DNA from: Deltaproteobacteria bacterium
Lineage (GTDB): Bacteria; Myxococcota_A; Bradymonadia; REDH01
Direction of reading: 5' to 3'
Length of the DNA: 64,000 nt
Assembly (NCBI GenBank): GCA_007693585.1
Contig: REDH01000040.1
Span: 1 to 64,000 of the forward strand
Shown piece after piece: positions 1 through 64,000 of the stretch; the stretch's first letter is position 1; each line of letters begins with the position of its first letter. Both the position numbers and the translations under genes were made by a program. The notes under the pieces were generated by a model, which was given only the letters and a program-made list of their open reading frames with translations, was not told the origin of the DNA and ran no database searches.

Positions 1-3000
1 ACCACCGGAACCACCACCGGACCCACCACCGGAGCCGCCGCCGGAGCCGCTACCGGAGCCGCCACCGGAGCCACTGTCGGACGGCTCTCCTTCGTCGGAG
101 CCGCAGAGCTGAAGCTCTCCGTCCAGGACGAGCTGGAAGGGCGAGCACTCGGGGAAGAAGAAGTAGTCCGGGCACTCGGTGCCGGGCGCTGGCGGCTGAC
201 CGGTCGCGGAGCAGATCACCTCGCAGGGGGTGTTCGGGTCACCGTCGCAGGAGTCGCTCAGGCGGGTGGGCTGGTTCTTCCAGCAGATGCCCACGCCGGG
301 GGCGGGACCGTTGTTGAACTCGCAGTAGCTGCCCGGCTCGATCTCCCCGCAGTCCGCGTGGCTGGTGCAGGTGCAGCCGAACTCGTGGGGGTCATGGGCG
401 AACTCGTCCATGCAGGTGGTGAAGTCCATGTGCCACAGCCGCCCGATGTTGTGGGCGCGGACGGGCGGCAGGTGCGAGAGCCCCGCGTCCTGGTTGACCG
501 CGAGGATCGTGTTGTGGACTGGGGGCATGAAGTAGTCGAGATCCCGGAAGGTTCCGATCATGTCGTCCAGGGACAGCGGGAAGGCTCCGAGGGCCCCGCG
601 CATGAAGATGGCGTCGAAGTCGAGCACCATGACGTTCGGGTCCACCAGCGAGGGGCGGAGGATCGAGGGGTTGGCGGGGTCGATCATGCTGGTGGTGGCC
701 ACGGGGAAGCCTTCCGTTCCGTGGAAGGTGGCGGCCCAGTTGGCGTTGCTCATGAGCGACAGGATCGGGGTGTTCGTGGACAGGTTGATGATCATCTGGT
801 GGAGCCAGTAGGAGGGGTCCCAGTCGAGGCATCCCCAGATCTCGGCGGCGTAGTCGAGCAGCTCACCGCAGGGGAAGGTGCAGTCGCCTCCCGGGCAGCG
901 GTGGGTGTTCTGCCCGACGTATTCGCAGGGGGCGGTGTAGAAGTTGGGCACGCCGGCGACGGTCTCCGTCTGGCCGGTGGTCTCGTTGGTCATGGTGAAG
1001 CTCTCGCCGGCATCTCCGTCGGACTCGAAGAGGTCTCCGAGGTATTCGAAGAGGGGGGTCTCGCCGATGCAGATGTCGATTCCCTGGAAGAGGTCGATGC
1101 TCAGGTCGTAGGCCCAGTTCATGGCGTCCGCGAGGCTGTCCATGAGGTCGGTGGGGTCCTGGGCCTGGACGTCGAATTCCGCCTCTTCGGGGAGGATCTG
1201 CTTGCACCAGTCGAGGAACTCGCCGACGGACCGGTCGGTGTTCCCATGCTGGACATTCGCGGGGTTGCCGAGATCCTGTGCGGGGAGATCGCCACGGTAG
1301 CGGCATACGCCGACCCCGCCGGTGTTCGGTCCGATGCACAGGAGGCTACCGGTCAGCCCGTCGCCGTCGAGGGCGGTGTCCGGGTTGATGCTGCCGACGT
1401 TCCCGCTGCCGCGCCCGGGCTGGTAGTTGGTCATGGGCGAGCGGATCGCGTCGTAGAGGTGAGCGTCGCTGCCTCCGGCCACGGCGAACTCCGCGGCTTC
1501 GGCACATTCGTGCTGGTAGTGGGCCTGCAGCCCCGGCTGCAGCCATCCCTTCCAGGTGGAGTTCAGGTCCCAGACCCGGCTGAGGTCGATCAGGGTGATG
1601 GGCTTGCGGGGGAAGGGCAGGCGCAGGGTGACCTTGAAGCCGAGGCCGAAGATGAGCTGCTGGAGGTAGTCGGACATGCTGTAGGTCCACACGGCGTGCA
1701 TGGGTGCGCTGACGTTCTCCATGCCCCACTGGATGCTCTCGGCGAAGACGACGTCATTCGGGGGCTGGCAGGCGAGGGTGTTGGGCGCGGCGCCCTGGAC
1801 CTGTCGGCAGGTGCGTCCGCTCTCGCACGTCCCGGGGCCCGTGCAGGGCACGGCGCACGAACCGTTCACGAAGATGCGCCCATTGGGGCACTGGCCGTTG
1901 TCGCCGGCGCAGGAGAAGACCTCTTCGGAACCGGCCTGCACGCATCGGCCGACGAGCATGGGCTGCCCGGTGGGTTCATGGGTACCGATGAGGCAGGTCT
2001 CCGAGGGCATGCAGCCATCGTCGGAGCTGCAGCCGCAGGCGCTGGGGAACCCGTGCTGAAGGGGATGGCAGCCGTCTCCGGTCCAGCCGATGACGGCGTT
2101 GTCGTCGACCACGGCCTGCTGGAAGCACATGTACCCGACGAAGCGGCGGTTGTAGTCCCCGGACAGTCCCTGCTGGTAGAGGTTGTTCGCATTCTGGCAG
2201 GCCGACTCGGTCACGCCGTGGATCACCCGCACCAGCGCTCCGGAGCCGGGGTGCTCGATGATGCACATGCCGCGGTTCTCGCAGGTCGGGCTCTCGGCGA
2301 CGTTGATGTAGGCGGTGGTCCAGGGTGTCTCGTCGAACGCGTCATTGCGATCGCCGCACGACTGACCGGACGGGAAGACCTGGAGCGAGAAGTTCGGGGT
2401 CGGCGCGTCGAGGCAGGTGTCGCCGAGGGCGTCGCACTTCATGCCGGGCCGGAAGATGCCTCCGCCGCCGGTGGTGATGAGGCGTTCGCAGGTCACGGCG
2501 TTGACCTCCTGGCAACTGCTGCCGTCCCCTTCGAGGAAGCAGCAGGCCCCGGAGGTGTCGTCGCCGCATGTCCCGTTGGCGAGGCAGCACACGCCGAGGT
2601 GGTCCTCGAGCACGGTCCCGTCGAGCATGGGGCAGTCGGGGGTCGGATTCGGAGTGCCCGCCGCGAGGTCGGTCAGTCCGTCGAGGGTGGAGGCGATGAA
2701 GCTGAGCTGGTCGATGTCCCCGACGAGCTCGGACAGCTCGGACAGTTCGATCACGCCCTCCTCGTACATCGCCACGTACTGCTGCAGCAGGCTGCAGTTG
2801 AAGTCGTCGAGCTCGAGCCAGTCATCGACGCAGAAGAGCATGGGCTGGTTCATGCTGGTCTCGTGGAAGAAGCTCACGCCGCAGGAGCCGCCGCCGTCGG
2901 GGACCGAGCAGTTGGTCGACTCGAACTCCGACGAGTACACGAGCACGCCGAGCGGGGGCGCCGGGCACACCCCGTGTTCGAGCTCGACCTGCCCGGCGTC

Positions 3001-6000
3001 GTTGATGGTCTCGCCCTGGAGGTCGCAGCTTCCGTAGGGGCATCCGATGTTCGCGGTGCACAGGGGCGAGCAGACCCGCAGATCGTCCTGTCCGGGCACG
3101 GGCACGCATCGTGCGCCGGAAGGGCAATCCGATCCGGTGCTGCAGGGTGCGAAGCGCGAGGCGGTGCAGAACGAATCGAAGACCTCTCCGATGACCGGGG
3201 AGCACGAGGCCTCCTGGGGCGGGTTGCTGTTCTGCAGGACGTCGGCGAGTGCGGCGTTGAGGTCCATGAGACCTGCGCTGGCGCCGGGCTCGATGCGGAT
3301 GCCGAGGCTCATGGACACGCGCAGCGCGAGCTCGATGATGCGGAAGGTGGCCTTCGCGCTGATCTCTCCGCCGATGGTCGGCGTGGCGTAGACGAAGGTG
3401 CCGTTCTCGGCGGTCACGTCAGGCGCCTGCAGGGCGTGCATGTCGCGGGCGAAGTCGGCCGGGTACTCGAGCTGGGTGTCGGGAAAGCCTTCCGGGAGGT
3501 TGGTGTTGACGTTGGCGATGACACGCTCGAGGAAGCGGTCGGTCTCGTGCCACCAGCCGATGCCCATCCCGAGCCGGAAGAAGAGCCGCAGCGTGGCTTC
3601 GAAGACGCCGGTGCTGAATACGGGGATCTCGGGGAGCGACCACTCTTCCTCGCCGAAGTCGAAGCCGAGGTTGAGGCCGAGGCTGAGCACGGCATCGGAC
3701 TCCTGCTCCCAGCCGGGGATGTTTTCCCACGGGGGTGCCCCGTTCTCGTTGAGATTCAGGCGCGGCCAGACGCCTTCGCCCGGGCTTCGGGGGGACGGCG
3801 TGCCGCCGCTGTAGGCGGGCTGGTTCGGGTAGAGGTCCCGCACCAGCAGTGCACCGGCGCCACTGGCCATGGCCTGGTGGAAGAGCTGTCCACCGCCGGT
3901 CCCGTCATCGGGGGTGGTCAGGTGGAAGATGTCCGCGAAGTCGTCGGCGCGGGTGAAGTCGCCGTTGAAGGAGGACGACCCCAGGTTGAGGCCCAGCGGA
4001 CGCATCTGGTTCCAGAGGCGGAACCCGTCGATGTGCTTGTAGATCCCCAGGGACGGCGCGAGCGCGAGCTGGTGGTCGCGGAACTGCACGGCGAAGCCGC
4101 CCGAGCCGAAGCGCACGCGATGTCGGCGGCTGAGCTGGTGGTGCCCGTACCGGGAGCCGATGGAGAAGTTCCCGTCGTTGCCGCCCCCGCCGAACTGCGC
4201 GTAGGCGGCATGGCCGGCCCAGGAGACGCACATGTGCAGGTCCGGCCGCAGATCGCTGTACGCGCCGATGTGGTACCCGCTGCTGAACTGATCGATGTAC
4301 CGGAACAGGTCGGAGAAGAACTGCAGGACCCGCTCGACGACCTCCGTGATCCCGCCCAGGGCGTCCGCGGCGAAGGACACGGCGTTGCCGAGATGGTCCT
4401 CGAGCAGGTCGGAGATGACGCCGACGACGATGTCGAGGAAGCCGGTCTGCTCGAGGGCGAAGAGGCCTGCCGCACCGGCGGTCGCCGCGGGGTTCTTCGC
4501 GTAGTCGACGGGCAGCCAGAGGAAAACCTCCTGGTTCTGGTTCTCGCAGTAGAGCGTGCAGTTGCACCGCGTGTCGCGGGTGTGGCAGTCGAGGATGCTC
4601 TGCGCCACGGTCCCGAAGAAGTCGTTGAGCAGGGTGGACAGGGTGCTCTGCACCAGCGAGGCCACCCCGTTCGCGTCGAACTGCGCCAGGAATCCGTCCC
4701 GGGCGAGCTCGAGCAGGTGGACGATCCGGTTCCATTCCAGCTCGAGCTGCCCGAGCACCCGTCCCACCAGGGAGTTCGGCTCCTGCGGGTCGACGGAGAT
4801 GTAGCTGCACAGGGTCGCGGTGGTCGCCTCGATCGCGCTCACCCCGTCCAGCTGCGGCAGTCCGCACGAGGAGGTGCCCAGGCTCAGCCCACCGAGGGTC
4901 TGGGCGCAGGTCTCGAGCTCCGACGTGAGCGTCTGCGCGCTGTCGAGGGTGCTGGTCGCGAGGTCCTGGATCTCGTTCGCGGTGTCCGTGAGCTCGCCGA
5001 GCAGGCCGGTGAGGTCATCCACGAGCTGCTCCACCGCCTGCACGTGGCCGTTCAGCGCGGTGGCCGACGCGATGATGTCCTGGATGTCGGACTGGTACTG
5101 GGACCAGTTGACCTGGCCGATCCCCTCGCTGTCGATCGCTCCGGCCACCGCGGACCAGAGCTGCCGCACCTGCTCCCAGAGCGCGCCGAGGTCATTCCAG
5201 AAGTCCACGAGGATGGTGCGCCCGTCGGTCCAGGCGGAGAGGACGTCGGCGTAGGCGGCGGTGAGCTGTTGCGGCAGATTGCCGAGCGTGCCGGCGAGCC
5301 CGCTGGCGTTGCCCTGGAAGGTGTTGAACGCCTGTGTGGCACCGGCGCACACGAAGTTCGGATCCTGTGCGGTGAAGGTGGTCTCCCACGCATCCACGAG
5401 GGCGTCGACGCTCGCCTCGAGCTCGTCGACCCACTGCGCCCCGATCGCCTGGATCTGTTCATGGAGCGGGTCGGGGGCTCCACCGAGGGTCGCTCCGTCC
5501 GGGAACTGCACGCCGTTGTAGTCGGCGAGCGTCGAGGGGTCGAGGGAGATGTCCATCCACGGCGGGGCGTTGATCGCGTCCGGGCTGGCCTGGAGTCCGG
5601 AGAGGGCGAGGACGTACAGGAGCGCCTGACGCACGCCGGGCTCGTTGGGCGGCGTTCCGTTGAGCAACTGGTTCACGAAGTCCTGGCCGACCTGCTGGAA
5701 CGCGCTGGACGCGGCCTGCGGGAAGGCATCGAAGGCGCCGGCGACGTCGTCGAGCAGCGCCTGGGCGTTCGCGTATGCCCCCGCGCACGGCAGCGAGTCG
5801 CCGGGGTTCGCGCAGATGCAGTGGCCCACGTCGTCTCCGAACCCGCTGCAGATGGCGTCGTCGATGTACTGGGTCGCCACGCTGCCGAGGCCCTGCTCGT
5901 CGATGCCCTCGATGGTCTCCGTGATCTTCGTCACGGACGAGAGCAACAAGGTGAGGCTGTTGAGCACGTTGAAGTTGTTGGAGATGAGGCGATAGTCCGG

Positions 6001-6387
6001 GATGCGCAGCGCCCCTTGCGGATCGGTGAGCCGGTTGCCGTCATCGTCGTATCCGGTGGTGCGCGACGCGTCGAAGTAGTGCCGCCCGTCCGCGATCTCG
6101 CTCCACGTGGGGCGCGGACGATCCGGCGAGAACGACGCGCCGTGGGCGTCCAGGATGGCCCGGGGCGGCCCGGACACGTCCAGCGGATCGGTGAAGTCGG
6201 CGCAGTAGCCCGCCTCGTAGTCCACGTCGAAGTCGTAGTGGGGCGGGCCCTGTCCGGTCGCCTGTTCGCCGAGGGCGAGCTCCTCGTCGGGAACGTCGGC
6301 GCAGGCCGCCACGAAGGCGAGCGACACCAGGATGGCGAGACCGAACGGGGCGGGCCGGGAGGGCTGCATGGGAATGCGCATGCACAT
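1..6387 (-). CDS. Very large secreted Cys-containing lipoprotein, 3' end beyond window
   Basis: An open frame runs without a stop from ATG at 6387 to the window edge (2,129 residues so far). An AGGA lies 8 bases before the ATG. The N-terminus is a lipoprotein signal: a hydrophobic stretch ends in VAAC near residue 29, so the protein is probably tethered to a membrane. The first third is long and low in cysteine, with helix-rich segments. The rest holds scattered Cys-rich patches, such as a CPSGARC-type motif and a CCLANGTC motif, resembling the small disulfide modules common in myxobacterial surface proteins. The visible end is a Gly/Ser linker (SGGG repeats), so another domain or an anchor may follow outside the window. 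I recognise no enzyme domain and assign no function. It is the last gene visible on this strand, with its own promoter at 6478-6507. Confidence 0.85.
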   Translation of the reverse strand, partial: MCMRIPMQPSRPAPFGLAILVSLAFVAACADVPDEELALGEQATGQGPPHYDFDVDYEAGYCADFTDPLDVSGPPRAILDAHGASFSPDRPRPTWSEIADGRHYFDASRTTGYDDDGNRLTDPQGALRIPDYRLISNNFNVLNSLTLLLSSVTKITETIEGIDEQGLGSVATQYIDDAICSGFGDDVGHCICANPGDSLPCAGAYANAQALLDDVAGAFDAFPQAASSAFQQVGQDFVNQLLNGTPPNEPGVRQALLYVLALSGLQASPDAINAPPWMDISLDPSTLADYNGVQFPDGATLGGAPDPLHEQIQAIGAQWVDELEASVDALVDAWETTFTAQDPNFVCAGATQAFNTFQGNASGLAGTLGNLPQQLTAAYADVLSAWTDGRTILVDFWNDLGALWEQVRQLWSAVAGAIDSEGIGQVNWSQYQSDIQDIIASATALNGHVQAVEQLVDDLTGLLGELTDTANEIQDLATSTLDSAQTLTSELETCAQTLGGLSLGTSSCGLPQLDGVSAIEATTATLCSYISVDPQEPNSLVGRVLGQLELEWNRIVHLLELARDGFLAQFDANGVASLVQSTLSTLLNDFFGTVAQSILDCHTRDTRCNCTLYCENQNQEVFLWLPVDYAKNPAATAGAAGLFALEQTGFLDIVVGVISDLLEDHLGNAVSFAADALGGITEVVERVLQFFSDLFRYIDQFSSGYHIGAYSDLRPDLHMCVSWAGHAAYAQFGGGGNDGNFSIGSRYGHHQLSRRHRVRFGSGGFAVQFRDHQLALAPSLGIYKHIDGFRLWNQMRPLGLNLGSSSFNGDFTRADDFADIFHLTTPDDGTGGGQLFHQAMASGAGALLVRDLYPNQPAYSGGTPSPRSPGEGVWPRLNLNENGAPPWENIPGWEQESDAVLSLGLNLGFDFGEEEWSLPEIPVFSTGVFEATLRLFFRLGMGIGWWHETDRFLERVIANVNTNLPEGFPDTQLEYPADFARDMHALQAPDVTAENGTFVYATPTIGGEISAKATFRIIELALRVSMSLGIRIEPGASAGLMDLNAALADVLQNSNPPQEASCSPVIGEVFDSFCTASRFAPCSTGSDCPSGARCVPVPGQDDLRVCSPLCTANIGCPYGSCDLQGETINDAGQVELEHGVCPAPPLGVLVYSSEFESTNCSVPDGGGSCGVSFFHETSMNQPMLFCVDDWLELDDFNCSLLQQYVAMYEEGVIELSELSELVGDIDQLSFIASTLDGLTDLAAGTPNPTPDCPMLDGTVLEDHLGVCCLANGTCGDDTSGACCFLEGDGSSCQEVNAVTCERLITTGGGGIFRPGMKCDALGDTCLDAPTPNFSLQVFPSGQSCGDRNDAFDETPWTTAYINVAESPTCENRGMCIIEHPGSGALVRVIHGVTESACQNANNLYQQGLSGDYNRRFVGYMCFQQAVVDDNAVIGWTGDGCHPLQHGFPSACGCSSDDGCMPSETCLIGTHEPTGQPMLVGRCVQAGSEEVFSCAGDNGQCPNGRIFVNGSCAVPCTGPGTCESGRTCRQVQGAAPNTLACQPPNDVVFAESIQWGMENVSAPMHAVWTYSMSDYLQQLIFGLGFKVTLRLPFPRKPITLIDLSRVWDLNSTWKGWLQPGLQAHYQHECAEAAEFAVAGGSDAHLYDAIRSPMTNYQPGRGSGNVGSINPDTALDGDGLTGSLLCIGPNTGGVGVCRYRGDLPAQDLGNPANVQHGNTDRSVGEFLDWCKQILPEEAEFDVQAQDPTDLMDSLADAMNWAYDLSIDLFQGIDICIGETPLFEYLGDLFESDGDAGESFTMTNETTGQTETVAGVPNFYTAPCEYVGQNTHRCPGGDCTFPCGELLDYAAEIWGCLDWDPSYWLHQMIINLSTNTPILSLMSNANWAATFHGTEGFPVATTSMIDPANPSILRPSLVDPNVMVLDFDAIFMRGALGAFPLSLDDMIGTFRDLDYFMPPVHNTILAVNQDAGLSHLPPVRAHNIGRLWHMDFTTCMDEFAHDPHEFGCTCTSHADCGEIEPGSYCEFNNGPAPGVGICWKNQPTRLSDSCDGDPNTPCEVICSATGQPPAPGTECPDYFFFPECSPFQLVLDGELQLCGSDEGEPSDSGSGGGSGSGSGGGSGGGSGGGSGG

Positions 6388-6477
6388 GAGCGGCTTCCTG
6401 CGGGAAGAGGAACGAAGGTCGTGTCCGGGTCGGGCCGCATCCATCGTCGCGGACGCGGACCGGGCAATCATGGCTGC

Positions 6478-6507
6478 AGGATACCCTGCCCGTCTCGCGT
6501 CATGCAA
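6478..6507 (-). promoter_or_regulatory. Probable sigma-70 promoter of the large lipoprotein gene
   Basis: On the minus strand a -35-like TTGCAT (6502-6507) is separated by 18 bases from a -10-like TATCCT (6478-6483). This places the transcript start about 85 bases upstream of the ATG at 6387. The match is by eye and neither box is perfect. Confidence 0.4.
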
Positions 6508-6580
6508 TCGAGCACCCTTCGAGAAGGTTTCGAGGATTGCCCGGGGCGCCCGACCCTGCCCGGTGGCATGCCCGTCTTCG

Positions 6581-8632
6581 TCAGGCCGCCCGCCGCCGTC
6601 GCAGGAGGAGGCTGCCGAGGAGCAGCAGGGCGGTCCACGCCGGCAGGCCGCTGGAGGGGCTGCCGGCCCCGGCACAACCGCAGCCGCCGGAGCTGCCGGT
6701 GGCGGACCCGCCATCGTCGCCCACCGGATCGCCCGCCGCTCCTTCGGTGGAGTCATCGCCGGGAGCGCCGGATGGGTCGGGAGCGCCGGCGGAGGTCCCG
6801 TGGGAGGGGGGCGCGGGGTCGGTGACGCCCGCGGTGCCCTCGCCCGTTGGCCCTGCGGCGGAGGACTCGCCCGGCGCTTCACCGCTGGTGGAGGGGGCGC
6901 CGTCGGTGTCGTCGCCGGGAGCGGGATCGGAGGGGGCGGGGGTGTCGCCCTCGAGGGGGGCGGCGGGATCGAAGGGCAGGCTGGCGGGGGCGATGCGGGC
7001 GAGGAAGAGGTCCGTGCGGTCGCCGGGCGGGGTCGTCCATGGGGCGCGCTCGGTGTTCTGCCGCAGGAAGTCGTCGGCACCGGTGCGGCCGAAGAGGAAG
7101 ATGCCGTGGCGGTTGACGGCGAGGCCGGCGGGGGTGCTGCCGGCGGCACCTTCGACCCCGGTGGGGCGGAGGGCGGTGGCGTATTCGATGCGCGCGAGGT
7201 CGGGGGAGAGCACCGTGAGGGTGGTGTGGCCGCCCCAGAGGTCGCGGGGCCAGTCCTGCAGGGCGTCCGCGGTGGTGAACATCCGGTTGCCGCCGGTGGA
7301 GAGGACGAGCACTCGGCCGTCACCATCCACCGCGAGGCGCGAGATGGAGTTGCCGGAGTTTTGGGGCCAGCGGGCGACCGTGCCGTCGTCGTTCCACTCG
7401 CCGTTGCTGTCCTGCCGGACGGCGTGCTGGTACCAGGCGTGCTGCACGGCGCCGTCGGTGGGGTCGAGCACGCCGACCCAGCCGATGGAGATGTTGCCCG
7501 TGTCGCCGGTGAGCTGGCCGGGCAATCGGGCGACATTGGAGCCGTGCTGCCACAGGGCGACGACGAGCCGCGCGCGGACCGGATCCCACGCGAGGGCCTG
7601 CGGGCCCTGGTCGGGTTCGCTCACCATGCGGTCGAGGGCGTTGGTGGCCCACTTGAGCTCGCCGTCGAGGGTCCAGGCGGCGATGCCGGCGTCGAACGCC
7701 GGGAACCAGCGCCCCACGCAGTTGAAGTCGTACTGGATGTCGAAGGTCCCGAAGAGGGTTCCACCATCCCAGTCGGTCACGAGCACCTGTCCGCCGCGGC
7801 GGTTGCCCGACAGGCGGATCTGGCAGCTGCCCTGGTGATACTCGGCATCGGGATGCGCGGGGTCATAGCGCCAGATCAGCGCCTCCTGCAGGTCCGGGGC
7901 CAAGTTGCGATGCAGGTCGATCGCCCAGGTGCGCGACGGGTCGGGGCGGCCCGGGAAATGCACCACATCGAGGCTCGCGGCGTCGTAGCGCACGATGTAG
8001 GCCGCCACTCCGCTGCCCGAAGTGCTTCCCGTGACGTAGATCAGCCCCTCGTGAAGGGTGATGCCCGTGATGCCGCCCTGGTAGCCACGGTGCTCGCCAT
8101 CGCGGGTCCGCAGGCCACGCGGGACGTTCGGTGGCCCGCCGGTCGCGCCCAGTACCGTCGTGCCATCCGTGCTCAGCACCACCAGCGCCGCCCGGTCGTA
8201 GCTCGAGTGCAGCGGCGGCAGGTGGGTCGACATCCGGGCGAGGGGATCGCCGCCCAGGGCGATGCGCTCGCCGTCCACGGCGATCCGGGAAGGCACGAAG
8301 GTCTCCGCGGGGAAGAGGGCGAGCCAGCGCATGGTCTCGCCGTCGGGGGTGAGCCGCGCCACGAAGCCGCGGTGGTCCCCGTCCTCGTCGGCCACGAGGT
8401 GGTGGGTCGTGACCGCGTCCGGCAGCGGGGTGTCCGCATGGATGGCGCCGGCGATCAGCAGGTCGCCATCGGGCGCCACCGCAAGGTCGCTCGCCCAGTC
8501 GAGGGCCGAGCCTCCGAAGGTGGCCACGAACGTGCCTGCCACCGCAGGAGAGGGCGGCGCCGCAACCAGGAGCAGCAGCAGGGCGAAGAGCACGGGAAAC
8601 GGGCGGGACCGGGGACGAAGTGTCGCGCGCAT
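6581..8632 (-). CDS. Secreted propeller-like protein with MYXO-CTERM-type tail
   Basis: The product has 683 residues. I chose the ATG at 8632 because GGAG lies 9 bases upstream and a signal peptide (FPVLFALLLLLVAAPPSPAVAG) follows at once; an in-frame ATG at 8647 is the alternative. The body, roughly residues 30-560, is made of repeats reading like 'DLAVAPDGDLLIAG' and 'RLAVDGDGRVLVLS', the pattern of SBBP-type beta-propeller blades. A Pro/Ser/Thr/Gly-rich linker of about 90 residues follows. The last 35 residues have the tripartite MYXO-CTERM-like form: a GCGC cysteine motif, one membrane helix, then RRRR. In known myxobacteria such tails mark proteins for processing and surface anchoring. 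The signal peptide and tail are seen directly; the propeller fold is inferred. The substrate is unknown. Confidence 0.85.
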   Translation of the reverse strand: MRATLRPRSRPFPVLFALLLLLVAAPPSPAVAGTFVATFGGSALDWASDLAVAPDGDLLIAGAIHADTPLPDAVTTHHLVADEDGDHRGFVARLTPDGETMRWLALFPAETFVPSRIAVDGERIALGGDPLARMSTHLPPLHSSYDRAALVVLSTDGTTVLGATGGPPNVPRGLRTRDGEHRGYQGGITGITLHEGLIYVTGSTSGSGVAAYIVRYDAASLDVVHFPGRPDPSRTWAIDLHRNLAPDLQEALIWRYDPAHPDAEYHQGSCQIRLSGNRRGGQVLVTDWDGGTLFGTFDIQYDFNCVGRWFPAFDAGIAAWTLDGELKWATNALDRMVSEPDQGPQALAWDPVRARLVVALWQHGSNVARLPGQLTGDTGNISIGWVGVLDPTDGAVQHAWYQHAVRQDSNGEWNDDGTVARWPQNSGNSISRLAVDGDGRVLVLSTGGNRMFTTADALQDWPRDLWGGHTTLTVLSPDLARIEYATALRPTGVEGAAGSTPAGLAVNRHGIFLFGRTGADDFLRQNTERAPWTTPPGDRTDLFLARIAPASLPFDPAAPLEGDTPAPSDPAPGDDTDGAPSTSGEAPGESSAAGPTGEGTAGVTDPAPPSHGTSAGAPDPSGAPGDDSTEGAAGDPVGDDGGSATGSSGGCGCAGAGSPSSGLPAWTALLLLGSLLLRRRRAA

Positions 8633-9028
8633 GGGCTGTGTCTCCATTGGCCCGGCATTCGCAGGGCCGTTCGGGTATCCCCCCCGAACGATCATGGGCG
8701 TAGCGTACCCGAAACCGCAGCGGTTCGCCAAGCAAGTCTCTGCCAGATAGTCGTTGCGGTCGCACCCACGTTCGGACCGCCTGCCGGCGCGCGGGGCGGG
8801 CCCTGGCCGAAAACATCGCGGCGGCGGTGTGGTGGCCACATGCCGCACACCATCCGCGGTTGCGGCCGCACCGCAATTCCACTACATCGCGTGGCCCCTC
8901 GGCGGACACGGGCCGGCACGCTCCTTTCGGCAGGCTCCGTCGCACCGACCGCGCCGGGTCTCCCCGAATGCGGCGTTCCGTCCCCCCCCCGAACGGGGCC
9001 CCTCCCTTCTCCGCTCCAGAGCCCCCCG
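8633..9028. other. Divergent intergenic region (396 bases), no gene seen
   Basis: This region separates the minus-strand MYXO-CTERM protein gene from rimO on the plus strand. I see no convincing reading frame. It holds the candidate minus-strand promoter at 8702-8731. A weak plus-strand pair, TTGCGG and TACATC 17 bases apart near 8858-8886, could serve rimO. Confidence 0.5.
8702..8731 (-). promoter_or_regulatory. Candidate promoter with palindromic operator in its spacer
   Basis: On the minus strand TTGGCG (8726-8731) and TACGCT (8702-8707) are 18 bases apart, upstream of the MYXO-CTERM protein gene. The spacer holds a perfect inverted repeat, AACCGC-A-GCGGTT (8713-8725), where a repressor or a MerR-type activator could sit. 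Both boxes are only partial matches to consensus. Confidence 0.4.
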
Positions 9029-10408
9029 ATGGACCGCATCCCCGAACGCCTCGATCTTCTGGACCTCGCCCAGCGCAGGCGGGTGCACCTGGTGAGCCTC
9101 GGCTGCCCCAAGAACCGTGTGGACTCCGAGGTGATGATCGGACTCATGCAGGGCGGGGGCTACGAGCTGACGTCGTCGCCGGAGGAGGCGGACGTGATCG
9201 TCGTCAACACGTGCGCCTTCATCGAGAGCGCCAAGGAGGAGTCCATCGAGACCATCCTGGAGATGGCGGAGTTCAAGCAGGCGGGCTCGGCGGAGCGTCT
9301 GGTGGTGACCGGGTGCATGGCGCAGCGCTATGGCGCCGAGATGGCCGAGGGTCTTCCGGAGGTCGACTACTTCCTGGGGACGAACGAGTACAAGCGCATC
9401 GCGGGCGCGCTGGACGGCACGCTCCCGGACCGGAGCTACATCACGGCCGGGTCGGCGCTCTACACGAGCGACGAGGACCGCATCAACACGCTGCGCGGCG
9501 GCTCGGCGTACCTGAAGATCGCCGAGGGGTGCAACCGCACCTGCACGTTCTGCATCATCCCGAAGATCCGGGGGAAGCAGGTGTCCCGGCCCGTCGACGA
9601 CCTCGTGCGCGAGGCGCGGACCCTGGCCGCCAGCGGCATCCGCGAGCTGCACGTCATCGCCCAGGATCTGACGAGCTACGGGGTGGACTTCGGCGAGCGC
9701 GACGCCCTCGTGAAGCTTCTGCGCCGGCTCGAGACCGTCCGCGGGCTGGAGTGGGTGCGGCTGCACTACGCCTACCCGTGGAACTTCACGGACGAGCTGC
9801 TCGAGTTGCTGCGCGCGGACAACAACGTGCTCCCGTACGTGGACATGCCGCTGCAGCACATCTCGGACCACCTTCTGCGGGCGATGCGCCGCAACGTGAA
9901 GCGCGATGCCCAGCGTCGCCTGCTCGAGCGGTTGCGGGAGATCCCGGGCATGGTGCTGCGCACGACGTTCATCACGGGCTTTCCGGGCGAGACCGAGGCG
10001 GACTTCCAGGAGCTCCACGACTGGGTCGCCGAGGTGGAGTTCGACCGGGTCGGGGTCTTCGCGTACTCGCGGGAGGAGAACACGGACGCGGCGGAGCTGC
10101 CCGATCAGGTGCCGACGGAGATCGCCGAGGAGCGGCGGGACGCGCTGATGACGCTGCAGGCGGGCATCTCGCGGCGGCGCAACGAGGCGTACATCGGCCG
10201 GCGGCTGCGGGTGCTGGTCGACGGCGTCTCCGAGGAGCACGAGTTCGTGCTCGAGGGGCGCCACGCAGGCCAGGCCCTGGACATCGACGGGGTCACGTAC
10301 CTCAACTTCGCGCACGATCTCGCCGTACCGCGCCCGGGCACGTTCGTGCAGGTCGAGATCGAGGACGCGAGCGAGTACGATCTCGTCGGAACGGTGCTCC
10401 CGGGATGA
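9029..10408 (+). CDS. rimO: Ribosomal protein uS12 methylthiotransferase RimO
   Basis: The product has 459 residues, the usual length for the family. RimO is a radical-SAM enzyme that adds a methylthio group to a conserved aspartate of ribosomal protein S12. All expected parts are visible. The N-terminal MTTase (UPF0004) domain has three cluster-binding cysteines, C26 (SLGCPKNRVDSE), C62 and C96. The radical-SAM motif CNRTCTFC (C168, C172, C175) carries the second 4Fe-4S cluster. A C-terminal TRAM domain starts near residue 385. The 'GCPKNRVDSE' motif and 'AYPWNFTDEL' favour RimO over the tRNA enzyme MiaB. The stop overlaps the next gene's start (ATGA), so the two rRNA/ribosome-modifying enzymes are probably co-translated. 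Confidence 0.96.
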   Translation: MDRIPERLDLLDLAQRRRVHLVSLGCPKNRVDSEVMIGLMQGGGYELTSSPEEADVIVVNTCAFIESAKEESIETILEMAEFKQAGSAERLVVTGCMAQRYGAEMAEGLPEVDYFLGTNEYKRIAGALDGTLPDRSYITAGSALYTSDEDRINTLRGGSAYLKIAEGCNRTCTFCIIPKIRGKQVSRPVDDLVREARTLAASGIRELHVIAQDLTSYGVDFGERDALVKLLRRLETVRGLEWVRLHYAYPWNFTDELLELLRADNNVLPYVDMPLQHISDHLLRAMRRNVKRDAQRRLLERLREIPGMVLRTTFITGFPGETEADFQELHDWVAEVEFDRVGVFAYSREENTDAAELPDQVPTEIAEERRDALMTLQAGISRRRNEAYIGRRLRVLVDGVSEEHEFVLEGRHAGQALDIDGVTYLNFAHDLAVPRPGTFVQVEIEDASEYDLVGTVLPG

Positions 10409-11805
10409 GTGGCCGACGGCGCCGTCGGGGCCCGGACCGGGCTGCCCGGGGTTCGGAACCCACCCGCGCATCGTCTGCGGCGCCCGAGGAGGCGGAGGTG
10501 ACGGTCACCGCGCTGGCGGTGGGGGGGGAGGGCATCGGGCACCTTCCGGACGGCTGCGTGGTGTTTGTGGACGGGGGCCTGCCGGGGGACCGCGTGCGCG
10601 TGTCGGTGCACGAGCGTCGGCGGCGCTTTGCGCGCGGGCGTGTGGTGGAGCGGTTGACGGCGGGGGTGGAGCGGGAGGGCGGGTGCGCCGTGGGGGAGTC
10701 CTGTGGGGGGTGCCGGTTTCAGGGGATTCCGTATGCGGAGGAGCTGAGGTGGAAGGTCGCGGCGGCGATGGGGGCGATGGAGCGGATCGCGCCCGCGGTG
10801 TCGTGGCCAGCCCCGGAGGTGGAGGGAGCGCTGGCGGTGGATGGCTGGCGGCGGCGGGCGCGCCTGGCGGTGCTTCCCGACGGGCGGACGGGCTATCGGG
10901 CGGCGCGTTCGGGCGGGGTGGTGGCGGCGGCGGCGTGCCCGGTGCTGGAGCCGGCGCTGGAGGAGGTGCGGCATACGCTGCGGCCTCTGCTGGCCGAGGT
11001 GGCGGGCGAGGTGGGCGAGGTGCATCTGGAGCGGGGGGACGACGGGGGGATCGGCGTGCTGCTGCTCGCGCGTCCGGGCGCCGGAATGCGGACGGTGGAG
11101 CGGGTGGAGGGGTGGGCGACGCGGGAGGCATTCCCGCCTGTGGTGGCGAGCGTGGTGGTGGAGGCGGGAGGGCGGCGACAGACCGTGTTCGGCACGGGTC
11201 GGGGGCGGTGGGCTCGCGACGGGGGCGGCGATAGCGCATGGGTCGAGGCGCCGGTGGGGGCATTCGCGCAGGCGAACGCCGCGGTGAACGCGCGGCTGCG
11301 GACGCGCGTCCGCGAGGCGGTGCTGGAGGTGGGGACGTCGCCGGAGGTGCTCGAGCTCTTTGCGGGGTCGGGGAACTTCACGGGGACGTTGCTGGCGGCG
11401 GGGTGTGCGGTGACGGCGGTGGAGGGCGCGACCGAGCCGCTGGCGGCGCTGGAGGATGCGCTGGGGGGTCCGCGGTTGCGCGCGGTGGTGGCGGATCTCG
11501 GGCGAGGACTCCCGCGGGAGGTGGCGGACGGCGGGGCTGCGGTGGTGGTGGTGGACCCGCCCAGGACAGGGCTCTCTGCGGAGCTTGTCGCGGACCTGTG
11601 CGGACTTGGGGCGAGCCGGCTGGTGTACGTGAGTTGCGACCCGCCGACGCTGGCACGGGACGCGGGGCGGCTCGTGGCGGCGGATGCGTCGTGGGAGGTG
11701 GTCTCGCTTGCGCTGGTGGACGCCTTTCCGCGGACCGCGCACCTGGAGGCGGTGTCGGTGCTGGAGCACGGGAGGCGGCGGTCCGGCCGAGGGAGAGCGG
11801 CCTAG
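10405..11805 (+). CDS. rlmD: 23S rRNA m5U methyltransferase, RlmD/TrmA family
   Basis: The product has 466 residues. The family methylates C5 of a uridine in 23S rRNA (RlmD/RlmC-like) or tRNA (TrmA). After an Arg-rich start, a TRAM RNA-binding domain spans about residues 30-88. Four cysteines that bind a 4Fe-4S cluster follow: C94, C100, C103 and C178. The SAM-binding motif is LELFAGSGNFTG (316-327), the catalytic loop DPPRTGL (384-390), and the nucleophile is C411 in YVSCDPPTLARD. The Fe-S cluster and TRAM domain fit RlmD/RlmCD better than TrmA; the exact target uridine cannot be read from sequence. It is translationally coupled to rimO. Its TAG stop lies in a CTAG that also supplies the stop of the convergent gene. 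Confidence 0.9.
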   Translation: MSGRRRRRGPDRAARGSEPTRASSAAPEEAEVTVTALAVGGEGIGHLPDGCVVFVDGGLPGDRVRVSVHERRRRFARGRVVERLTAGVEREGGCAVGESCGGCRFQGIPYAEELRWKVAAAMGAMERIAPAVSWPAPEVEGALAVDGWRRRARLAVLPDGRTGYRAARSGGVVAAAACPVLEPALEEVRHTLRPLLAEVAGEVGEVHLERGDDGGIGVLLLARPGAGMRTVERVEGWATREAFPPVVASVVVEAGGRRQTVFGTGRGRWARDGGGDSAWVEAPVGAFAQANAAVNARLRTRVREAVLEVGTSPEVLELFAGSGNFTGTLLAAGCAVTAVEGATEPLAALEDALGGPRLRAVVADLGRGLPREVADGGAAVVVVDPPRTGLSAELVADLCGLGASRLVYVSCDPPTLARDAGRLVAADASWEVVSLALVDAFPRTAHLEAVSVLEHGRRRSGRGRAA

Positions 11806-13916
11806 TCCCAGATTCCGGGATGGTCGTGTGTGATGTAGCCGAGCAGTGCTCCGCTGACGCCCACGGCCCAGGTGCCGCCGCACAGTCCGAGGATGAACAC
11901 GGGGATGAGGACGACATGTCCGAGGGTGTCTGCCAGGCCGGCGAGCAGCGAGGCCAGCGCGGCGGGGATCAGTCCGGCGACGAGGCCGAGGGCGAGCGCG
12001 ACGGCGTAGTGGACCGGGGCTCTGAAGATGGCGGTGACTCCGCGGGGGATGTCCCACAGGGCGAAGGGGTTGCCGTCGGCGGCCACGAGCGCGAGCCCTG
12101 CGGGGAAGTAGAGCAGGGGACCGAGCAGGAGGAACCCGACGAGGGCGATGTGTGGCGTGGAGCCGGTGGAGGCGGCCTGCATGCCCACGAGGATGGCGGG
12201 CGCGTAGAGGATGCCCGCGAAGACGATCATGGAGAGCCCGGGGAAGAGCAGATTCGCCTTGAAGTCGCCTGCGAAGGACGGGAGCGGGCCGGGTTCGCCG
12301 GTGTCGTGTGCGGCACCACCGAGACAGGTGCCGAAGAACTGCACGTTGATCGCGAGGAGCGCCGCGACCACGATGAGGGACACGAAGAGGCCGAGAAGGC
12401 CGGCGAACGTTCCGAACACCAGGACGACGCCGCCGCCCAGCGTGAGGAGGCCGATGACGAGGTACCATGCGAAGGCAGGTCCGCGCAGGGGGAGCAGGAA
12501 CGATTGGGCGAGGTTGGAGTGGAACCCCGTGCTGCCGGAGCCCGCACGCTGGGCGGGTGCGGTGCTTCTGGGCACAGCGCGGGCGACGGTGATGTCTGTG
12601 GGCCGCCGTGGAGCGGGGCTGAGGTCCGCGCCGGCGGCGCGGTCGGCATGGGCCCACCCGACGCTGGCGCTCGGCCCCGGTGCACGACCGAGGGCTTCGC
12701 GGCGCCTGGCTTCGTCCTGCTCGACCTGGTCGTCGCGCACGGCGTCGAGCTCGAGGCCGCTGTCCTGTGCCATCCGGCGGCGGTCGGAGGCAGCGTCGGG
12801 GGAGCGCCAGCCTGCGGCGCCCGAGTCGTCCGCGAGCTCGAGACCGGCAGAGGCACCCCGCGCGGTTTCCGGGCGCGGGCGTGATCGGGTGGCGGACCCG
12901 CGGTGGAGCTCTTCGCGCGATCCGGCCATGGCGTTGGCCAGCCCATCCTGCGGGATGTGGCTCGCCATCCAGCGAGGCCCTTCGTAGCGGTCCTCGAGTT
13001 CGAGCGCTCCGCTGGCAGGCTCCGGAGACGGCGGTGCCGCCCCCGGGGGGGGTGGAGCGAGCTGGCCGGGCCGGATGGCCTGGGTGACGAGGCTGGGCCC
13101 GACACCGGTGAGCCAGTCGGCTTGCGGTGCCTTCTGGACACCCTCCGGCAGCGGGCGGGCCGAGGACGGTGGAGCGGAGGCGGGAGTCCGTGCGGACGAT
13201 TCCTCCTCACCGAGGGGTGCTCCGAAGAGGTCGGAGGATCCACCGGCGTACTGACTGGGGAGGCTGTGCTCGTCGACATCCGGCGGAGCGTACCACTCGT
13301 CGAGGTCCACGGCGGGGGCGGGCAGCGGTGTGACCTGTTCGGGGCGACGGGATCCGATGGCGTCGATGCCGCCACGCGGGGTGGGGTTGCGCGCGCTGGC
13401 GACGCTCTCAAGGCCCCCCTGGGGGGTGGCGCCACCCACGGTGGGCGAGGTGCCCGGGCGGGGGGTGTGCTGGCGGGAGCGGGACGGCGCGATCGCCTGC
13501 AGACCGGAGCGGGGGGTGTTGCCTCCCGCGGCCCGGCTGGTGGGCATCGGGGAGCCCCCGGAGGGGGTGAAGGCGCCCGGCCGGGTCAGGGGCTGAGGGA
13601 TGGGGATGGGGCCCGTGGACAGTCGGGGACGGGACGGAGCGGGGGTCACGGGGAAGGAGCCCGTCGGGCTGGCGGGGATGCGGGGCGGCGCCTCGGCGAA
13701 GAAGTCGTCCGCCGGGGCCGCGTCCCGGAGCTCGACGCGGGCGCCGTGGGCCTCGAGAATGGCGGCGACGGCCCGGACCCGGGCGCCGGGTTCGCCGGCG
13801 AGCACCGTGGTTCCTTCGACGAGCTGTTCGGCGTCGATTCCTTGACGCTGCAGGGCGTTGCGCAGCTCGACGGTGACACCGGGTGCTCGCAGGAGCACGA
13901 GATCGAGGTTCGCCAT
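11802..13916 (-). CDS. Membrane protein: small N-terminal alpha/beta domain, disordered linker, multi-helix C-terminus
   Basis: The product has 704 residues. The first 60 (MANLDLVLLRAPG...) look like a compact alpha/beta domain reminiscent of the ribosomal L7/L12 C-terminal or ClpS-like fold (LVLLRAPGVTVELRNALQ); this is inference. Residues about 75-460 are rich in Pro, Ser, Gly and Arg and look disordered, with recurring 'TPRGG' and 'TPRSG' patches. The last 220 residues carry six or seven hydrophobic helices and resemble DUF4013-type membrane domains. There is no signal peptide, so the N-terminal part is probably cytoplasmic. Similar layouts occur in myxobacterial proteins of unknown function. 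The gene follows the large repeat lipoprotein, with a strong hairpin between them. Confidence 0.85.
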   Translation of the reverse strand: MANLDLVLLRAPGVTVELRNALQRQGIDAEQLVEGTTVLAGEPGARVRAVAAILEAHGARVELRDAAPADDFFAEAPPRIPASPTGSFPVTPAPSRPRLSTGPIPIPQPLTRPGAFTPSGGSPMPTSRAAGGNTPRSGLQAIAPSRSRQHTPRPGTSPTVGGATPQGGLESVASARNPTPRGGIDAIGSRRPEQVTPLPAPAVDLDEWYAPPDVDEHSLPSQYAGGSSDLFGAPLGEEESSARTPASAPPSSARPLPEGVQKAPQADWLTGVGPSLVTQAIRPGQLAPPPPGAAPPSPEPASGALELEDRYEGPRWMASHIPQDGLANAMAGSREELHRGSATRSRPRPETARGASAGLELADDSGAAGWRSPDAASDRRRMAQDSGLELDAVRDDQVEQDEARRREALGRAPGPSASVGWAHADRAAGADLSPAPRRPTDITVARAVPRSTAPAQRAGSGSTGFHSNLAQSFLLPLRGPAFAWYLVIGLLTLGGGVVLVFGTFAGLLGLFVSLIVVAALLAINVQFFGTCLGGAAHDTGEPGPLPSFAGDFKANLLFPGLSMIVFAGILYAPAILVGMQAASTGSTPHIALVGFLLLGPLLYFPAGLALVAADGNPFALWDIPRGVTAIFRAPVHYAVALALGLVAGLIPAALASLLAGLADTLGHVVLIPVFILGLCGGTWAVGVSGALLGYITHDHPGIWD

Positions 13917-13994
13917 CTTCCGGCCGGTCGCGGGGGGCGGAGGAACTCTTCGGTCGACAGGGTGTGTGCGTCGGTGTCCCGGGTCAAGAACGGC

Positions 13995-14025
13995 GAACCC
14001 CGGGGGCAGCGGGCTCCCGGGGTTC
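13995..14025 (-). terminator. Hairpin terminator after the large repeat lipoprotein gene
   Basis: GAACCCCGGG (13995-14004) pairs perfectly with CCCGGGGTTC (14016-14025) across an 11-base loop. It begins 29 bases past the stop of the 14054-17731 gene. On the minus strand only a weak T-run (GTTCTTG) follows, so termination may be imperfect. Confidence 0.6.
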
Positions 14026-14053
14026 ACGAGACGAGCTGAGGCGCGGGAGGGGC

Positions 14054-17000
14054 CTAGTCCCGGACGGGCAGGGGTCCGACGATGGACTGGACAGTGACGT
14101 CGCGGGTGTTGGCGCTGATGCCCTGGGTCCCTGCGGAGGTCGTGGGGCACCAGGATGCGCCTCGGGCGCCGGCGTTGCCGCCGGAGCCGATGGTGTAGTT
14201 GACCCCGGCCACGCGGACCGTGGCGCTGCCGCTGCCCCAGATGCCTACGGAGGGGCCGCCGCCACCGCCGCCGCTGCATCCGCCGCGGCCGCCACCGCCC
14301 CCGACACCACCGCGGCCGCCGATGCCGCCGACCTCGGATCCGACCCCGGAGCCGGTGCCGTTGCCGCCGTTGCCGCCGGCTCCGCCGTTGCCGCCGTCAC
14401 CGCCGGCTCCACCCCGGCCGCCGGTGCCGCCACCTTCCGTCTCGATCTCCGCGTTGATGAGCGTCACGGTGGACTGGTGCACGAGCACACCGATGGAGGC
14501 GCCACCGGAAGTACCCACCGTTCCGCGGGTCCCCCCGCCACCCCCGCCACCGCCGCCGCCACCACCGCCACCGTATCCGGTGCGGGTGCCGCACGAGTGG
14601 CCACCGCCGCCACCGCCGCCGCCGCCGCCGCCGCCGAGGCTGCCGTTGGTGCCGAGACTGGCGGTGGCCGGCGACCAGGCCGCTCCGCTCAGCGCTCCAA
14701 CGCCGTTGGCACCGTTGCCGTGACTGCCTGCGGAGCCAGCGCAGCCGGTCTGTCCGTTGCCGCCGGCCTCCGCGGCTCGCCGGACGCTGCACAACCAGTT
14801 CGAGTCGTTGCGGCGCCCTCCCGAGCCACCGCGGCCGCAGGAGCTCGTGGAGTTGGCTCCGTTGGCTCCGTCGGCGCCGCGGTTGCCGCCACGGCCACCA
14901 TTGCCGCCGCGACCGCCGTTGCCGCCTGCGGCGCCGCCCGTGGAGCCGGCGTTGCCGCTGCTGCCCGCGGATCCTGTGGCCCCGGTGTTGCCGCTGCTCC
15001 CGTCGCTGCCGGCATTGCCGTTGCCGCCGCGGCCGACGGTGATGTTGCTGTTTCGGATGGTGAGGTGGGTGCCGGAGTTCGAGACCACGATGCCGTACGC
15101 GGCCGCACCGGCGCTCGTCTGTCCGCGGGTCTCGAAGCTGACGCGGTCGAGGATGACCGAGCCGTCGAGGTCGATGGCGCGCAGCGCGGCGTTGGTGGTG
15201 CTGAGGAAGTTGGCCCGGGCGTTCGACCGGGACGTGAAGCTGTCGCTGTATCCGCCGAAGACGCTCACGCCGGCGACGGGCGCGAGGGCCGGTCCGGTGT
15301 AGCTCCCGGAGGCGACGAGAACCTGGTCGCGGCCGAGGGCTGCGGCGCGGTTGATGCCCTGCGCGATGCTGCGGCATGGGGAGGCGAGGGTACCGCAGCT
15401 GTCTCCGTCGGCGCTGTTGCGTTCGCGCACGAACACGGCCCGTTCGATGTCACCTCCGGGGATGCCGTCGCAGTTGGCGTCGAGGTTCAGGTCGTCGCCG
15501 GGCACTTCGGTGGCGCTGCAGGCGCTGAAGGTGATGCTGTCGCCCCAGATGTGTTCGCCGCCGGCGATCAGGAAGGCGCGCGCGTGGTAGCTCGCGTCCG
15601 GGGTCAGGCCGGCGAGGTCGTGCTGGAAGTTTCCGGTGCCGGGCGCTTCACCGAAGGCATGGCAGGTCGCGCTCTGGTCGGGGTTCGGGGTGGAGCCCCA
15701 GCAGAACCCGTAGTCGCTGGGTGCGGGGTTGCCGATGGCGACGACGGATCCACGCAGGCGAACGCTGGTGGGCTGGCGCTCGGCCACCTCCAGGGTCTGA
15801 ACCACGGAGTCCTGCAGCATCCGGAACTGCCGCGACTGTCCCCAGACGAAGTCGCTGCCCACCTGGGCGAAAGCCCGATACACATAGGTCGCCCCGGCGT
15901 CGAGGCCGGTGCGCTCGATGGAGAACGGTCCCACCGCGATGCCACCGGGCGCATCCACGCAGTCGACCCCGGGGCCGCCGGGCGCGGGGTCGGGCTCGGT
16001 GCCGATGCAGAAGCCGCGGCGCGAGGCCTCCGGGCGGCCCACCTCGGTCATCGTACCGTTGAGGGTGGCCGTCGTGTCGGAGTTCACCACCGGGAGGTCG
16101 GTCACGACCCGGGGCCGCAGTGGGGTCTCGAAGTCGCGCTCGTTGCCGTAGATGAGGCCGGAGGCGTGCTGCACCCACGCGCGGACGTAGTACGTCTCTC
16201 CACCGACAATCGGCCCTACGGAACGCTGGAATCCACCGTCCGTACTCGGTGCGCCGAGGCTCACGCATGTCGTGTCCTCCCGCCCGACGCTGGGCTCCTC
16301 CTCGAGCGAGAAACAGAAGCCGTGGTCGGTGGCTGCGGGCACGCCGAGGCGGTCGATGATGCCCCCCAGCAACGCGCTGGTCTCCTCGATGTCCGAGACC
16401 GCGGACGTGCGGACGATCGGCAGGAGGTAGGTCTGCACCTGGCGGACTTCGCCATGCACGATGCCTGCGGCGTTCCGCGCAAAGGCGCGATACCGGTAGA
16501 GGGTGCCGGCCTGAAGGCTCTCGAAGGTGCCCGTGTAGGCGCCCGCTTCCACGCGGCTTCCCCGCTGGGTGCACTGGACGCCGAAGTCTCCGAACTCGAA
16601 GCTCTCGAGGGTGGCCAGGCAGATCCCGTGCTCGTCCACGCCGGGCACGCCCACCTCGGTCACTTCACCGCCCAGGCGAAGGCTGTCGGCGCCGATGGCG
16701 TCGGGATCACCGGTCTCCACGGCAGGCAGAACCGCCTCGACGCACGCGCCGCCGACGAGCACGTCCCCCTCCCGACACCGGCAGTTGCCCTCGTCACAGA
16801 TCCCGTCGGTGGGACACTCGATCCCGCAACCGCCGCAGTTGCGAACGTCCCGATCCAGGTCGAAGCCCTCGTCCACCACGCCCGAGCAGTTCGTGTCCCG
16901 CCCGTCGCAGACCTCCGGCACCCCGGGGTTCACGTTCGGATCCCCGTCGTCGCAATCGAAATCGATGCACCCCGGACCGACGCCGTAGCCGTCTCCGTCC

Positions 17001-17731
17001 CGGTCGAGGCAGTCGCCGCAAATGCCGAGCTCGGGGACGCAGAGGTCAACCTCGTCCACCTCACCGTCCTCCCCCTCGCGAACCACGGTCTCGCACAGGA
17101 AACCCTCGTCGCAGAGCCCGTCGGTGCAGCGGTTGACGCAGAACCGGCCATCCTCCAGCGCCGTGCACACCGCGCGGCCATCGCACTGCGTGTCGCTCTC
17201 GCACTCCCGGCAGACCACCGGGTCGCGCGGAACGCACACCGTCTGCACGTCCGCACCAAAGCCGAAGGGCCGGCACTCCCAGTCAGGATGGTCGCAGTCG
17301 TCGGTGCACGGCGTGCTGCACTGGCGAGCGCCGGAAGGCGTCGTGAGGCACAGCGGGAAATCGCAATCCGAGGCCACGTCGCACGGCGCGCGGAACAGGC
17401 CTTCCGGAACCTCCGTCTCCTCGGCGCCCGTCGTCTCCGAAGGCCCGGAAATGTCCGGCAGATCCGAACTGTCCGACACATCGGGATCCACGATGATTCC
17501 ACCCGTGGACGACTGCTCCGACGAGGGCGCCTCCGACGGCGACACACAGAAGCCACCCGAGCAGCGTTCCTCCGCCGGGCAGTCCTCGTCGAACAGACAC
17601 GAGACCCGCGAGTCCGCCGCACTGTCCCCACCGGCGCATCCCGCCACGAGCAGCAGCGCAAGGCCCGCGAGCAGTCCGACCCGATGACCCGTCCCAACCC
17701 TGTTCATCCCGACCGATTCGTCCGACTTCAT
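14054..17731 (-). CDS. Large surface lipoprotein: MopE-type motif, four repeated modules, beta-helix, glycine-rich tail
   Basis: The product has 1,225 residues. The ATG at 17731 has a perfect AGGAGG 8 bases upstream. A lipoprotein signal ends LLLVAGC (Cys32). Residues about 35-235 are Cys-rich disulfide modules. Residues about 240-280 contain DRDGDGYG and CDGRDTNCSGVVDEG, the MopE-type putative metal-binding motif. Residues about 330-740 are four similar modules of roughly 100 residues with a 'V...G.P....HGFC' signature and a 'Y.YRAFA' strand, probably fibronectin-like. About 765-890 resembles a DUF1565/pectate-lyase beta-helix (CRSIAQGINRA, SGSYTG). The rest is PE-PGRS-like: GGNGG repeats with two runs of 12 to 14 glycines. 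It probably faces outward and binds or adheres, but no function is known. It is expressed divergently from tRNA-Val. Confidence 0.9.
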   Translation of the reverse strand: MKSDESVGMNRVGTGHRVGLLAGLALLLVAGCAGGDSAADSRVSCLFDEDCPAEERCSGGFCVSPSEAPSSEQSSTGGIIVDPDVSDSSDLPDISGPSETTGAEETEVPEGLFRAPCDVASDCDFPLCLTTPSGARQCSTPCTDDCDHPDWECRPFGFGADVQTVCVPRDPVVCRECESDTQCDGRAVCTALEDGRFCVNRCTDGLCDEGFLCETVVREGEDGEVDEVDLCVPELGICGDCLDRDGDGYGVGPGCIDFDCDDGDPNVNPGVPEVCDGRDTNCSGVVDEGFDLDRDVRNCGGCGIECPTDGICDEGNCRCREGDVLVGGACVEAVLPAVETGDPDAIGADSLRLGGEVTEVGVPGVDEHGICLATLESFEFGDFGVQCTQRGSRVEAGAYTGTFESLQAGTLYRYRAFARNAAGIVHGEVRQVQTYLLPIVRTSAVSDIEETSALLGGIIDRLGVPAATDHGFCFSLEEEPSVGREDTTCVSLGAPSTDGGFQRSVGPIVGGETYYVRAWVQHASGLIYGNERDFETPLRPRVVTDLPVVNSDTTATLNGTMTEVGRPEASRRGFCIGTEPDPAPGGPGVDCVDAPGGIAVGPFSIERTGLDAGATYVYRAFAQVGSDFVWGQSRQFRMLQDSVVQTLEVAERQPTSVRLRGSVVAIGNPAPSDYGFCWGSTPNPDQSATCHAFGEAPGTGNFQHDLAGLTPDASYHARAFLIAGGEHIWGDSITFSACSATEVPGDDLNLDANCDGIPGGDIERAVFVRERNSADGDSCGTLASPCRSIAQGINRAAALGRDQVLVASGSYTGPALAPVAGVSVFGGYSDSFTSRSNARANFLSTTNAALRAIDLDGSVILDRVSFETRGQTSAGAAAYGIVVSNSGTHLTIRNSNITVGRGGNGNAGSDGSSGNTGATGSAGSSGNAGSTGGAAGGNGGRGGNGGRGGNRGADGANGANSTSSCGRGGSGGRRNDSNWLCSVRRAAEAGGNGQTGCAGSAGSHGNGANGVGALSGAAWSPATASLGTNGSLGGGGGGGGGGGGHSCGTRTGYGGGGGGGGGGGGGGTRGTVGTSGGASIGVLVHQSTVTLINAEIETEGGGTGGRGGAGGDGGNGGAGGNGGNGTGSGVGSEVGGIGGRGGVGGGGGRGGCSGGGGGGPSVGIWGSGSATVRVAGVNYTIGSGGNAGARGASWCPTTSAGTQGISANTRDVTVQSIVGPLPVRD

Positions 17732-17971
17732 GTTCGTGTCCTCCTGACCGGTGCATTCGCACGCGCCGCGCGCCCTCCGTCCAGGGGCACACCGGCACCG
17801 TTCCATCATCGGAGAGAATAGCGACAACGACACGACGAATACAGGATCTTCTTCTGACGCAACGCGCGTCCCACCTCGACGCACACTCCTGCACTTTGGG
17901 GTTGCGCTCGACCACCACTGTGCTAGACGCCGCCCTCCCGCGCGGTCGTTCCGTCCACGACACCGCGCTCC

Positions 17972-18043
17972 GGGCGATTAACTCAGCGGGAGAGTGCCAC
18001 CTTCACACGGTGGAAGTCACTGGTTCGAATCCAGTATCGCCCA
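17972..18043 (+). tRNA. tRNA-Val (anticodon CAC)
   Basis: All four arms fold. The acceptor GGGCGAT (17972-17978) pairs with ATCGCCC (18036-18042). The D stem is ACTC/GAGT. The anticodon stem CCACC/GGTGG holds the loop TTCACAC with CAC at 18004-18006. The T arm is ACTGG-TTCGAAT-CCAGT. The discriminator base is A and the 3' CCA is not encoded. It reads the GUG codon, which suits this GC3-rich genome. A possible upstream promoter (TTGCGC at 17902, TGTGCTAGA near 17920) is too irregular to call. Confidence 0.95.
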
Positions 18044-18085
18044 CTTCACCCGATTCGGATCGTACAGGCCACAAGAAAGCGCACA

Positions 18086-18135
18086 CCGATCGCCCCCGAT
18101 CGGGGAAGCACCGATCGTCCCCTCACCCGATCGGG
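18086..18135. repeat. Cluster of CGATCG palindromes downstream of tRNA-Val
   Basis: Four CGATCG cores occur within about 50 bases. They include the perfect palindromes CCCCGATCGGGG (18094-18105) and CCCGATCGGG (18126-18135). They may form the transcription end of the tRNA gene or an operator for the next gene. No T-run follows. Confidence 0.5.
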
Positions 18136-18210
18136 CCGGCGCACCTCCGATGCGGCTGCTGCATCACAAATGAACCGGTTGCGTTTCGATCCCCCTCAAG
18201 GACCGTCCCG

Positions 18211-18903
18211 ATGCATGCTCGCCTCGTCGCTCTCCTCCTCGCGATACCGTTGCTCGTCGCCTGCGGCGACGACGACATCCTCGACCCGGAGTCATCGCCC
18301 TCCGAACCGCTCGGCTCCTCGATCCCCACAGACCAGACCATTCCCTCCGAGAGCGAGCAGGCGGCGACCGACGAAGAACCCTCCGCAGGTGAGCCCACCG
18401 CAGGTGAACCCTCCGCAGGTGAGCCCACCGCAGGTGAACCCTCCGCAGGTGAACCCTCCGCAGGAGAGCCCACCGCAGGAGAACCCTCCGCAGGAGAACC
18501 CACCGCAGGAGAACCCACCGCAGGTGAGCCCACCGCAGGAGAACCCTCCGCAGGAGAACCCACACCCGGAACCTCCGCGAGCGCTCCCGACGTCCTGACC
18601 TGGGCCGACGACATTCGCCCGCTGATGCAGTGCGCCGGGTGTCATGGCGACACCTACGGTGTGTTCAGCGACGTGCCGACACAGCTTCTGAACGTCGCCC
18701 GCATCCCCGGTCTTCGGTTCGTGGAGCCATTCGATCCGCAGGGAAGCTACCTCTGGCACAAGCTCGCCGGCACCCACCGTGAGGTGGGCGGGACGGGCGG
18801 GCGCATGCCGCAGGGTGGGCCGTTTCTCACGGAGGCGGAGCTGGATCTCATGGAGCTGTGGATCCTTCAGGGAGCTGCCCCGCTGGACGAGTTCGTGGAC
18901 TGA
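18211..18903 (+). CDS. Lipoprotein with pentapeptide repeat linker and CxxCH (cytochrome c-like) domain
   Basis: The product has 230 residues. AAGGA stands 8 bases before the ATG at 18211. A lipoprotein signal ends LLVAC (Cys15). Residues about 55-119 are thirteen pentapeptides of the form (G/E)EP(S/T)A, a flexible spacer. The C-terminal domain, about 110 residues, starts with 'VLTWADDIRPLMQCAGCHG'. The CxxCH is the classic covalent heme c attachment site, and 'WADDIRPLM..CAGCHG' is typical of the small cytochrome-like domains found in myxobacterial and planctomycete lipoproteins. A distal Met ligand is plausible (GRMPQGG) but unproven. Heme binding is inferred; the domain may be degenerate. 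It lies alone on the plus strand, convergent with the sirtuin gene. Confidence 0.85.
   Translation: MHARLVALLLAIPLLVACGDDDILDPESSPSEPLGSSIPTDQTIPSESEQAATDEEPSAGEPTAGEPSAGEPTAGEPSAGEPSAGEPTAGEPSAGEPTAGEPTAGEPTAGEPSAGEPTPGTSASAPDVLTWADDIRPLMQCAGCHGDTYGVFSDVPTQLLNVARIPGLRFVEPFDPQGSYLWHKLAGTHREVGGTGGRMPQGGPFLTEAELDLMELWILQGAAPLDEFVD
18373..18567 (+). repeat. 15-base tandem repeat coding for (G/E)EP(S/T)A
   Basis: Thirteen in-frame 15-base units (like GAACCCTCCGCAGGT) lie inside the lipoprotein gene at 18211. The units differ mainly at TCC/ACC (Ser/Thr) and GGT/GGA. The array could expand or contract by slippage without breaking the frame. Confidence 0.9.
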
Positions 18904-18942
18904 CGGTAGCGGAAGAAGGGTGTCCCTGCAGCCGGCGCGGAC

Positions 18943-19674
18943 TCAGTCGATCAGGAGGGGCAGCACCTGTCCGGCCGGACCGGCGAGATGATGGTCCGCC
19001 AGGGCGACATGGTCGGTGCGTTCGGGATTGACGACGATGATCGGGACGTCCGCGGCGCGTGCCGTGGGCACGAACTGGGCGGCGGGGTAGACCAAGGCGC
19101 TGGTGCCGACCACGAGTACGAGATCGGATGTGGTCATCGCCTGGGAGGCTGCGGCCCACGGCTCGTGTGGCAGCGCCTCGCCGAACCAGACCACGCCGGG
19201 CCGTTCGAGCACCCCGCAGGCGCTGCAGTGCGGGAGGCCGTCGAGGCCCGACGATCGCACCTCGCGTTGCCGATCGCAGGCCGTGCAGCGGTTGACGAAG
19301 AGTTGTCCATGGAGCTCGTGCACCCGTGTGCTTCCGGCGGCGCGGTGCAGCCCGTCCACGTTCTGGGTGACGATGTCGCACCGTTCCACGCGCTCCTCGA
19401 GCCGGACGAGTGCGCGGTGTCCCTCGTTGGGGGTGCAGGCGAGCACCAGGGAACGCCGCCAGTCGTACCATTCCCAGACGAGCTGGGGATCTTCGGCGAA
19501 GGCTCTCGGGGTGGCGAGGGTCATCGGGTCATGGTTGCGCCACAGTCCTTCCTTGCCGCGGAAGGTCGGCACGCCACTCTCGGCGCTGATCCCGGCGCCG
19601 GTCAGAACGCAGACACGGCGTGCTCCGGCGAGGAGAGTGCGGGCCTCCTCGAGCGCGGGCAGTGGGGGGCTCAC
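18943..19674 (-). CDS. cobB: NAD-dependent protein deacylase, sirtuin (class III type)
   Basis: The product has 243 residues, starting at GTG 19674. Sirtuins remove acyl groups from lysines using NAD+. The NAD site is seen in GAGISAESGVPTFRG (26-40) and TQNVDGLH (103-110). The catalytic His is in ELHG (H122). Four zinc cysteines are present (C130, C133, C150, C153), with the substrate loop GVVWFGE. Y70 and R73 in WEWYDWRR match the YxxR pair that in CobB and SIRT5 recognises succinyl- or malonyl-lysine, so desuccinylase activity is likely as well as deacetylase activity. The gene is convergent with the CxxCH lipoprotein and 48 bases downstream of a Cys-rich lipoprotein gene, with no clear functional link. 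Confidence 0.94.
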   Translation of the reverse strand: MSPPLPALEEARTLLAGARRVCVLTGAGISAESGVPTFRGKEGLWRNHDPMTLATPRAFAEDPQLVWEWYDWRRSLVLACTPNEGHRALVRLEERVERCDIVTQNVDGLHRAAGSTRVHELHGQLFVNRCTACDRQREVRSSGLDGLPHCSACGVLERPGVVWFGEALPHEPWAAASQAMTTSDLVLVVGTSALVYPAAQFVPTARAADVPIIVVNPERTDHVALADHHLAGPAGQVLPLLID

Positions 19675-19722
19675 GGCCGCCCCGTGCGCTCTCGTCCCCG
19701 CGACGTGATCTTCACCGGGAGG

Positions 19723-20415
19723 TCAGTGGTCATGTCCGTCTGGTTCGTCATCGACGCAGAACGCGTTGGGCACGGCGCGCCCGTGCGGGCAGTGAAGCTG
19801 GTCCTGGGGAGCAGAGCCGGCGAGGTTTCCGGCCAGGGTGAGGTGATAGATGCGGCACTGTACGGAGTCTCCGCGCTGGTCGCCGGGGGTGCCGTCGGTG
19901 CGGAATCCGGCGCAGGCGCTGCTGCACTCTCCCGGGGGCAGGTAGGAGTTCGGCACGTTGGCGCAATTTCGCTCCATGAGCTCGCAGTAGACGTCGCACC
20001 ACGAGCCGCAGACGTTTCCACCGGTCAACCCGGCCTGGTCGCAGTACAGTGCGCTCTCGGAAGGATTGGTGACCGCGAGGTCGATGGAGTTCATGCGGCA
20101 ACCGATGGTGTTGCCCCTGCCCTGGTCGAAGGAGCCGGCTTCCCAGCCGGCGAACTGTTCGCAGGTGCGCTCGCAGACGTCGAAGTTGGTGTACTGCGGC
20201 GTGTCGCTGCATGCCTCCCCGGTGACGAGGAGGCAGTAGTCGCTGCAGGTGGGCACCCCGGTGACGGGCGGTGCCTGACTCGTGCGGGGCGCATCGAGAT
20301 CGGTGTCCACGCAGGCGGAGGCCATGAGCAGCCACGCGAGAGCAGCCGGTACAGCGGTGCAGGACACAAGGCGCCGCAGGGGACGGATCTGCGTCGGGCG
20401 GTGAATCCGGCTCAT
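19723..20415 (-). CDS. Cys-rich lipoprotein of unknown function
   Basis: The product has 230 residues, starting at ATG 20415. The N-terminus has basic residues, then a hydrophobic run ending MASAC, a usable lipobox. The mature part has about sixteen cysteines arranged in pairs ('CSDYCLLV.GEAC', 'CDVYCELMERNC', 'CSSACAGF'). Two or three diverged copies of a helical disulfide-hairpin module of about 60 residues are visible. Such modules recur in myxobacterial lipoproteins. The C-terminus is acidic and His-containing (DDEPDGHDH). I do not recognise the family and give no function. Only AGG about 9 bases upstream supports the start. Confidence 0.8.
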   Translation of the reverse strand: MSRIHRPTQIRPLRRLVSCTAVPAALAWLLMASACVDTDLDAPRTSQAPPVTGVPTCSDYCLLVTGEACSDTPQYTNFDVCERTCEQFAGWEAGSFDQGRGNTIGCRMNSIDLAVTNPSESALYCDQAGLTGGNVCGSWCDVYCELMERNCANVPNSYLPPGECSSACAGFRTDGTPGDQRGDSVQCRIYHLTLAGNLAGSAPQDQLHCPHGRAVPNAFCVDDEPDGHDH

Positions 20416-20521
20416 GGGGTTGGCCTGGGCGAGAGGATGGAGGCGTATCGCGAGCGGTCGAATGGAGGTGTACCGCAGGTGGGGACGCGCGACAACGCTT
20501 CCGGACGCGAGGGCAAGGCGA

Positions 20522-21727
20522 TCAGTCGCGCTCGGCGGCGAGCGCCTGGGGCAGGGCTGCGGCGAGGTACTCGAACTCGTCCAGGCTGTTGTAGGCCTGG
20601 GCGGAGATCCGGAGGACCCGCTCCGTCGGGGAGGGCCAGGCGTGAACCGGCACCTCGACCTTCCATCGGTCGAGCAGAGCGCGTTGCAGGGGGTCGGGGG
20701 CCCAGGGCGACGCTCGGGGCGTGCGCCCCGGCGGCAGGGGAACGGAGGCCAGGGACCCGAGCATGCTGTCGGGAGCAGGGGGTGGAATGTCGAGCGCGCG
20801 GCAGAGGAGATCTCGCCCGGCGAGCACGAGCTGGTGGTTGCGCGTCTGCAGGCCCGGGAGACCATCGGGATGGAGAGCGCCGAGAAACGCGGTGCAGGTC
20901 GGCAGGGTGAGCCAGGGGGAGAAGTCGCGGGTGCCTGTCCAGTCGAACTCGGCGAGGTAGCGGGCCGGGTCGTCGCCGGGGAGGGACGCGGCGTGGGACA
21001 GGGAGACCGGTCGCGTGAGGGCGCGCACATCCTCGCGGCTCCAGAGCATGGCGGCTCCGCGTGGGGCGCAGAGCCACTTGTGGAAGTTGGCCGTGTACCA
21101 GCTCGGGGCGAGGTCATCGAGGGCGAGCGGGAGCATGCCCGGGGCGTGGGCTCCGTCCACGAGGACGCGAACGCCCCGGGACTCGAGCGCGGGGACGAGG
21201 GTCTCCACGGGCAGCACGAGGCCGGTGGGGCTGGTCACGTGATCGATCAGGGCGAGCCGGGTCTTCGGGGTCACGCGTCCGAGGATCGACTCGGTGATCC
21301 GCTCCGGGTGGTCCACCGGGAACGGGAGGGGCGCGACATGGACCTCGGCACCTGCGGCGCGGGCGGTGGAGACGAGTGCGTGGTGGCAGGCGGCATAGGC
21401 CTGATCGGTGACGAGCACGGCATCGCCGGGGCGAAGGGGAACGCTGCGCAGGACGGCGTTCACGCCCTCGGTGGCGTTGCTGACGAACGCGAGCCCGTCC
21501 GGGTCTGCGCGCACGAGCGATGCCACGTGCGCCCGTGCCGCGCCGAGCAGGTCCGGAAGGTCTCGCGCGAAGAACTGCATGGGCTGTCGTTCGGCGCGGT
21601 CCTGCCAGGCGCGCTGGGCGGCGACCACGGGTCCTGGGCAGGCGCCGAAGCTGCCGTGGTTCAGGAACACCACGTCATCATCGAGCGCCCATCGGGAGGC
21701 GTGGGGACTGCGCGCGGGCAGGGACAT
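20522..21727 (-). CDS. PLP-dependent enzyme, aminotransferase class V (isopenicillin-N epimerase-like)
   Basis: The product has 401 residues. GGAG is 7 bases before ATG 21727. The class V fold is plain. FLNHGSFGACP (21-31) is the substrate-side signature of the isopenicillin-N epimerase/CefD group. D191 and H194 in VDGAHAPG bind the cofactor, and K217 in NFHKW is the Schiff-base lysine. Members include epimerases, cysteine/selenocysteine lyase-like enzymes and the ergothioneine lyase EgtE, so the reaction cannot be fixed from sequence. No beta-lactam or ergothioneine genes lie nearby. The next gene, a DnaC-like ATPase, is 33 bases upstream on the same strand and may be co-transcribed. Confidence 0.88.
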   Translation of the reverse strand: MSLPARSPHASRWALDDDVVFLNHGSFGACPGPVVAAQRAWQDRAERQPMQFFARDLPDLLGAARAHVASLVRADPDGLAFVSNATEGVNAVLRSVPLRPGDAVLVTDQAYAACHHALVSTARAAGAEVHVAPLPFPVDHPERITESILGRVTPKTRLALIDHVTSPTGLVLPVETLVPALESRGVRVLVDGAHAPGMLPLALDDLAPSWYTANFHKWLCAPRGAAMLWSREDVRALTRPVSLSHAASLPGDDPARYLAEFDWTGTRDFSPWLTLPTCTAFLGALHPDGLPGLQTRNHQLVLAGRDLLCRALDIPPPAPDSMLGSLASVPLPPGRTPRASPWAPDPLQRALLDRWKVEVPVHAWPSPTERVLRISAQAYNSLDEFEYLAAALPQALAAERD

Positions 21728-21759
21728 GACGGAGCTCCGGTGCGGAAGGGGAACGTCGA

Positions 21760-22608
21760 TCAGGGACGACGACGGCGATAGTCAGGGCCGTGGATCGGGA
21801 CGAGCGTGCACATCTCGGAAAGCCGACTCATCATCCGGCTGCCGATGCGGTCCTCCAGGGTGGTGGCCTCGAAGTGCTCCCGGCTCCGGCTGTCCCCGCG
21901 CTCCCCCACCTCGAAGGGGTAGTTGGTGGCGAAGAAGGTCGTGACGTCCCTGTCGTAGCGACGGGAGATCAGGGTATCGAGGATCGTGACCTGCCACTCC
22001 GTGGTCAGCCCCTTGCCGAGCTCGTCGATCACGAGGACGGGCACATCGACCAGGTGACCGAGGATCTCATTCTCGCCCCGGCCCGCGTCGTAGCCGGCAC
22101 GAATGTCCCCCAGCAGATGGGAGAACTCGACGAACCGGGACGCGATCCCCTGCTCCAGCGAAAGCTGCCGGACAACCCCGCACAGCAGGTGCGTCTTCCC
22201 GCAACCCACCGGACCCGAGAGGGCGACCCCCCGCCGCCCCGGAGCAAAGTCGAAGAACAGCTTCAGGAACTGCATCTTCACGTCGCGCTGCGACGACGAC
22301 AGCTCCTGCAGCGACTCCACGGTCGCCGCGTGGTACCGCCGCGGAACCCCGGACCGGTTGTACGCCGCGATCCGGTGATCCAGCTCCGCACACGGACAGC
22401 GCTCGGCCACAAGGTGGCCTTCCGATGTCCTCCGAAACACCCTCTGACTCCCCTCGCACGCCGTGCACACCGCGCTGCAGTCCGGGCAGCGACGCGCCAC
22501 CGCGCGCTCCCGCCCCGCCACCACCACGAAGCGCTTGTCCTCGCAGGTCCGGCAGAAGCCCTCCCGCGATCGCTCCGCTTCCCGCATCGCGCGCATCTCC
22601 TTCAGCAT
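21760..22608 (-). CDS. DnaC/IstB-like AAA+ ATPase with N-terminal zinc-finger-like cysteines
   Basis: The product has 282 residues from ATG 22608, chosen for GGAG 5 bases upstream and because codons upstream lose the usual G/C-rich third positions; ATG 22656 and 22746 are alternatives. Four CxxC-type pairs (CRTC, CPDC, CTAC, CPC) make a zinc-ribbon-like N-terminus of about 75 residues. The ATPase has Walker A SGPVGCGKTHLL, Walker B VLVIDELGKG and a sensor-like FFATNYPF. This layout matches DnaC/DnaI helicase loaders and IstB transposase helpers. With no transposase near, a replication role (loading DnaB) is likelier. The upstream region is shared with the divergent efflux operon. Confidence 0.87.
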   Translation of the reverse strand: MLKEMRAMREAERSREGFCRTCEDKRFVVVAGRERAVARRCPDCSAVCTACEGSQRVFRRTSEGHLVAERCPCAELDHRIAAYNRSGVPRRYHAATVESLQELSSSQRDVKMQFLKLFFDFAPGRRGVALSGPVGCGKTHLLCGVVRQLSLEQGIASRFVEFSHLLGDIRAGYDAGRGENEILGHLVDVPVLVIDELGKGLTTEWQVTILDTLISRRYDRDVTTFFATNYPFEVGERGDSRSREHFEATTLEDRIGSRMMSRLSEMCTLVPIHGPDYRRRRP

Positions 22609-22720
22609 CTCCTCTCCGGCGTGTTCGGGGTGATCCGTCCCGCCCCCTACAACCATCGCCACCCGGCACGCGCAAGGCCGGCGCTCTCCTGACGGTCGGT
22701 GGCGTTCGCAACTTCCCCCC

Positions 22721-22777
22721 TTGACGCAGGGCGTCTCGCAACGCAACCTCCCGCCTCGGCTGTCTAACGATCGTTAG
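22721..22777 (+). promoter_or_regulatory. Efflux operon control region with palindromic operator CTAACGATCGTTAG
   Basis: A perfect 14-base palindrome, CTAACGATCGTTAG (22764-22777), lies 50 bases before the RND adaptor gene. A -35-like TTGACG (22721-22726) stands upstream but has no good -10 partner at 17 bases. The palindrome has the size and symmetry of TetR/AcrR-type operators that often control efflux pumps. No TetR gene is in the window. Confidence 0.6.
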
Positions 22778-22827
22778 GTGCCCCAGTCCGATGCGCATAC
22801 CGCTCCCTTCCTCCGACGAGCTCCGCC

Positions 22828-24069
22828 GTGCCTGAGCACCCCCACCGATTCCCCACGACCGCACCGGCTCGCGCGGCGAGCCCTCCCGCGGCGCCGCGTC
22901 TCCGGACCGCCCTCCTCGGCGCCCTCCTCGGCGCCGGCTTCGTGCTCGGGGCCTGCGACGACGGAGACGCGACCGAGCCGCCGGACGGTCCGTCCGCCGA
23001 GGAGGCTCCCCGCGAGGCACGCGCCACCCCGGTCGACATCATCGTGGCCGAGCGCGGCCGCTTCCCCGACCGGGTCGAGCTGGTGGGCGAGCTCGAGGCC
23101 GGACGGACGACGCAGATCATGGTCGAGGTCCCCGGACGCATCACGCACCTCGACGTCGAGGAGGGCGACCGCGTGCAGCGCGGCCAGGACCTCGTCCGCG
23201 TCGACACCAGCCAGCAGCGGGCTGCCCTCGGACCCCTGGAGGTGCAACTCCGAGCGCTCGAAACGGAGATCGCGCGCACCGAACGGCTCATCGAGCGCGG
23301 GCTCGGAACCGAAGCGAGCCTGGACCAGCTCGTCGCCCAGCGGGACGCGACCCGCGAACAGATCGCCCAGGTGAACGTGACCGTGCGGCAGTCCCGCACG
23401 CGCGCGACCTTCGATGGCATCGTCGTCGAGAAGATGGCCGAGGCCGGCGAGTTCGCGAACCCCGGCGTCCCCCTCCTGCGCGTGGTCGACCACAGCCGGA
23501 TGAAGGTCCGCGTCGGCCTCCCCGAGAACGACATCCGCTTCGTCCGGGAGGGCCAGCAGGTCCGTGTGCGCATCGGCGCACTGGAACGCTCCCTCGACGG
23601 CGAGATCACCCGCATCGGCGTGGAGCTCGACGCCCGCAACCGAACGTTTCCCGTGGAGATCGCGCTCGACAACGAGGACGGATCCCTCCGCAGCGGCATG
23701 CGCGCCGTCGTCACGATCACCCGCCGCACCCTCGACGACGCCCTCGTGATCCCCCGCGACGCCGTCGTGCAGGGGTTCGATGACGTGGAGCTGATGATCC
23801 TCGATGACGACATCGCCCGCCAGCGACCCGTGACCCTCGGCGCCGGGCTCGGCCCCTTCGTCGTCGTCGAGGACGGGCTCGAGAGCGGAGAGAGGCTGAT
23901 CGTCCGTGGACATCGACGACTCGTCGACGGTGAACGCGTCCGCGTCATCGACGAGACAAGCTGCTGCGTCGACCGATTCGATGCATGGGAGAACGACCGC
24001 GACACCGCCCGCGCGAGCGACGCACCCCGATCCGCACCGTCGCGAAGCGCATCCGGAGATCCGCGATGA
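22828..24069 (+). CDS. RND efflux periplasmic adaptor (membrane fusion) lipoprotein
   Basis: The product has 413 residues from GTG 22828. A lipoprotein signal ends VLGAC near residue 43. The adaptor order is present: a beta-barrel/lipoyl half (VDIIVAERG... VEVPGRITHLDVEEGDRVQRGQ), a short helical hairpin (about residues 130-190), the second lipoyl half (ATFDGIVVEKMAEAGEF), a beta-barrel (MKVRVGLPENDIRFV) and a membrane-proximal domain. It bridges the inner membrane RND pump and an outer membrane channel. No TolC-like channel gene is in the window. The C-terminal 25 residues are an extra polar tail. The TGA stop overlaps the pump's ATG, so the two are translated together. Confidence 0.93.
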   Translation: MPEHPHRFPTTAPARAASPPAAPRLRTALLGALLGAGFVLGACDDGDATEPPDGPSAEEAPREARATPVDIIVAERGRFPDRVELVGELEAGRTTQIMVEVPGRITHLDVEEGDRVQRGQDLVRVDTSQQRAALGPLEVQLRALETEIARTERLIERGLGTEASLDQLVAQRDATREQIAQVNVTVRQSRTRATFDGIVVEKMAEAGEFANPGVPLLRVVDHSRMKVRVGLPENDIRFVREGQQVRVRIGALERSLDGEITRIGVELDARNRTFPVEIALDNEDGSLRSGMRAVVTITRRTLDDALVIPRDAVVQGFDDVELMILDDDIARQRPVTLGAGLGPFVVVEDGLESGERLIVRGHRRLVDGERVRVIDETSCCVDRFDAWENDRDTARASDAPRSAPSRSASGDPR

Positions 24070-27000
24070 CCATCACCAACTGGGCCATCCGGCATTCGGT
24101 GGCCGTCTTCGTGCTGATGGTCATCCTCGTCGGCGCCGGAGCGCTGTCGTACCAGTCCATGCCCCGCGAGTCCTTCCCGGACGTCGAGATCCCCTTCGTC
24201 GTCATCTCCACCGTCTACGTCGGCGTCTCCGGGCAGGACATCGAGACCCTCGTCACCACCCCGATCGAGAACGAGCTGCAGCGGGTCCGGGACGTCCGTC
24301 AGATGACGTCCACCTCCATCGACAACGCCTCCATCATCGTCCTCGAGTTCGAGCCCATCGTCCGCATGGACGTCGCCCTGCAACGCGTCCGCGACCGCGT
24401 CGACCAGGCCCGCGCAGAACTCCCCGCCGCAGCCGAGGACCCCGAAGTCGCCGAGATCTCCTTCTCCGACTTCCCCGTCCTCCTCATCAACATGAGCGGA
24501 GACGTCGGCATCGCCAGGCTGCAACGCCTCGCCGAGGACCTCCAGGAACGCATCGAACGCATCCCCGGGGTCCTCGACGCCATGATCACCGGCGGCGTGG
24601 AGCGCCAGATCCTCATCGAACTCGACCGACGCGCACTCGACGCCCACGAGATGTCCATCAACGAGGTCCTCGACGCCATCCAGTCCGAGAACGTCAACAT
24701 CCCCGGCGGCACCCTCGACATCGGCGACCAGCGCTTCGTCGTCCGCACCCCCGGAGAGGTCGAGGACTGGAGAGAACTCGAGAACATCGTCGTCCGCTCC
24801 GTCGAGGACCGCACCATCCTCGTGAGCGACGTCGCCACCGTCCGCGACGGCTTCGCCGACCGCGAAACCCTCGCCCGACTCGGAGGCATGGAGTCCATCA
24901 CCCTCGGCGTCACCCGACGCGCCGGCGACAACATCCTCCGCATCACCGACGACGTGAAGGCCCTCAGCGAAGCCTTCTCCGCGGAGATCGGCGACGCCGT
25001 CACCTTCACCTTCCTCGCCGACCAGTCCGACGATGTCCGAAGCTCGGTCAACGAGCTCGAAAACAACATCCTCACCGGACTCATCCTCGTCGCCTCCCTC
25101 CTGCTCTTCTTCATGGGCGGTTTCCGCAACGCCCTCTTCGTCGCGATCAGCATCCCCATGTCCATGCTCACCACCTTCACGGTGCTCGCCCTCCTCGGCA
25201 TCACCCTGAACATGGTGACCCTCTTCTCCCTCGTCCTCGCCCTCGGCCTCCTCGTCGACAACGGCATCGTCGTCGTCGAGAACATCTACCGACAGGCCAA
25301 CACCGGAAAGCCCCTCGAACAGGCCGCCATGGACGGCGTCGCCGAGGTCGGCTGGCCCGTCATCGCCTCCACCGCCACCACCATCGCCGCCTTCTTCCCC
25401 ATGCTCTTCTGGCCAGGAATCATCGGCCAGTTCATGTTCTTCCTGCCCGCCACCGTCATCACCGTGCTGTGCGCCTCCCTCTTCACCGCACTCGTCATCC
25501 TCCCGGTCATCAGCGCCAGGTTCATGCGCGTGCCCCCCCGCACCGGCGACCAGACCGACGAGATGCAGGGCCTGCCCGACAACTTCCTCTACCGCGCCTA
25601 CAGCGCCTCGCTCCGGCTCGCCCTGCGGCTGCGATGGCTCACCGTCACCGGCGTCATGATCCTCTTCATCGCCATCCTCGTCCTCTACGGACGTTTCAAC
25701 GCAGGCGCCGTCTTCTTCCCCGATACCACCCCCGAAACCCTGATCGTCAACGTCGCCCTCCCCGATGGCGCCAACCTCCAGGCCTCCGACCGCGTCACCC
25801 GAATCGTCGAGGACTTCCTCGCCAACGCCCCCGACGTCGTGAACTTCATCGCCGAGATCGGCGCCGGAACCTCCGGGAACGAAATGGGCGGCGGCGGAAA
25901 CACCCCCCACGAAAGCCGAATCACCATCGACCTCCTCGCCGCCGAGGAACAGACCCGAAACCCCAGACTCCTCATGCAGGAGATCCGCGACCTCCTCGCC
26001 GACGTCCCCGACGTCACCTACGAGGTCATCGCCGAACAGGGCGGACCCCCCACCGGAGACCCCATCAACATCGAGGTCACCGGCGACGACTACCTCGAAC
26101 TCGGACGCGTCGCGCAGCACATCCGAGACCTCCTCGCCGACGTCGACGGCGTCGTCGACCTCACCGACGACTTCGCCAGCGGACGCTCCGAAATCACCCT
26201 CCGCGTCGACCGCCACCGCGCCTCCCTCGTCGGCGCACGCACCTCCGACATCGCCTCCGCCGTCCGCGCAGCCATGAACGGCGTCGAAGTCTCCACCTTC
26301 CGCGAAGCCGGCGAAGAGTACGACATCGTCGTGCGCTTCCAGCCCCAGTGGCGCATGGGCGTCGAGGACGTCCGTGACCTCACCATCACCACCAGAACCG
26401 GCGCACGCGTCGCCCTCGCCGAAATGGCCGACATCTCCGTCGAACCAGGACTCGGCGCCGTCCGACGCATCAACGCCGAGCGCGTCGTCACCGTCTCCGG
26501 AGACGTCGCCGACGGCTACAACAACGCCGAACGCCTCGCCGCCGTACAGCGCCACCTCGACGAACAACTCCAGCTCCCCCCCGGCGTCACCATCCGCTAC
26601 ACCGGCGAATCCGAGGACCAGGAAGAGACCCAGCAGTTCCTCGGCCTCGCCATGCTCTCCGCCCTCGCCCTCATCGCCCTCATCCTCATCACCCAGTTCA
26701 ACTCCCTCATCCAGCCCTTCATCATCATGTTCACCGTGGTCCTGAGCCTCATGGGCGTCCTCGTCCAGCTCATGGTCTTCCAGGAACCCTTCGTCGTCGT
26801 CATGACCGGCATGGCCGTCATCTCCCTCGCCGGCGTCGTCGTGAACAACTCCATCGTCCTCACGGAATTCATCAACAACTACCGCGCACGCGGACACGAC
26901 ATGATGGACGCCGCCTGGCGCGCGGGCATGGTCCGCCTCCGACCCGTTCTCCTCTCCGCCTTCACCACCAGCTCCTCCCTCATCCCCACCGTCCTCGGCA

Positions 27001-27566
27001 TCCGCCTCGAGGTCGTCGACCTCAGCATCGCCACCGGCGGCACCTCCGTGGAGTTCTGGGGACCCATGGCCCGCGCCATCGTCGTCGGCCTCATCGTCGC
27101 CGCCTTCCTCACCCTCATCGTCGTCCCCGTCCTCTACGTCGTCCTCGAAGGCTCGAAGGACTGGCTTCTCGGCCTCTTCCAGCGCCTGCGCCAAGGCACC
27201 AACGACGACCCCCCACCCTCCGGGCCCTCGAACACGCCCCCGCCGAACCGCCCGCCGAATTCGGACCCGGAAAACGGGACCTCCGCACACGCGGCCGATC
27301 TCCCCGACAGGGCACAGGACTCCCCCACCGCCCCAGCCTCCGACACGCAGCGCATCGCCGGCGCACCGCTGACCTCCGAGGACAGCGAGGCGACTGCAAC
27401 CGGATCGAGCACCCTCCGGATCGCAGGAGACAGCATGACCGACTCGGACGAACGGCCACCCGGCACCGGAACCGCTCGAATCACCGGCGCACCGAGCGAG
27501 CCGCGCGGAAGCAGCACCGCGCGGCTCGGCGGAGGCACCATCCCCGAGCCCGACGGGAACGACTGA
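24066..27566 (+). CDS. RND efflux transporter permease with long repeat-bearing cytoplasmic tail
   Basis: The product has 1,166 residues; the core is about 1,040, as in AcrB-type pumps. Start ATG 24066 overlaps the adaptor stop. The family signature PRESFPDVEIP follows helix 1. Helix 4 reads LLVDNGIVVVENI (D398, N399), where AcrB has two aspartates, and helix 10 has VVNNSIVL (N927, N928), where AcrB has Asn-Lys. The proton relay is therefore of the VDN/VNN subgroup and not canonical. Substrate cannot be predicted; drugs or lipids are both possible. The C-terminus carries about 125 extra residues, Pro/Ser/Asp-rich, with four spaced copies of a T-x-R-(I/L)-x-G motif. Regulation is probably through the palindrome at 22764-22777. 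Confidence 0.93.
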   Translation: MTITNWAIRHSVAVFVLMVILVGAGALSYQSMPRESFPDVEIPFVVISTVYVGVSGQDIETLVTTPIENELQRVRDVRQMTSTSIDNASIIVLEFEPIVRMDVALQRVRDRVDQARAELPAAAEDPEVAEISFSDFPVLLINMSGDVGIARLQRLAEDLQERIERIPGVLDAMITGGVERQILIELDRRALDAHEMSINEVLDAIQSENVNIPGGTLDIGDQRFVVRTPGEVEDWRELENIVVRSVEDRTILVSDVATVRDGFADRETLARLGGMESITLGVTRRAGDNILRITDDVKALSEAFSAEIGDAVTFTFLADQSDDVRSSVNELENNILTGLILVASLLLFFMGGFRNALFVAISIPMSMLTTFTVLALLGITLNMVTLFSLVLALGLLVDNGIVVVENIYRQANTGKPLEQAAMDGVAEVGWPVIASTATTIAAFFPMLFWPGIIGQFMFFLPATVITVLCASLFTALVILPVISARFMRVPPRTGDQTDEMQGLPDNFLYRAYSASLRLALRLRWLTVTGVMILFIAILVLYGRFNAGAVFFPDTTPETLIVNVALPDGANLQASDRVTRIVEDFLANAPDVVNFIAEIGAGTSGNEMGGGGNTPHESRITIDLLAAEEQTRNPRLLMQEIRDLLADVPDVTYEVIAEQGGPPTGDPINIEVTGDDYLELGRVAQHIRDLLADVDGVVDLTDDFASGRSEITLRVDRHRASLVGARTSDIASAVRAAMNGVEVSTFREAGEEYDIVVRFQPQWRMGVEDVRDLTITTRTGARVALAEMADISVEPGLGAVRRINAERVVTVSGDVADGYNNAERLAAVQRHLDEQLQLPPGVTIRYTGESEDQEETQQFLGLAMLSALALIALILITQFNSLIQPFIIMFTVVLSLMGVLVQLMVFQEPFVVVMTGMAVISLAGVVVNNSIVLTEFINNYRARGHDMMDAAWRAGMVRLRPVLLSAFTTSSSLIPTVLGIRLEVVDLSIATGGTSVEFWGPMARAIVVGLIVAAFLTLIVVPVLYVVLEGSKDWLLGLFQRLRQGTNDDPPPSGPSNTPPPNRPPNSDPENGTSAHAADLPDRAQDSPTAPASDTQRIAGAPLTSEDSEATATGSSTLRIAGDSMTDSDERPPGTGTARITGAPSEPRGSSTARLGGGTIPEPDGND

Positions 27567-27577
27567 CCCGGCAGGGA

Positions 27578-27658
27578 AGCGCGCGCTACGACACGAGGAC
27601 CACCAGCCCGCCACCCGGCACCGTCCGCGGGACGCAGCAGCGCGCGCTACGATGCGAG
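27578..27658. repeat. 20-base direct repeat between convergent genes
   Basis: AGCGCGCGCTACGAcaCGAG at 27578-27597 recurs as AGCGCGCGCTACGAtgCGAG at 27639-27658 (18 of 20 identical). It lies in the short gap between the RND pump and yjbQ. GCGCGC within it is self-complementary. Function is unknown. Confidence 0.6.
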
Positions 27659-27723
27659 TCTCATCAGGCCCCCCGGCTCACCCGCCTGCGAGAGACCACG
27701 GCTGGCACCCTGCGGGCGCCTCG

Positions 27724-28137
27724 TCAGGAAACGGGTTGCAGCACAACCACGACACGGCGGCGGTGATGCGCTCGACGGTGTTCCCACAGGTACACCCCCT
27801 GCCACGTGCCCAGAGCCAGCCGACCCCCGATCACCGGAATGCCGAGGGAGGTCTGCGTAAGCGCCGCCTTCACATGAGCGGGCATGTCGTCCGGACCCTC
27901 CTCGGTGTGCGTGTAGAGCGCGTCCCCTTCCGGAACGAGCCGCTCGAGGAAGGCCTGCAGGTCGCGCTGCACCGCGGGGTCCGCATTCTCCTGGATGACC
28001 AGGCTCGCCGAGGTGTGCTGCACGAACACCGTGCACAGGCCCTGCTGCACCTCCGCTCGCTCGAGCACCTCGCTGAGGGCTCCCGTGATGTCCACAAGGC
28101 CCTTGCCCCGCGTCTCGATGGTCAGCGTCTCGATCAC
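27724..28137 (-). CDS. yjbQ: YjbQ family protein (UPF0047)
   Basis: The product has 137 residues, the usual family length. GTG 28137 has AGGAGG 5 bases upstream and overlaps the stop of the preceding gene (GTGA). Family motifs are clear: TRGKGLVDITG at the start, VQHTSASLVIQENADP in the middle (His ligand), and LGTWQGVYLWEHR near the end. YjbQ proteins form trimers with a metal-binding His cluster, and a weak thiamine phosphate synthase activity has been reported. The physiological role is uncertain. It is last in a tight gyrB-orf-yjbQ run. Confidence 0.93.
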   Translation of the reverse strand: MIETLTIETRGKGLVDITGALSEVLERAEVQQGLCTVFVQHTSASLVIQENADPAVQRDLQAFLERLVPEGDALYTHTEEGPDDMPAHVKAALTQTSLGIPVIGGRLALGTWQGVYLWEHRRAHHRRRVVVVLQPVS

Positions 28138-28790
28138 GATGGCCTCCTGGTCCGTCGACCGTCCTGTTGTTCCTCGGCCGGGGCCACGAGCCGTGGCACC
28201 TCTCCATGAGCCGCCTCCACCGCGGCGCGCGCACCGGTCGACTCGGCGCGCCGCCGCACCGACGCCGAAGACTCCTCGAGGAGAAGCGCGAGGAACGCGT
28301 CGTCAAGCAGCAGCGCCGTCTCGGCCGAGAGCCGTCCTTCGTCCTCCAGGAGCTCGCGCACCTCGGCCTCGAGCCGCGCGGAGGCACGGCGCACCGGGCG
28401 CGGGCGCGCGGAATCCGCCCCAATCTCCTGCAGCCTGGACAGGACATCCTGCTCCAGCGACCAGCCGGTCGGCGGGGCGTCACAGGAGACCGCGGGGGGA
28501 TTCGCGGGAACCCCAGGGAACACCGGCGCCTTCGTCGTTCCCCCGAACGCGCCACGGTCCTCCCGCACCACGGCCCCCACGTGCGCCGCGCACTCGCGCA
28601 GCGACGAGGGCGGCTCGCGCCGACGGCCAAAGGCACGGTCGATGCCGCGAAAGACGGCATCGACGGGAACCCCGTCCCGCTCCCAGGCGCCGACCTGATG
28701 CATGTCCATCGAGGACAGCGCCGTCCCCCGCCCCCGCCGCTCGAGGAAGTACTCGGCGACGGTCCGAACGTAGTCGGGCTGGCCGGCCAT
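28134..28790 (-). CDS. Conserved-looking hypothetical protein between gyrB and yjbQ
   Basis: The product has 218 residues from ATG 28790, two bases after the gyrB stop; a TTG at 28796 is an alternative. There is no signal peptide or membrane helix. The N-terminal 55 residues (YVRTVAEYFLERRG... MDMHQVGAWERDGVPVDAVFRGIDRAF) look like a small helical domain. A Pro-rich linker follows, then a long charged helix region (about 125-200) with coiled-coil character. I do not recognise the family. The N-terminus loosely resembles helical DNA- or protein-binding domains in DnaD-like proteins, but this is weak. Coupling to gyrB on one side and yjbQ on the other shows it is really expressed. Confidence 0.75.
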   Translation of the reverse strand: MAGQPDYVRTVAEYFLERRGRGTALSSMDMHQVGAWERDGVPVDAVFRGIDRAFGRRREPPSSLRECAAHVGAVVREDRGAFGGTTKAPVFPGVPANPPAVSCDAPPTGWSLEQDVLSRLQEIGADSARPRPVRRASARLEAEVRELLEDEGRLSAETALLLDDAFLALLLEESSASVRRRAESTGARAAVEAAHGEVPRLVAPAEEQQDGRRTRRPS

Positions 28791-28792
28791 GG

Positions 28793-32739
<3,947 letters not shown>

Positions 32740-32787
32740 CACACCCCCACACGCCACCGAATGCAACCACCCGCAGGCAGCCTCCGG

Positions 32788-33789
32788 TTACGCGTTCTCC
32801 TCATCCTTGCCACCACTCGCCCAGATGCGAAGCCGGCGCATCCGCCCACTCCCCTCGCTCTCCGATCGGAGCGCCGAGATGGCACCCAGCGCCTGATGGA
32901 TCGCGCGGCGGTCGATGCTGTTGATGCCCGAAATCCGGAGCGCCTTGCCCGTTCGCTGAACGAACTGCGAAATGCGGTCCGCCGCGTGCTCCAGCATCGA
33001 ACCGCGATTCTGCCGGAAGCCGGCGACGTCGATCACGACCGTGGCGCCGCGCTCCTCCGAAATCTCCCGCGTCAGAAGGTACTGCAGGCTCTCCAGAAGC
33101 TGCGCGTTCGCAGCGGCGTCCTGCCGTCCGATCAGCGCCTCGGCCTCCTTGCCCAGAATGTCGAACTCGAAACGGCCATCGACGAACCGCGCCTGGATGT
33201 TGGGACGTCGCACACCCAGCTTCTCCAGCGCGTCATTCAGCCAGGTTCGTCCACGCGCCAGCGCTTCCTGCGTGGCCGCGTCCGCTCCGGGGGCGACAGC
33301 CTTCTTCGGTGCAGCGGCCTTCGGCGCGGCGGCCGATGCAGCGGCCTTCTTCGGCGCAGCGGCCTTCTTCGGTGCTGCGGCCGCCTTCGGTGCTGCGGCC
33401 GCCTTCGGTGCTGCGGCCTTCTTCGGCGCAGCGGCAGCCTTCGGCGCAGCGGCCTTCTTCGGTGCTGCGGCCGCCTTCGGTGCTGCGGCCTTCTTCGGCG
33501 CGGCGGCCTTCTTCGGCGCAGCGGCCTTCTTCGGCGCAGCGGCCTTCTTCGGCGCGGCGGCCTTCTTCGGCGCAGCGGTGCCCATGCCGGTGATGTGTGC
33601 CACCACGAGACCCGTGTCCTCTGCGGAGAGCTTGGTCATGTGGTTCCGAACCTCGATGTCGAGCTTCCAGTCATCGCGAATGGCGCGGATGAGCTCAGCG
33701 GAGGCGAGGTCGTGTGCCCGTGCGATCTCATAGATCTTCATGGGTTCGGTGGGCGCGTCGTCCTTTCGGGTGGGCTTTCGGGTGGCCAC
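32788..33789 (-). CDS. khpB: KhpB/Jag-type RNA-binding protein with IF2-N-like N-terminus and Ala/Lys/Pro linker
   Basis: The product has 333 residues; GTG 33789 has GGAG 7 bases upstream. The position after yidC and the C-terminal KH (residues about 185-255) and R3H (about 265-320; SIDRRAIHQALG) domains identify it as KhpB/Jag, a single-strand RNA-binding protein linked to small RNA and cell envelope control. The N-terminus is not Jag-N. MKIYEIARAHDLASAELIRAI (17-37), then EVRNHMTKL, is the pattern of the IF2-N domain of translation initiation factor 2. Residues about 72-166 are a histone H1-like linker of AAAPKK and AAAPKA units. KH GxxG-type loop residues are altered (LIGRQDAAANAQ). See findings. 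Confidence 0.9.
   Translation of the reverse strand: MATRKPTRKDDAPTEPMKIYEIARAHDLASAELIRAIRDDWKLDIEVRNHMTKLSAEDTGLVVAHITGMGTAAPKKAAAPKKAAAPKKAAAPKKAAAPKKAAAPKAAAAPKKAAAPKAAAAPKKAAAPKAAAAPKAAAAPKKAAAPKKAAASAAAPKAAAPKKAVAPGADAATQEALARGRTWLNDALEKLGVRRPNIQARFVDGRFEFDILGKEAEALIGRQDAAANAQLLESLQYLLTREISEERGATVVIDVAGFRQNRGSMLEHAADRISQFVQRTGKALRISGINSIDRRAIHQALGAISALRSESEGSGRMRRLRIWASGGKDEENA
33291..33578 (-). repeat. Low-complexity tandem repeat coding for AAAPK(K/A) units
   Basis: About 95 codons of khpB consist of GCC/GCA/GCG Ala, CCG Pro and AAG Lys in 15- and 18-base units. The DNA units (CTTCTTCGGCGCAGCGGC and variants) are near-identical, so in-frame length changes between strains are likely. 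Confidence 0.9.
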
Positions 33790-33831
33790 GGGTGTTCTCC
33801 GGATGGTGGGATGGGAAACGCGTGTCGGGTG

Positions 33832-35523
33832 CTACTTGGCGGACGCCGGTTGCGCTTTGGCGAGTGTCTTGCGGAGATAGAGCTGATGCGCAATGGAAAG
33901 CAGCATGTTGACGAAGATGTAGAGGACGAGTCCACTGGGCAGCCAGAGCATGAACACGGTGAACATGACGGGCATGATCTTCTGCATCAGCCGCATCTGG
34001 GGGTTGTCGACGGTGGTCGGCATGAGCTGCTGCTGCACGTACATGACGCCGCCCATGAGGAGGGGCAGGAGGTAGTACGGGTCCCGTTGAGACAGGTCGG
34101 TGATCCACAGGATGAAGGGTGCATTGTAGAGTTCGGCCGATCCCCAGATCGTCTGGTAGAGCGCGATGTAGATCGGCATCTGCAGGAGCATGGGAAGACA
34201 GCCACCGAGCGGGTTCACGCCGCTCTCGCGGAAGAGCTTCATCTGCGCTTCGGCCATCTTGGTGGGGTCGTTCTCGTACTTCTTCTTCAGTTCCTGGAGC
34301 TTCGGACCGATCTCCCGCATCTTCTCCATGCTCTTGAAGGACTTGTGCGTCAGCGGGGTGAGCAGGAGCTTGATGAAGAAGGTCAGCAGGATGATCGCGA
34401 GGCCCCAGTTGACCACGAAGCCCTGGAAGAACAGGAGAAGCCATCGGATGGGGAGGGCCAGGAAGCTCATCCACCCCAGGTCGATCGTCTGTTCGAGTCG
34501 GCTCTCGAAGGGGCGAAGGAAGCTGGCGTCCTTCGGGCCAACGTAGGCGGTGAAGTCCAGCGTGACGCCCGCCTCGCCGGGCGGGACGACGAATGGTTCG
34601 AAGATCAGTTCCCCGGCGACGACGCTCGGCGCGGCCGGCTGGAAGCGGCAGCCCTCGATGCGCACGCCATCGGGCAGGGCATGGGGAATGAGGGCGCTGA
34701 GGAAGTATCGCTCGTTCACGCCCACGAAATCGACCGGGCCGCTGTATTCGCGGGTCTCCTCGACCTTGATGCCGTGCCGGCGTTCCATTCGTCCGTTCAC
34801 CCGACACACGGCCTCGACGATGCTCGCTCCCGGGTTGAGCATGCCCCCGCTGCGGCCGTCGAATTCGCCGTACAGCCTGCTGCGGAGTCCGTCGATGGTG
34901 AGGGGAGCGTCACCCGCGTGGCGGATGGTCAGGGAGGAGCGGATGCCGAAGGCGAGGTCGTGCAGGTGGAATGCGCGTTCCACCTCGAGGCCTCCCGGAC
35001 CGGACCATCGATAGACGAGGTGTTCCCACCCGTCCACGCCACGGCGGCTCGCCTCCTCGTCGAACGCGTAGACCGCCTCGGGGCCGGGACCGGTTCCGGC
35101 GGGGAAGTCGAAGGAAAGCGGAAGGTGGGGCATTTCGCCGGGCAGGACCGTGCCCGTTGCCTCGGGGAAGATCCCGCGCATGTCCTCCTTGGGGATGTAC
35201 TGCGCGGGTTCGAGGATCTCGACGCGGGCGAGCCGCGCGCCGACATTGCTGAATTCGAGGGCGAGGTTGGGCGTGCGCATCGCCTGCAGCGGCAGCGCCT
35301 CGACCTCGGCGGCCGGTTCTTCGGCGGTTCCGTCGTCCGCTGGCGCGACCGTGGTCGGTGCGGTCGGGGGAGGTGCGCCCTCTTCCGCTTCGGCCGTCTC
35401 GGCGGCGCCTTCGGGCGCTTGCTCGAGGGGAGGAGGCACCATGAAGGCCTGCCAGACGAGGAGCAGCCCGCCGGAGAGGACAACGGCGAGCAGGAGCCGC
35501 TTGTTCTGTTCGGTGGTGTTCAT
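33832..35523 (-). CDS. yidC: Membrane protein insertase YidC
   Basis: The product has 563 residues, the Gram-negative form. The ATG at 35523 follows GGAGGG. YidC inserts and folds inner membrane proteins, alone or with SecYEG. The N-terminal helix ([19 protein letters not shown]) is followed by a disordered acidic linker, the large periplasmic beta-domain (about residues 70-345) and five C-terminal helices with the conserved [20 protein letters not shown] and [17 protein letters not shown] segments. The start overlaps the yidD stop (ATGA). Confidence 0.97.
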
Positions 35524-35780
35524 GGAGTCCCGCCCTCCTCGGCGGGGAACGTGCGGGGCGTTGCTGTGGGTTCGGGGACGGGGTCGTGCCCTCCTTCACA
35601 GAAGGGGTGGCAGCGGCCGATCCGGCGAACGGCGAGCCAGCCCCCGCGGAGGGTGCCGAAGCGCTCGATGGCCTCGACGGCATAGACGGAGCAGGTTGGC
35701 GTGAACCGGCATGCGGGGGGCAGCAGGGGAGAGATCCCCGCCTTGTAGAACCGGATGAGCCCAATGATGGCTCGTTTCAT
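35520..35780 (-). CDS. yidD: Membrane protein insertion efficiency factor YidD
   Basis: The product has 86 residues. ATG 35780 has GGGGAG 6 bases upstream and overlaps the rnpA stop. The family signature [32 protein letters not shown] and [17 protein letters not shown] is complete (YidD/UPF0161). An amphipathic N-terminal helix attaches it to the inner membrane, where it assists YidC. Four conserved cysteines are present. It is coupled by 4-base overlaps to rnpA and yidC. Confidence 0.95.
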
Positions 35781-36211
35781 GGCGTGCTCCCCTCTCCGGC
35801 CGTAGTGGCCTTCCTCGCCCACCGAAAGAGATCCCTCGACAGCTCTTCGAACGTGGCGGTGGCGGCGTCCGCACGAGCGATGACGACCATGTCCACCCCT
35901 TCGGGCCAGCGGTCCTTATTCTGCCGATAGATCTCGCGCAAGCGTCGCTTCACCCGGTTTCGGCGGGGAGCGTTGCCCACCTTGCGGGAGACGGTCACCC
36001 CGAATCGTCGTCGTCCGGTCGGGGAGGGACTCATCAGGATCACGATGCGCCGTGTGGAGAAGCGTTTTCCCTGCTGCTGGACGCGAAGGAAATCCGGTCT
36101 TCTGCGCAGTCGCTCCGCCTTCGTGTAGCGCTGGTCGCCGGTCACCGGCCGGAGCGCGGCGTCGGACCCTGGGTCCGGCTCGGCGGACGCCTCGTCCGGC
36201 GTGACGGGCAC
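35777..36211 (-). CDS. rnpA: Ribonuclease P protein component
   Basis: The product has 144 residues from GTG 36211; GTG 36145 would give a more usual length of 122. The protein binds the catalytic RNase P RNA and helps remove tRNA leaders. The core shows [29 protein letters not shown] and the RNR motif [17 protein letters not shown]. The N-terminal 25 residues are an acidic extension. It follows rpmH with 3 bases between the stop and this start, the classical pairing. Confidence 0.94.
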
Positions 36212-36214
36212 GGA

Positions 36215-36364
36215 CTACTTCTTCGGCGCCGACACGGCGATGCGCTTGCGGCCCTTGGCGCGACGGCGACGAATCACCTCGCGACCACCGGGGGTGGCCA
36301 TCCGTGAACGGAACCCGTGCTTGCGGGCGCGCTTGATGTTGCTCGGCTGGTAGGTGCGCTTCAT
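36215..36364 (-). CDS. rpmH: 50S ribosomal protein L34
   Basis: The product has 49 residues, too small for many gene callers. It begins [21 protein letters not shown] and contains the conserved [22 protein letters not shown], so the family is certain; L34 is a small basic 50S protein. It is first in the rpmH-rnpA-yidD-yidC-khpB-mnmE operon, about 110 bases after a good promoter. dnaA, its usual divergent neighbour, is absent. Confidence 0.98.
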
Positions 36365-36483
36365 GGCTCTCTCTCCCGGCTCCGGTTCGCTCGTGGCGGT
36401 CCGTGGTGGGCCCTTCGTTCCTGCGGCGTGATCGGCATGACGAGGCATGCGCGGGCGCCCGGACCGGGCGCACAGGGGCGGGG

Positions 36484-36513
36484 AGCATAAGCGCCCGCCC
36501 GTGGGGAAGTCAA
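36484..36513 (-). promoter_or_regulatory. Sigma-70 promoter of the rpmH operon
   Basis: On the minus strand TTGACT (36508-36513) and TATGCT (36484-36489) are 18 bases apart, the best promoter seen in the window. It predicts a leader of about 110 bases before the rpmH ATG. Confidence 0.75.
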
Positions 36514-36591
36514 GGAGATCATGGGATGGGGCGCGGACGCCCGCGGAGGTCCCCCGGGGGATGAGTCGGGGCCTGCGGGGACGCGGTCCGG

Positions 36592-37713
36592 CTACTCGTT
36601 GCAGTGGGCGTAGGCGCGGAAGAGCGTCGTCGTGCCGGACGATCCGACACTGATGTTCAGCGGAACCACCACCCGGTCGTTGCTGGAGGTGAAGCTGGCG
36701 GAATTCGTAACGGCGAAGCTGGTGGGCGACGTGGTGGACGCTCGAAGCCCGTTTACGGTTCCGGCCTGATTGCCGCAACCGGTCACCTCCACCGTAAAGC
36801 TGGCGGCCGAGCCCGTGACGGTAACGGAGACCTCGTCCGTGGGCTCGTCGAGTTCGACGCCCTCGACGGACAGGAAACGCACATTGACCTCGCGCGTGGA
36901 CGGGATGAACCGCGTGAGCGTGGAGGAGAAGCTGGGCGTTGCAGGCGTGACGGCGGGCATCTCGTCGATGAAGGTCGCCTCGATCCGGGCCGAGCCGGCG
37001 CCGATGCTCAGATCGGCCGTCGTCGCCCGGGGGGTGACCAGCAGCACCGCGCCGTTGCTCCCCCCGGTTGCGCTCCGTCGGCTGCCGGCGTTCGTGCAGG
37101 TCCCGCCGGTCGGCACCGCGAGCCCTCCCTGGCCGCCCAGCGCCTGGATGGACCCGCTCCCACTGATCTCCCGGTGGGACATGATCACGAGGACACCACC
37201 ACCCCCACCGCCCCCGGCCCCGAGCGTACAGCCGGAGGTGGGCGTCGACGACGTGTAGTAGCTCCCGTCGCCGCCCTGTGCGCCGCGGAGCGGCCTGCAA
37301 TTCAGGTTCGTCGATGCGACTCCGCAGTGCCCGAAGAAGACGGGCCTGTAGGCGGTGGTGCCGGACCAGGTCTGGGGCGAACCTCCGTCGGAGCCGCCCG
37401 GACCGCCAGCCCCGCCGGCTCCGGCGACACCCTCTGCACCGCTCACGCTGAGCGTCCCGTCGATGATCACCTCTTCGGTGGCCACCAGGATGACCCCGGT
37501 GTTGCGCTCGTTGTGACCGAAGGTCAGTGTGGCACCGGCGGCGATCTCCACCCGGGTGGCCTGGAGAACGCCGTCAGGCGGAAGGGGAATCTCCGTGTCC
37601 TCGGTCACCACGATGGGGCCGAACTCCCCGGTGCCCCCGAGGTCGAAGGTCTGCGCGGAGGCCGGCAGGGAGCACAGCACGGCGATCAGGAAGAGCAGGG
37701 TATGCGAACGCAT
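36592..37713 (-). CDS. Secreted glycine-rich protein of unknown function
   Basis: The product has 373 residues. The ATG at 37713 has GGAG 7 bases upstream. A clean signal peptide ends at ASA-Q (about residue 21). The first 180 residues have a beta-helix-like rhythm ('[12 protein letters not shown]', '[12 protein letters not shown]') broken by glycine-rich loops ([24 protein letters not shown]), much like the tail of the 1,225-residue lipoprotein at 14054-17731. The C-terminal half is Thr/Ser-rich and beta-predicted, with two or three cysteines. There is no lipobox. It probably acts outside the cell, but no function is known. The gene follows the interrupted Ig-like lipoprotein gene by 14 bases, so they may share a transcript. 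Confidence 0.82.
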
Positions 37714-37727
37714 GGTTCTTCTCCGGT

Positions 37728-38348
37728 TCAGTTGCTGCGGGTCACGCGGATGCGATTGAGGATGGGTTCCGGACCCCACACGGCGATGGTGTACGGGGCG
37801 GCCTGGCGGTGAACGAGGATGCCATTGTCATGGCTGTTGCCGAACGTGGCGATGGTGTACGGGGCAGCCTGATGATGGACGAGGATGTTCTGGGGCGGGC
37901 TGTTGCCGCTCGACGTCACCGTGTACCCGCTGGTTCCGCCGAGGCGAACGGTGGCCTCCTGCCCGGTCAGGGACGCCGTGATGACCGTGGTCCCGTTCCC
38001 GGTGGCACAGAACCGTTCAGCCCCCGCAATGGTCTGGGTCATGCTCGTCCCGGAGGTGATCGTCCACAGGGTGAACGCGGTGACGTCACGGGTGGCGCCG
38101 GCGGAGTCGACCGCCTCGGCGACCAGCTCGACACAGGTGCCCTGGGTCAGGGTCACCTGTTCCTCGGGAAGGGCGCGCAGGGACAGAATGCTGAAGCCCA
38201 GGTTGACGAAGACGTCGATTTCCTCCGACAACATCCCGACCGAGGCGCTCACGACGGCGGTACCGGGGCGCAGGGCCTGCACCTGCCCGGCACTCACCGA
38301 GGCGACGAGGGGTGCGGTTGTGAGCCAGGTGGCCGAGGCCGTGACCTC
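37728..38348 (-). pseudogene. 3' part of the Ig-like lipoprotein gene, cut off by an in-frame TGA
   Basis: This stretch continues in the same frame as the 38349-40457 gene, directly after its TGA. It encodes the rest of the third Ig-like (Big_2-type) module, a fourth module with ATRDVT, and a 22-residue tandem repeat (NILVHHQAAPYTIA and GILVHRQAAPYTIA; DNA units at about 37782 and 37848, 66 bases apart). The only start codon, GTG 38297, lies inside a module with no ribosome binding site, so it is unlikely to be an independent gene. It is expressed only if the stop is read through or is a sequencing error. Confidence 0.7.
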
Positions 38349-40457
38349 TCACTCCTGTCCGTCGTCGAAGAGCGCAAAGGCGCGAACGGAAGCCGCGTTG
38401 CCTGCGTCGAGAGCCAGCACCGTGGGCTCGAGTCGCAGACCGACCGCCACCGGAGCCGTCACCGTGACCACGCTGGTGGCGGTTCGACCGCCGAAGGAAG
38501 CGGTGATCACCGTGACCCCGTCGCCCCGGCCGGTGACCACCCCCGCTTCCACCGTCGCCGTGCTGGCGGAAGACGTCGACCACTCGGCTTCGGTGGTCAC
38601 GTCGCGAGTGGAGTCGTCCTCGAACGTGGCCACCGCGGTCAGCTCCAGCGCACCGCCGACAGCCACCGCACCGGAGCCCGGATCGACGGACAGGGCGATC
38701 ACCGGGAGATCGATCACCCCGCTGACGACGACCTCGACCTCGACCTCGAGCACATCAAGGCGGGCGCGGACGAGGGTCTGACCCGGCCCATGCGCGGTGA
38801 CCACTCCCGCTTCGTCGACCGTGGCCACGGCAGGGTCTTCGGTGCTCCACTCCACGTCCGCCGTGGCATCCACAGGGTCTCCGTCCGCGAGCGCGGCGAA
38901 CGCAGCGAGGGCCTCCGTGCCCCCGAGCTCCAGCTCGACCGGATCCGGGGTCACGGCCAGTCGATCGAAGCACTGTTCCCGCCACTCGATGGCGCTCTCG
39001 ACGCACGGACCGCAGGAGGCGCGGTCGTCGTCGTCGACCAGGCACACCCGGCCCAGCTCGGCGCAGTCCAGCGTGGCGCAGGTCACCACATCACCGCACC
39101 CCGGGAGCGCGTCCGTGGGCTCGCAGCGCAGCGCCGACGCCTCGTTGCAGGTCCACGCCAGGCAGGTCCCGCATTCCTCCCCCGGGTCGTGATCGAGTTC
39201 TCCGCACCGGCCACAGGCGTTCAGCGCGTCCGGCCCGAGATCGCCCTCGCAGGTCAGCGCACTTCCATCCAGCGCGCAGACCGACGTCCCGGTCAGGCAC
39301 TCCCCGCAACGACCGCCCGGGATCCCACGCAGCGGACCGCACCCGCCGCAGGCGTTCTCCTGAAGGCTGTCCGGCACGCTGCACGCCACCGCGTTGGCCG
39401 AGATGCAGAAGTTCACACCGAGCCCACACACACCACAGGCTGTCCCCGGCGCCCGATCCAGTGGTGTTCGGCCGCCGCAGGCGTTGCGCTCTTCGCCAGG
39501 CTCCACCGGCTGGCATCCGAGTGCCCCATCGTCACAGAACAGCCGCCCCCCCGGGCACGGGCCGCCCGGCACCCCATCGAGCGGCGAACACCCCCCACAC
39601 GGATTCGGTGTCGTCGCGCCCACGCACACCGCCGCCCCACTCTCGTCGCAGGCCCACGTCCCGTCCCCACAGAATCCGCACGCCTCGCCCGGAACACCGG
39701 CGAGCGTGCCACATCCACCGCATGCGTTCGGCGGCTGACCGAAACCATCGGGAATGCACTCGAGCGCCTGCCCACCGCCCGCGCACACCAGAACCCCGAG
39801 GCCGCACGTGAGGGCGCAGGTGCCGCCCGGACCGGCCCGCCTCCCGTCGTGACGCAGGTCGTCCGTTCCTCCGCAGGCGTTGCGGCCCACCAGGCAGAGC
39901 GTGTCTTCGCGACCATCACACGCGACCCTGCCATCCTGACCGAGCTCGTCAAGGCACGACTCGCCCGGGACCGCGCCCAGAGACATACAACCACCACAGA
40001 TGTTGGTGGCGGCGGCCCCCACGCACCGCAGGTCCCCGTCCGGAGCACAGATCCAGGCGCCGTCTCCGCACTCGCCACAGCGGCTTCCCACCTCGACAGG
40101 CAGGACGCCAGGGGAGCCACATTCGTTGAGGACCGCCTCGCCCACGCACCGCAGGGCATCCAGCCCGTTGCAGATGAGGACCCCCGAACCCTCGAATCCG
40201 CAGCGCTCCCCTGCACGGGACGCGCGTCCGTCGAACTGCAGGACCCCCTCCCCCCCACAGTCATTGAACACCGAGGACGTAGGGCCCACGACGTCCGGCT
40301 CGGAGGACTGCTCCGACTCGCTCGACACATCATCGGCCACCGACGACGCATCCGGCTCCGTCGTCACCTCCGTGCTCGTGTCGCCGGACGAACAGGCCGT
40401 CAGCAACAGCATCGCCAGCACACACACGCACTTCGGCACCCTGCACGCGACCTTCAT
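38349..40457 (-). CDS. Cys-rich repeat lipoprotein with Ig-like modules, prematurely stopped
   Basis: The product has 702 residues from ATG 40457; ATG 40463 and 40469 are alternatives and no strong ribosome site favours one. A lipoprotein signal ends LLLTAC. After an acidic Ser/Glu linker, residues about 70-500 hold roughly ten copies of a 35-45 residue disulfide module: NACGGC, then G-x-PGxxCGxC, then W-x-C, then CVGA-like. Residues about 505-700 hold Ig-like modules of the Big_2 type (TPDPVELELGGTEALAAFA; EWSTEDPAVATVDEAGVVTAHGPGQTLV). The third module is broken by TGA at 38349-38351; coding similarity continues beyond. The intact form would have about 909 residues. This is a probable surface adhesin or binding protein; function is not known. 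Confidence 0.82.
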   Translation of the reverse strand: MKVACRVPKCVCVLAMLLLTACSSGDTSTEVTTEPDASSVADDVSSESEQSSEPDVVGPTSSVFNDCGGEGVLQFDGRASRAGERCGFEGSGVLICNGLDALRCVGEAVLNECGSPGVLPVEVGSRCGECGDGAWICAPDGDLRCVGAAATNICGGCMSLGAVPGESCLDELGQDGRVACDGREDTLCLVGRNACGGTDDLRHDGRRAGPGGTCALTCGLGVLVCAGGGQALECIPDGFGQPPNACGGCGTLAGVPGEACGFCGDGTWACDESGAAVCVGATTPNPCGGCSPLDGVPGGPCPGGRLFCDDGALGCQPVEPGEERNACGGRTPLDRAPGTACGVCGLGVNFCISANAVACSVPDSLQENACGGCGPLRGIPGGRCGECLTGTSVCALDGSALTCEGDLGPDALNACGRCGELDHDPGEECGTCLAWTCNEASALRCEPTDALPGCGDVVTCATLDCAELGRVCLVDDDDRASCGPCVESAIEWREQCFDRLAVTPDPVELELGGTEALAAFAALADGDPVDATADVEWSTEDPAVATVDEAGVVTAHGPGQTLVRARLDVLEVEVEVVVSGVIDLPVIALSVDPGSGAVAVGGALELTAVATFEDDSTRDVTTEAEWSTSSASTATVEAGVVTGRGDGVTVITASFGGRTATSVVTVTAPVAVGLRLEPTVLALDAGNAASVRAFALFDDGQE

Positions 40458-40784
40458 CGGCATCACCATGAGAACGCACGTGAACTGCTTGTAGCGACGA
40501 GGTCGCTGCGCACCTGTACTGCCCACGTGGCCGAAAATCGGGATCCGTCAAGCGATACGAACATATGGACGGTTCGGGGCTCCGCCCCCCCGAAACCATC
40601 TCGTCCCGGGCCGCGGCGGCTGGGGACCATGCCGGACCTGCGGTCCGGGACGACAAGCCCCCGGCCTGCGCACGAACGGCGCACGCAACGGGGTTGCCTG
40701 CCGCACGCTCCGTCCACGCTCCGGCACCGCCGCGCCCAGTGCGCGGTCGGAGCCAGGTCTTCACGTCACCGCTCCGCGCAGCGC
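40458..40784. other. Intergenic region (327 bases) between nfu and the Cys-rich lipoprotein gene
   Basis: No reading frame is convincing. It holds two hairpins that could end suf-nfu transcription: CCGGACC-TGC-GGTCCGG (40632-40648) and TTCGGGG...CCCCGAA (40573-40593). Neither has a T-run. A minus-strand TTGACG near 40546-40551 could be a -35 box, but no -10 is clear. Confidence 0.5.
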
Positions 40785-41375
40785 TCAGTAGCCGGAGAAC
40801 ATGAAGTCACCGGCTCCGCCGACATCCACGACCGAGAGGTCCGGATCGAACTCGTCGCGGAGAATGCTCTGAATCGCCATCAGGGTCCCGCCCGCCGAGC
40901 TGGGGCAGGAGCCGCAGGCACCCTGATACTTGATGTACAGCACGTGATCGCGCAGCTCGATGAGATCGAGCCCACCCCCATCCGCCGCGAGATACGGACG
41001 GACAGTCCGGTCGAGGATGTCGCTGATCCCCTGCAGCTCGGGGGTCAGATCCTCGCGGGACTGACCGCCCGTGTCCGAGGTGGGATCCGAATAGTCCGGA
41101 TCATGCTCCGGCAGGGCTTCCTGAAGCAGGTCGATCACCTCGTTGGACAGGGCATCCCACTCCCGTGCAGGATCCCGGGTGATCGTGACGTAGTTGTCGA
41201 AGAGAAACACGCCCTGCACGCCGTCGAGCCCGAACAGCCGCAGAACGAGGGGGACATGTTCGCCCTCCTCGCGGGTGCGGTAGTTGCCCTTGCCCTCGGA
41301 CTTCACCGTGTACTGGGAGATGAACTTCACCGCATCCGGGTTGGGCGTCTCCTGCACGTGGATGTAGAATCGCAT
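40785..41375 (-). CDS. nfuA: NfuA-type Fe-S cluster carrier
   Basis: The product has 196 residues. The N-terminal half (FYIHVQETPNPDAVKFI... GVFLFDNYVTITRDP) is the Nfu_N domain. The C-terminal half is the NifU-like domain with RPYLAADGGGLDLIEL and the cluster-binding GACGSCPSSAGGTL (CxxC). Such proteins receive an Fe-S cluster from the Suf scaffold and hand it to target enzymes. A spacer of about 25 acidic residues separates the domains. The gene is 9 bases after sufD and last in the sufBCD-nfu operon, which supports the role. Confidence 0.94.
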   Translation of the reverse strand: MRFYIHVQETPNPDAVKFISQYTVKSEGKGNYRTREEGEHVPLVLRLFGLDGVQGVFLFDNYVTITRDPAREWDALSNEVIDLLQEALPEHDPDYSDPTSDTGGQSREDLTPELQGISDILDRTVRPYLAADGGGLDLIELRDHVLYIKYQGACGSCPSSAGGTLMAIQSILRDEFDPDLSVVDVGGAGDFMFSGY

Positions 41376-41384
41376 GGCGAGCCC

Positions 41385-42695
41385 TCAGAGAAATCGATCG
41401 AGCGCGATGTCCAGCCGGCCCTCGAGCCAGTCGCGCAGGCCGTCATCGGCGATCCGCTCCAGGACATCGAGCGCAAAGCCCCGCACCAGCAATCGCCCGG
41501 CCGCCTCCGGACCGATGGCCCGGCTCTGGAGGTAGAAGACCGCTTCGTCGGCCAACCGCCCTACGGTGGCGCCATGGGAACACTTCACGTCGTCGGCGAA
41601 GATCTCGAGCTGCGGTCGGGTGTCCGCACGAGCCTCGTCGCTCAGGAGCAGGTTCTGGTTGAGCTGAAAGGCCGCCGTACGCTGCGCATCCGGATGCACG
41701 TTGATCTTGCCATGAAAGACCGTACGCCCCTGCCCTGACAACACGTTCTTGTAGAGCTGGTCGCTCGTGCAGTCCGGAACCCGGTGATCGATCAGGGTGT
41801 TGTGATCCAGATGCTGCCGGTCCCGCGCCAGGGTGACCGCCGCCAGATCGGCGTGGGCGCCCGGACTGTTCAGCGACACCCGCAGATCCTCGCGCGAGAG
41901 CCGGCCACCGATCGCCAGCACCAGCGAGCGGTAGGTCGCGTCCCGACCCAGGTCGACCTCCACGTTCGCGAACAGCCGGGAGTCGGTGCCCTCCGCCTGA
42001 ATGCGCACATGGGTGAGTTGCGCGCCCTCCCCCACGCGGACGCGTGACGAGTGGCTGATGACGCCCGCCCCACCCGCATCCCCGACGAAGCTCTCGACGA
42101 CCACCGCCCGGGCGTGGCGTCCCAGGTCCACCAGCAACCGGCCGGGGATCAGCCGAGTGGACTCGTCACTCACCTCGCGGGTCAGGTGTACGATCTGGAT
42201 GACCTGGTCGAGCTCCGTGTCCGCCGGCACTCGGAGCACGGCACCATCCGTGGCAAAGGCCGCCGCCAGGGCGCCGAAGGCATTCTCCGCGGTGGCGTCC
42301 CCTGCGAGAAGATGGGCAACCGCCTCGCCATCCACCCGAATCGCGTCGCTCAGAGGCCGGAGCAAGCCGGCCTCGAACGCCTCACGGGCTTCGCCGAACT
42401 CGGCATGGAAGCGACCGTCCACGAGTACGAATTGGACAGCACCGGGCACGCGGATGTCTTCGAGCAACGTCGCGGTGTCGCCGGGGGTCGAGTCCACGGG
42501 AACGAGGGCCCGGCGCGCCAGATCACCGACCCGGGTGTACTTCCAGTCCTCGTCCCGGCGCTGCGGAAACCCCACGGCCTCGAAGCGGGCCAGGGCCTGA
42601 CGACGGAGGTCCTCGGCCCAACCCGGGAGGTCAGCTTCCTCCAGGAGTCGAGCGTCGAGAAGGGTACGGTATTCGTTGTGCAGATCGGTACTCAT
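41385..42695 (-). CDS. sufD: Fe-S cluster assembly protein SufD
   Basis: The product has 436 residues. ATG 42695 is 5 bases after the sufC stop and has no clear ribosome site, so translation is probably coupled. The N-terminal helical part has DEDWKYTRV. The beta-helix core follows, and the C-terminal signature DQLYKNVLSGQGRTVFHGKI and FADDVKCSHGATVG is diagnostic. SufD forms the SufBC2D scaffold with SufB and the ATPase SufC. The conserved His of KCSHG is present. Confidence 0.95.
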   Translation of the reverse strand: MSTDLHNEYRTLLDARLLEEADLPGWAEDLRRQALARFEAVGFPQRRDEDWKYTRVGDLARRALVPVDSTPGDTATLLEDIRVPGAVQFVLVDGRFHAEFGEAREAFEAGLLRPLSDAIRVDGEAVAHLLAGDATAENAFGALAAAFATDGAVLRVPADTELDQVIQIVHLTREVSDESTRLIPGRLLVDLGRHARAVVVESFVGDAGGAGVISHSSRVRVGEGAQLTHVRIQAEGTDSRLFANVEVDLGRDATYRSLVLAIGGRLSREDLRVSLNSPGAHADLAAVTLARDRQHLDHNTLIDHRVPDCTSDQLYKNVLSGQGRTVFHGKINVHPDAQRTAAFQLNQNLLLSDEARADTRPQLEIFADDVKCSHGATVGRLADEAVFYLQSRAIGPEAAGRLLVRGFALDVLERIADDGLRDWLEGRLDIALDRFL

Positions 42696-42700
42696 GCGGG

Positions 42701-43462
42701 TCACGCGGCGTTGTCGAGGATCCAGTCGTAGCCCTTCTCCTCCAGCTCGAGGGCCAGCTCGCGGCCCCCCGAACGAAGGATCCGACCCTTGCCGAGGACA
42801 TGAACATGATCCGGCTCGATGTAGTTGAGCAGACGCTGGTAGTGCGTGATCAACACGAAGGCGTTCTGCTTCGAGCGAAGCGTGTTCACGCCCTCGGCCA
42901 CCGTGCGCAACGAGTCGATGTCCAGGCCCGAGTCCGTCTCGTCGAGCAGCGCCAGACGAGGATTGAGAACTGCCATCTGCAGGATCTCGTTTCGCTTCTT
43001 CTCTCCCCCGGAGAAGCCGTCGTTGACCGGACGGGCCAGGAAGGACGGATCCATCTTCACCAGTTCCAGCTTGCGCTCCACGAAGGCGCGGAAAGCCACC
43101 TCGTCGAGCTCCTCCACCCCCTGGTGCTTGCAGATCTCGTTGAAGGAGGTCCGCAGGAAGGTCTCGTTGTTCACCCCGGGCAGCTCCACCGGATACTGGA
43201 ACGCCAGAAACACGCCCTCCCGGGCGCGCTCCCAGGGCTCGAGTTCGAGCAGGTCGCGCGTGCGGAAGTTCACCTCGAACTCCACGGAGCCCGACGTCAC
43301 CTCGTACCCGGGATGGCCGGCGATGACCTTGGCGAGGGTGGACTTGCCCGAGCCGTTCGGGCCCATGATGGCATGCACCTCGCCCGGCCTGACCTCCAGG
43401 GACAGACCGTTGAGGATCTTCTCGCCATCCACGGTGGCGTGCAGGTCTCGTACGTTCAGCAT
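42701..43462 (-). CDS. sufC: Fe-S cluster assembly ATPase SufC
   Basis: The product has 253 residues, the standard length. It is an ABC-type ATPase that drives conformational change in the SufBCD scaffold. Walker A is GPNGSGKSTL, the ABC signature SGGEKKRNEIL, Walker B ALLDETDSGLD, and the H-loop His is in ITHYQRLL. It has no membrane partner, as expected. It lies between sufB (117-base gap with a palindrome) and sufD. Confidence 0.97.
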   Translation of the reverse strand: MLNVRDLHATVDGEKILNGLSLEVRPGEVHAIMGPNGSGKSTLAKVIAGHPGYEVTSGSVEFEVNFRTRDLLELEPWERAREGVFLAFQYPVELPGVNNETFLRTSFNEICKHQGVEELDEVAFRAFVERKLELVKMDPSFLARPVNDGFSGGEKKRNEILQMAVLNPRLALLDETDSGLDIDSLRTVAEGVNTLRSKQNAFVLITHYQRLLNYIEPDHVHVLGKGRILRSGGRELALELEEKGYDWILDNAA

Positions 43463-43480
43463 GGTTCACTCGATGGCTGG

Positions 43481-43498
43481 GGCGCCGGTACCGGCGCC
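43481..43498. repeat. Perfect 18-base palindrome between sufB and sufC
   Basis: GGCGCCGGTACCGGCGCC is fully self-complementary. As RNA it would form a GC-only 6-bp stem (43481-43486 with 43493-43498) around a small loop, 19 bases before the sufC start. It may adjust the sufB:sufCD expression ratio or protect mRNA ends. Confidence 0.7.
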
Positions 43499-43579
43499 TG
43501 GCTCGTTTCGGGGTGGGATGGCCACGATCCGGCGTCCGAACCATGACTCGTCTCCGGGGAGGACACGGAGCGGACTCTT

Positions 43580-45013
43580 CTAGCCCACGCTGTGTTCCAG
43601 CTTCATCTCCAGCAGGTTCACCGCTTCCTCGGCGAACTCCATCGGAAGGTGGCGAAACACCTCCTCACAGAATCCGTTCACGATCATCGAGATGACCTGC
43701 TCCTCGTCCAGGCCGCGGGACTGCAGGTAGAAGACCTGGTCGTCGCTGATCTTCGACGTGGAGGCCTCATGTTCGATGGTCGCCGAAGCGTTGGCGCACT
43801 CGATGTAGGGGAAGGTGTGGGCTCCGCACCGGTCGCCGACCAGCATGGAATCGCACTGGGAGAAGTTGCGCGCATTCTCCGCTCCCTTCTCGATGCGGAC
43901 CAGGCCGCGATAGCTGTTCTGGGACTCACCGGCGCTGATGCCCTTGCTGATGATCGTGCTCCGCGTGTTCTTGCCGCGGTGAATCATCTTCGTGCCCGTG
44001 TCCGCCTGCATCCGGTCCTGCGTGAGCGCCACGGAGTAGAACTCGCCCTGGCTGCCGTCGCCCTCCAGGATGACGCTCGGGTACTTCCAGGTGATCGCCG
44101 ACCCCGCCTCGACCTGCGTCCAGGAGATCTTGCTGTTCCGCCCGATGCAGCGACCCCGCTTCGTCACGAAATTGTAGATGCCCCCCCGACCCTCGGCGTC
44201 TCCCGCATACCAGTTCTGGACCGTCGAGTAGTTGATCACGGCATCATCCAGGGCGATCAGCTCGACGACCGCCGCATGGAGCTGGTTCTCGTCCCGCTGC
44301 GGCGCCGTGCAGCCCTCCAGGTAATTCACCGCCGAGCCCTCCTCGGCCACGATCAGGGTCCGCTCGAACTGGCCGGTCCCCGCCGTGTTGATCCGGAAGT
44401 ACGTCGACAGATCCATCGGACACTTCACCCCCTTGGGGATGAAGCAGAACGAGCCGTCCGAGAACACCGCGCTGTTCAGCGCCGCATAGAAGTTGTCCGT
44501 CGTCGGCACCACCGTTCCCAGGTACCGCCGGACAAGCTCGGGGTGTTCCTGCACGGCCTCCGAGAACGAACCGAAGATGACCCCGACCTCCGCCAGCTTG
44601 TCCTTGAACGTCGTCGTGACCGACACCGAGTCGAAGACCGCATCCACGGCCACGTTCATCAGGCGCTTCTGCTCCGTGAGGGGAATGCCCAGGCGCTCGA
44701 ATGTTTCCAGAAGCTCGGGATCCACCTCGTTCAGGTTGTCCAGCTTCGGCTTCTTCTTCGGTGCCGACCAGTAGCTGATCGCCTGGAAGTCCACCGGCGG
44801 ATAGCTCGCGTTGAGCCAGTGCGGCTCCGTCATTCGCTTCCACCGCTCGAAGGCCTCGAGCCGGAAATCCAGCAGCCACTCCGGCTCCTCCTTCCGGCGG
44901 GAGATCTCCCTCACCACGGACTCGTCCAGTCCGGGCGGCAGCGAGTCCGTCTCGATCGAGGTGACGAACCCGTACTTGTAATCGCTCTGAAGGCGTGTCT
45001 CGAGCGCATCCAT
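43580..45013 (-). CDS. sufB: Fe-S cluster assembly protein SufB
   Basis: The product has 477 residues. ATG 45013 has GGAAGGA upstream. SufB is the scaffold on which the cluster forms. Family landmarks are [13 protein letters not shown] at the N-terminus, [26 protein letters not shown] (conserved Cys), [12 protein letters not shown] and the C-terminal [20 protein letters not shown]. It is first in the operon sufB-sufC-sufD-nfu. No cysteine desulfurase (SufS), SufE/SufU or regulator gene is in the window, so sulfur supply must come from elsewhere. Confidence 0.97.
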
Positions 45014-45107
45014 GGCAGTTCCTTCCTGTGTTTGCCCGACCCCGACGCCGGAGTCCCCAACCTGCGTTCCACGCCAGCCATCCCGCGACACGGCTAGGCG
45101 AATGAAC

Positions 45108-45168
45108 GTGGACCTCTCTGGTCCACTTTAACGATGCGCGAGGTAGGCCTGCGGATGCGCAGTGTCAA
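45108..45168 (-). promoter_or_regulatory. suf operon promoter and operator-like palindrome
   Basis: On the minus strand a perfect TTGACA (45163-45168) is 17 bases from a weak -10-like TACCTC (45140-45145). Just downstream, about where transcription would have started, lies a perfect inverted repeat GTGGACC-TCTCT-GGTCCAC (45108-45126). It is a plausible site for an Fe-S or redox-sensing repressor (Rrf2/IscR or SufR type); the motif itself does not match the E. coli IscR consensus I know. Confidence 0.5.
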
Positions 45169-45204
45169 CCGGAAAGGGGGAGCCGAGGCCCCCGGGCGAG
45201 GGTT

Positions 45205-45642
45205 TCAGACCCGCACGCGACGACCCAGCGCCGACCAGAACAGCGCGCCGCCCACCATCGACCAGGCGAGCACGAAGCCGTTCCAGAGATACAGTCCCGA
45301 ATACTCGTTCAGGGCCCAGCGAAGCACGCAGGGCGAACCGACGAAGCCGAGCAGCTCGAGCACCCCCCCTCCCGGGGCGGCCAGCGTCACCGCAGCATTC
45401 AGCGTGTACAGCGCGGCGCCCGCACACAGAAAGAGTGCCCAGCGGCGAAGGATGGCCGCGGCTGACGTCATCATCGACAGCCCCGTGATCCCGATGACGT
45501 AAGCGCCATACGGATCGAACAGCGAGAGCGGCCCCGTCGACAGCAGCATGAGCAGCTGGACGAGGCCGATGGCCGTCCCGACGAACACGAGCCCGACAGG
45601 AATCCGGAGATCGCGAGGGACAACGGTCTCGGGAGAGGACAT
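45205..45642 (-). CDS. Small integral membrane protein, unknown function
   Basis: The product has 145 residues from ATG 45642; upstream in-frame starts (45690, 45759) would add a polar tail. Four hydrophobic helices are evident (starting at LVFVGTAIGLVQLLMLLS, ITGLSMMTSAAAIL, FLCAGAALYTLNAAV and LVLAWSMVGGALFWSAL), ending with Arg residues that suggest a cytoplasmic C-terminus. It is DoxX/DUF-like in size, but I recognise no family. It is transcribed in the direction of sufB and ends 191 bases before it, with the suf promoter in between. Confidence 0.65.
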   Translation of the reverse strand: MSSPETVVPRDLRIPVGLVFVGTAIGLVQLLMLLSTGPLSLFDPYGAYVIGITGLSMMTSAAAILRRWALFLCAGAALYTLNAAVTLAAPGGGVLELLGFVGSPCVLRWALNEYSGLYLWNGFVLAWSMVGGALFWSALGRRVRV

Positions 45643-45740
45643 CACGCATACCTGGGCAGGGAGAAGCGGTTCCGCAGGCACGCCGAACATGCGTCCGCGG
45701 CCCAGCGAACGTAAGGTGGCCGGGCGAGGCTGTCGAGGGC

Positions 45741-46610
45741 TCAGTCCCCCGACCCGCACACCCCGGCGAGGAGTTCCGCAAGCCGGCGGCCGGCGATCGT
45801 CACCGCTTCAGGGCTCAGATCCCCGCCCAGCGCCACCCGGCCTGTCTCGCGGGCGGCGACGAGGCTCGTCCCCGATCCGCAGCAGGGATCAACCACCAGC
45901 CCACCCTGCGGAGCATGGGCCCTCACCAGTAGACGAAGCAGCGCGAGCGGCTTCTGGGTGGGATACCCTGTTCGCTCCCGGGCCATGTTGTTGATGGCCG
46001 GAATGTCCAGGACATCCGGGTGCTTCTTCATCATCCCCTTCATCCTTGCGCTCGTGGCAGGCACCATGGGGGGGTCGAAGTACCAGGACGTGCCTCGGGT
46101 GTACCACAGGATCGTGTCGTGCTTGCGCGGCCACGCACGGCGGCTCGAGCCCCCCAGCCCGTAGCGCCAAACGAGCTCGTTCCGGAAGCCGGGCCGCCGA
46201 GAGGAGCCTCCGCCGCGTTCCCCGGCTCCCAGGTGCCGGTCCGCAAGCACGGCCAGATAGGGCGACGCGTGCTGATCACAGTGCAGAAGCAGACTTCCCT
46301 CGGGAGCAAGGGTGGACGCGATCTCCTCCAGCAGGCGGTCCATCCAGTCGAGATAGCCGTCCAGCCCTGCGGGCCAGCGGTCGACGAACGCCGGAGCAGG
46401 TCGGTCCGCGGAGGTCCTGCGGCCCGTGAGAATACGCTGGATGCCGAACGGAGGATCCACCACGATCAGGTCCGGCAGCACGTCGTCGCGCCGAAGTTCT
46501 CGCAACAGCTCCAGCGCATCCATCTGCCGCACGGGCTGACGTGCCCACCCTTCGGGAAGGTCACGTGGCCAGCGCTCCTCTCGGCCGGTGCCCTCCCCGT
46601 CGACGCTCAC
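45741..46610 (-). CDS. DNA methyltransferase, beta-class (N6-adenine or N4-cytosine)
   Basis: The product has 289 residues from GTG 46610, overlapping the previous stop (GTGA). Motif IV is DPPFG (52-56) near the N-terminus, and motif I is DPCCGSGTS (241-249) near the C-terminus with YPTQKP before it. This order defines the beta class (CcrM/HinfI-like), which methylates adenine N6 or cytosine N4. The region between, about residues 125-200, would be the target recognition domain. No restriction endonuclease is adjacent, so it is an orphan methyltransferase, but it is coupled to a SWIM protein and a SNF2 helicase. The recognition site cannot be deduced. Confidence 0.88.
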   Translation of the reverse strand: MSVDGEGTGREERWPRDLPEGWARQPVRQMDALELLRELRRDDVLPDLIVVDPPFGIQRILTGRRTSADRPAPAFVDRWPAGLDGYLDWMDRLLEEIASTLAPEGSLLLHCDQHASPYLAVLADRHLGAGERGGGSSRRPGFRNELVWRYGLGGSSRRAWPRKHDTILWYTRGTSWYFDPPMVPATSARMKGMMKKHPDVLDIPAINNMARERTGYPTQKPLALLRLLVRAHAPQGGLVVDPCCGSGTSLVAARETGRVALGGDLSPEAVTIAGRRLAELLAGVCGSGD

Positions 46611-48715
46611 GCGTCCTCCACGACCAGCCCCGCAGCCAGAATCGGTGAGTCGTCCTGGTAGGCCTTCATGGCGAGCCCCGTCCGTCCTGTCGCGGACGTG
46701 TGGGACCGGTGCAGAAACAGCGACAGACGTCGATGATCATCGGCCAGTTGAAGTCCCTCGGCCACGGCTGTCGCGAGCGCGGCAAGGTGCTCCGCATCGT
46801 CCCGATCCGCCCTCGGGGACGCCGCCTCGAGCAGACCCAGCACGGCGTTGCACGCGGCATCCGTCAGGGCGTCGCGATCCTCCTCCGCCAGGCTCGATGA
46901 ACCCACACGATCGAGGGCATCCCCGAGCGTCTCCACCCCCCGACCCCGCGCCCTCCGGAGTTCCGCGGGGACGGTGTCGAGCGACTGAAGCAGAACGGCG
47001 AGCGCACTCCCCGCAGGACCGTCGCGACCGGCGAGCAGGAGGCGGAGCGCAGCCCGTGTCATCAGGTCGGCGGCCTCGCATCCGGGATCGAGCCCCTTGT
47101 CCACGCGTTCGTTCATCGCTTCCACCGCCACCGAAGCCGACCCGGCCAGAACGAGCAGCACAAGCTGCGCACCGGTCAGCTGCAACGGCCGAACTCCCGC
47201 GAGACGTTCGAGGGACGCGCGCTCGTCGTCCAGGCCTTCCGGCTCGCAGTTGAGCAACAGAAGAAGGCGCGCCAGGTCGGCAGCGCCACGCCACGCCTGC
47301 CTCGCTGCAGCGAGTGCTTCCCCCGCCGCGCCGCGCTGGAGTGCCTCGAGTGCCTCGTCCGTGGACGCCTCCACCGTCGCCCCGGCCACCGCCCGCTCCT
47401 CGTGCCCGGTGACCACGCGGACGGGCGCGGACCGACGCGCTTCCTGCTGCGCCTTGCCCTTGCGACGCCTCCGGGCTCCCCCCTCGGACGAACCGCGACG
47501 AATGAGGACGCTGGGCTCGGCGCTCTGGGGCGGCGGATCGTCAGAAGCCGCGCGAGCTGGAGGACGTGCGGGACGCGGAAGTGCGTCGCCGAGCATGGAG
47601 CTCAGCATGTCCCGTCCCCCTGCCGAGCTGCTGCCCGGCGGCGTGGGCTGCGACCGTCGGCCGGACCGCTCTGCGGCAGGCTCGTCAGGCATCCCGATCC
47701 CGTCATCGGGGAGGGGGCCGGACCGCGCAAGAGACACGAACCCGTCATCCGCTCCGTGGCCGACCACCACCGGGTCGAAGTCCCCTGACTCTCCTCCCTC
47801 CTCGACATCCTCCTCCCCGTAGTCGTCGTCCTCCTCCTCTCCATAGTCGTCGTCCCCGAACTCCTCGGACGTGTCGTTCTCGTCCTCTTCATCCAGCTCC
47901 CGGACCCCTTCCAGTGCCAACCGGAGCGCCAGCCGCGCCACCTCCTCGTAGACCGGCCCGAACAGATCGCGGGTCCCGATGGGGAGCTCCCACGGCCGCG
48001 GCTCCTGCAGGCGCTGGAGCACCAGAAGCGGGTTATCCGATGCCTGCACCCGGAAGTTGAGTCCGAGTGCAGCGGACGGCGCTCGATTGAACCGATCCGC
48101 CAACAGGGGAATCACCCGGACTCCCCGGGTCGCATCGGCTTCCTGCTGGCGACGCTCCGCCCGATGGTGCCCGCCTTCCCGACCGAACCAGACGCGCTGG
48201 AATCCCCGGAGGAGCGTGTCGCGATCCGCGCCGCGGAGCTGGAACAGGAGAAAGGGATCCCGATCCAGCGCCTCCCCGAAGGCGAAGTGGACCGCGGCAA
48301 TGTGCTTGCACGGGCGGGCCTTGTCCGGACAGTTGCACTGGCCGATCAGCTCGCTGTTGCGAACGGGAAAGAGAGCGAGACCCTCCTCCCTGAACAGGTC
48401 CTCGATGTCCGACGGCATCTCCCCGTTCAGGAGCTGCGCCGGGAAACGCGCCTCCTGCGCAAGGCGTCGAATCAGCCGATCCCAGTCGGCATCGCGATTC
48501 GCCGGCACGTCGATGCTGGAGCTGTACGGCTTCGACCGGGAACCCTGAACCTTCGCGGTGATCCGGCCAGCAGTCACCGTGAGCGTCAGGACGTGACCCT
48601 TGGCGGCGTAATCCCGCCCACGGGGCAGCCGATTCTGCCAGGCCGTGCTCAGGCGCTGCAGATCCTGGATCCAGCGCCCGCCCCACCCCGCGGCTCCCGT
48701 CCGTTCCTGGCTCAT
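46607..48715 (-). CDS. SWIM zinc-finger protein, partner of SNF2 helicase
   Basis: The product has 702 residues. ATG 48715 overlaps the helicase stop (ATGA). The SWIM zinc finger is CNCPDKARPCKHIAAVHF (residues about 127-144; CxC...CxH). In bacteria SWIM proteins are typically encoded beside SNF2-family ATPases and are thought to bind DNA or protein with them. A markedly acidic stretch (about 275-325; Asp/Glu runs with GDDDYGEEEDD), a Pro/Ser/Arg-rich linker and a basic KGKAQQEARR patch follow. The C-terminal 230 residues are helical and Leu/Ala-rich, perhaps repeats. It has no membrane segments and is cytoplasmic. The downstream methyltransferase is also coupled to it. Confidence 0.88.
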   Translation of the reverse strand: MSQERTGAAGWGGRWIQDLQRLSTAWQNRLPRGRDYAAKGHVLTLTVTAGRITAKVQGSRSKPYSSSIDVPANRDADWDRLIRRLAQEARFPAQLLNGEMPSDIEDLFREEGLALFPVRNSELIGQCNCPDKARPCKHIAAVHFAFGEALDRDPFLLFQLRGADRDTLLRGFQRVWFGREGGHHRAERRQQEADATRGVRVIPLLADRFNRAPSAALGLNFRVQASDNPLLVLQRLQEPRPWELPIGTRDLFGPVYEEVARLALRLALEGVRELDEEDENDTSEEFGDDDYGEEEDDDYGEEDVEEGGESGDFDPVVVGHGADDGFVSLARSGPLPDDGIGMPDEPAAERSGRRSQPTPPGSSSAGGRDMLSSMLGDALPRPARPPARAASDDPPPQSAEPSVLIRRGSSEGGARRRRKGKAQQEARRSAPVRVVTGHEERAVAGATVEASTDEALEALQRGAAGEALAAARQAWRGAADLARLLLLLNCEPEGLDDERASLERLAGVRPLQLTGAQLVLLVLAGSASVAVEAMNERVDKGLDPGCEAADLMTRAALRLLLAGRDGPAGSALAVLLQSLDTVPAELRRARGRGVETLGDALDRVGSSSLAEEDRDALTDAACNAVLGLLEAASPRADRDDAEHLAALATAVAEGLQLADDHRRLSLFLHRSHTSATGRTGLAMKAYQDDSPILAAGLVVEDA

Positions 48716-51700
48716 GCGAGCTCCTCCTCGTCATCGACCTCGGTGGCCCGTCCCAGCGAGAACAGATCCCGCAGGGCATCATCGTCCAGCTCGGTCAACC
48801 AGGCCTCCCCATCCCCCACGACGCTGTCGGCCAGATCACGCTTGGACTCTAGAATCTCGTCGATCTTCTCCTCCACAGTCCCGGCCACAATGAACTTGTG
48901 GACCTGCACGTGTCGCGTCTGACCCACACGGAATGCACGATCCGTCGCCTGATCCTCCACGGCCGGATTCCACCACCGATCGAAGTGGAAGACATGCGTC
49001 GCACGCGTGAGGTTCAGGCCCGTCCCCCCGGCCTTGAGCGAGAGCAGCAGTGCCGGCGCCGCGTCGTCGTCCTCCTGGAAGGACCGCACGATCTCGTCCC
49101 GACCGTGAGCAGAGACCCCCCCGTGAATGAACGGCAGCTCCACCCCGAGCGTACGCCGGAAGTGCGTGTGGAGAAGGTCTCCCATCTCCTTGTATTGCGT
49201 AAAGATAAGCGCACGATCGCCCTCCGCGACCACCTCCTCCATCATCTCGGCCAGGCGAGTCAGCTTGCCCGACCGCTGGGCGAGCCGATCCGGGGCCTCC
49301 TTCAGATAGTGCGATGGATGGTTGCAGATCTGCTTGAGCGCCGTGAGAAGGGCGAGAATGTTCGCCTTGCGCTTCATCCCGCTGGCATGGCTGATCCGGT
49401 CGAGCGTATCGTCCACCGCCGCCTGATAGAGGGTGGCCTGCTCCCGGGTGAGCGTGCAGTAGATCTTCTGCTCCTGCTTCTCCGGCAGATCCTGGATCAC
49501 CGTCGGATCGGTCTTCACACGGCGCAGAATGAACGCGCCGGCAAGCCGGCGAAGTCGCTCGGCCGCACCCTGATCGCCGAACCGCTCGATCGGAACCGCA
49601 AAACGCCTGCGGAAGTCTCCCAGGCTTCCCAGAAACCCGGGGTTCGCAAACTCCAGGATGGACCAGAGCTCCGTCAGGCGGTTCTCCACCGGGGTTCCGG
49701 TCAGGGCGAACCGCCGCTCCGCGGGAAGCGACCGGATCGCCCGCGCCTGCTGCGACGCCGGATTCTTGATGTTCTGGGCCTCGTCGATGATCAGGTGGGA
49801 CCACGACTGCTTGCCCAGAAGATCGGCGTCCAGCCGGGCAATCACATACGTGGTCAGGACGATCGTCGGGCGACCCCGGCGCTGCGAGAGGCTCCGCAAC
49901 GACGCGGCACGGGACCGCCCGTGGTGTCGCACCACCCGAAGCGCGGGAGCAAACCGCCGAAGCTCCCGTTCCCAGTTGCCCAGAACCGATGTCGGGCACA
50001 CCAGGAGGGCCGGCGTGCTTCCCCAGCAGTCACGCTCGGCGTTCGCCAGCAGCAGCGCGATCACCTGAATGGTCTTTCCCAGACCCATGTCATCCGCGAG
50101 ACACACCCCGAAGCCCAGGTCCGTCAGGTTCGACAACCACGTCAGCCCTCGCTCCTGATACGGCCGCAGCTCCCCCTCGAAGCCCTCCGGTGTGGGCACG
50201 GGATCAATGTTCTCCGCGTCGCGGAGCCGATCGACCAGCGACGCAATCTCGCCGTCGGCCACCACCTCGATCTCGCCAAAGCGACCGTCTCCCTCGAACG
50301 AGCCCGAAAGGGCCGCAGCGATCGCCACGCCGCGCTCCATCGTCCCCGTCGTCGACGAGTCCCCGAAGACCCGCTCCATCTCCGCCAGCTCCCGAGGGTC
50401 CACGGCAAGCCACTGCCCCCGCCACTGCACCAGCGGCTGCTTCATCGCGGCGACCTCCCGGAACTCCTCCGGGCTCAGGTCGTGTCCGCCGAGGGCAACC
50501 TGCCACCGGAACGACGCCAGCGAGCCCATCCCCATGCGAGGCCCTTCCCCACCCGAGCCGGAAGCGCCCTCCAGCTCACCTCCCACGCGAAGCTTGAGAC
50601 GAAGACGCTGCCGTCCATCCGAACGCAGCTCGCGCGGCACCCGAACGCCGACTCCGAACTGCTGCAGAATGGGCCCGACATCCGAGATGAACGCCCACGC
50701 CTCCTCCGTGGAGAGAAGGACACCGCCGGGACGTGCCGTCTGCAGCGAGCGGGCCACGGGTCCGAAGAGCCTGCCCGTCTCCGCCAGAGACGCCAGGAGC
50801 GTCTCGTGCGGGTGCAGGAAGGAGTGCACGCCGACCTCGATGCAGGCGTCGTCGCTCGACCACACGGAAGCGGCATCCACCAGCACCCCGGGGTCGTCGT
50901 TCGCCTGAAGGAGATAGCGGAGGTACCACGCCCCGGGCGACTCCGCCGTCTCCGGCGAGGAGTCCGGCAACTCCAGCTGATACGTCACTGCGTAGGCGGA
51001 TCCCGCCATGGCCTTCGGACGCACCGGAGATGCCCAGCGCGCCACCTCGTCCGGAAGCCGGCGCTCCACCAGTCCCGCCGACTCGAACACCGGATCGGCC
51101 GCCGTCAGCGCATAGCGCCAGCGCAGCTCCCAGGCCGCCAGTTCACGGTTGTCCTTGCGGGGCTTGTCGCGGGCCGTCGAAGGCGACGCCTCCCGGCACA
51201 TCGCATCGGCCACCGAGTCCAGAAACGCCCGAACCAGCATGCCCGGTTCCCAGATCGTCGTCCGCTCGGTGACCGGCTTGCGGCGACGCCGACGGCGGTT
51301 CTTGCGACGGCGGCCTCGACGGTCCCCTTCCGCTCCTTCCTCCTGCACCAGGCAGTGTCCCGCAATCGGCATCGCCTCCTCGATCCGTCGCAACCGCTCC
51401 CGGGTATCCGCCGAGAGATTCGTGCTCGCCCAGCGCGCCAGCACCTGCTCTCGTGGCCCGCGCTCCAGCAGGGGCACGATCTGGCCCGACGCGATCAGCT
51501 CCACGGCCAGCTTCGCCGCAAGAGCCCACGCCCGGACCGAGTCGGACACCCGCCCCGCCGCGCCTTCCGACAGGTCCAGCCGCACCAGCCCTCGAACGGT
51601 CTCCACCAGCGGAAGCCGGATCGCATTGAGCTCGGCGATCTCCCAGTCCTCGTGCTTGTTTCGGGTCGGCGTGGGAATCACCAGCTCGACCTTGCCCGTC

Positions 51701-51864
51701 GGGGGACTCTTCCCTCGCCTCAGCACACCGAGGGAGGCCAGCGCCTTGCGGGCGTAGTCCACCCTGCGCGGCGGCATGCACCAGAAGTACAGTCTGCCCT
51801 GACCCGGAAGATCCGAACGAGGCACGAAGGTCGCTTGCAGTGATCGAAAGTCAGTGGCGGACAT
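48712..51864 (-). CDS. SNF2-family DNA helicase/translocase
   Basis: The product has 1,050 residues from ATG 51864; no strong ribosome site, so the start is uncertain. The N-terminal 550 residues match the SNF2-associated region that bacterial SNF2 proteins carry (DUF3670-like). The ATPase core has ADDMGLGKTIQV (Walker A), DEAQNIKN (motif II), LTGTPVENRLTELWSI (III) and ILRRVKTDP. Lobe 2 has LIFTQYKEMGDLL, LSLKAGGTGLNLTRA and DRAFRVGQ (motif VI). It probably translocates on double-stranded DNA and remodels bound proteins, with the SWIM partner. First of three overlapping genes. The gene order SNF2-SWIM-methyltransferase is the point of interest. Confidence 0.93.
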   Translation of the reverse strand: MSATDFRSLQATFVPRSDLPGQGRLYFWCMPPRRVDYARKALASLGVLRRGKSPPTGKVELVIPTPTRNKHEDWEIAELNAIRLPLVETVRGLVRLDLSEGAAGRVSDSVRAWALAAKLAVELIASGQIVPLLERGPREQVLARWASTNLSADTRERLRRIEEAMPIAGHCLVQEEGAEGDRRGRRRKNRRRRRRKPVTERTTIWEPGMLVRAFLDSVADAMCREASPSTARDKPRKDNRELAAWELRWRYALTAADPVFESAGLVERRLPDEVARWASPVRPKAMAGSAYAVTYQLELPDSSPETAESPGAWYLRYLLQANDDPGVLVDAASVWSSDDACIEVGVHSFLHPHETLLASLAETGRLFGPVARSLQTARPGGVLLSTEEAWAFISDVGPILQQFGVGVRVPRELRSDGRQRLRLKLRVGGELEGASGSGGEGPRMGMGSLASFRWQVALGGHDLSPEEFREVAAMKQPLVQWRGQWLAVDPRELAEMERVFGDSSTTGTMERGVAIAAALSGSFEGDGRFGEIEVVADGEIASLVDRLRDAENIDPVPTPEGFEGELRPYQERGLTWLSNLTDLGFGVCLADDMGLGKTIQVIALLLANAERDCWGSTPALLVCPTSVLGNWERELRRFAPALRVVRHHGRSRAASLRSLSQRRGRPTIVLTTYVIARLDADLLGKQSWSHLIIDEAQNIKNPASQQARAIRSLPAERRFALTGTPVENRLTELWSILEFANPGFLGSLGDFRRRFAVPIERFGDQGAAERLRRLAGAFILRRVKTDPTVIQDLPEKQEQKIYCTLTREQATLYQAAVDDTLDRISHASGMKRKANILALLTALKQICNHPSHYLKEAPDRLAQRSGKLTRLAEMMEEVVAEGDRALIFTQYKEMGDLLHTHFRRTLGVELPFIHGGVSAHGRDEIVRSFQEDDDAAPALLLSLKAGGTGLNLTRATHVFHFDRWWNPAVEDQATDRAFRVGQTRHVQVHKFIVAGTVEEKIDEILESKRDLADSVVGDGEAWLTELDDDALRDLFSLGRATEVDDEEELA

Positions 51865-52375
51865 GCACGGTCTGGAGCGGAGGATTCCCTCGCCGCACCC
51901 ACCGAACCGCACCCCGCGCACGAAGGCGAACCCGGTGGGCGGCAATGCGGGTCACGGCGGCAACGGCAGGCCGATGGCCCGGAGCACCGTTCGACGGTGC
52001 CCTGGAGTGGCAAGCTCTCGGAAAAGCCGTCTCTCGATGGCTGGCTCGGGCAGGATGCGACCACTGGGGCCGAACGAAGGACGAGGGCGACGCCGATCGC
52101 TCTCGACGCACACTCACGAACGAAGGTCAACGCGGACTGCGAAGCCCCGGATGGGGCCGCACGATGAACCGGAACCGCCCCCCCTTCCCCGAACCGCTGT
52201 CGCGCACCGGGGACGGGGAGTTGCGCTCACCGATGCGGGGTTAAGCCGAGCCGCAAACCGGTGTCAAGGGCCATGTCGGCAACCGCACCACGCGCGCCGC
52301 AGCCGCCGCCTCGCGTCCTCCGCCTCGCATCCCCTGCCCCACCCCGCCTCCGCGACCACGGCCGCGATCTCGAAC
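51865..52375. other. Intergenic region (511 bases) upstream of the SNF2 operon
   Basis: I see no convincing gene; the reading frames here lack signals and typical composition. It contains a minus-strand promoter candidate (52239-52267) and a perfect 7-bp hairpin GCACCGT-TCG-ACGGTGC (51984-52000). If the promoter is right, the SNF2 mRNA has an unusually long leader of about 370 bases. Confidence 0.5.
52239..52267 (-). promoter_or_regulatory. Candidate promoter of the SNF2-SWIM-methyltransferase operon
   Basis: On the minus strand a perfect -35 TTGACA (52262-52267) is followed after 17 bases by a weak TTAACC (52239-52244). The -10 match is poor, so activation by a regulator may be needed. Confidence 0.4.
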
Positions 52376-53203
52376 TCAGCCGTCCCGTCCCACCGGGCTG
52401 TCCGAGAAGATGTCGAGGTTGGGCAGCATCACGATCTCGATGCGCCGGTTGAGTCGACGCGTTTCCGCCTCCTCGTTGGAGGCCCGGGGCTGAAACTCCC
52501 CGTAGCCGGCTGCGGAGATGTTCTCCGGCGCCACCCCGGCATCGATCATCAGCCGGACCACCGCGAGTGCACGCGCGGAGGACAGCTCCCAGTTGCTGGG
52601 AAACTGGCGGGTGCTGATCGGTACGTTGTCCGTGTGACCCTCGATCTGGAACTGGCGGTCGGCGAAGGTTGCCAGTACCTCACCGACCTCCCGCAGGGTC
52701 TCGCTCCCCTCGTCTCCGAGGGTCGCCGAACCGGAACCGAACAGAATGTCCTGCGGAAGCTCGATCACGACCCGGCCCCGCGAAATGTTCACGCTCAGCT
52801 GGCCCGCCTCGATCTGACTCTGGAACGCCTCGATGAACTCGCGGTAGATGCGGTTGCGCTCCTGTTCCTCGCGCTGAATGATGCTCAGCTCCTCGAGCCG
52901 GGCCAGCAGCAGCTCCCGCTCCTCGCTGCGCTCGTCGTACAGCGCGAGCGTCTGCTCGAGACGCTCCCGAAGATCGTCCCGCTCCCGGGCAGTCATCGAC
53001 TGCAGATCCGTGCACTCCACAAGCTCCTGCCGCACTGCGTCACGCTGCCGCTCCACGTCCTCCAGCACCGACGCCTGGGCCTCGTACGCGGACTGGAGCT
53101 GCGCGAGATCATCCAGAGCATCGTTGTACTTGCCCTTGCCGACGCAGCCGGAGAGCAGGGCGAAACCCACGAGGAACACGGTCGGAACGGCGACAGACTT
53201 CAT
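52376..53203 (-). CDS. OmpA-family peptidoglycan-binding lipoprotein with coiled coil
   Basis: The product has 275 residues. ATG 53203 follows AAGGAG by 7 bases. A lipoprotein signal ends LLSGC (Cys20). Residues about 25-130 form a long coiled coil (SAYEAQASVLEDVERQ... and ERLEQTLALYDERSEER). The C-terminal 120 residues are the OmpA/MotB peptidoglycan-binding domain, seen in DILFGSGSATL, FQIEGHTDNVPIS, SSARALAVVRLM, GYGEFQP and NRRIEIVM. It probably links the outer membrane to the cell wall. It lies 106 bases after the acyl-CoA ligase gene on the same strand. Confidence 0.92.
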   Translation of the reverse strand: MKSVAVPTVFLVGFALLSGCVGKGKYNDALDDLAQLQSAYEAQASVLEDVERQRDAVRQELVECTDLQSMTARERDDLRERLEQTLALYDERSEERELLLARLEELSIIQREEQERNRIYREFIEAFQSQIEAGQLSVNISRGRVVIELPQDILFGSGSATLGDEGSETLREVGEVLATFADRQFQIEGHTDNVPISTRQFPSNWELSSARALAVVRLMIDAGVAPENISAAGYGEFQPRASNEEAETRRLNRRIEIVMLPNLDIFSDSPVGRDG

Positions 53204-53309
53204 CCGGTTACTCCTTGCGGACAATGGAACGACGCTGCGCCCCTGCGACACCGCGAAGGCGGCCGGCGACAGGAGCCATCGCCGCGGTTGCGTCCCGTGC
53301 GACCGGCTG

Positions 53310-55088
53310 TCAACCTTCGGCATACATGCCGTCGATCACCGTACGATAGCGTTCGTGCACAATCCGCCGCTTCACCTTCATCGTGGGCGTGAGCTCTCCC
53401 TCGTCGATCGAGAAGTTCTCCGGCAGGACCCGGAACGCCTTCACCTGTTCGACCCGCGCGAACTTCCGGTTGACCCGATCGACCTCGCCCTGCAACCACC
53501 CCAGGAACGCTTCGCTCGTGTGCAGCGCGTCCGCGGATGTCCCGTGCACCTTCGCCAACCGTTCGAGGGACTCCGGATCGACCGTCAGGAGGGCCGAGAG
53601 GAACTTGCGTTCGTCGCCGATCACGACCGCCTCGTTGATCCCGTCGATCTGCTTGAGCTCCGCCTCGATGTTCTTCGGCGCAATGTTCTTTCCGCCCGCC
53701 GTGATGATGATCTCCTTCTTCCGCCCGGTGATGGAGAGGAAGCCCTCGTCGTCGAGCTTGCCAAGGTCGCCCGAGTGCAACCATCCGTCGACGAGTGTCT
53801 CCGCGGTCGCCTCCGGGTTCCGGAAGTAGCCGAGGAAGACGTTCGGGCCGCGGTAGCAGATCTCGCCGTCCTCCGCGATCCGGACTTCGCCGCCGGGGAA
53901 CACCTCGCCCACCGTACCGAAACGCGTGTTTCCGGGCCGGTTGAAGCTCGTGGGGCCGCACCCCTCCGACTGGCCGTAGACCTCGTGGATGATGACGTCG
54001 AGGCCCGTGAAGAACTCCAGAATGTGCGGGGCGATGGGCGCCGCACCCGACACCCCCGCCCGCAGCTGCGAGAAGCCGATCGCCGCCTTCACCTTCCGGA
54101 AGATCAGCCTGTCCGCCAGACGGTACTTCAAGGCCAGAAGACCCTCCGGCTCCTTCCCCCGCGCACGCAGTGCGTTGACCTCCCGGCCCGTGGCGATGGC
54201 GAAGTCCGCCAGCGACTTCTTCAGCCCCGTCGCCGCACCGAGCTTCTCGTTGATGCCTGCATAGAGCTTCTCCCAGACCCGTGGCACACCGAAGAAGACC
54301 TTCGGGTGCACCTCGGTGAGGTTGTCCCGAAGCCGCTCGATGGACTCCGCGAAGTACACCGGGTAGCCGGCGGTGATCGGGCCATGGATCGTGAAGACCT
54401 GCTCGGCGATGTGGCTGAGCGGCAGATAGCTCAGCGTGCTCCATGTCGCGTCGATGTGGAGCATGTCGATCGCGGTCCGCGAGGTCCAGGCCAGGTTGTG
54501 GTGCGAGAGCATCACCCCTTTCGGGGGCCCCGTCGTCCCGCTGGTGTAGATCAGCGTGGCCAGCGCCTCCGGCTCCAGCCCTTCCAGTCGCTCGTCGACC
54601 GCTTCCACCGGCGTCCGAGCACCCGCCTCCATGAACTCCTCCCACGTCATCACCATGGGATCGTCGACCCGCACCCCGCGCATCATCACCACATGGCGCA
54701 GCTTCGGCAGCCGGTCCCGGACCGCCTCCACCTTCGCCCACTGCGACTCGTCCTCCAGCAGCAGGAACGGGGACTCTGCATGATCGACGATGTACTGCAC
54801 CTCGTCCGGTGAATTCGTCGTGTAGATCCCGGCGGGCGCGCCGCCGGCCGCCATCGCCGCCAGATCGAAGACGGTCCACTCCGGACGGTTGAACCCGAGA
54901 ATGCACACCGTCTGACCTGCCTCGAAGCCGAGCGCGATGAGCGAACGGGCCGCACCCCTGACCTGCTCGGCATAGTCTCTCCAGCTCGTGGCCTGCCACT
55001 GCCCCGCCACCCGCTCGTAGTACGCAGGAGCCGTGGGCCGGCGGTCAGCCTGCTCGAACAGTCGAAGCGGAATCGTGTCCTGGGCCAT
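53310..55088 (-). CDS. Long-chain fatty acid--CoA ligase (AMP-forming)
   Basis: The product has 592 residues. ATG 55088 has AAGGAGG 6 bases upstream. The enzyme activates fatty acids with ATP and CoA through an acyl-AMP intermediate. Visible motifs are the P-loop YTSGTTGPPKGVM, YGQSEGCGPTSFNRPG, SGDLGKLDDEG and GRKKEIIITAGGKNIAPKNIE, whose lysine region completes the active site. The length and long N-terminal part fit the FadD15/FAA1-type long-chain group. It follows genes for a FadL-type porin and a lipoprotein on the same strand, consistent with import and activation of exogenous fatty acids. Confidence 0.93.
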   Translation of the reverse strand: MAQDTIPLRLFEQADRRPTAPAYYERVAGQWQATSWRDYAEQVRGAARSLIALGFEAGQTVCILGFNRPEWTVFDLAAMAAGGAPAGIYTTNSPDEVQYIVDHAESPFLLLEDESQWAKVEAVRDRLPKLRHVVMMRGVRVDDPMVMTWEEFMEAGARTPVEAVDERLEGLEPEALATLIYTSGTTGPPKGVMLSHHNLAWTSRTAIDMLHIDATWSTLSYLPLSHIAEQVFTIHGPITAGYPVYFAESIERLRDNLTEVHPKVFFGVPRVWEKLYAGINEKLGAATGLKKSLADFAIATGREVNALRARGKEPEGLLALKYRLADRLIFRKVKAAIGFSQLRAGVSGAAPIAPHILEFFTGLDVIIHEVYGQSEGCGPTSFNRPGNTRFGTVGEVFPGGEVRIAEDGEICYRGPNVFLGYFRNPEATAETLVDGWLHSGDLGKLDDEGFLSITGRKKEIIITAGGKNIAPKNIEAELKQIDGINEAVVIGDERKFLSALLTVDPESLERLAKVHGTSADALHTSEAFLGWLQGEVDRVNRKFARVEQVKAFRVLPENFSIDEGELTPTMKVKRRIVHERYRTVIDGMYAEG

Positions 55089-55229
55089 GACGAGCCTCCT
55101 TGCCGTAGGGGTGGGTTTGCGAAAACCTTTCGCCCAGGCGTCGTACGCCCGCCGAATCGCGGGCGTCAACCCGGGCGCGCGGCGCGATGTGTCACTCCCC
55201 CGGGGAAACCCACCGCCTCGGCAGCGGAC

Positions 55230-56960
55230 TCAGTCGCACGAGGGCAGGCTCTCCACCTCGCCCCACACGTTCGCGGGCAGCCGCGCCGCCGTGAACCGCC
55301 AGTCCACGAACGGTGCCTGAAACGGCCGGAAGATCCGACCTTGCCCCGCTCCGCACAGGGTGTCCGCGTCCCGGATCACCGCGCGCAGGGCGATGTTCCC
55401 CTCGACACTCCGCTCCGTGGTGGGGTCGGTGCCCAGGGGACCGTTGATCCGGAGCGTGAACTGCCCGCGCTCATCCACCGTACTGCCCGTGACGAAACCC
55501 ACCGCCGGATCCGTCGGGCGCGCACCCTCTCCGAAGCGACGGATGACCGCATCCACCACCGCATCCGTGTCATCCTCCTCCTCGGCGAAGTAGCGCAGAT
55601 CGCCAATGAACTGGAAACGCTGTGCCCGATCACCCACACCCCCGACCGTCTCGATACTGAAGAACCACCGGCCATCGATGTCCTGCCGCTCGCCCTCCTC
55701 GTCCAGAGGCCCCGGAGGATCGGCCTGCGTCGGCGGACATCCCGCGATCGGGTTGTCCGGAAGACCCCAGAAGTCATCCGGCATCCGGACGAAGCCCGCC
55801 GTGGAGCCCGACAGGTTCAGGCTCAGCGGCGTCGTCACCGTGCCCGCCGCACCGCCGCAGAATGTGTCGGCATCCACCGTGACCAGGGACAGCGCGATGT
55901 CCGCGTTGACCTCCCCCAGGCTGCTGGGGGCCACGATGCCTTCCACCACCGCGTTGAACCGGCCCGAGGTCGACACCTGGGCACAGAAGGCACCCACCGA
56001 CGGGTCTTCCGGGCCATACCGGTCGTCATTCGTGAACGTGCGCAGCTCGGCCCGCACCACACGGTTGCTGCCCTGGGCGATCTGCCGGCACTCCGGCGGA
56101 CGCTCGCCCTCCGGGAACTCCTCCATCACCGCGTCGAGGATGAAGTCCAGCACCAGCGGCGATCCGGCCACCGCCGCCCGCATGAAGAAGCGCCCCGTCA
56201 GATCGGCGAGCTGGCCGAACGGCGTGTCCAGACCGGGGGGGACGAGGTCCCCGGGCTCCACGTCCGGGGGCGGGGGACCGTCGGGCAGTCCGAGACTGAA
56301 GGGACAGGTGTCCGGCACCGTCGGCGGCTGAGACCCGTCCGGGTTCCAGCGGCGCGAACCGAAGGTCGTGCCCACGAGGCCGAGCGGCGCCGGGGAGATC
56401 ACGGTCACCTCCGGATCGTCGATGTACCCGCACAGCGTATCCTCATCCAGGATCACCGCCTTGAAGTTGAGCACCACGTCCACCGCCGTGTCCGGGATCG
56501 GAGACAGCGACGGCGGCACGTACACACGGCCGAGGTTGATCTCCATGAACCCGTCCTCCTCGATGTAGCTCTCGAAGGTCGCCAGAGGCTCCGACCGCGG
56601 CTCGAAGACCGTCGGATCGGCCTCCGCCAGACGAAACTCCCCCGTGATACGACCCCGCGCATCCGGCTGCTCCGGCGTCCCCTCGGGAAGCTCCTCGAAG
56701 GTCAGCACCGACGCGCGAAGCAGCAGGCGCACCGAACCGATCGGCTTGAGATCGACGTTCAGCAGATGCTGGCCGGTGATGTCCGCCACCACACCGCGAC
56801 CACGCGCCGCCTCGCCGTCGATGACGTTCGGATTCGTCCGGTCCACGCGCTGGAGGAAGGCTTCGTAGTCGTCCCGGATCTCCCCGCCGCAGCCCGCCAG
56901 AAAGCAGGACACGACCAGGAACGACAGCAGGGACGAACAGACAGCAACAGTCGCGCGCAT
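55230..56960 (-). CDS. Secreted lipoprotein with three internal repeats
   Basis: The product has 576 residues from ATG 56960, which overlaps the upstream porin stop (TGATG). A lipoprotein signal ends FLAGC. The mature protein is three related modules of about 180 residues, each closing with a 'DADTLCG'-like motif (near residues 175, 365 and 535) after a beta-rich stretch, and each containing paired cysteines. I do not recognise the module. Tight coupling to the FadL-type porin gene suggests it works with it, for example as a periplasmic or surface accessory to lipid transport; this is inference. Confidence 0.82.
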   Translation of the reverse strand: MRATVAVCSSLLSFLVVSCFLAGCGGEIRDDYEAFLQRVDRTNPNVIDGEAARGRGVVADITGQHLLNVDLKPIGSVRLLLRASVLTFEELPEGTPEQPDARGRITGEFRLAEADPTVFEPRSEPLATFESYIEEDGFMEINLGRVYVPPSLSPIPDTAVDVVLNFKAVILDEDTLCGYIDDPEVTVISPAPLGLVGTTFGSRRWNPDGSQPPTVPDTCPFSLGLPDGPPPPDVEPGDLVPPGLDTPFGQLADLTGRFFMRAAVAGSPLVLDFILDAVMEEFPEGERPPECRQIAQGSNRVVRAELRTFTNDDRYGPEDPSVGAFCAQVSTSGRFNAVVEGIVAPSSLGEVNADIALSLVTVDADTFCGGAAGTVTTPLSLNLSGSTAGFVRMPDDFWGLPDNPIAGCPPTQADPPGPLDEEGERQDIDGRWFFSIETVGGVGDRAQRFQFIGDLRYFAEEEDDTDAVVDAVIRRFGEGARPTDPAVGFVTGSTVDERGQFTLRINGPLGTDPTTERSVEGNIALRAVIRDADTLCGAGQGRIFRPFQAPFVDWRFTAARLPANVWGEVESLPSCD

Positions 56961-58384
56961 CACAGTCTCGCCTCGAGGGAGAGGTTCAGGTACGTCCGGA
57001 CATCCCGATACGTTCCGTTCAGGCGAGGCTCGTGCAGGCTGTTCGTGCTCTCCGCCTCGAAGAAGAAGTCGTGCATCAGTGACGTGTTCAGGCGAAGGCC
57101 GTCCGTGAACCGGATCCGCGCCCCCAGGCCCGTCTGGATCTTGAACGCGTCGCTCAACCCGGGATCCAGCGTCTCCTCGGGCACCGCCGACGGATCCAGT
57201 CCCAGCATCACCCCCACCTCCAGCCGATCCGAGAACCGCCACTCCGCAAGGCCTCGCATGCTGAACGTGTTCCGAAGGTTGCGCGGAATCAGCAGCAACC
57301 GCTCGATGTCCCCGGCCGGTGTGATCGTCTGCGCGTCATTGTCCCGAATCAACGACCACTGGGTGAAATTCGTGATGCCGGTCAGCGTCAGCCGGCCCAC
57401 CGAGGCGCTCAGCGACGTCTCGAACACGTCCGGAAACGGGAAGTCCACGAACGCGTTCGTCCGCTCCGGATTCGCCACCCCGAACGCGATGTCCAGCGGA
57501 CCCGTCATCCGGACGCTGTGCCGAAACCGGTAGACCGCACCTGCCCGAATGTTCCCCGCGTCCAGCGCCGCAGCCACCGTGAACGCCCATGTCGAGTCCG
57601 ACCCGTTGAACCAGATCCGACCCTCCTCCAGCTGACCCCGCGGGTTCACGATCGCATCGCTGCGATTCGCGTTCCGCGCTCGCACCGTCTCCAGCTCCGA
57701 CGTCACGTACGACGCACTGAACCCAAGGCTCGCACCGTACCGCGGCACCGTCAGCCCCACCCCCGTCGTGTAGTGCAGCACCATCAGATTCGACGAGATC
57801 GACGCCCAGCGCTGCGGCCCGTCCACCGCACCCCCAGGGCTCGCCGGCGCATCGAGGTTCCGATCCCAACTCCCCCCGCCGCCGAACGCCGGATACAGAC
57901 CGAACGCCAACCCTCCCTGCAGATGCGAACCCAGCTCCCGCGCATATCCGAACGCTCCGTACGGAAGCACCGCCACCGTCGACGTCGTCGCCAGACCCAC
58001 GTTCGAACGCTCGTACTCCTCCCGAACCTGCGGGTCGTTCATGTACGCCTCCAGCACATCCGGATCCTCGCTCCGGAACGCATGCCGAAGCTCCTCGAAC
58101 GCACTCGCGCGGTCGTACTCCGCCGCACGACGGATCCCCGTCGCGTCCAGACTCACGAAGAACCCCGGCTCCACCCCGAGCCGAGCCGGATTCCAGTACA
58201 GCGACAACCCGCCATCCACGTTCGGATGGCCGTGGATCCCGCCATACTTCGCCAGCGTGATGCCGCTCGCCCACGACGACGACGCACACCACATGCTTGC
58301 GAACGCAATCAGAAAGGGCGACGCCAGCAGCGAAAATCGACTGCCGGGACGCCAACCACGACCACGGGACTCGGTACTCTTCAC
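56960..58384 (-). CDS. FadL/OmpP1-type outer membrane transport protein
   Basis: The product has 474 residues from GTG 58384 (GGAG 3 bases upstream); starts at 58465 and 58294 are also possible. A signal peptide ends near WASG. The hallmark KYGGIHGHPNVDGGLSLYWNPARL, starting after the cleavage site, is the N-terminal plug of the FadL family ('NPA' motif). The rest alternates beta-strands and ends in an aromatic/hydrophobic last strand (LNLSLEARL). Family members move hydrophobic compounds, such as long-chain fatty acids or toluene, across the outer membrane. Followed by a coupled lipoprotein gene and an acyl-CoA ligase gene. Confidence 0.88.
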   Translation of the reverse strand: MKSTESRGRGWRPGSRFSLLASPFLIAFASMWCASSSWASGITLAKYGGIHGHPNVDGGLSLYWNPARLGVEPGFFVSLDATGIRRAAEYDRASAFEELRHAFRSEDPDVLEAYMNDPQVREEYERSNVGLATTSTVAVLPYGAFGYARELGSHLQGGLAFGLYPAFGGGGSWDRNLDAPASPGGAVDGPQRWASISSNLMVLHYTTGVGLTVPRYGASLGFSASYVTSELETVRARNANRSDAIVNPRGQLEEGRIWFNGSDSTWAFTVAAALDAGNIRAGAVYRFRHSVRMTGPLDIAFGVANPERTNAFVDFPFPDVFETSLSASVGRLTLTGITNFTQWSLIRDNDAQTITPAGDIERLLLIPRNLRNTFSMRGLAEWRFSDRLEVGVMLGLDPSAVPEETLDPGLSDAFKIQTGLGARIRFTDGLRLNTSLMHDFFFEAESTNSLHEPRLNGTYRDVRTYLNLSLEARL

Positions 58385-58671
58385 GGGCTCCAGGGGGCTC
58401 CGGGAACGCGGCCCGCCCGGACCGCAACGCCCAGCAGTATGAACGGCCACCTCGCCGAAAGGCAAGGACGTGCAACCTCACCCATGCGCCCCAGCCGTAA
58501 CGCGACGCGTTGCCCCGGACCTCTCCCCCCACCCCCGATGACACCGGCCGCCGACACCCCGCCGCCACGCCCCGCTTGCCTCCGCGACACCAGCCACGCT
58601 ACCCCTTGTCACGGCTCGTCTGCGGCGCTCGAACCGCGCCCCCGCAAACCCCCAGCACAGCGTGCACCCTC

Positions 58672-59463
58672 ATGCGCATCGCCATCGTCACCGGCGCCTC
58701 CTCCGGCCTCGGAGCCGACTTCGCCCGACAACTCGACGCCTCCGCCGAACGCGAGAAACTCGACGAAATCTGGCTCATCGCCCGCCGGAGCGATCAGCTC
58801 CAGTCCCTCGCCGGCGAGCTCCGCAACACCACCGGGCGCGTCATGCCCATGGACCTCACCGACCCCGAACGACTCGCCGGACTGCACGCCACACTCAAGC
58901 AGCTCCGACCAAAGGTCTGCTGGCTCATCAACAACGCCGGCTTCGGAAAGATCGGACCCTTCGAACACATCAGCCAGAGCGCCACCCTCGGCATGATCGA
59001 CCTCAACATCCGCTCCCTCACCGAAATCACCCGCTTCACCCTCCCCTTCTGCCCCGAAGGCGCCCACATCGTCCAGGTCGCCTCCAGCGCAGGCTTCATG
59101 CCCATCCCCTACTTCGCCACCTACGCCGCCACCAAGGCCTACGTCGTCCAGTTCTCCGACGCCCTCGGCCAGGAACTCCGACACCGCAACATCTCCGTCA
59201 CCGCCGTCTGCCCGGGACCCGTCGCCACCGAATTCCTCGACGTCGCCTCCGACGGCCGCGGTTCCCCCCCCCGCGCTCTCCTCGCACGCTCCCCCGACGT
59301 CGTCCGCAAGGCCCTCCGCGACGCTCGACGACGACGACGACACTCCGTCCACGGACTCCTCATCCGACTCTTCACCCTCACCGCCGGATGGATCCCCCGA
59401 TGGCTCTCCCTCGCCATCACCGGACACATCCGCATGGACCGCATGATCGACAGGGAACCATGA
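58672..59463 (+). CDS. Short-chain dehydrogenase/reductase (SDR)
   Basis: The product has 263 residues from ATG 58672 with no clear ribosome site; the message may be leaderless. The Rossmann motif is TGASSGLG (8-15), followed by NNAGFGKIG, the catalytic Ser in VASSAGF and the YAATKAY Tyr/Lys pair. The C-terminal 60 residues include a hydrophobic segment (LIRLFTLTAGWIPRWL) and basic residues that could hold it at the membrane, as in DltE/YqjQ-type classical SDRs. Substrate unknown. It is divergent from the FadL gene, and its stop overlaps the next start (ATGA). Confidence 0.9.
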   Translation: MRIAIVTGASSGLGADFARQLDASAEREKLDEIWLIARRSDQLQSLAGELRNTTGRVMPMDLTDPERLAGLHATLKQLRPKVCWLINNAGFGKIGPFEHISQSATLGMIDLNIRSLTEITRFTLPFCPEGAHIVQVASSAGFMPIPYFATYAATKAYVVQFSDALGQELRHRNISVTAVCPGPVATEFLDVASDGRGSPPRALLARSPDVVRKALRDARRRRRHSVHGLLIRLFTLTAGWIPRWLSLAITGHIRMDRMIDREP

Positions 59464-60449
59464 CCCCCTCCACCGACTTCGCCATCCTCGTCGCCTGGCT
59501 CCTCTGCCTCCTCGCCACAGGATGCAACGGCTCGGAAACCAACCACGGCACCTCCGCACACCCCTCCGACCTCCCCTCCTCCTCCCACGACTCCACCACC
59601 GACCCCGAACACCCCCGGATCCCCGACTTCGACCGGCCCCGCGCCACCGGAAACCTCCCCCCCGGACTGGTCGAAGCCTCCGGCATCGTCCAGAGCGCAT
59701 GGGACGACGACCGCTTCTGGCTCCACAACGACAGCTCCCACCCCCCCGAACTCTTCGCCATCCGCGGCGACGGCACCCTCCTCTCCATCCTCACCCTCCC
59801 CGTCGACAACCGCGACTGGGAAGACATCTCCCGCGGACCCTGCGACGAGAACGACGACCAGCACCGGTGCCTCTACGTCGGCGAGATCGGCGACAACAAC
59901 GCCCGCTATCCCTCCATCGCCGTCCACCGCATCCGCGAACCCCGCGAACTTCTCCCCGAGCTCACCCTGCAGCCCGAGGACGTCGACACCATGCACCTCG
60001 ACTACCTCGAAGGCCCCCGCGACGCCGAAGCCCTCGTCGTCGACGACGACATGCGACTCTGGATCCTCACCAAACGGCCCGCCGGACAGACCGAACTCCA
60101 CACCGCGCCCTTCATCCCCAACGACGAAGCCGAACCCTGGCCCCTCGAGTTCGTCCGCGACTTCTCCCTCGCCGAACTCGGACCCGGCGCCGCCGCCGAC
60201 ATGGTCACCGCCGCCGACTGGGACTCCGAACGCTCCCTCCTCATCCTCCGACTCTACAGCCGAGCCCTCGTCTTCCCCGTCCCCGACCGCGACCTCCGGA
60301 GACTCTTCGAACTCCCCGGAACACGCGTCCCCACCGGCATGGAGATCCAGGGCGAAGCCATCGCCTGGACACGGGACGGCGGATACATCCACGTCGCCGA
60401 AGGCCGCAGCGCAACCCTCTGGAAGGTCGACCTCGCCACCGCGCCCTGA
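59460..60449 (+). CDS. Beta-propeller-like lipoprotein
   Basis: The product has 329 residues from ATG 59460, overlapping the SDR stop. A lipoprotein signal ends LLATGC (Cys22). After a Ser/His/Pro linker, the core has propeller-type strands ('SGIVQSAWDDDRFWLHND', 'LYVGEIGDNNARY', 'AEALVVDDDMRLWILTK', 'MEIQGEAIAWTRDGGYIHVAEG'). This pattern matches a widespread secreted family of unknown function, with resemblance to esterase-like/phytase propellers. No catalytic residues can be assigned. Coupled to the SDR gene. Confidence 0.82.
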   Translation: MTPSTDFAILVAWLLCLLATGCNGSETNHGTSAHPSDLPSSSHDSTTDPEHPRIPDFDRPRATGNLPPGLVEASGIVQSAWDDDRFWLHNDSSHPPELFAIRGDGTLLSILTLPVDNRDWEDISRGPCDENDDQHRCLYVGEIGDNNARYPSIAVHRIREPRELLPELTLQPEDVDTMHLDYLEGPRDAEALVVDDDMRLWILTKRPAGQTELHTAPFIPNDEAEPWPLEFVRDFSLAELGPGAAADMVTAADWDSERSLLILRLYSRALVFPVPDRDLRRLFELPGTRVPTGMEIQGEAIAWTRDGGYIHVAEGRSATLWKVDLATAP

Positions 60450-60579
60450 ATCCCTCACCCAACACCGTGACGCAGCGGGTCGACCCCCACCGCCCGGCTC
60501 CGCGTTGACAGCACCGGCGGCACACGACCACCCTCCTGCCTGTCCGACCCCTCCACACCCACGACCGCCGAGCGCCGCC

Positions 60580-61767
60580 ATGCCCGCCCCCCGGATCTAC
60601 ACCCTCCTCGTCGCCACGCTCGCCCTCCTGACCGCCGCCTGCAGCGAAGACGACACCGGACCCGATGGCACCCTCGCCGAACAACTCGGCATGACCATCC
60701 ACCTCGACACCGCCGAACCCGTCGACATCGACCGGCAGGACAACGTCACCACCTGGACCTTCGACCCCGAGGACGGACCCATGTGCCTGCGCGGAGACCC
60801 CTTCCGCGCCTCCATCCGCGAGACGGGCCACGATGACCTCGTCATCTTCCTCCAGGGCGGAGGCGCCTGCTGGAGCGCCTTCTGCCTCGCCGTCACGAAG
60901 GCCCCCGCCGGCGTGCCCCGCATCAACCTCCTCAACCCCAGGCTCGACGGAAACCCGTTCGCCGAGTGGAATGTCCTCTACCTCCCCTACTGCGACGGCT
61001 CCCTCTTCGTCGGCGACATCGACCACGACGACGCCGGAGACGGGACCCCGGACCGGTTCCACCGCGGACTCCACAACCTCTCCGCCGCACTCACCCACGG
61101 CGCGCGAACCCTCCCCGAACCCCGACGCATCCTCCTCGCCGGCTCCAGCGCCGGCGGCTACGGAACCCTCCTCGCCACACTCCTCGTCCGACACGTCTGG
61201 CCCAACAGCCAGCTCTTCGTCATGAACGACTCCGGAACCGGCATCGCCCTCGACGGAGACCCCGACTTCGTCGGCACCCTCCTCGACGAGTTCAACGCCC
61301 GACGCTTCGTCCCCGACGACTGCACCGGATGCCTCGAGAACGGCCACATCACCCCACTCATCGGCTGGATTCTCGACCGCGACGCCTCCCTGCGCTTCGC
61401 CCTCTTCAGCTCCCTGCACGACTCCATCATCACCGACGTCTTCCTCGGCGAAGACCCCGACACCTTCGCCCACGCACTCCTCCGGGAAACCGACGCCATC
61501 CGGCGCGACCACCCCGACCGCTTCGCCCGCTTCCTCATCGAGGGACGCATGCACACCACCCTCCTCGGCGACGTCTCCGGCATCGTCGGCAGTGACCTCA
61601 CCGCCGTCGAACTCCCCGACGGAATCCTCGGCAGCCTCGCCTCCCTCGAGATCGGACGCATGCTGCGCACCGAAGACCACGAAGGACTCCCGTTCATCGA
61701 CTGGCTCCGGGCCATGGTCGACGACTCCGAGGGCTGGAACGACCGCGTCCCGCCGGCCGGGTTGTGA
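60580..61767 (+). CDS. Pectin acetylesterase-like lipoprotein
   Basis: The product has 395 residues from ATG 60580. A lipoprotein signal ends LLTAAC (Cys21). The alpha/beta-hydrolase signatures of the pectin acetylesterase (Notum-like) family are clear: FLQGGGACWS (oxyanion region), YLPYCDGSLFVGD, and the nucleophile Ser in LAGSSAGGYG. Candidate Asp and His partners lie in the C-terminal half (MHTTLLGD). Plant and animal homologues deacylate pectin or the lipid on Wnt; here, secretion and the ester-hydrolase role are inferred, and the substrate is unknown. A TTGACA (60505-60510) upstream lacks a -10 partner. Confidence 0.87.
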   Translation: MPAPRIYTLLVATLALLTAACSEDDTGPDGTLAEQLGMTIHLDTAEPVDIDRQDNVTTWTFDPEDGPMCLRGDPFRASIRETGHDDLVIFLQGGGACWSAFCLAVTKAPAGVPRINLLNPRLDGNPFAEWNVLYLPYCDGSLFVGDIDHDDAGDGTPDRFHRGLHNLSAALTHGARTLPEPRRILLAGSSAGGYGTLLATLLVRHVWPNSQLFVMNDSGTGIALDGDPDFVGTLLDEFNARRFVPDDCTGCLENGHITPLIGWILDRDASLRFALFSSLHDSIITDVFLGEDPDTFAHALLRETDAIRRDHPDRFARFLIEGRMHTTLLGDVSGIVGSDLTAVELPDGILGSLASLEIGRMLRTEDHEGLPFIDWLRAMVDDSEGWNDRVPPAGL

Positions 61768-61790
61768 CCCGCCCCCCGACACGCTACCAT
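61762..61790 (+). promoter_or_regulatory. Probable sigma-70 promoter of the choice-of-anchor L gene
   Basis: TTGTGA (61762-61767) and TACCAT (61785-61790) are 17 bases apart. The -35 overlaps the stop codon of the preceding esterase-like gene. The transcript would start about 118 bases before the ATG at 61915. Confidence 0.55.
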
Positions 61791-61914
61791 GACCGCGACC
61801 GATGCACGGGCCCACGCAGCCCGACCCATCCGGTACCGACCCAAGCACGACCGCACCCAACACCTTCGCCCCGCTCCGCCATCCCTGCGCGGTACCCCTT
61901 CCCGGGACAGCACC

Positions 61915-63252
61915 ATGTCGTTCAACCGCTCCTCGCTCGCCCACCCGGGACCGACGATCCTCATCGTCGGCCTCACCGCCCTCACCCTCACCCTCGCCGC
62001 CTGCGGCAGCGATGACGGCGCCGACTGCACCGATGGGATGCGCGGGCTCTCCCTCAGCACCGGCGAACGCGCCAACGTCGAGCTCTCCGACGGCACCTGC
62101 GAGTCCTGCCGCTGCATCGCCGCCGGAAACCTGCAGTGCACCCCCGTCGCCTGCGCCGGCCAGGGCGGAGCAGGCGGCGGAGGCGGCGAAGGACCCGGCA
62201 CCAGCGACCCGATCGGCGAAAGCCACGAGAGCGGACCCTCCGGTGACCCCTCCGACAGCAACGAAAGCGGCGCCGGCGAGGGCAGCGGAAACACCGAGAA
62301 CGGACCCGCCACCGAACCGGGACCAGGACCCCGATCCACCGACTCCATCCAGATGCCCCGCTGCACCTGCACCGAGATGGACACCCCCAACGCCGACCAG
62401 TTCGCCGACGCCGTGGGACTCTGCGGGCCCACCCGGCAGTCCGCCTCCCTCGTCGGTGATTCCCGCGCCTTCGCCGTGCGCGAGGACTACTTCGGCATCC
62501 TCTCCCCCGGCGGCGGCTGCATCGGCGTGATGTCCACCGGACTCGCCAACGCCCAGAGAACCACCGGCGGCTTCTTCGCCGATGGCGGCGTCGGCTCCGG
62601 AACCGCGTTCAGCGAAGTCCCCTCCCCCAACCCCAACCCCGAGGGCGGACCCGACGTCTACGACCTCGCCCAGCTCGTCGTCGAACTCACCCCCCCACCC
62701 AACGCCCGCGGCTTCCGGTTCAACTTCATGTTCCTCAGCGCCGAGTGGCCACAGTACCTCTGCCAGCAGTTCAACGACACCTACCTCACCATCGTCGAGA
62801 CCGGCGGCATCGAGGACGGACAGCCCACCAACATCTCCTTCGACCTGCAGGGCAACACCATCTCCGTCAACGCCGCCTTCCTCGAACTGCCCCGAAACTG
62901 GACCACCCCCCTCCAGAACACCCCCTTCGGACAGCAGGCCGAAAACCCCATCCCCCTGCCCATCCCCATCCCCATCCCCGGCGCAGACCCCGGCCAGTGC
63001 CCCAGCAGCGCCTTCACCGGATCGGGATGCACCCTCCCCTCCTACTGCAACGACCCCAACGAGAACCTCAACTACGTCGGCTCCGGCACCGGATGGCTCT
63101 TCTCCCAGGGACCCATCCTGCAGGGCGAGGATACCGTCCGCATCGTCTTCTCCATCCACGACGAAGGCGACGCCGTCCTCGACTCCAAGGTGCTCATCAG
63201 CGACTTCCAGTGGCTGAACTTCGCACCCCCGATCCTCTCCGACAAGCTCTGA
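61915..63252 (+). CDS. Choice-of-anchor L domain lipoprotein
   Basis: The product has 445 residues from ATG 61915. A lipoprotein signal ends TLAAC (Cys30). A short Cys motif (DGTCESCRCIAAGNLQC) and a Gly/Ser/Glu-rich linker (about 85-140) precede the main domain. 'VYDLAQLVVELTPPPNARGFRFNF' and 'FLSAEWPQYLCQQFNDTYLTIVE' are characteristic of the choice-of-anchor L family, a secreted beta-sandwich attached by different anchors in different species. Function is unknown. Here the anchor is a lipid, and no MYXO-CTERM tail follows. Confidence 0.86.
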   Translation: MSFNRSSLAHPGPTILIVGLTALTLTLAACGSDDGADCTDGMRGLSLSTGERANVELSDGTCESCRCIAAGNLQCTPVACAGQGGAGGGGGEGPGTSDPIGESHESGPSGDPSDSNESGAGEGSGNTENGPATEPGPGPRSTDSIQMPRCTCTEMDTPNADQFADAVGLCGPTRQSASLVGDSRAFAVREDYFGILSPGGGCIGVMSTGLANAQRTTGGFFADGGVGSGTAFSEVPSPNPNPEGGPDVYDLAQLVVELTPPPNARGFRFNFMFLSAEWPQYLCQQFNDTYLTIVETGGIEDGQPTNISFDLQGNTISVNAAFLELPRNWTTPLQNTPFGQQAENPIPLPIPIPIPGADPGQCPSSAFTGSGCTLPSYCNDPNENLNYVGSGTGWLFSQGPILQGEDTVRIVFSIHDEGDAVLDSKVLISDFQWLNFAPPILSDKL

Positions 63253-63285
63253 GGCCTCCCACGGGACGACGTCTGCGCAACCCGC

Positions 63286-63495
63286 TCAGAGCAACCCCGC
63301 ACAGCGGTCGTCCACCGCATCGTTCACGGCACGCTCGAAGACCCGCGCATCGAGAAGCGTCCAGCACGCCTCCGTCCGGGTGCCCATGTCCTCCACGCAG
63401 TCGAACGCCCGCTCCAGATTCGCTTCGCTGCACGAGTCCGGCGTCTCCTCGAGGCACGTGTACGCGCGATCGAGCGAAGACCGCGTACATCGCAC
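63286..63495 (-). CDS. Possible small Cys-containing protein or gene remnant
   Basis: The frame encodes 69 residues from GTG 63495. Codons have the normal G/C third-base bias and the composition is protein-like (helical, six cysteines, AYTCLEETPDSCSEANLERAFDC). It has no signal peptide, no ribosome binding site and no good start, and upstream codons become unlike coding sequence. It looks like the 3' end of a Cys-rich helical-hairpin protein whose start has been lost, or a small protein with an unrecognised start. Confidence 0.35.
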   Translation of the reverse strand: MRCTRSSLDRAYTCLEETPDSCSEANLERAFDCVEDMGTRTEACWTLLDARVFERAVNDAVDDRCAGLL

Positions 63496-63588
63496 CAGGC
63501 CGCCTCCCGGCGACGCCGAACGACCGAACCATCGACTCCCCCGACGCCACCCCCGGAGACCCCCAACGCCTGGCGCTCCCCGCCAGCG

Positions 63589-63933
63589 TCAGCGGGGAGC
63601 TTCGCCCGTCAGGCGCTCGTACTCCATCGACGCCTCCCGATCCGCCGCGATGCGGTAGAGCATCTGCTCCATGTCCTCCACCGTCAGCCCGCGCTCCTGC
63701 AGCGTCTGCCGAAGCGCCGCCGGGTTCGTGTGCGCCACCCGGCGGATCTCCGCCGCCGCGCGCACCGCCTCCTCCATCGAAGCCGGCGGACCCGCAGACT
63801 CCTCCGTTGGCGCCGGCTCCTCCACGGTCGCCTCCTCGGCCGAAGGCTCCTCCTCCGACGGCCGGTCGCAGGCCACCAGCCACACCAGGGCCAGCACCAC
63901 CAGCAGCATCCACACCCGGTCTCCACTTCGCAT
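63589..63933 (-). CDS. Small acidic lipoprotein
   Basis: The product has 114 residues. ATG 63933 has GGAG 7 bases upstream. The lipoprotein signal is strong (MLLVVLALVWLVAC, Cys about 22). A Glu/Pro/Ala-rich spacer of about 35 residues follows (PSEEEPSAEEATVEEPAPTEE), then a charged helical region of 55 residues (EEAVRAAAEIRRVAHTNPAALRQ). I do not recognise the family. The pattern (lipid anchor, acidic spacer, small helical domain) is common in cell envelope proteins. The segment between it and the choice-of-anchor gene is 336 bases, holding only the doubtful ORF above. Confidence 0.82.
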   Translation of the reverse strand: MRSGDRVWMLLVVLALVWLVACDRPSEEEPSAEEATVEEPAPTEESAGPPASMEEAVRAAAEIRRVAHTNPAALRQTLQERGLTVEDMEQMLYRIAADREASMEYERLTGEAPR

Positions 63934-64000
63934 GGCCACACTCCGTGTCCGTTCGTTCCCTGATCGCCGTCCATCGGAGGCCCCTCCGGATCGACGCAAC

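Follow-up and report, generated by a model that had tools for sequence, protein, structure and literature searches.

A cluster of three overlapping genes, for an SNF2 helicase, a SWIM zinc-finger protein and a DNA methyltransferase, raises the question of whether it represents a conserved unit or a local arrangement of ordinary genes; an earlier note on this DNA had suggested that the set could link DNA methylation to nucleoprotein remodelling, repair or phage defence. The cluster lies in the window (the whole stretch of 64,000 nucleotides that was analysed, from a draft genome of the Myxococcota), and it was compared within an order of six genomes, namely the window's own genome and five relatives, four of which belong to one genus (hereafter g2) and one to another (G005).

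Gene layout and surroundings

Direct reading of the minus strand recovered the three genes and both overlapping junctions exactly where they had been described. The first gene, for an SNF2/Rad54-family ATPase, covers 48712..51864 (ATG at 51864, stop at 48712) and is followed by the gene of a 702-aa SWIM zinc-finger protein at 46607..48715 and by that of a solitary beta-class DNA methyltransferase at 45741..46610 (GTG at 46610, stop at 45741). The SNF2 stop and the SWIM start share ATGA (GCATGAGC, 48712..48715, minus strand), and the SWIM stop and the methyltransferase start share GTGA (GCGTGAGC, 46607..46610, minus strand); four-base overlaps are an ordinary sign of operon organisation, and the three genes would be co-transcribed.

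On the minus strand, a gap of 511 bases (51865..52375) separates the SNF2 ATG from the stop, at 52376, of an upstream OmpA gene, beyond which an AMP-binding enzyme is encoded. The 'long leader and weak -10' formerly described here was not confirmed: the SNF2 start is not certain, since its reading frame extends without a stop up to 51951, and the scans of 51700-52500 gave neither sigma-70 promoter-like nor terminator-like sites (0 of each). Against Rfam, the window gave a single match, a tRNA at 17972, and the leader gave none. Downstream, an open reading frame (45205..45642, minus strand, start presumed at ATG 45642) lies between the methyltransferase gene and sufB; it displayed no Pfam or PADLOC match and no tblastn match in 80 named methyltransferase loci (the best 80 of 217), and it probably falls outside the three-gene unit. 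The sufB gene itself (43580..45091, minus strand; Pfam SUFBD_core, 9.2e-79) starts a SUF iron-sulphur cluster, and the window's surroundings are those of housekeeping genes (gyrB, mnmE, yidC, rnpA and suf).

Identity of the SNF2-SWIM pair and of the methyltransferase

The SNF2 protein carries the Pfam domains SNF2-rel_dom (1.1e-71), DUF3670 (4.6e-33) and Helicase_C (4.3e-20), and its best solved-structure match is 1z63 (E 4.3e-141), a snf2/rad54-family helicase which we take to be SsoRad54. The latter name is taken from PMC5512222. With an ATPase core bearing an N-terminal DUF3670 and an adjoining SWIM gene in four-base overlap, the first two genes belong to the SNF2-SWIM pairs, which are indeed real and widespread, and they are best read as an SsoRad54/SCO1167-like pair. 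The SNF2 protein scores 827.7 bits against the NCBIfam model helic_SCO1167 (NF058637, the SCO1167/SCO6262 equivalog), whose cut-off is 1200; by that cut-off it is a relative and not a member. The SWIM domain lies just above the Pfam cut-off (20.1 bits against 19.6, and 24.4 bits in a six-frame search), with its motif near residues 125-142. The order of an SNF2 gene with DUF3670 and then a SWIM gene is common to SsoRad54, the SCO1167/SCO6262 family, B. subtilis YwqA and the window; unlike in the known SWIM-associated SNF2 ATPases, a third gene follows here, and the 702-aa SWIM protein has a long C-terminal part, which is acidic/variable. DUF3670 was also matched in the controls (B. subtilis, Synechococcus elongatus, Corynebacterium glutamicum and Methanosarcina acetivorans), and the SWIM partner of B. 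subtilis YwqA is presumably YwqB. For YwqA, an SNF2 enzyme, two reports describe an interaction with RNA polymerase and a worsening of PcrA-depletion lethality upon its loss (PMC10804225, PMC7385302); what ties the window's protein to B. subtilis is the presence of a DUF3670 protein in that species.

The methyltransferase contains the Pfam domain N6_N4_Mtase (2.1e-28), and its beta class, already proposed, is supported by the motif order, in which DPPF (motif IV, residues 52-55) precedes GSGT (motif I, residues 245-248), as well as by the match of its predicted fold (mean pLDDT 86.7) to beta-class enzymes. The nearest fold is that of the N6-adenine methyltransferase M.BceJIV, close in both fold and size (TM 0.70 by query length, 27% identity), with further matches to the N6-adenine enzymes CcrM, MboIIA and RsrI; the cytosine-N4 enzyme 8s9m also matches, and the model points to an enzyme that is probably of the N6-adenine type. 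Because it scores below the cut-offs of both the YhdJ-type model PRK11524, presumably YhdJ itself (59 bits, cut-off 292), and the CcrM model (37.9 bits, cut-off 830), the methyltransferase is not an orthologue of YhdJ or CcrM. It resembles the solitary beta-class enzymes M.BceJIV, YhdJ and CcrM in that no linked endonuclease was recognised among the adjacent genes scanned. In the window's genome, for which the absence of a restriction enzyme had been noted, and likewise in g2 and G005, those adjacent genes gave no recognisable one. The own genome gave no second match to the methyltransferase at E<=0.001. The best reading of these sequences is that of an orphan, vertically inherited methyltransferase. 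The Lake Biwa methylome study (PMC6329791) describes Chloroflexi methyltransferases that lack a restriction partner, and we could tie none of these to the window's enzyme.

Linkage of the genes inside and outside the order

Both SNF2 and the methyltransferase occur in 6/6 genomes of the order, and SNF2-SWIM and the methyltransferase stand together in the window's genome and G005 only. In G005, gene order and strand are the same and the methyltransferase frame begins right after the SWIM stop, with no gap. In three of the four g2 genomes, the methyltransferase is flanked by rpmB and sufB, with SNF2-SWIM on another contig, and in the fourth (G002) the contig begins inside the methyltransferase, so that the upstream side is cut off; sufB follows the methyltransferase in all four (synteny in L072, L076, L077 and L088) and is its neighbour in the window too. 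The triad therefore extends beyond one genome and one genus, but it does not hold as a conserved unit, since the linkage in relatives that the earlier note had set as its test is broken in three of the five, with the cut contig of G002 as a fourth case. In the methyltransferase tree (49 rows chosen from 164 collected), the six members of the order form one clade (99/94), in which the window's enzyme groups with g2 (98/84) and G005 stands outside; the SNF2 tree shows a different, weak branching, with G005 beside g2 (80/80). Since the window's genome and G005 are not exclusive sisters on the methyltransferase tree, the triad would either have been kept for some time or have arisen twice.

Across the class, the methyltransferase was found at E<=1e-20 in only 8/57 genomes. 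Among SNF2-SWIM pairs taken from beyond the order, none of 25 had a related methyltransferase nearby in a profile search that detects relatives of the window's family and that very distant methyltransferases could escape; beyond SWIM, the sequence ran on for 1 kb or more in 24 of these pairs and for only 341 bases in L256, which was counted, and L253, with a contig that stops short of SWIM, was left out of the count. Seen from the methyltransferase, SNF2-SWIM was adjacent in a single one of 160 loci, G005's own record, these loci being 80 named (the best 80 of 217 confirmed) and 80 viral ones (the best 80 of 518 confirmed), many with short flanks. Over 235 phylum genomes drawn evenly from a larger group, the 57 class genomes and the 160 loci, the triad was found only in the window's genome and G005, and titles and abstracts of the literature on SWIM, SNF2 and methyltransferase gave no recognisable description of it. 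Two loci (L078 and L139) place another SNF2 beside a methyltransferase of the wide family and were rejected as triads, their SNF2 proteins being of different types.

The sister methyltransferases have fixed neighbours of their own, namely an AsmA/DUF748-like gene upstream in 7/7 loci of Planctomycetota and, in 5/5 loci of other Myxococcota, a PMT_2 gene pair encoded on the opposite strand. At E<=1e-15, matches were found in 0/50,697 phage records and 3/72,556 plasmid records, none of the latter covering 80%. The conserved core of the methyltransferase comprises YGLGGSS..RKHDT and KK..D..IP..NNM; L112 and L122, whose match spans contain stops, were dropped from the alignment (A2), and the shortening of the list further removed L098, L110, L127, L130, L134, L138, L187 and L188.

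Explanations of the arrangement

It is quite probable that two separate ordinary modules share one operon, with no need for a biochemical task in common; since relatives often keep both parts separate, the locus looks like a local arrangement of genes and not like a new system, and SNF2-SWIM and the methyltransferase are probably not one machine. The first module would pair a Rad54-like translocase of double-stranded DNA with a partner that binds zinc, and most likely spends ATP on shifting or stripping proteins off DNA, such as stalled RNA polymerase, a role in line with the reports on YwqA. The second would be a solitary beta-class methyltransferase, probably N6-adenine, that marks a short motif genome-wide as an epigenetic or housekeeping enzyme of vertical descent with no linked restriction enzyme. 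The modules were probably joined in the common ancestor of the order, as the triad in the window's genome and G005 suggests, one genus (g2) would later have separated them, leaving the methyltransferase by sufB, and co-translation in the window's genome and G005 may set a shared expression. The same order and strand without a gap in these two genera count against two independent modules. This tight coupling would speak for a lineage-specific unit, in which the SNF2-SWIM motor clears DNA for the methyltransferase or reads the methylation state to direct remodelling; such a unit is unlikely, as the g2 orthologues are unlinked yet under purifying selection, the sister methyltransferases and the outside SNF2-SWIM pairs are unlinked, and the published methylase-helicase dyads are mostly of the EcoKI/TaqI-like gamma class (PMC5512222) and not of the beta-class family found here. 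We give only a small chance to a broader version, in which SNF2-SWIM and a conserved orphan adenine methyltransferase, made one co-translated unit in the common ancestor of a Myxococcota family, couple genome-wide methylation to the removal of DNA-bound proteins, with the interaction kept in trans in g2 and the methyltransferase forming an uncharacterised, vertically kept orphan subfamily whose recognition core is common to Myxococcota, Planctomycetota and viral contigs.

The lack of a recognised endonuclease beside the methyltransferase would also suit a decayed restriction-modification remnant, now drifting after its endonuclease was lost. This is very improbable, given that dN/dS within g2 is 0.083-0.148 for the methyltransferase (6 pairs; SNF2, 0.025-0.037 over 6 pairs, and SWIM, 0.082-0.114 over 3 pairs), that its active-site and target-recognition residues are conserved across the order, and that no endonuclease was recognised in the few neighbours scanned of the sister clades. 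Least probable of all is an anti-phage defence system, whether DISARM-, Zorya-, Dpd- or BREX-like or new, although the PADLOC models ZorD, DpdE and DrmD match the SNF2 ATPase core and ZorB models hit the OmpA gene upstream. The former matches fall on the shared helicase core, and the NCBIfam scores of SNF2 remain far below the cut-offs for ZorD (303 against 1500 bits), DrmD (82 against 950 and 76 against 610) and DpdE (45 against 500). Zorya was rejected on this ZorD score, on a ZorB likeness that runs through the OmpA domain only and on the lack of ZorA in the nearby genes that were scanned, where the AMP-binding enzyme comes next; DISARM was rejected on the DrmD scores and the lack of DrmA, DrmB and DrmC among scanned neighbours. 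Moreover, the SWIM protein has no PADLOC match, the surrounding genes are of the housekeeping kind, and presence in all genomes of the order is not typical of defence genes. An SNF2-type motor beside a methyltransferase is common to the locus, DISARM and the DarB-like methylase-helicase dyads of mobile elements; unlike them, the locus sits in a chromosomal housekeeping setting with no partner genes recognised. By curated cut-offs and missing partners, no known defence system fits, which, together with the unlinked genes in g2, the outside pairs and the methyltransferase loci, speaks against the triad as a conserved unit.

A striking operon can accordingly be a local arrangement, as in our preferred reading of two modules, and the methyltransferase itself may deserve attention. 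This solitary enzyme is retained in every genome of the order that was searched, and is also kept in Planctomycetota and further Myxococcota, where its fixed neighbours differ; this suggests that these uncultured groups carry an epigenetic mark not yet studied. A natural test of whether motor and methylase depend on each other is provided by the g2 genomes, in which the same genes are unlinked.

Anatomy and surroundings of the triad

The minus-strand genes for an SNF2 helicase (51864-48712; Pfam SNF2-rel_dom, DUF3670 and Helicase_C), a SWIM protein (48715-46607; Pfam SWIM, with a score barely over the cut-off) and a methyltransferase (46610-45741; Pfam N6_N4_Mtase) overlap at ATGA (SNF2/SWIM) and GTGA (SWIM/methyltransferase), in agreement with the positions and overlaps of the earlier note. 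Where that note saw a long leader with a weak -10, there is indeed a 511-base gap 5′ of SNF2, but the promoter scan gave no promoter-like site in this gap. The source is a draft genome (4.97 Mb, 223 contigs) whose kin in the named collection carry the labels Myxococcales or Deltaproteobacteria. Housekeeping genes lie near the triad (gyrB, mnmE, an R3H protein, yidC, rnpA, a NifU-like protein and sufB), and upstream of it come genes for an OmpA-domain protein and an AMP-binding enzyme; the one ORF separating the methyltransferase from sufB has no family match in Pfam or PADLOC.

Linkage and history within the order

Both the methyltransferase and SNF2 occur in 6/6 genomes of the order in the collection, and the triad is present in our genome and in G005, from another genus, where the methyltransferase frame opens immediately 3′ of the SWIM stop and SNF2 is divided between two contigs. 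In the four genomes of genus g2, the SNF2-SWIM pair always sits on a different contig from the methyltransferase, and in the sole contig extending past SWIM (G004) other genes, including a biotin carboxylase, come next. In g2, the methyltransferase is followed by sufB (4/4), with sufC, sufD and a NifU-like gene also 3′ where the contig continues (G002, G004), and preceded by rpmB (ribosomal protein L28) in G004, G003 and G001 (L090, L091 and L092), the G002 contig starting inside the methyltransferase and showing only its downstream side. Since its SNF2-SWIM side is as in G005 and its sufB side as in g2, our genome has one neighbour in common with each.

The methyltransferase tree places all six members in one group (99/94), with our genome and g2 together (98/84) and G005 outside, in weak agreement with the SWIM tree (81/90) and weak conflict with the SNF2 tree (80/80). 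Two independent joinings, in our genome and in G005, need as many steps as a single joining later parted in g2; we prefer the single joining because gene order, strand and tight spacing are identical in both genomes.

The best reading, which we consider probable, is that of separate modules with predicted co-expression in two genera; the SNF2-SWIM pair and the solitary methyltransferase both belong to known kinds. A lineage-specific working unit of all three would fit the arrangement shared by two genera, and appears unlikely given that linkage in relatives, the test named in the earlier note, mostly breaks down: the methyltransferase and SNF2-SWIM lie on different contigs in g2, and when 26 SNF2-SWIM pairs (25 outside the order, plus G004) were taken with longer flanks, at least 1 kb of sequence 3′ of SWIM in 25 of them, none had a family-profile methyltransferase nearby. 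Less likely than such a unit are a methyltransferase drifting as a remnant, which is quite improbable, and a defence system, the least probable of all. As regards the former, all three genes are under constraint in g2 despite being unlinked, with dN/dS values, limited to within g2 as between-genus dS is near-saturated, of 0.083-0.148 for the methyltransferase and 0.025-0.037 for SNF2 (six pairs each) and 0.082-0.114 for SWIM (three pairs, part of the gene). As regards defence, which the earlier note had raised, no mobile-element or defence-island signs were seen among the genes scanned around the triad.

The two modules outside the order

A SWIM ORF adjoins SNF2 in 24/26 high-ranking loci from outside the order (L045-L070), the two without a visible one (L050, L052) being at contig ends. 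In 140/235 genomes of the phylum SNF2 is matched at E<=1e-100, in many of them over the ATPase core only. Among solved structures, the snf2/rad54-family helicase 1z63 comes closest (E 4.3e-141), and SNF2 reaches 828 bits against the NCBIfam SCO1167/SCO6262 model, whose cut-off is 1200. A lead to function may come from B. subtilis YwqA, an SNF2 enzyme that would be comparable; passages of PMC10804225 and PMC7385302 report that YwqA interacts with RNA polymerase and that its loss lowers viability ~8-fold upon PcrA depletion.

At E<=0.001, nothing else in the genome matches the methyltransferase. Its predicted fold (mean pLDDT 86.7) is nearest to the N6-adenine methyltransferase M.BceJIV (TM 0.70, 27% identity), then CcrM, MboIIA and RsrI, and a cytosine-N4 enzyme likewise matches. 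DPPF as motif IV favours N6-adenine over the other type, and because motif IV is DPPF here, the N6-adenine type is the likelier. DPP, W148, Y150, G153-G154, KHD and P.QKP are invariant in 26 aligned methyltransferases. Note that the G005 enzyme (L073:3971-5092) has an altered motif I (DYFSGSGT) and runs on for some 90-100 extra residues at its C-terminus.

Among 160 methyltransferase loci (80 named, the best 80 of 217, and 80 viral, the best 80 of 518), SNF2-SWIM adjoins the gene only in L093, G005's own record, and L139 has a different SNF2 nearby. An AsmA/DUF748-like gene lies upstream of the related methyltransferase in 7/7 Planctomycetota loci (L095, L096, L097, L100, L107, L109 and L110), a constant partner of another kind, and in another Myxococcota clade a PMT_2 gene and its partner lie on the opposite strand (5/5 loci). 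Neighbours that vary with lineage in this way are typical of a solitary enzyme that is mostly inherited vertically. However, a match at E<=1e-20 turns up in only 8/57 genomes of the class, six of them in the order, which counts against strict vertical descent, so the order may have gained the gene from elsewhere. One Myxococcota genome (G079, L079) has six family matches at E<=1e-20, compared with one in most carriers. A second N6_N4_Mtase-type gene immediately follows the methyltransferase in L099 (10732-11490), with a relative ~9 kb away in L101 (19691-20482).

Other loci with SNF2 and a methyltransferase

In L078 (G122:C29:1-19000; 7390-10298 and 13069-15284), a methyltransferase relative adjoins, in the same direction, a different, shorter SNF2 (609 aa, DpdE/ZorD-like core), close to a second, type III-like methyltransferase gene; this may represent a defence or restriction locus in its own right. 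The L139 row (6201-18765, a Thermoanaerobaculia MAG) looks like a defence island: it comprises a protein whose N-terminal part resembles a methyltransferase and which also carries an SNF2-like motor, a beta-class methyltransferase, an ORF labelled transposase-like from its translation, and a DruE-like protein of 1894 aa.
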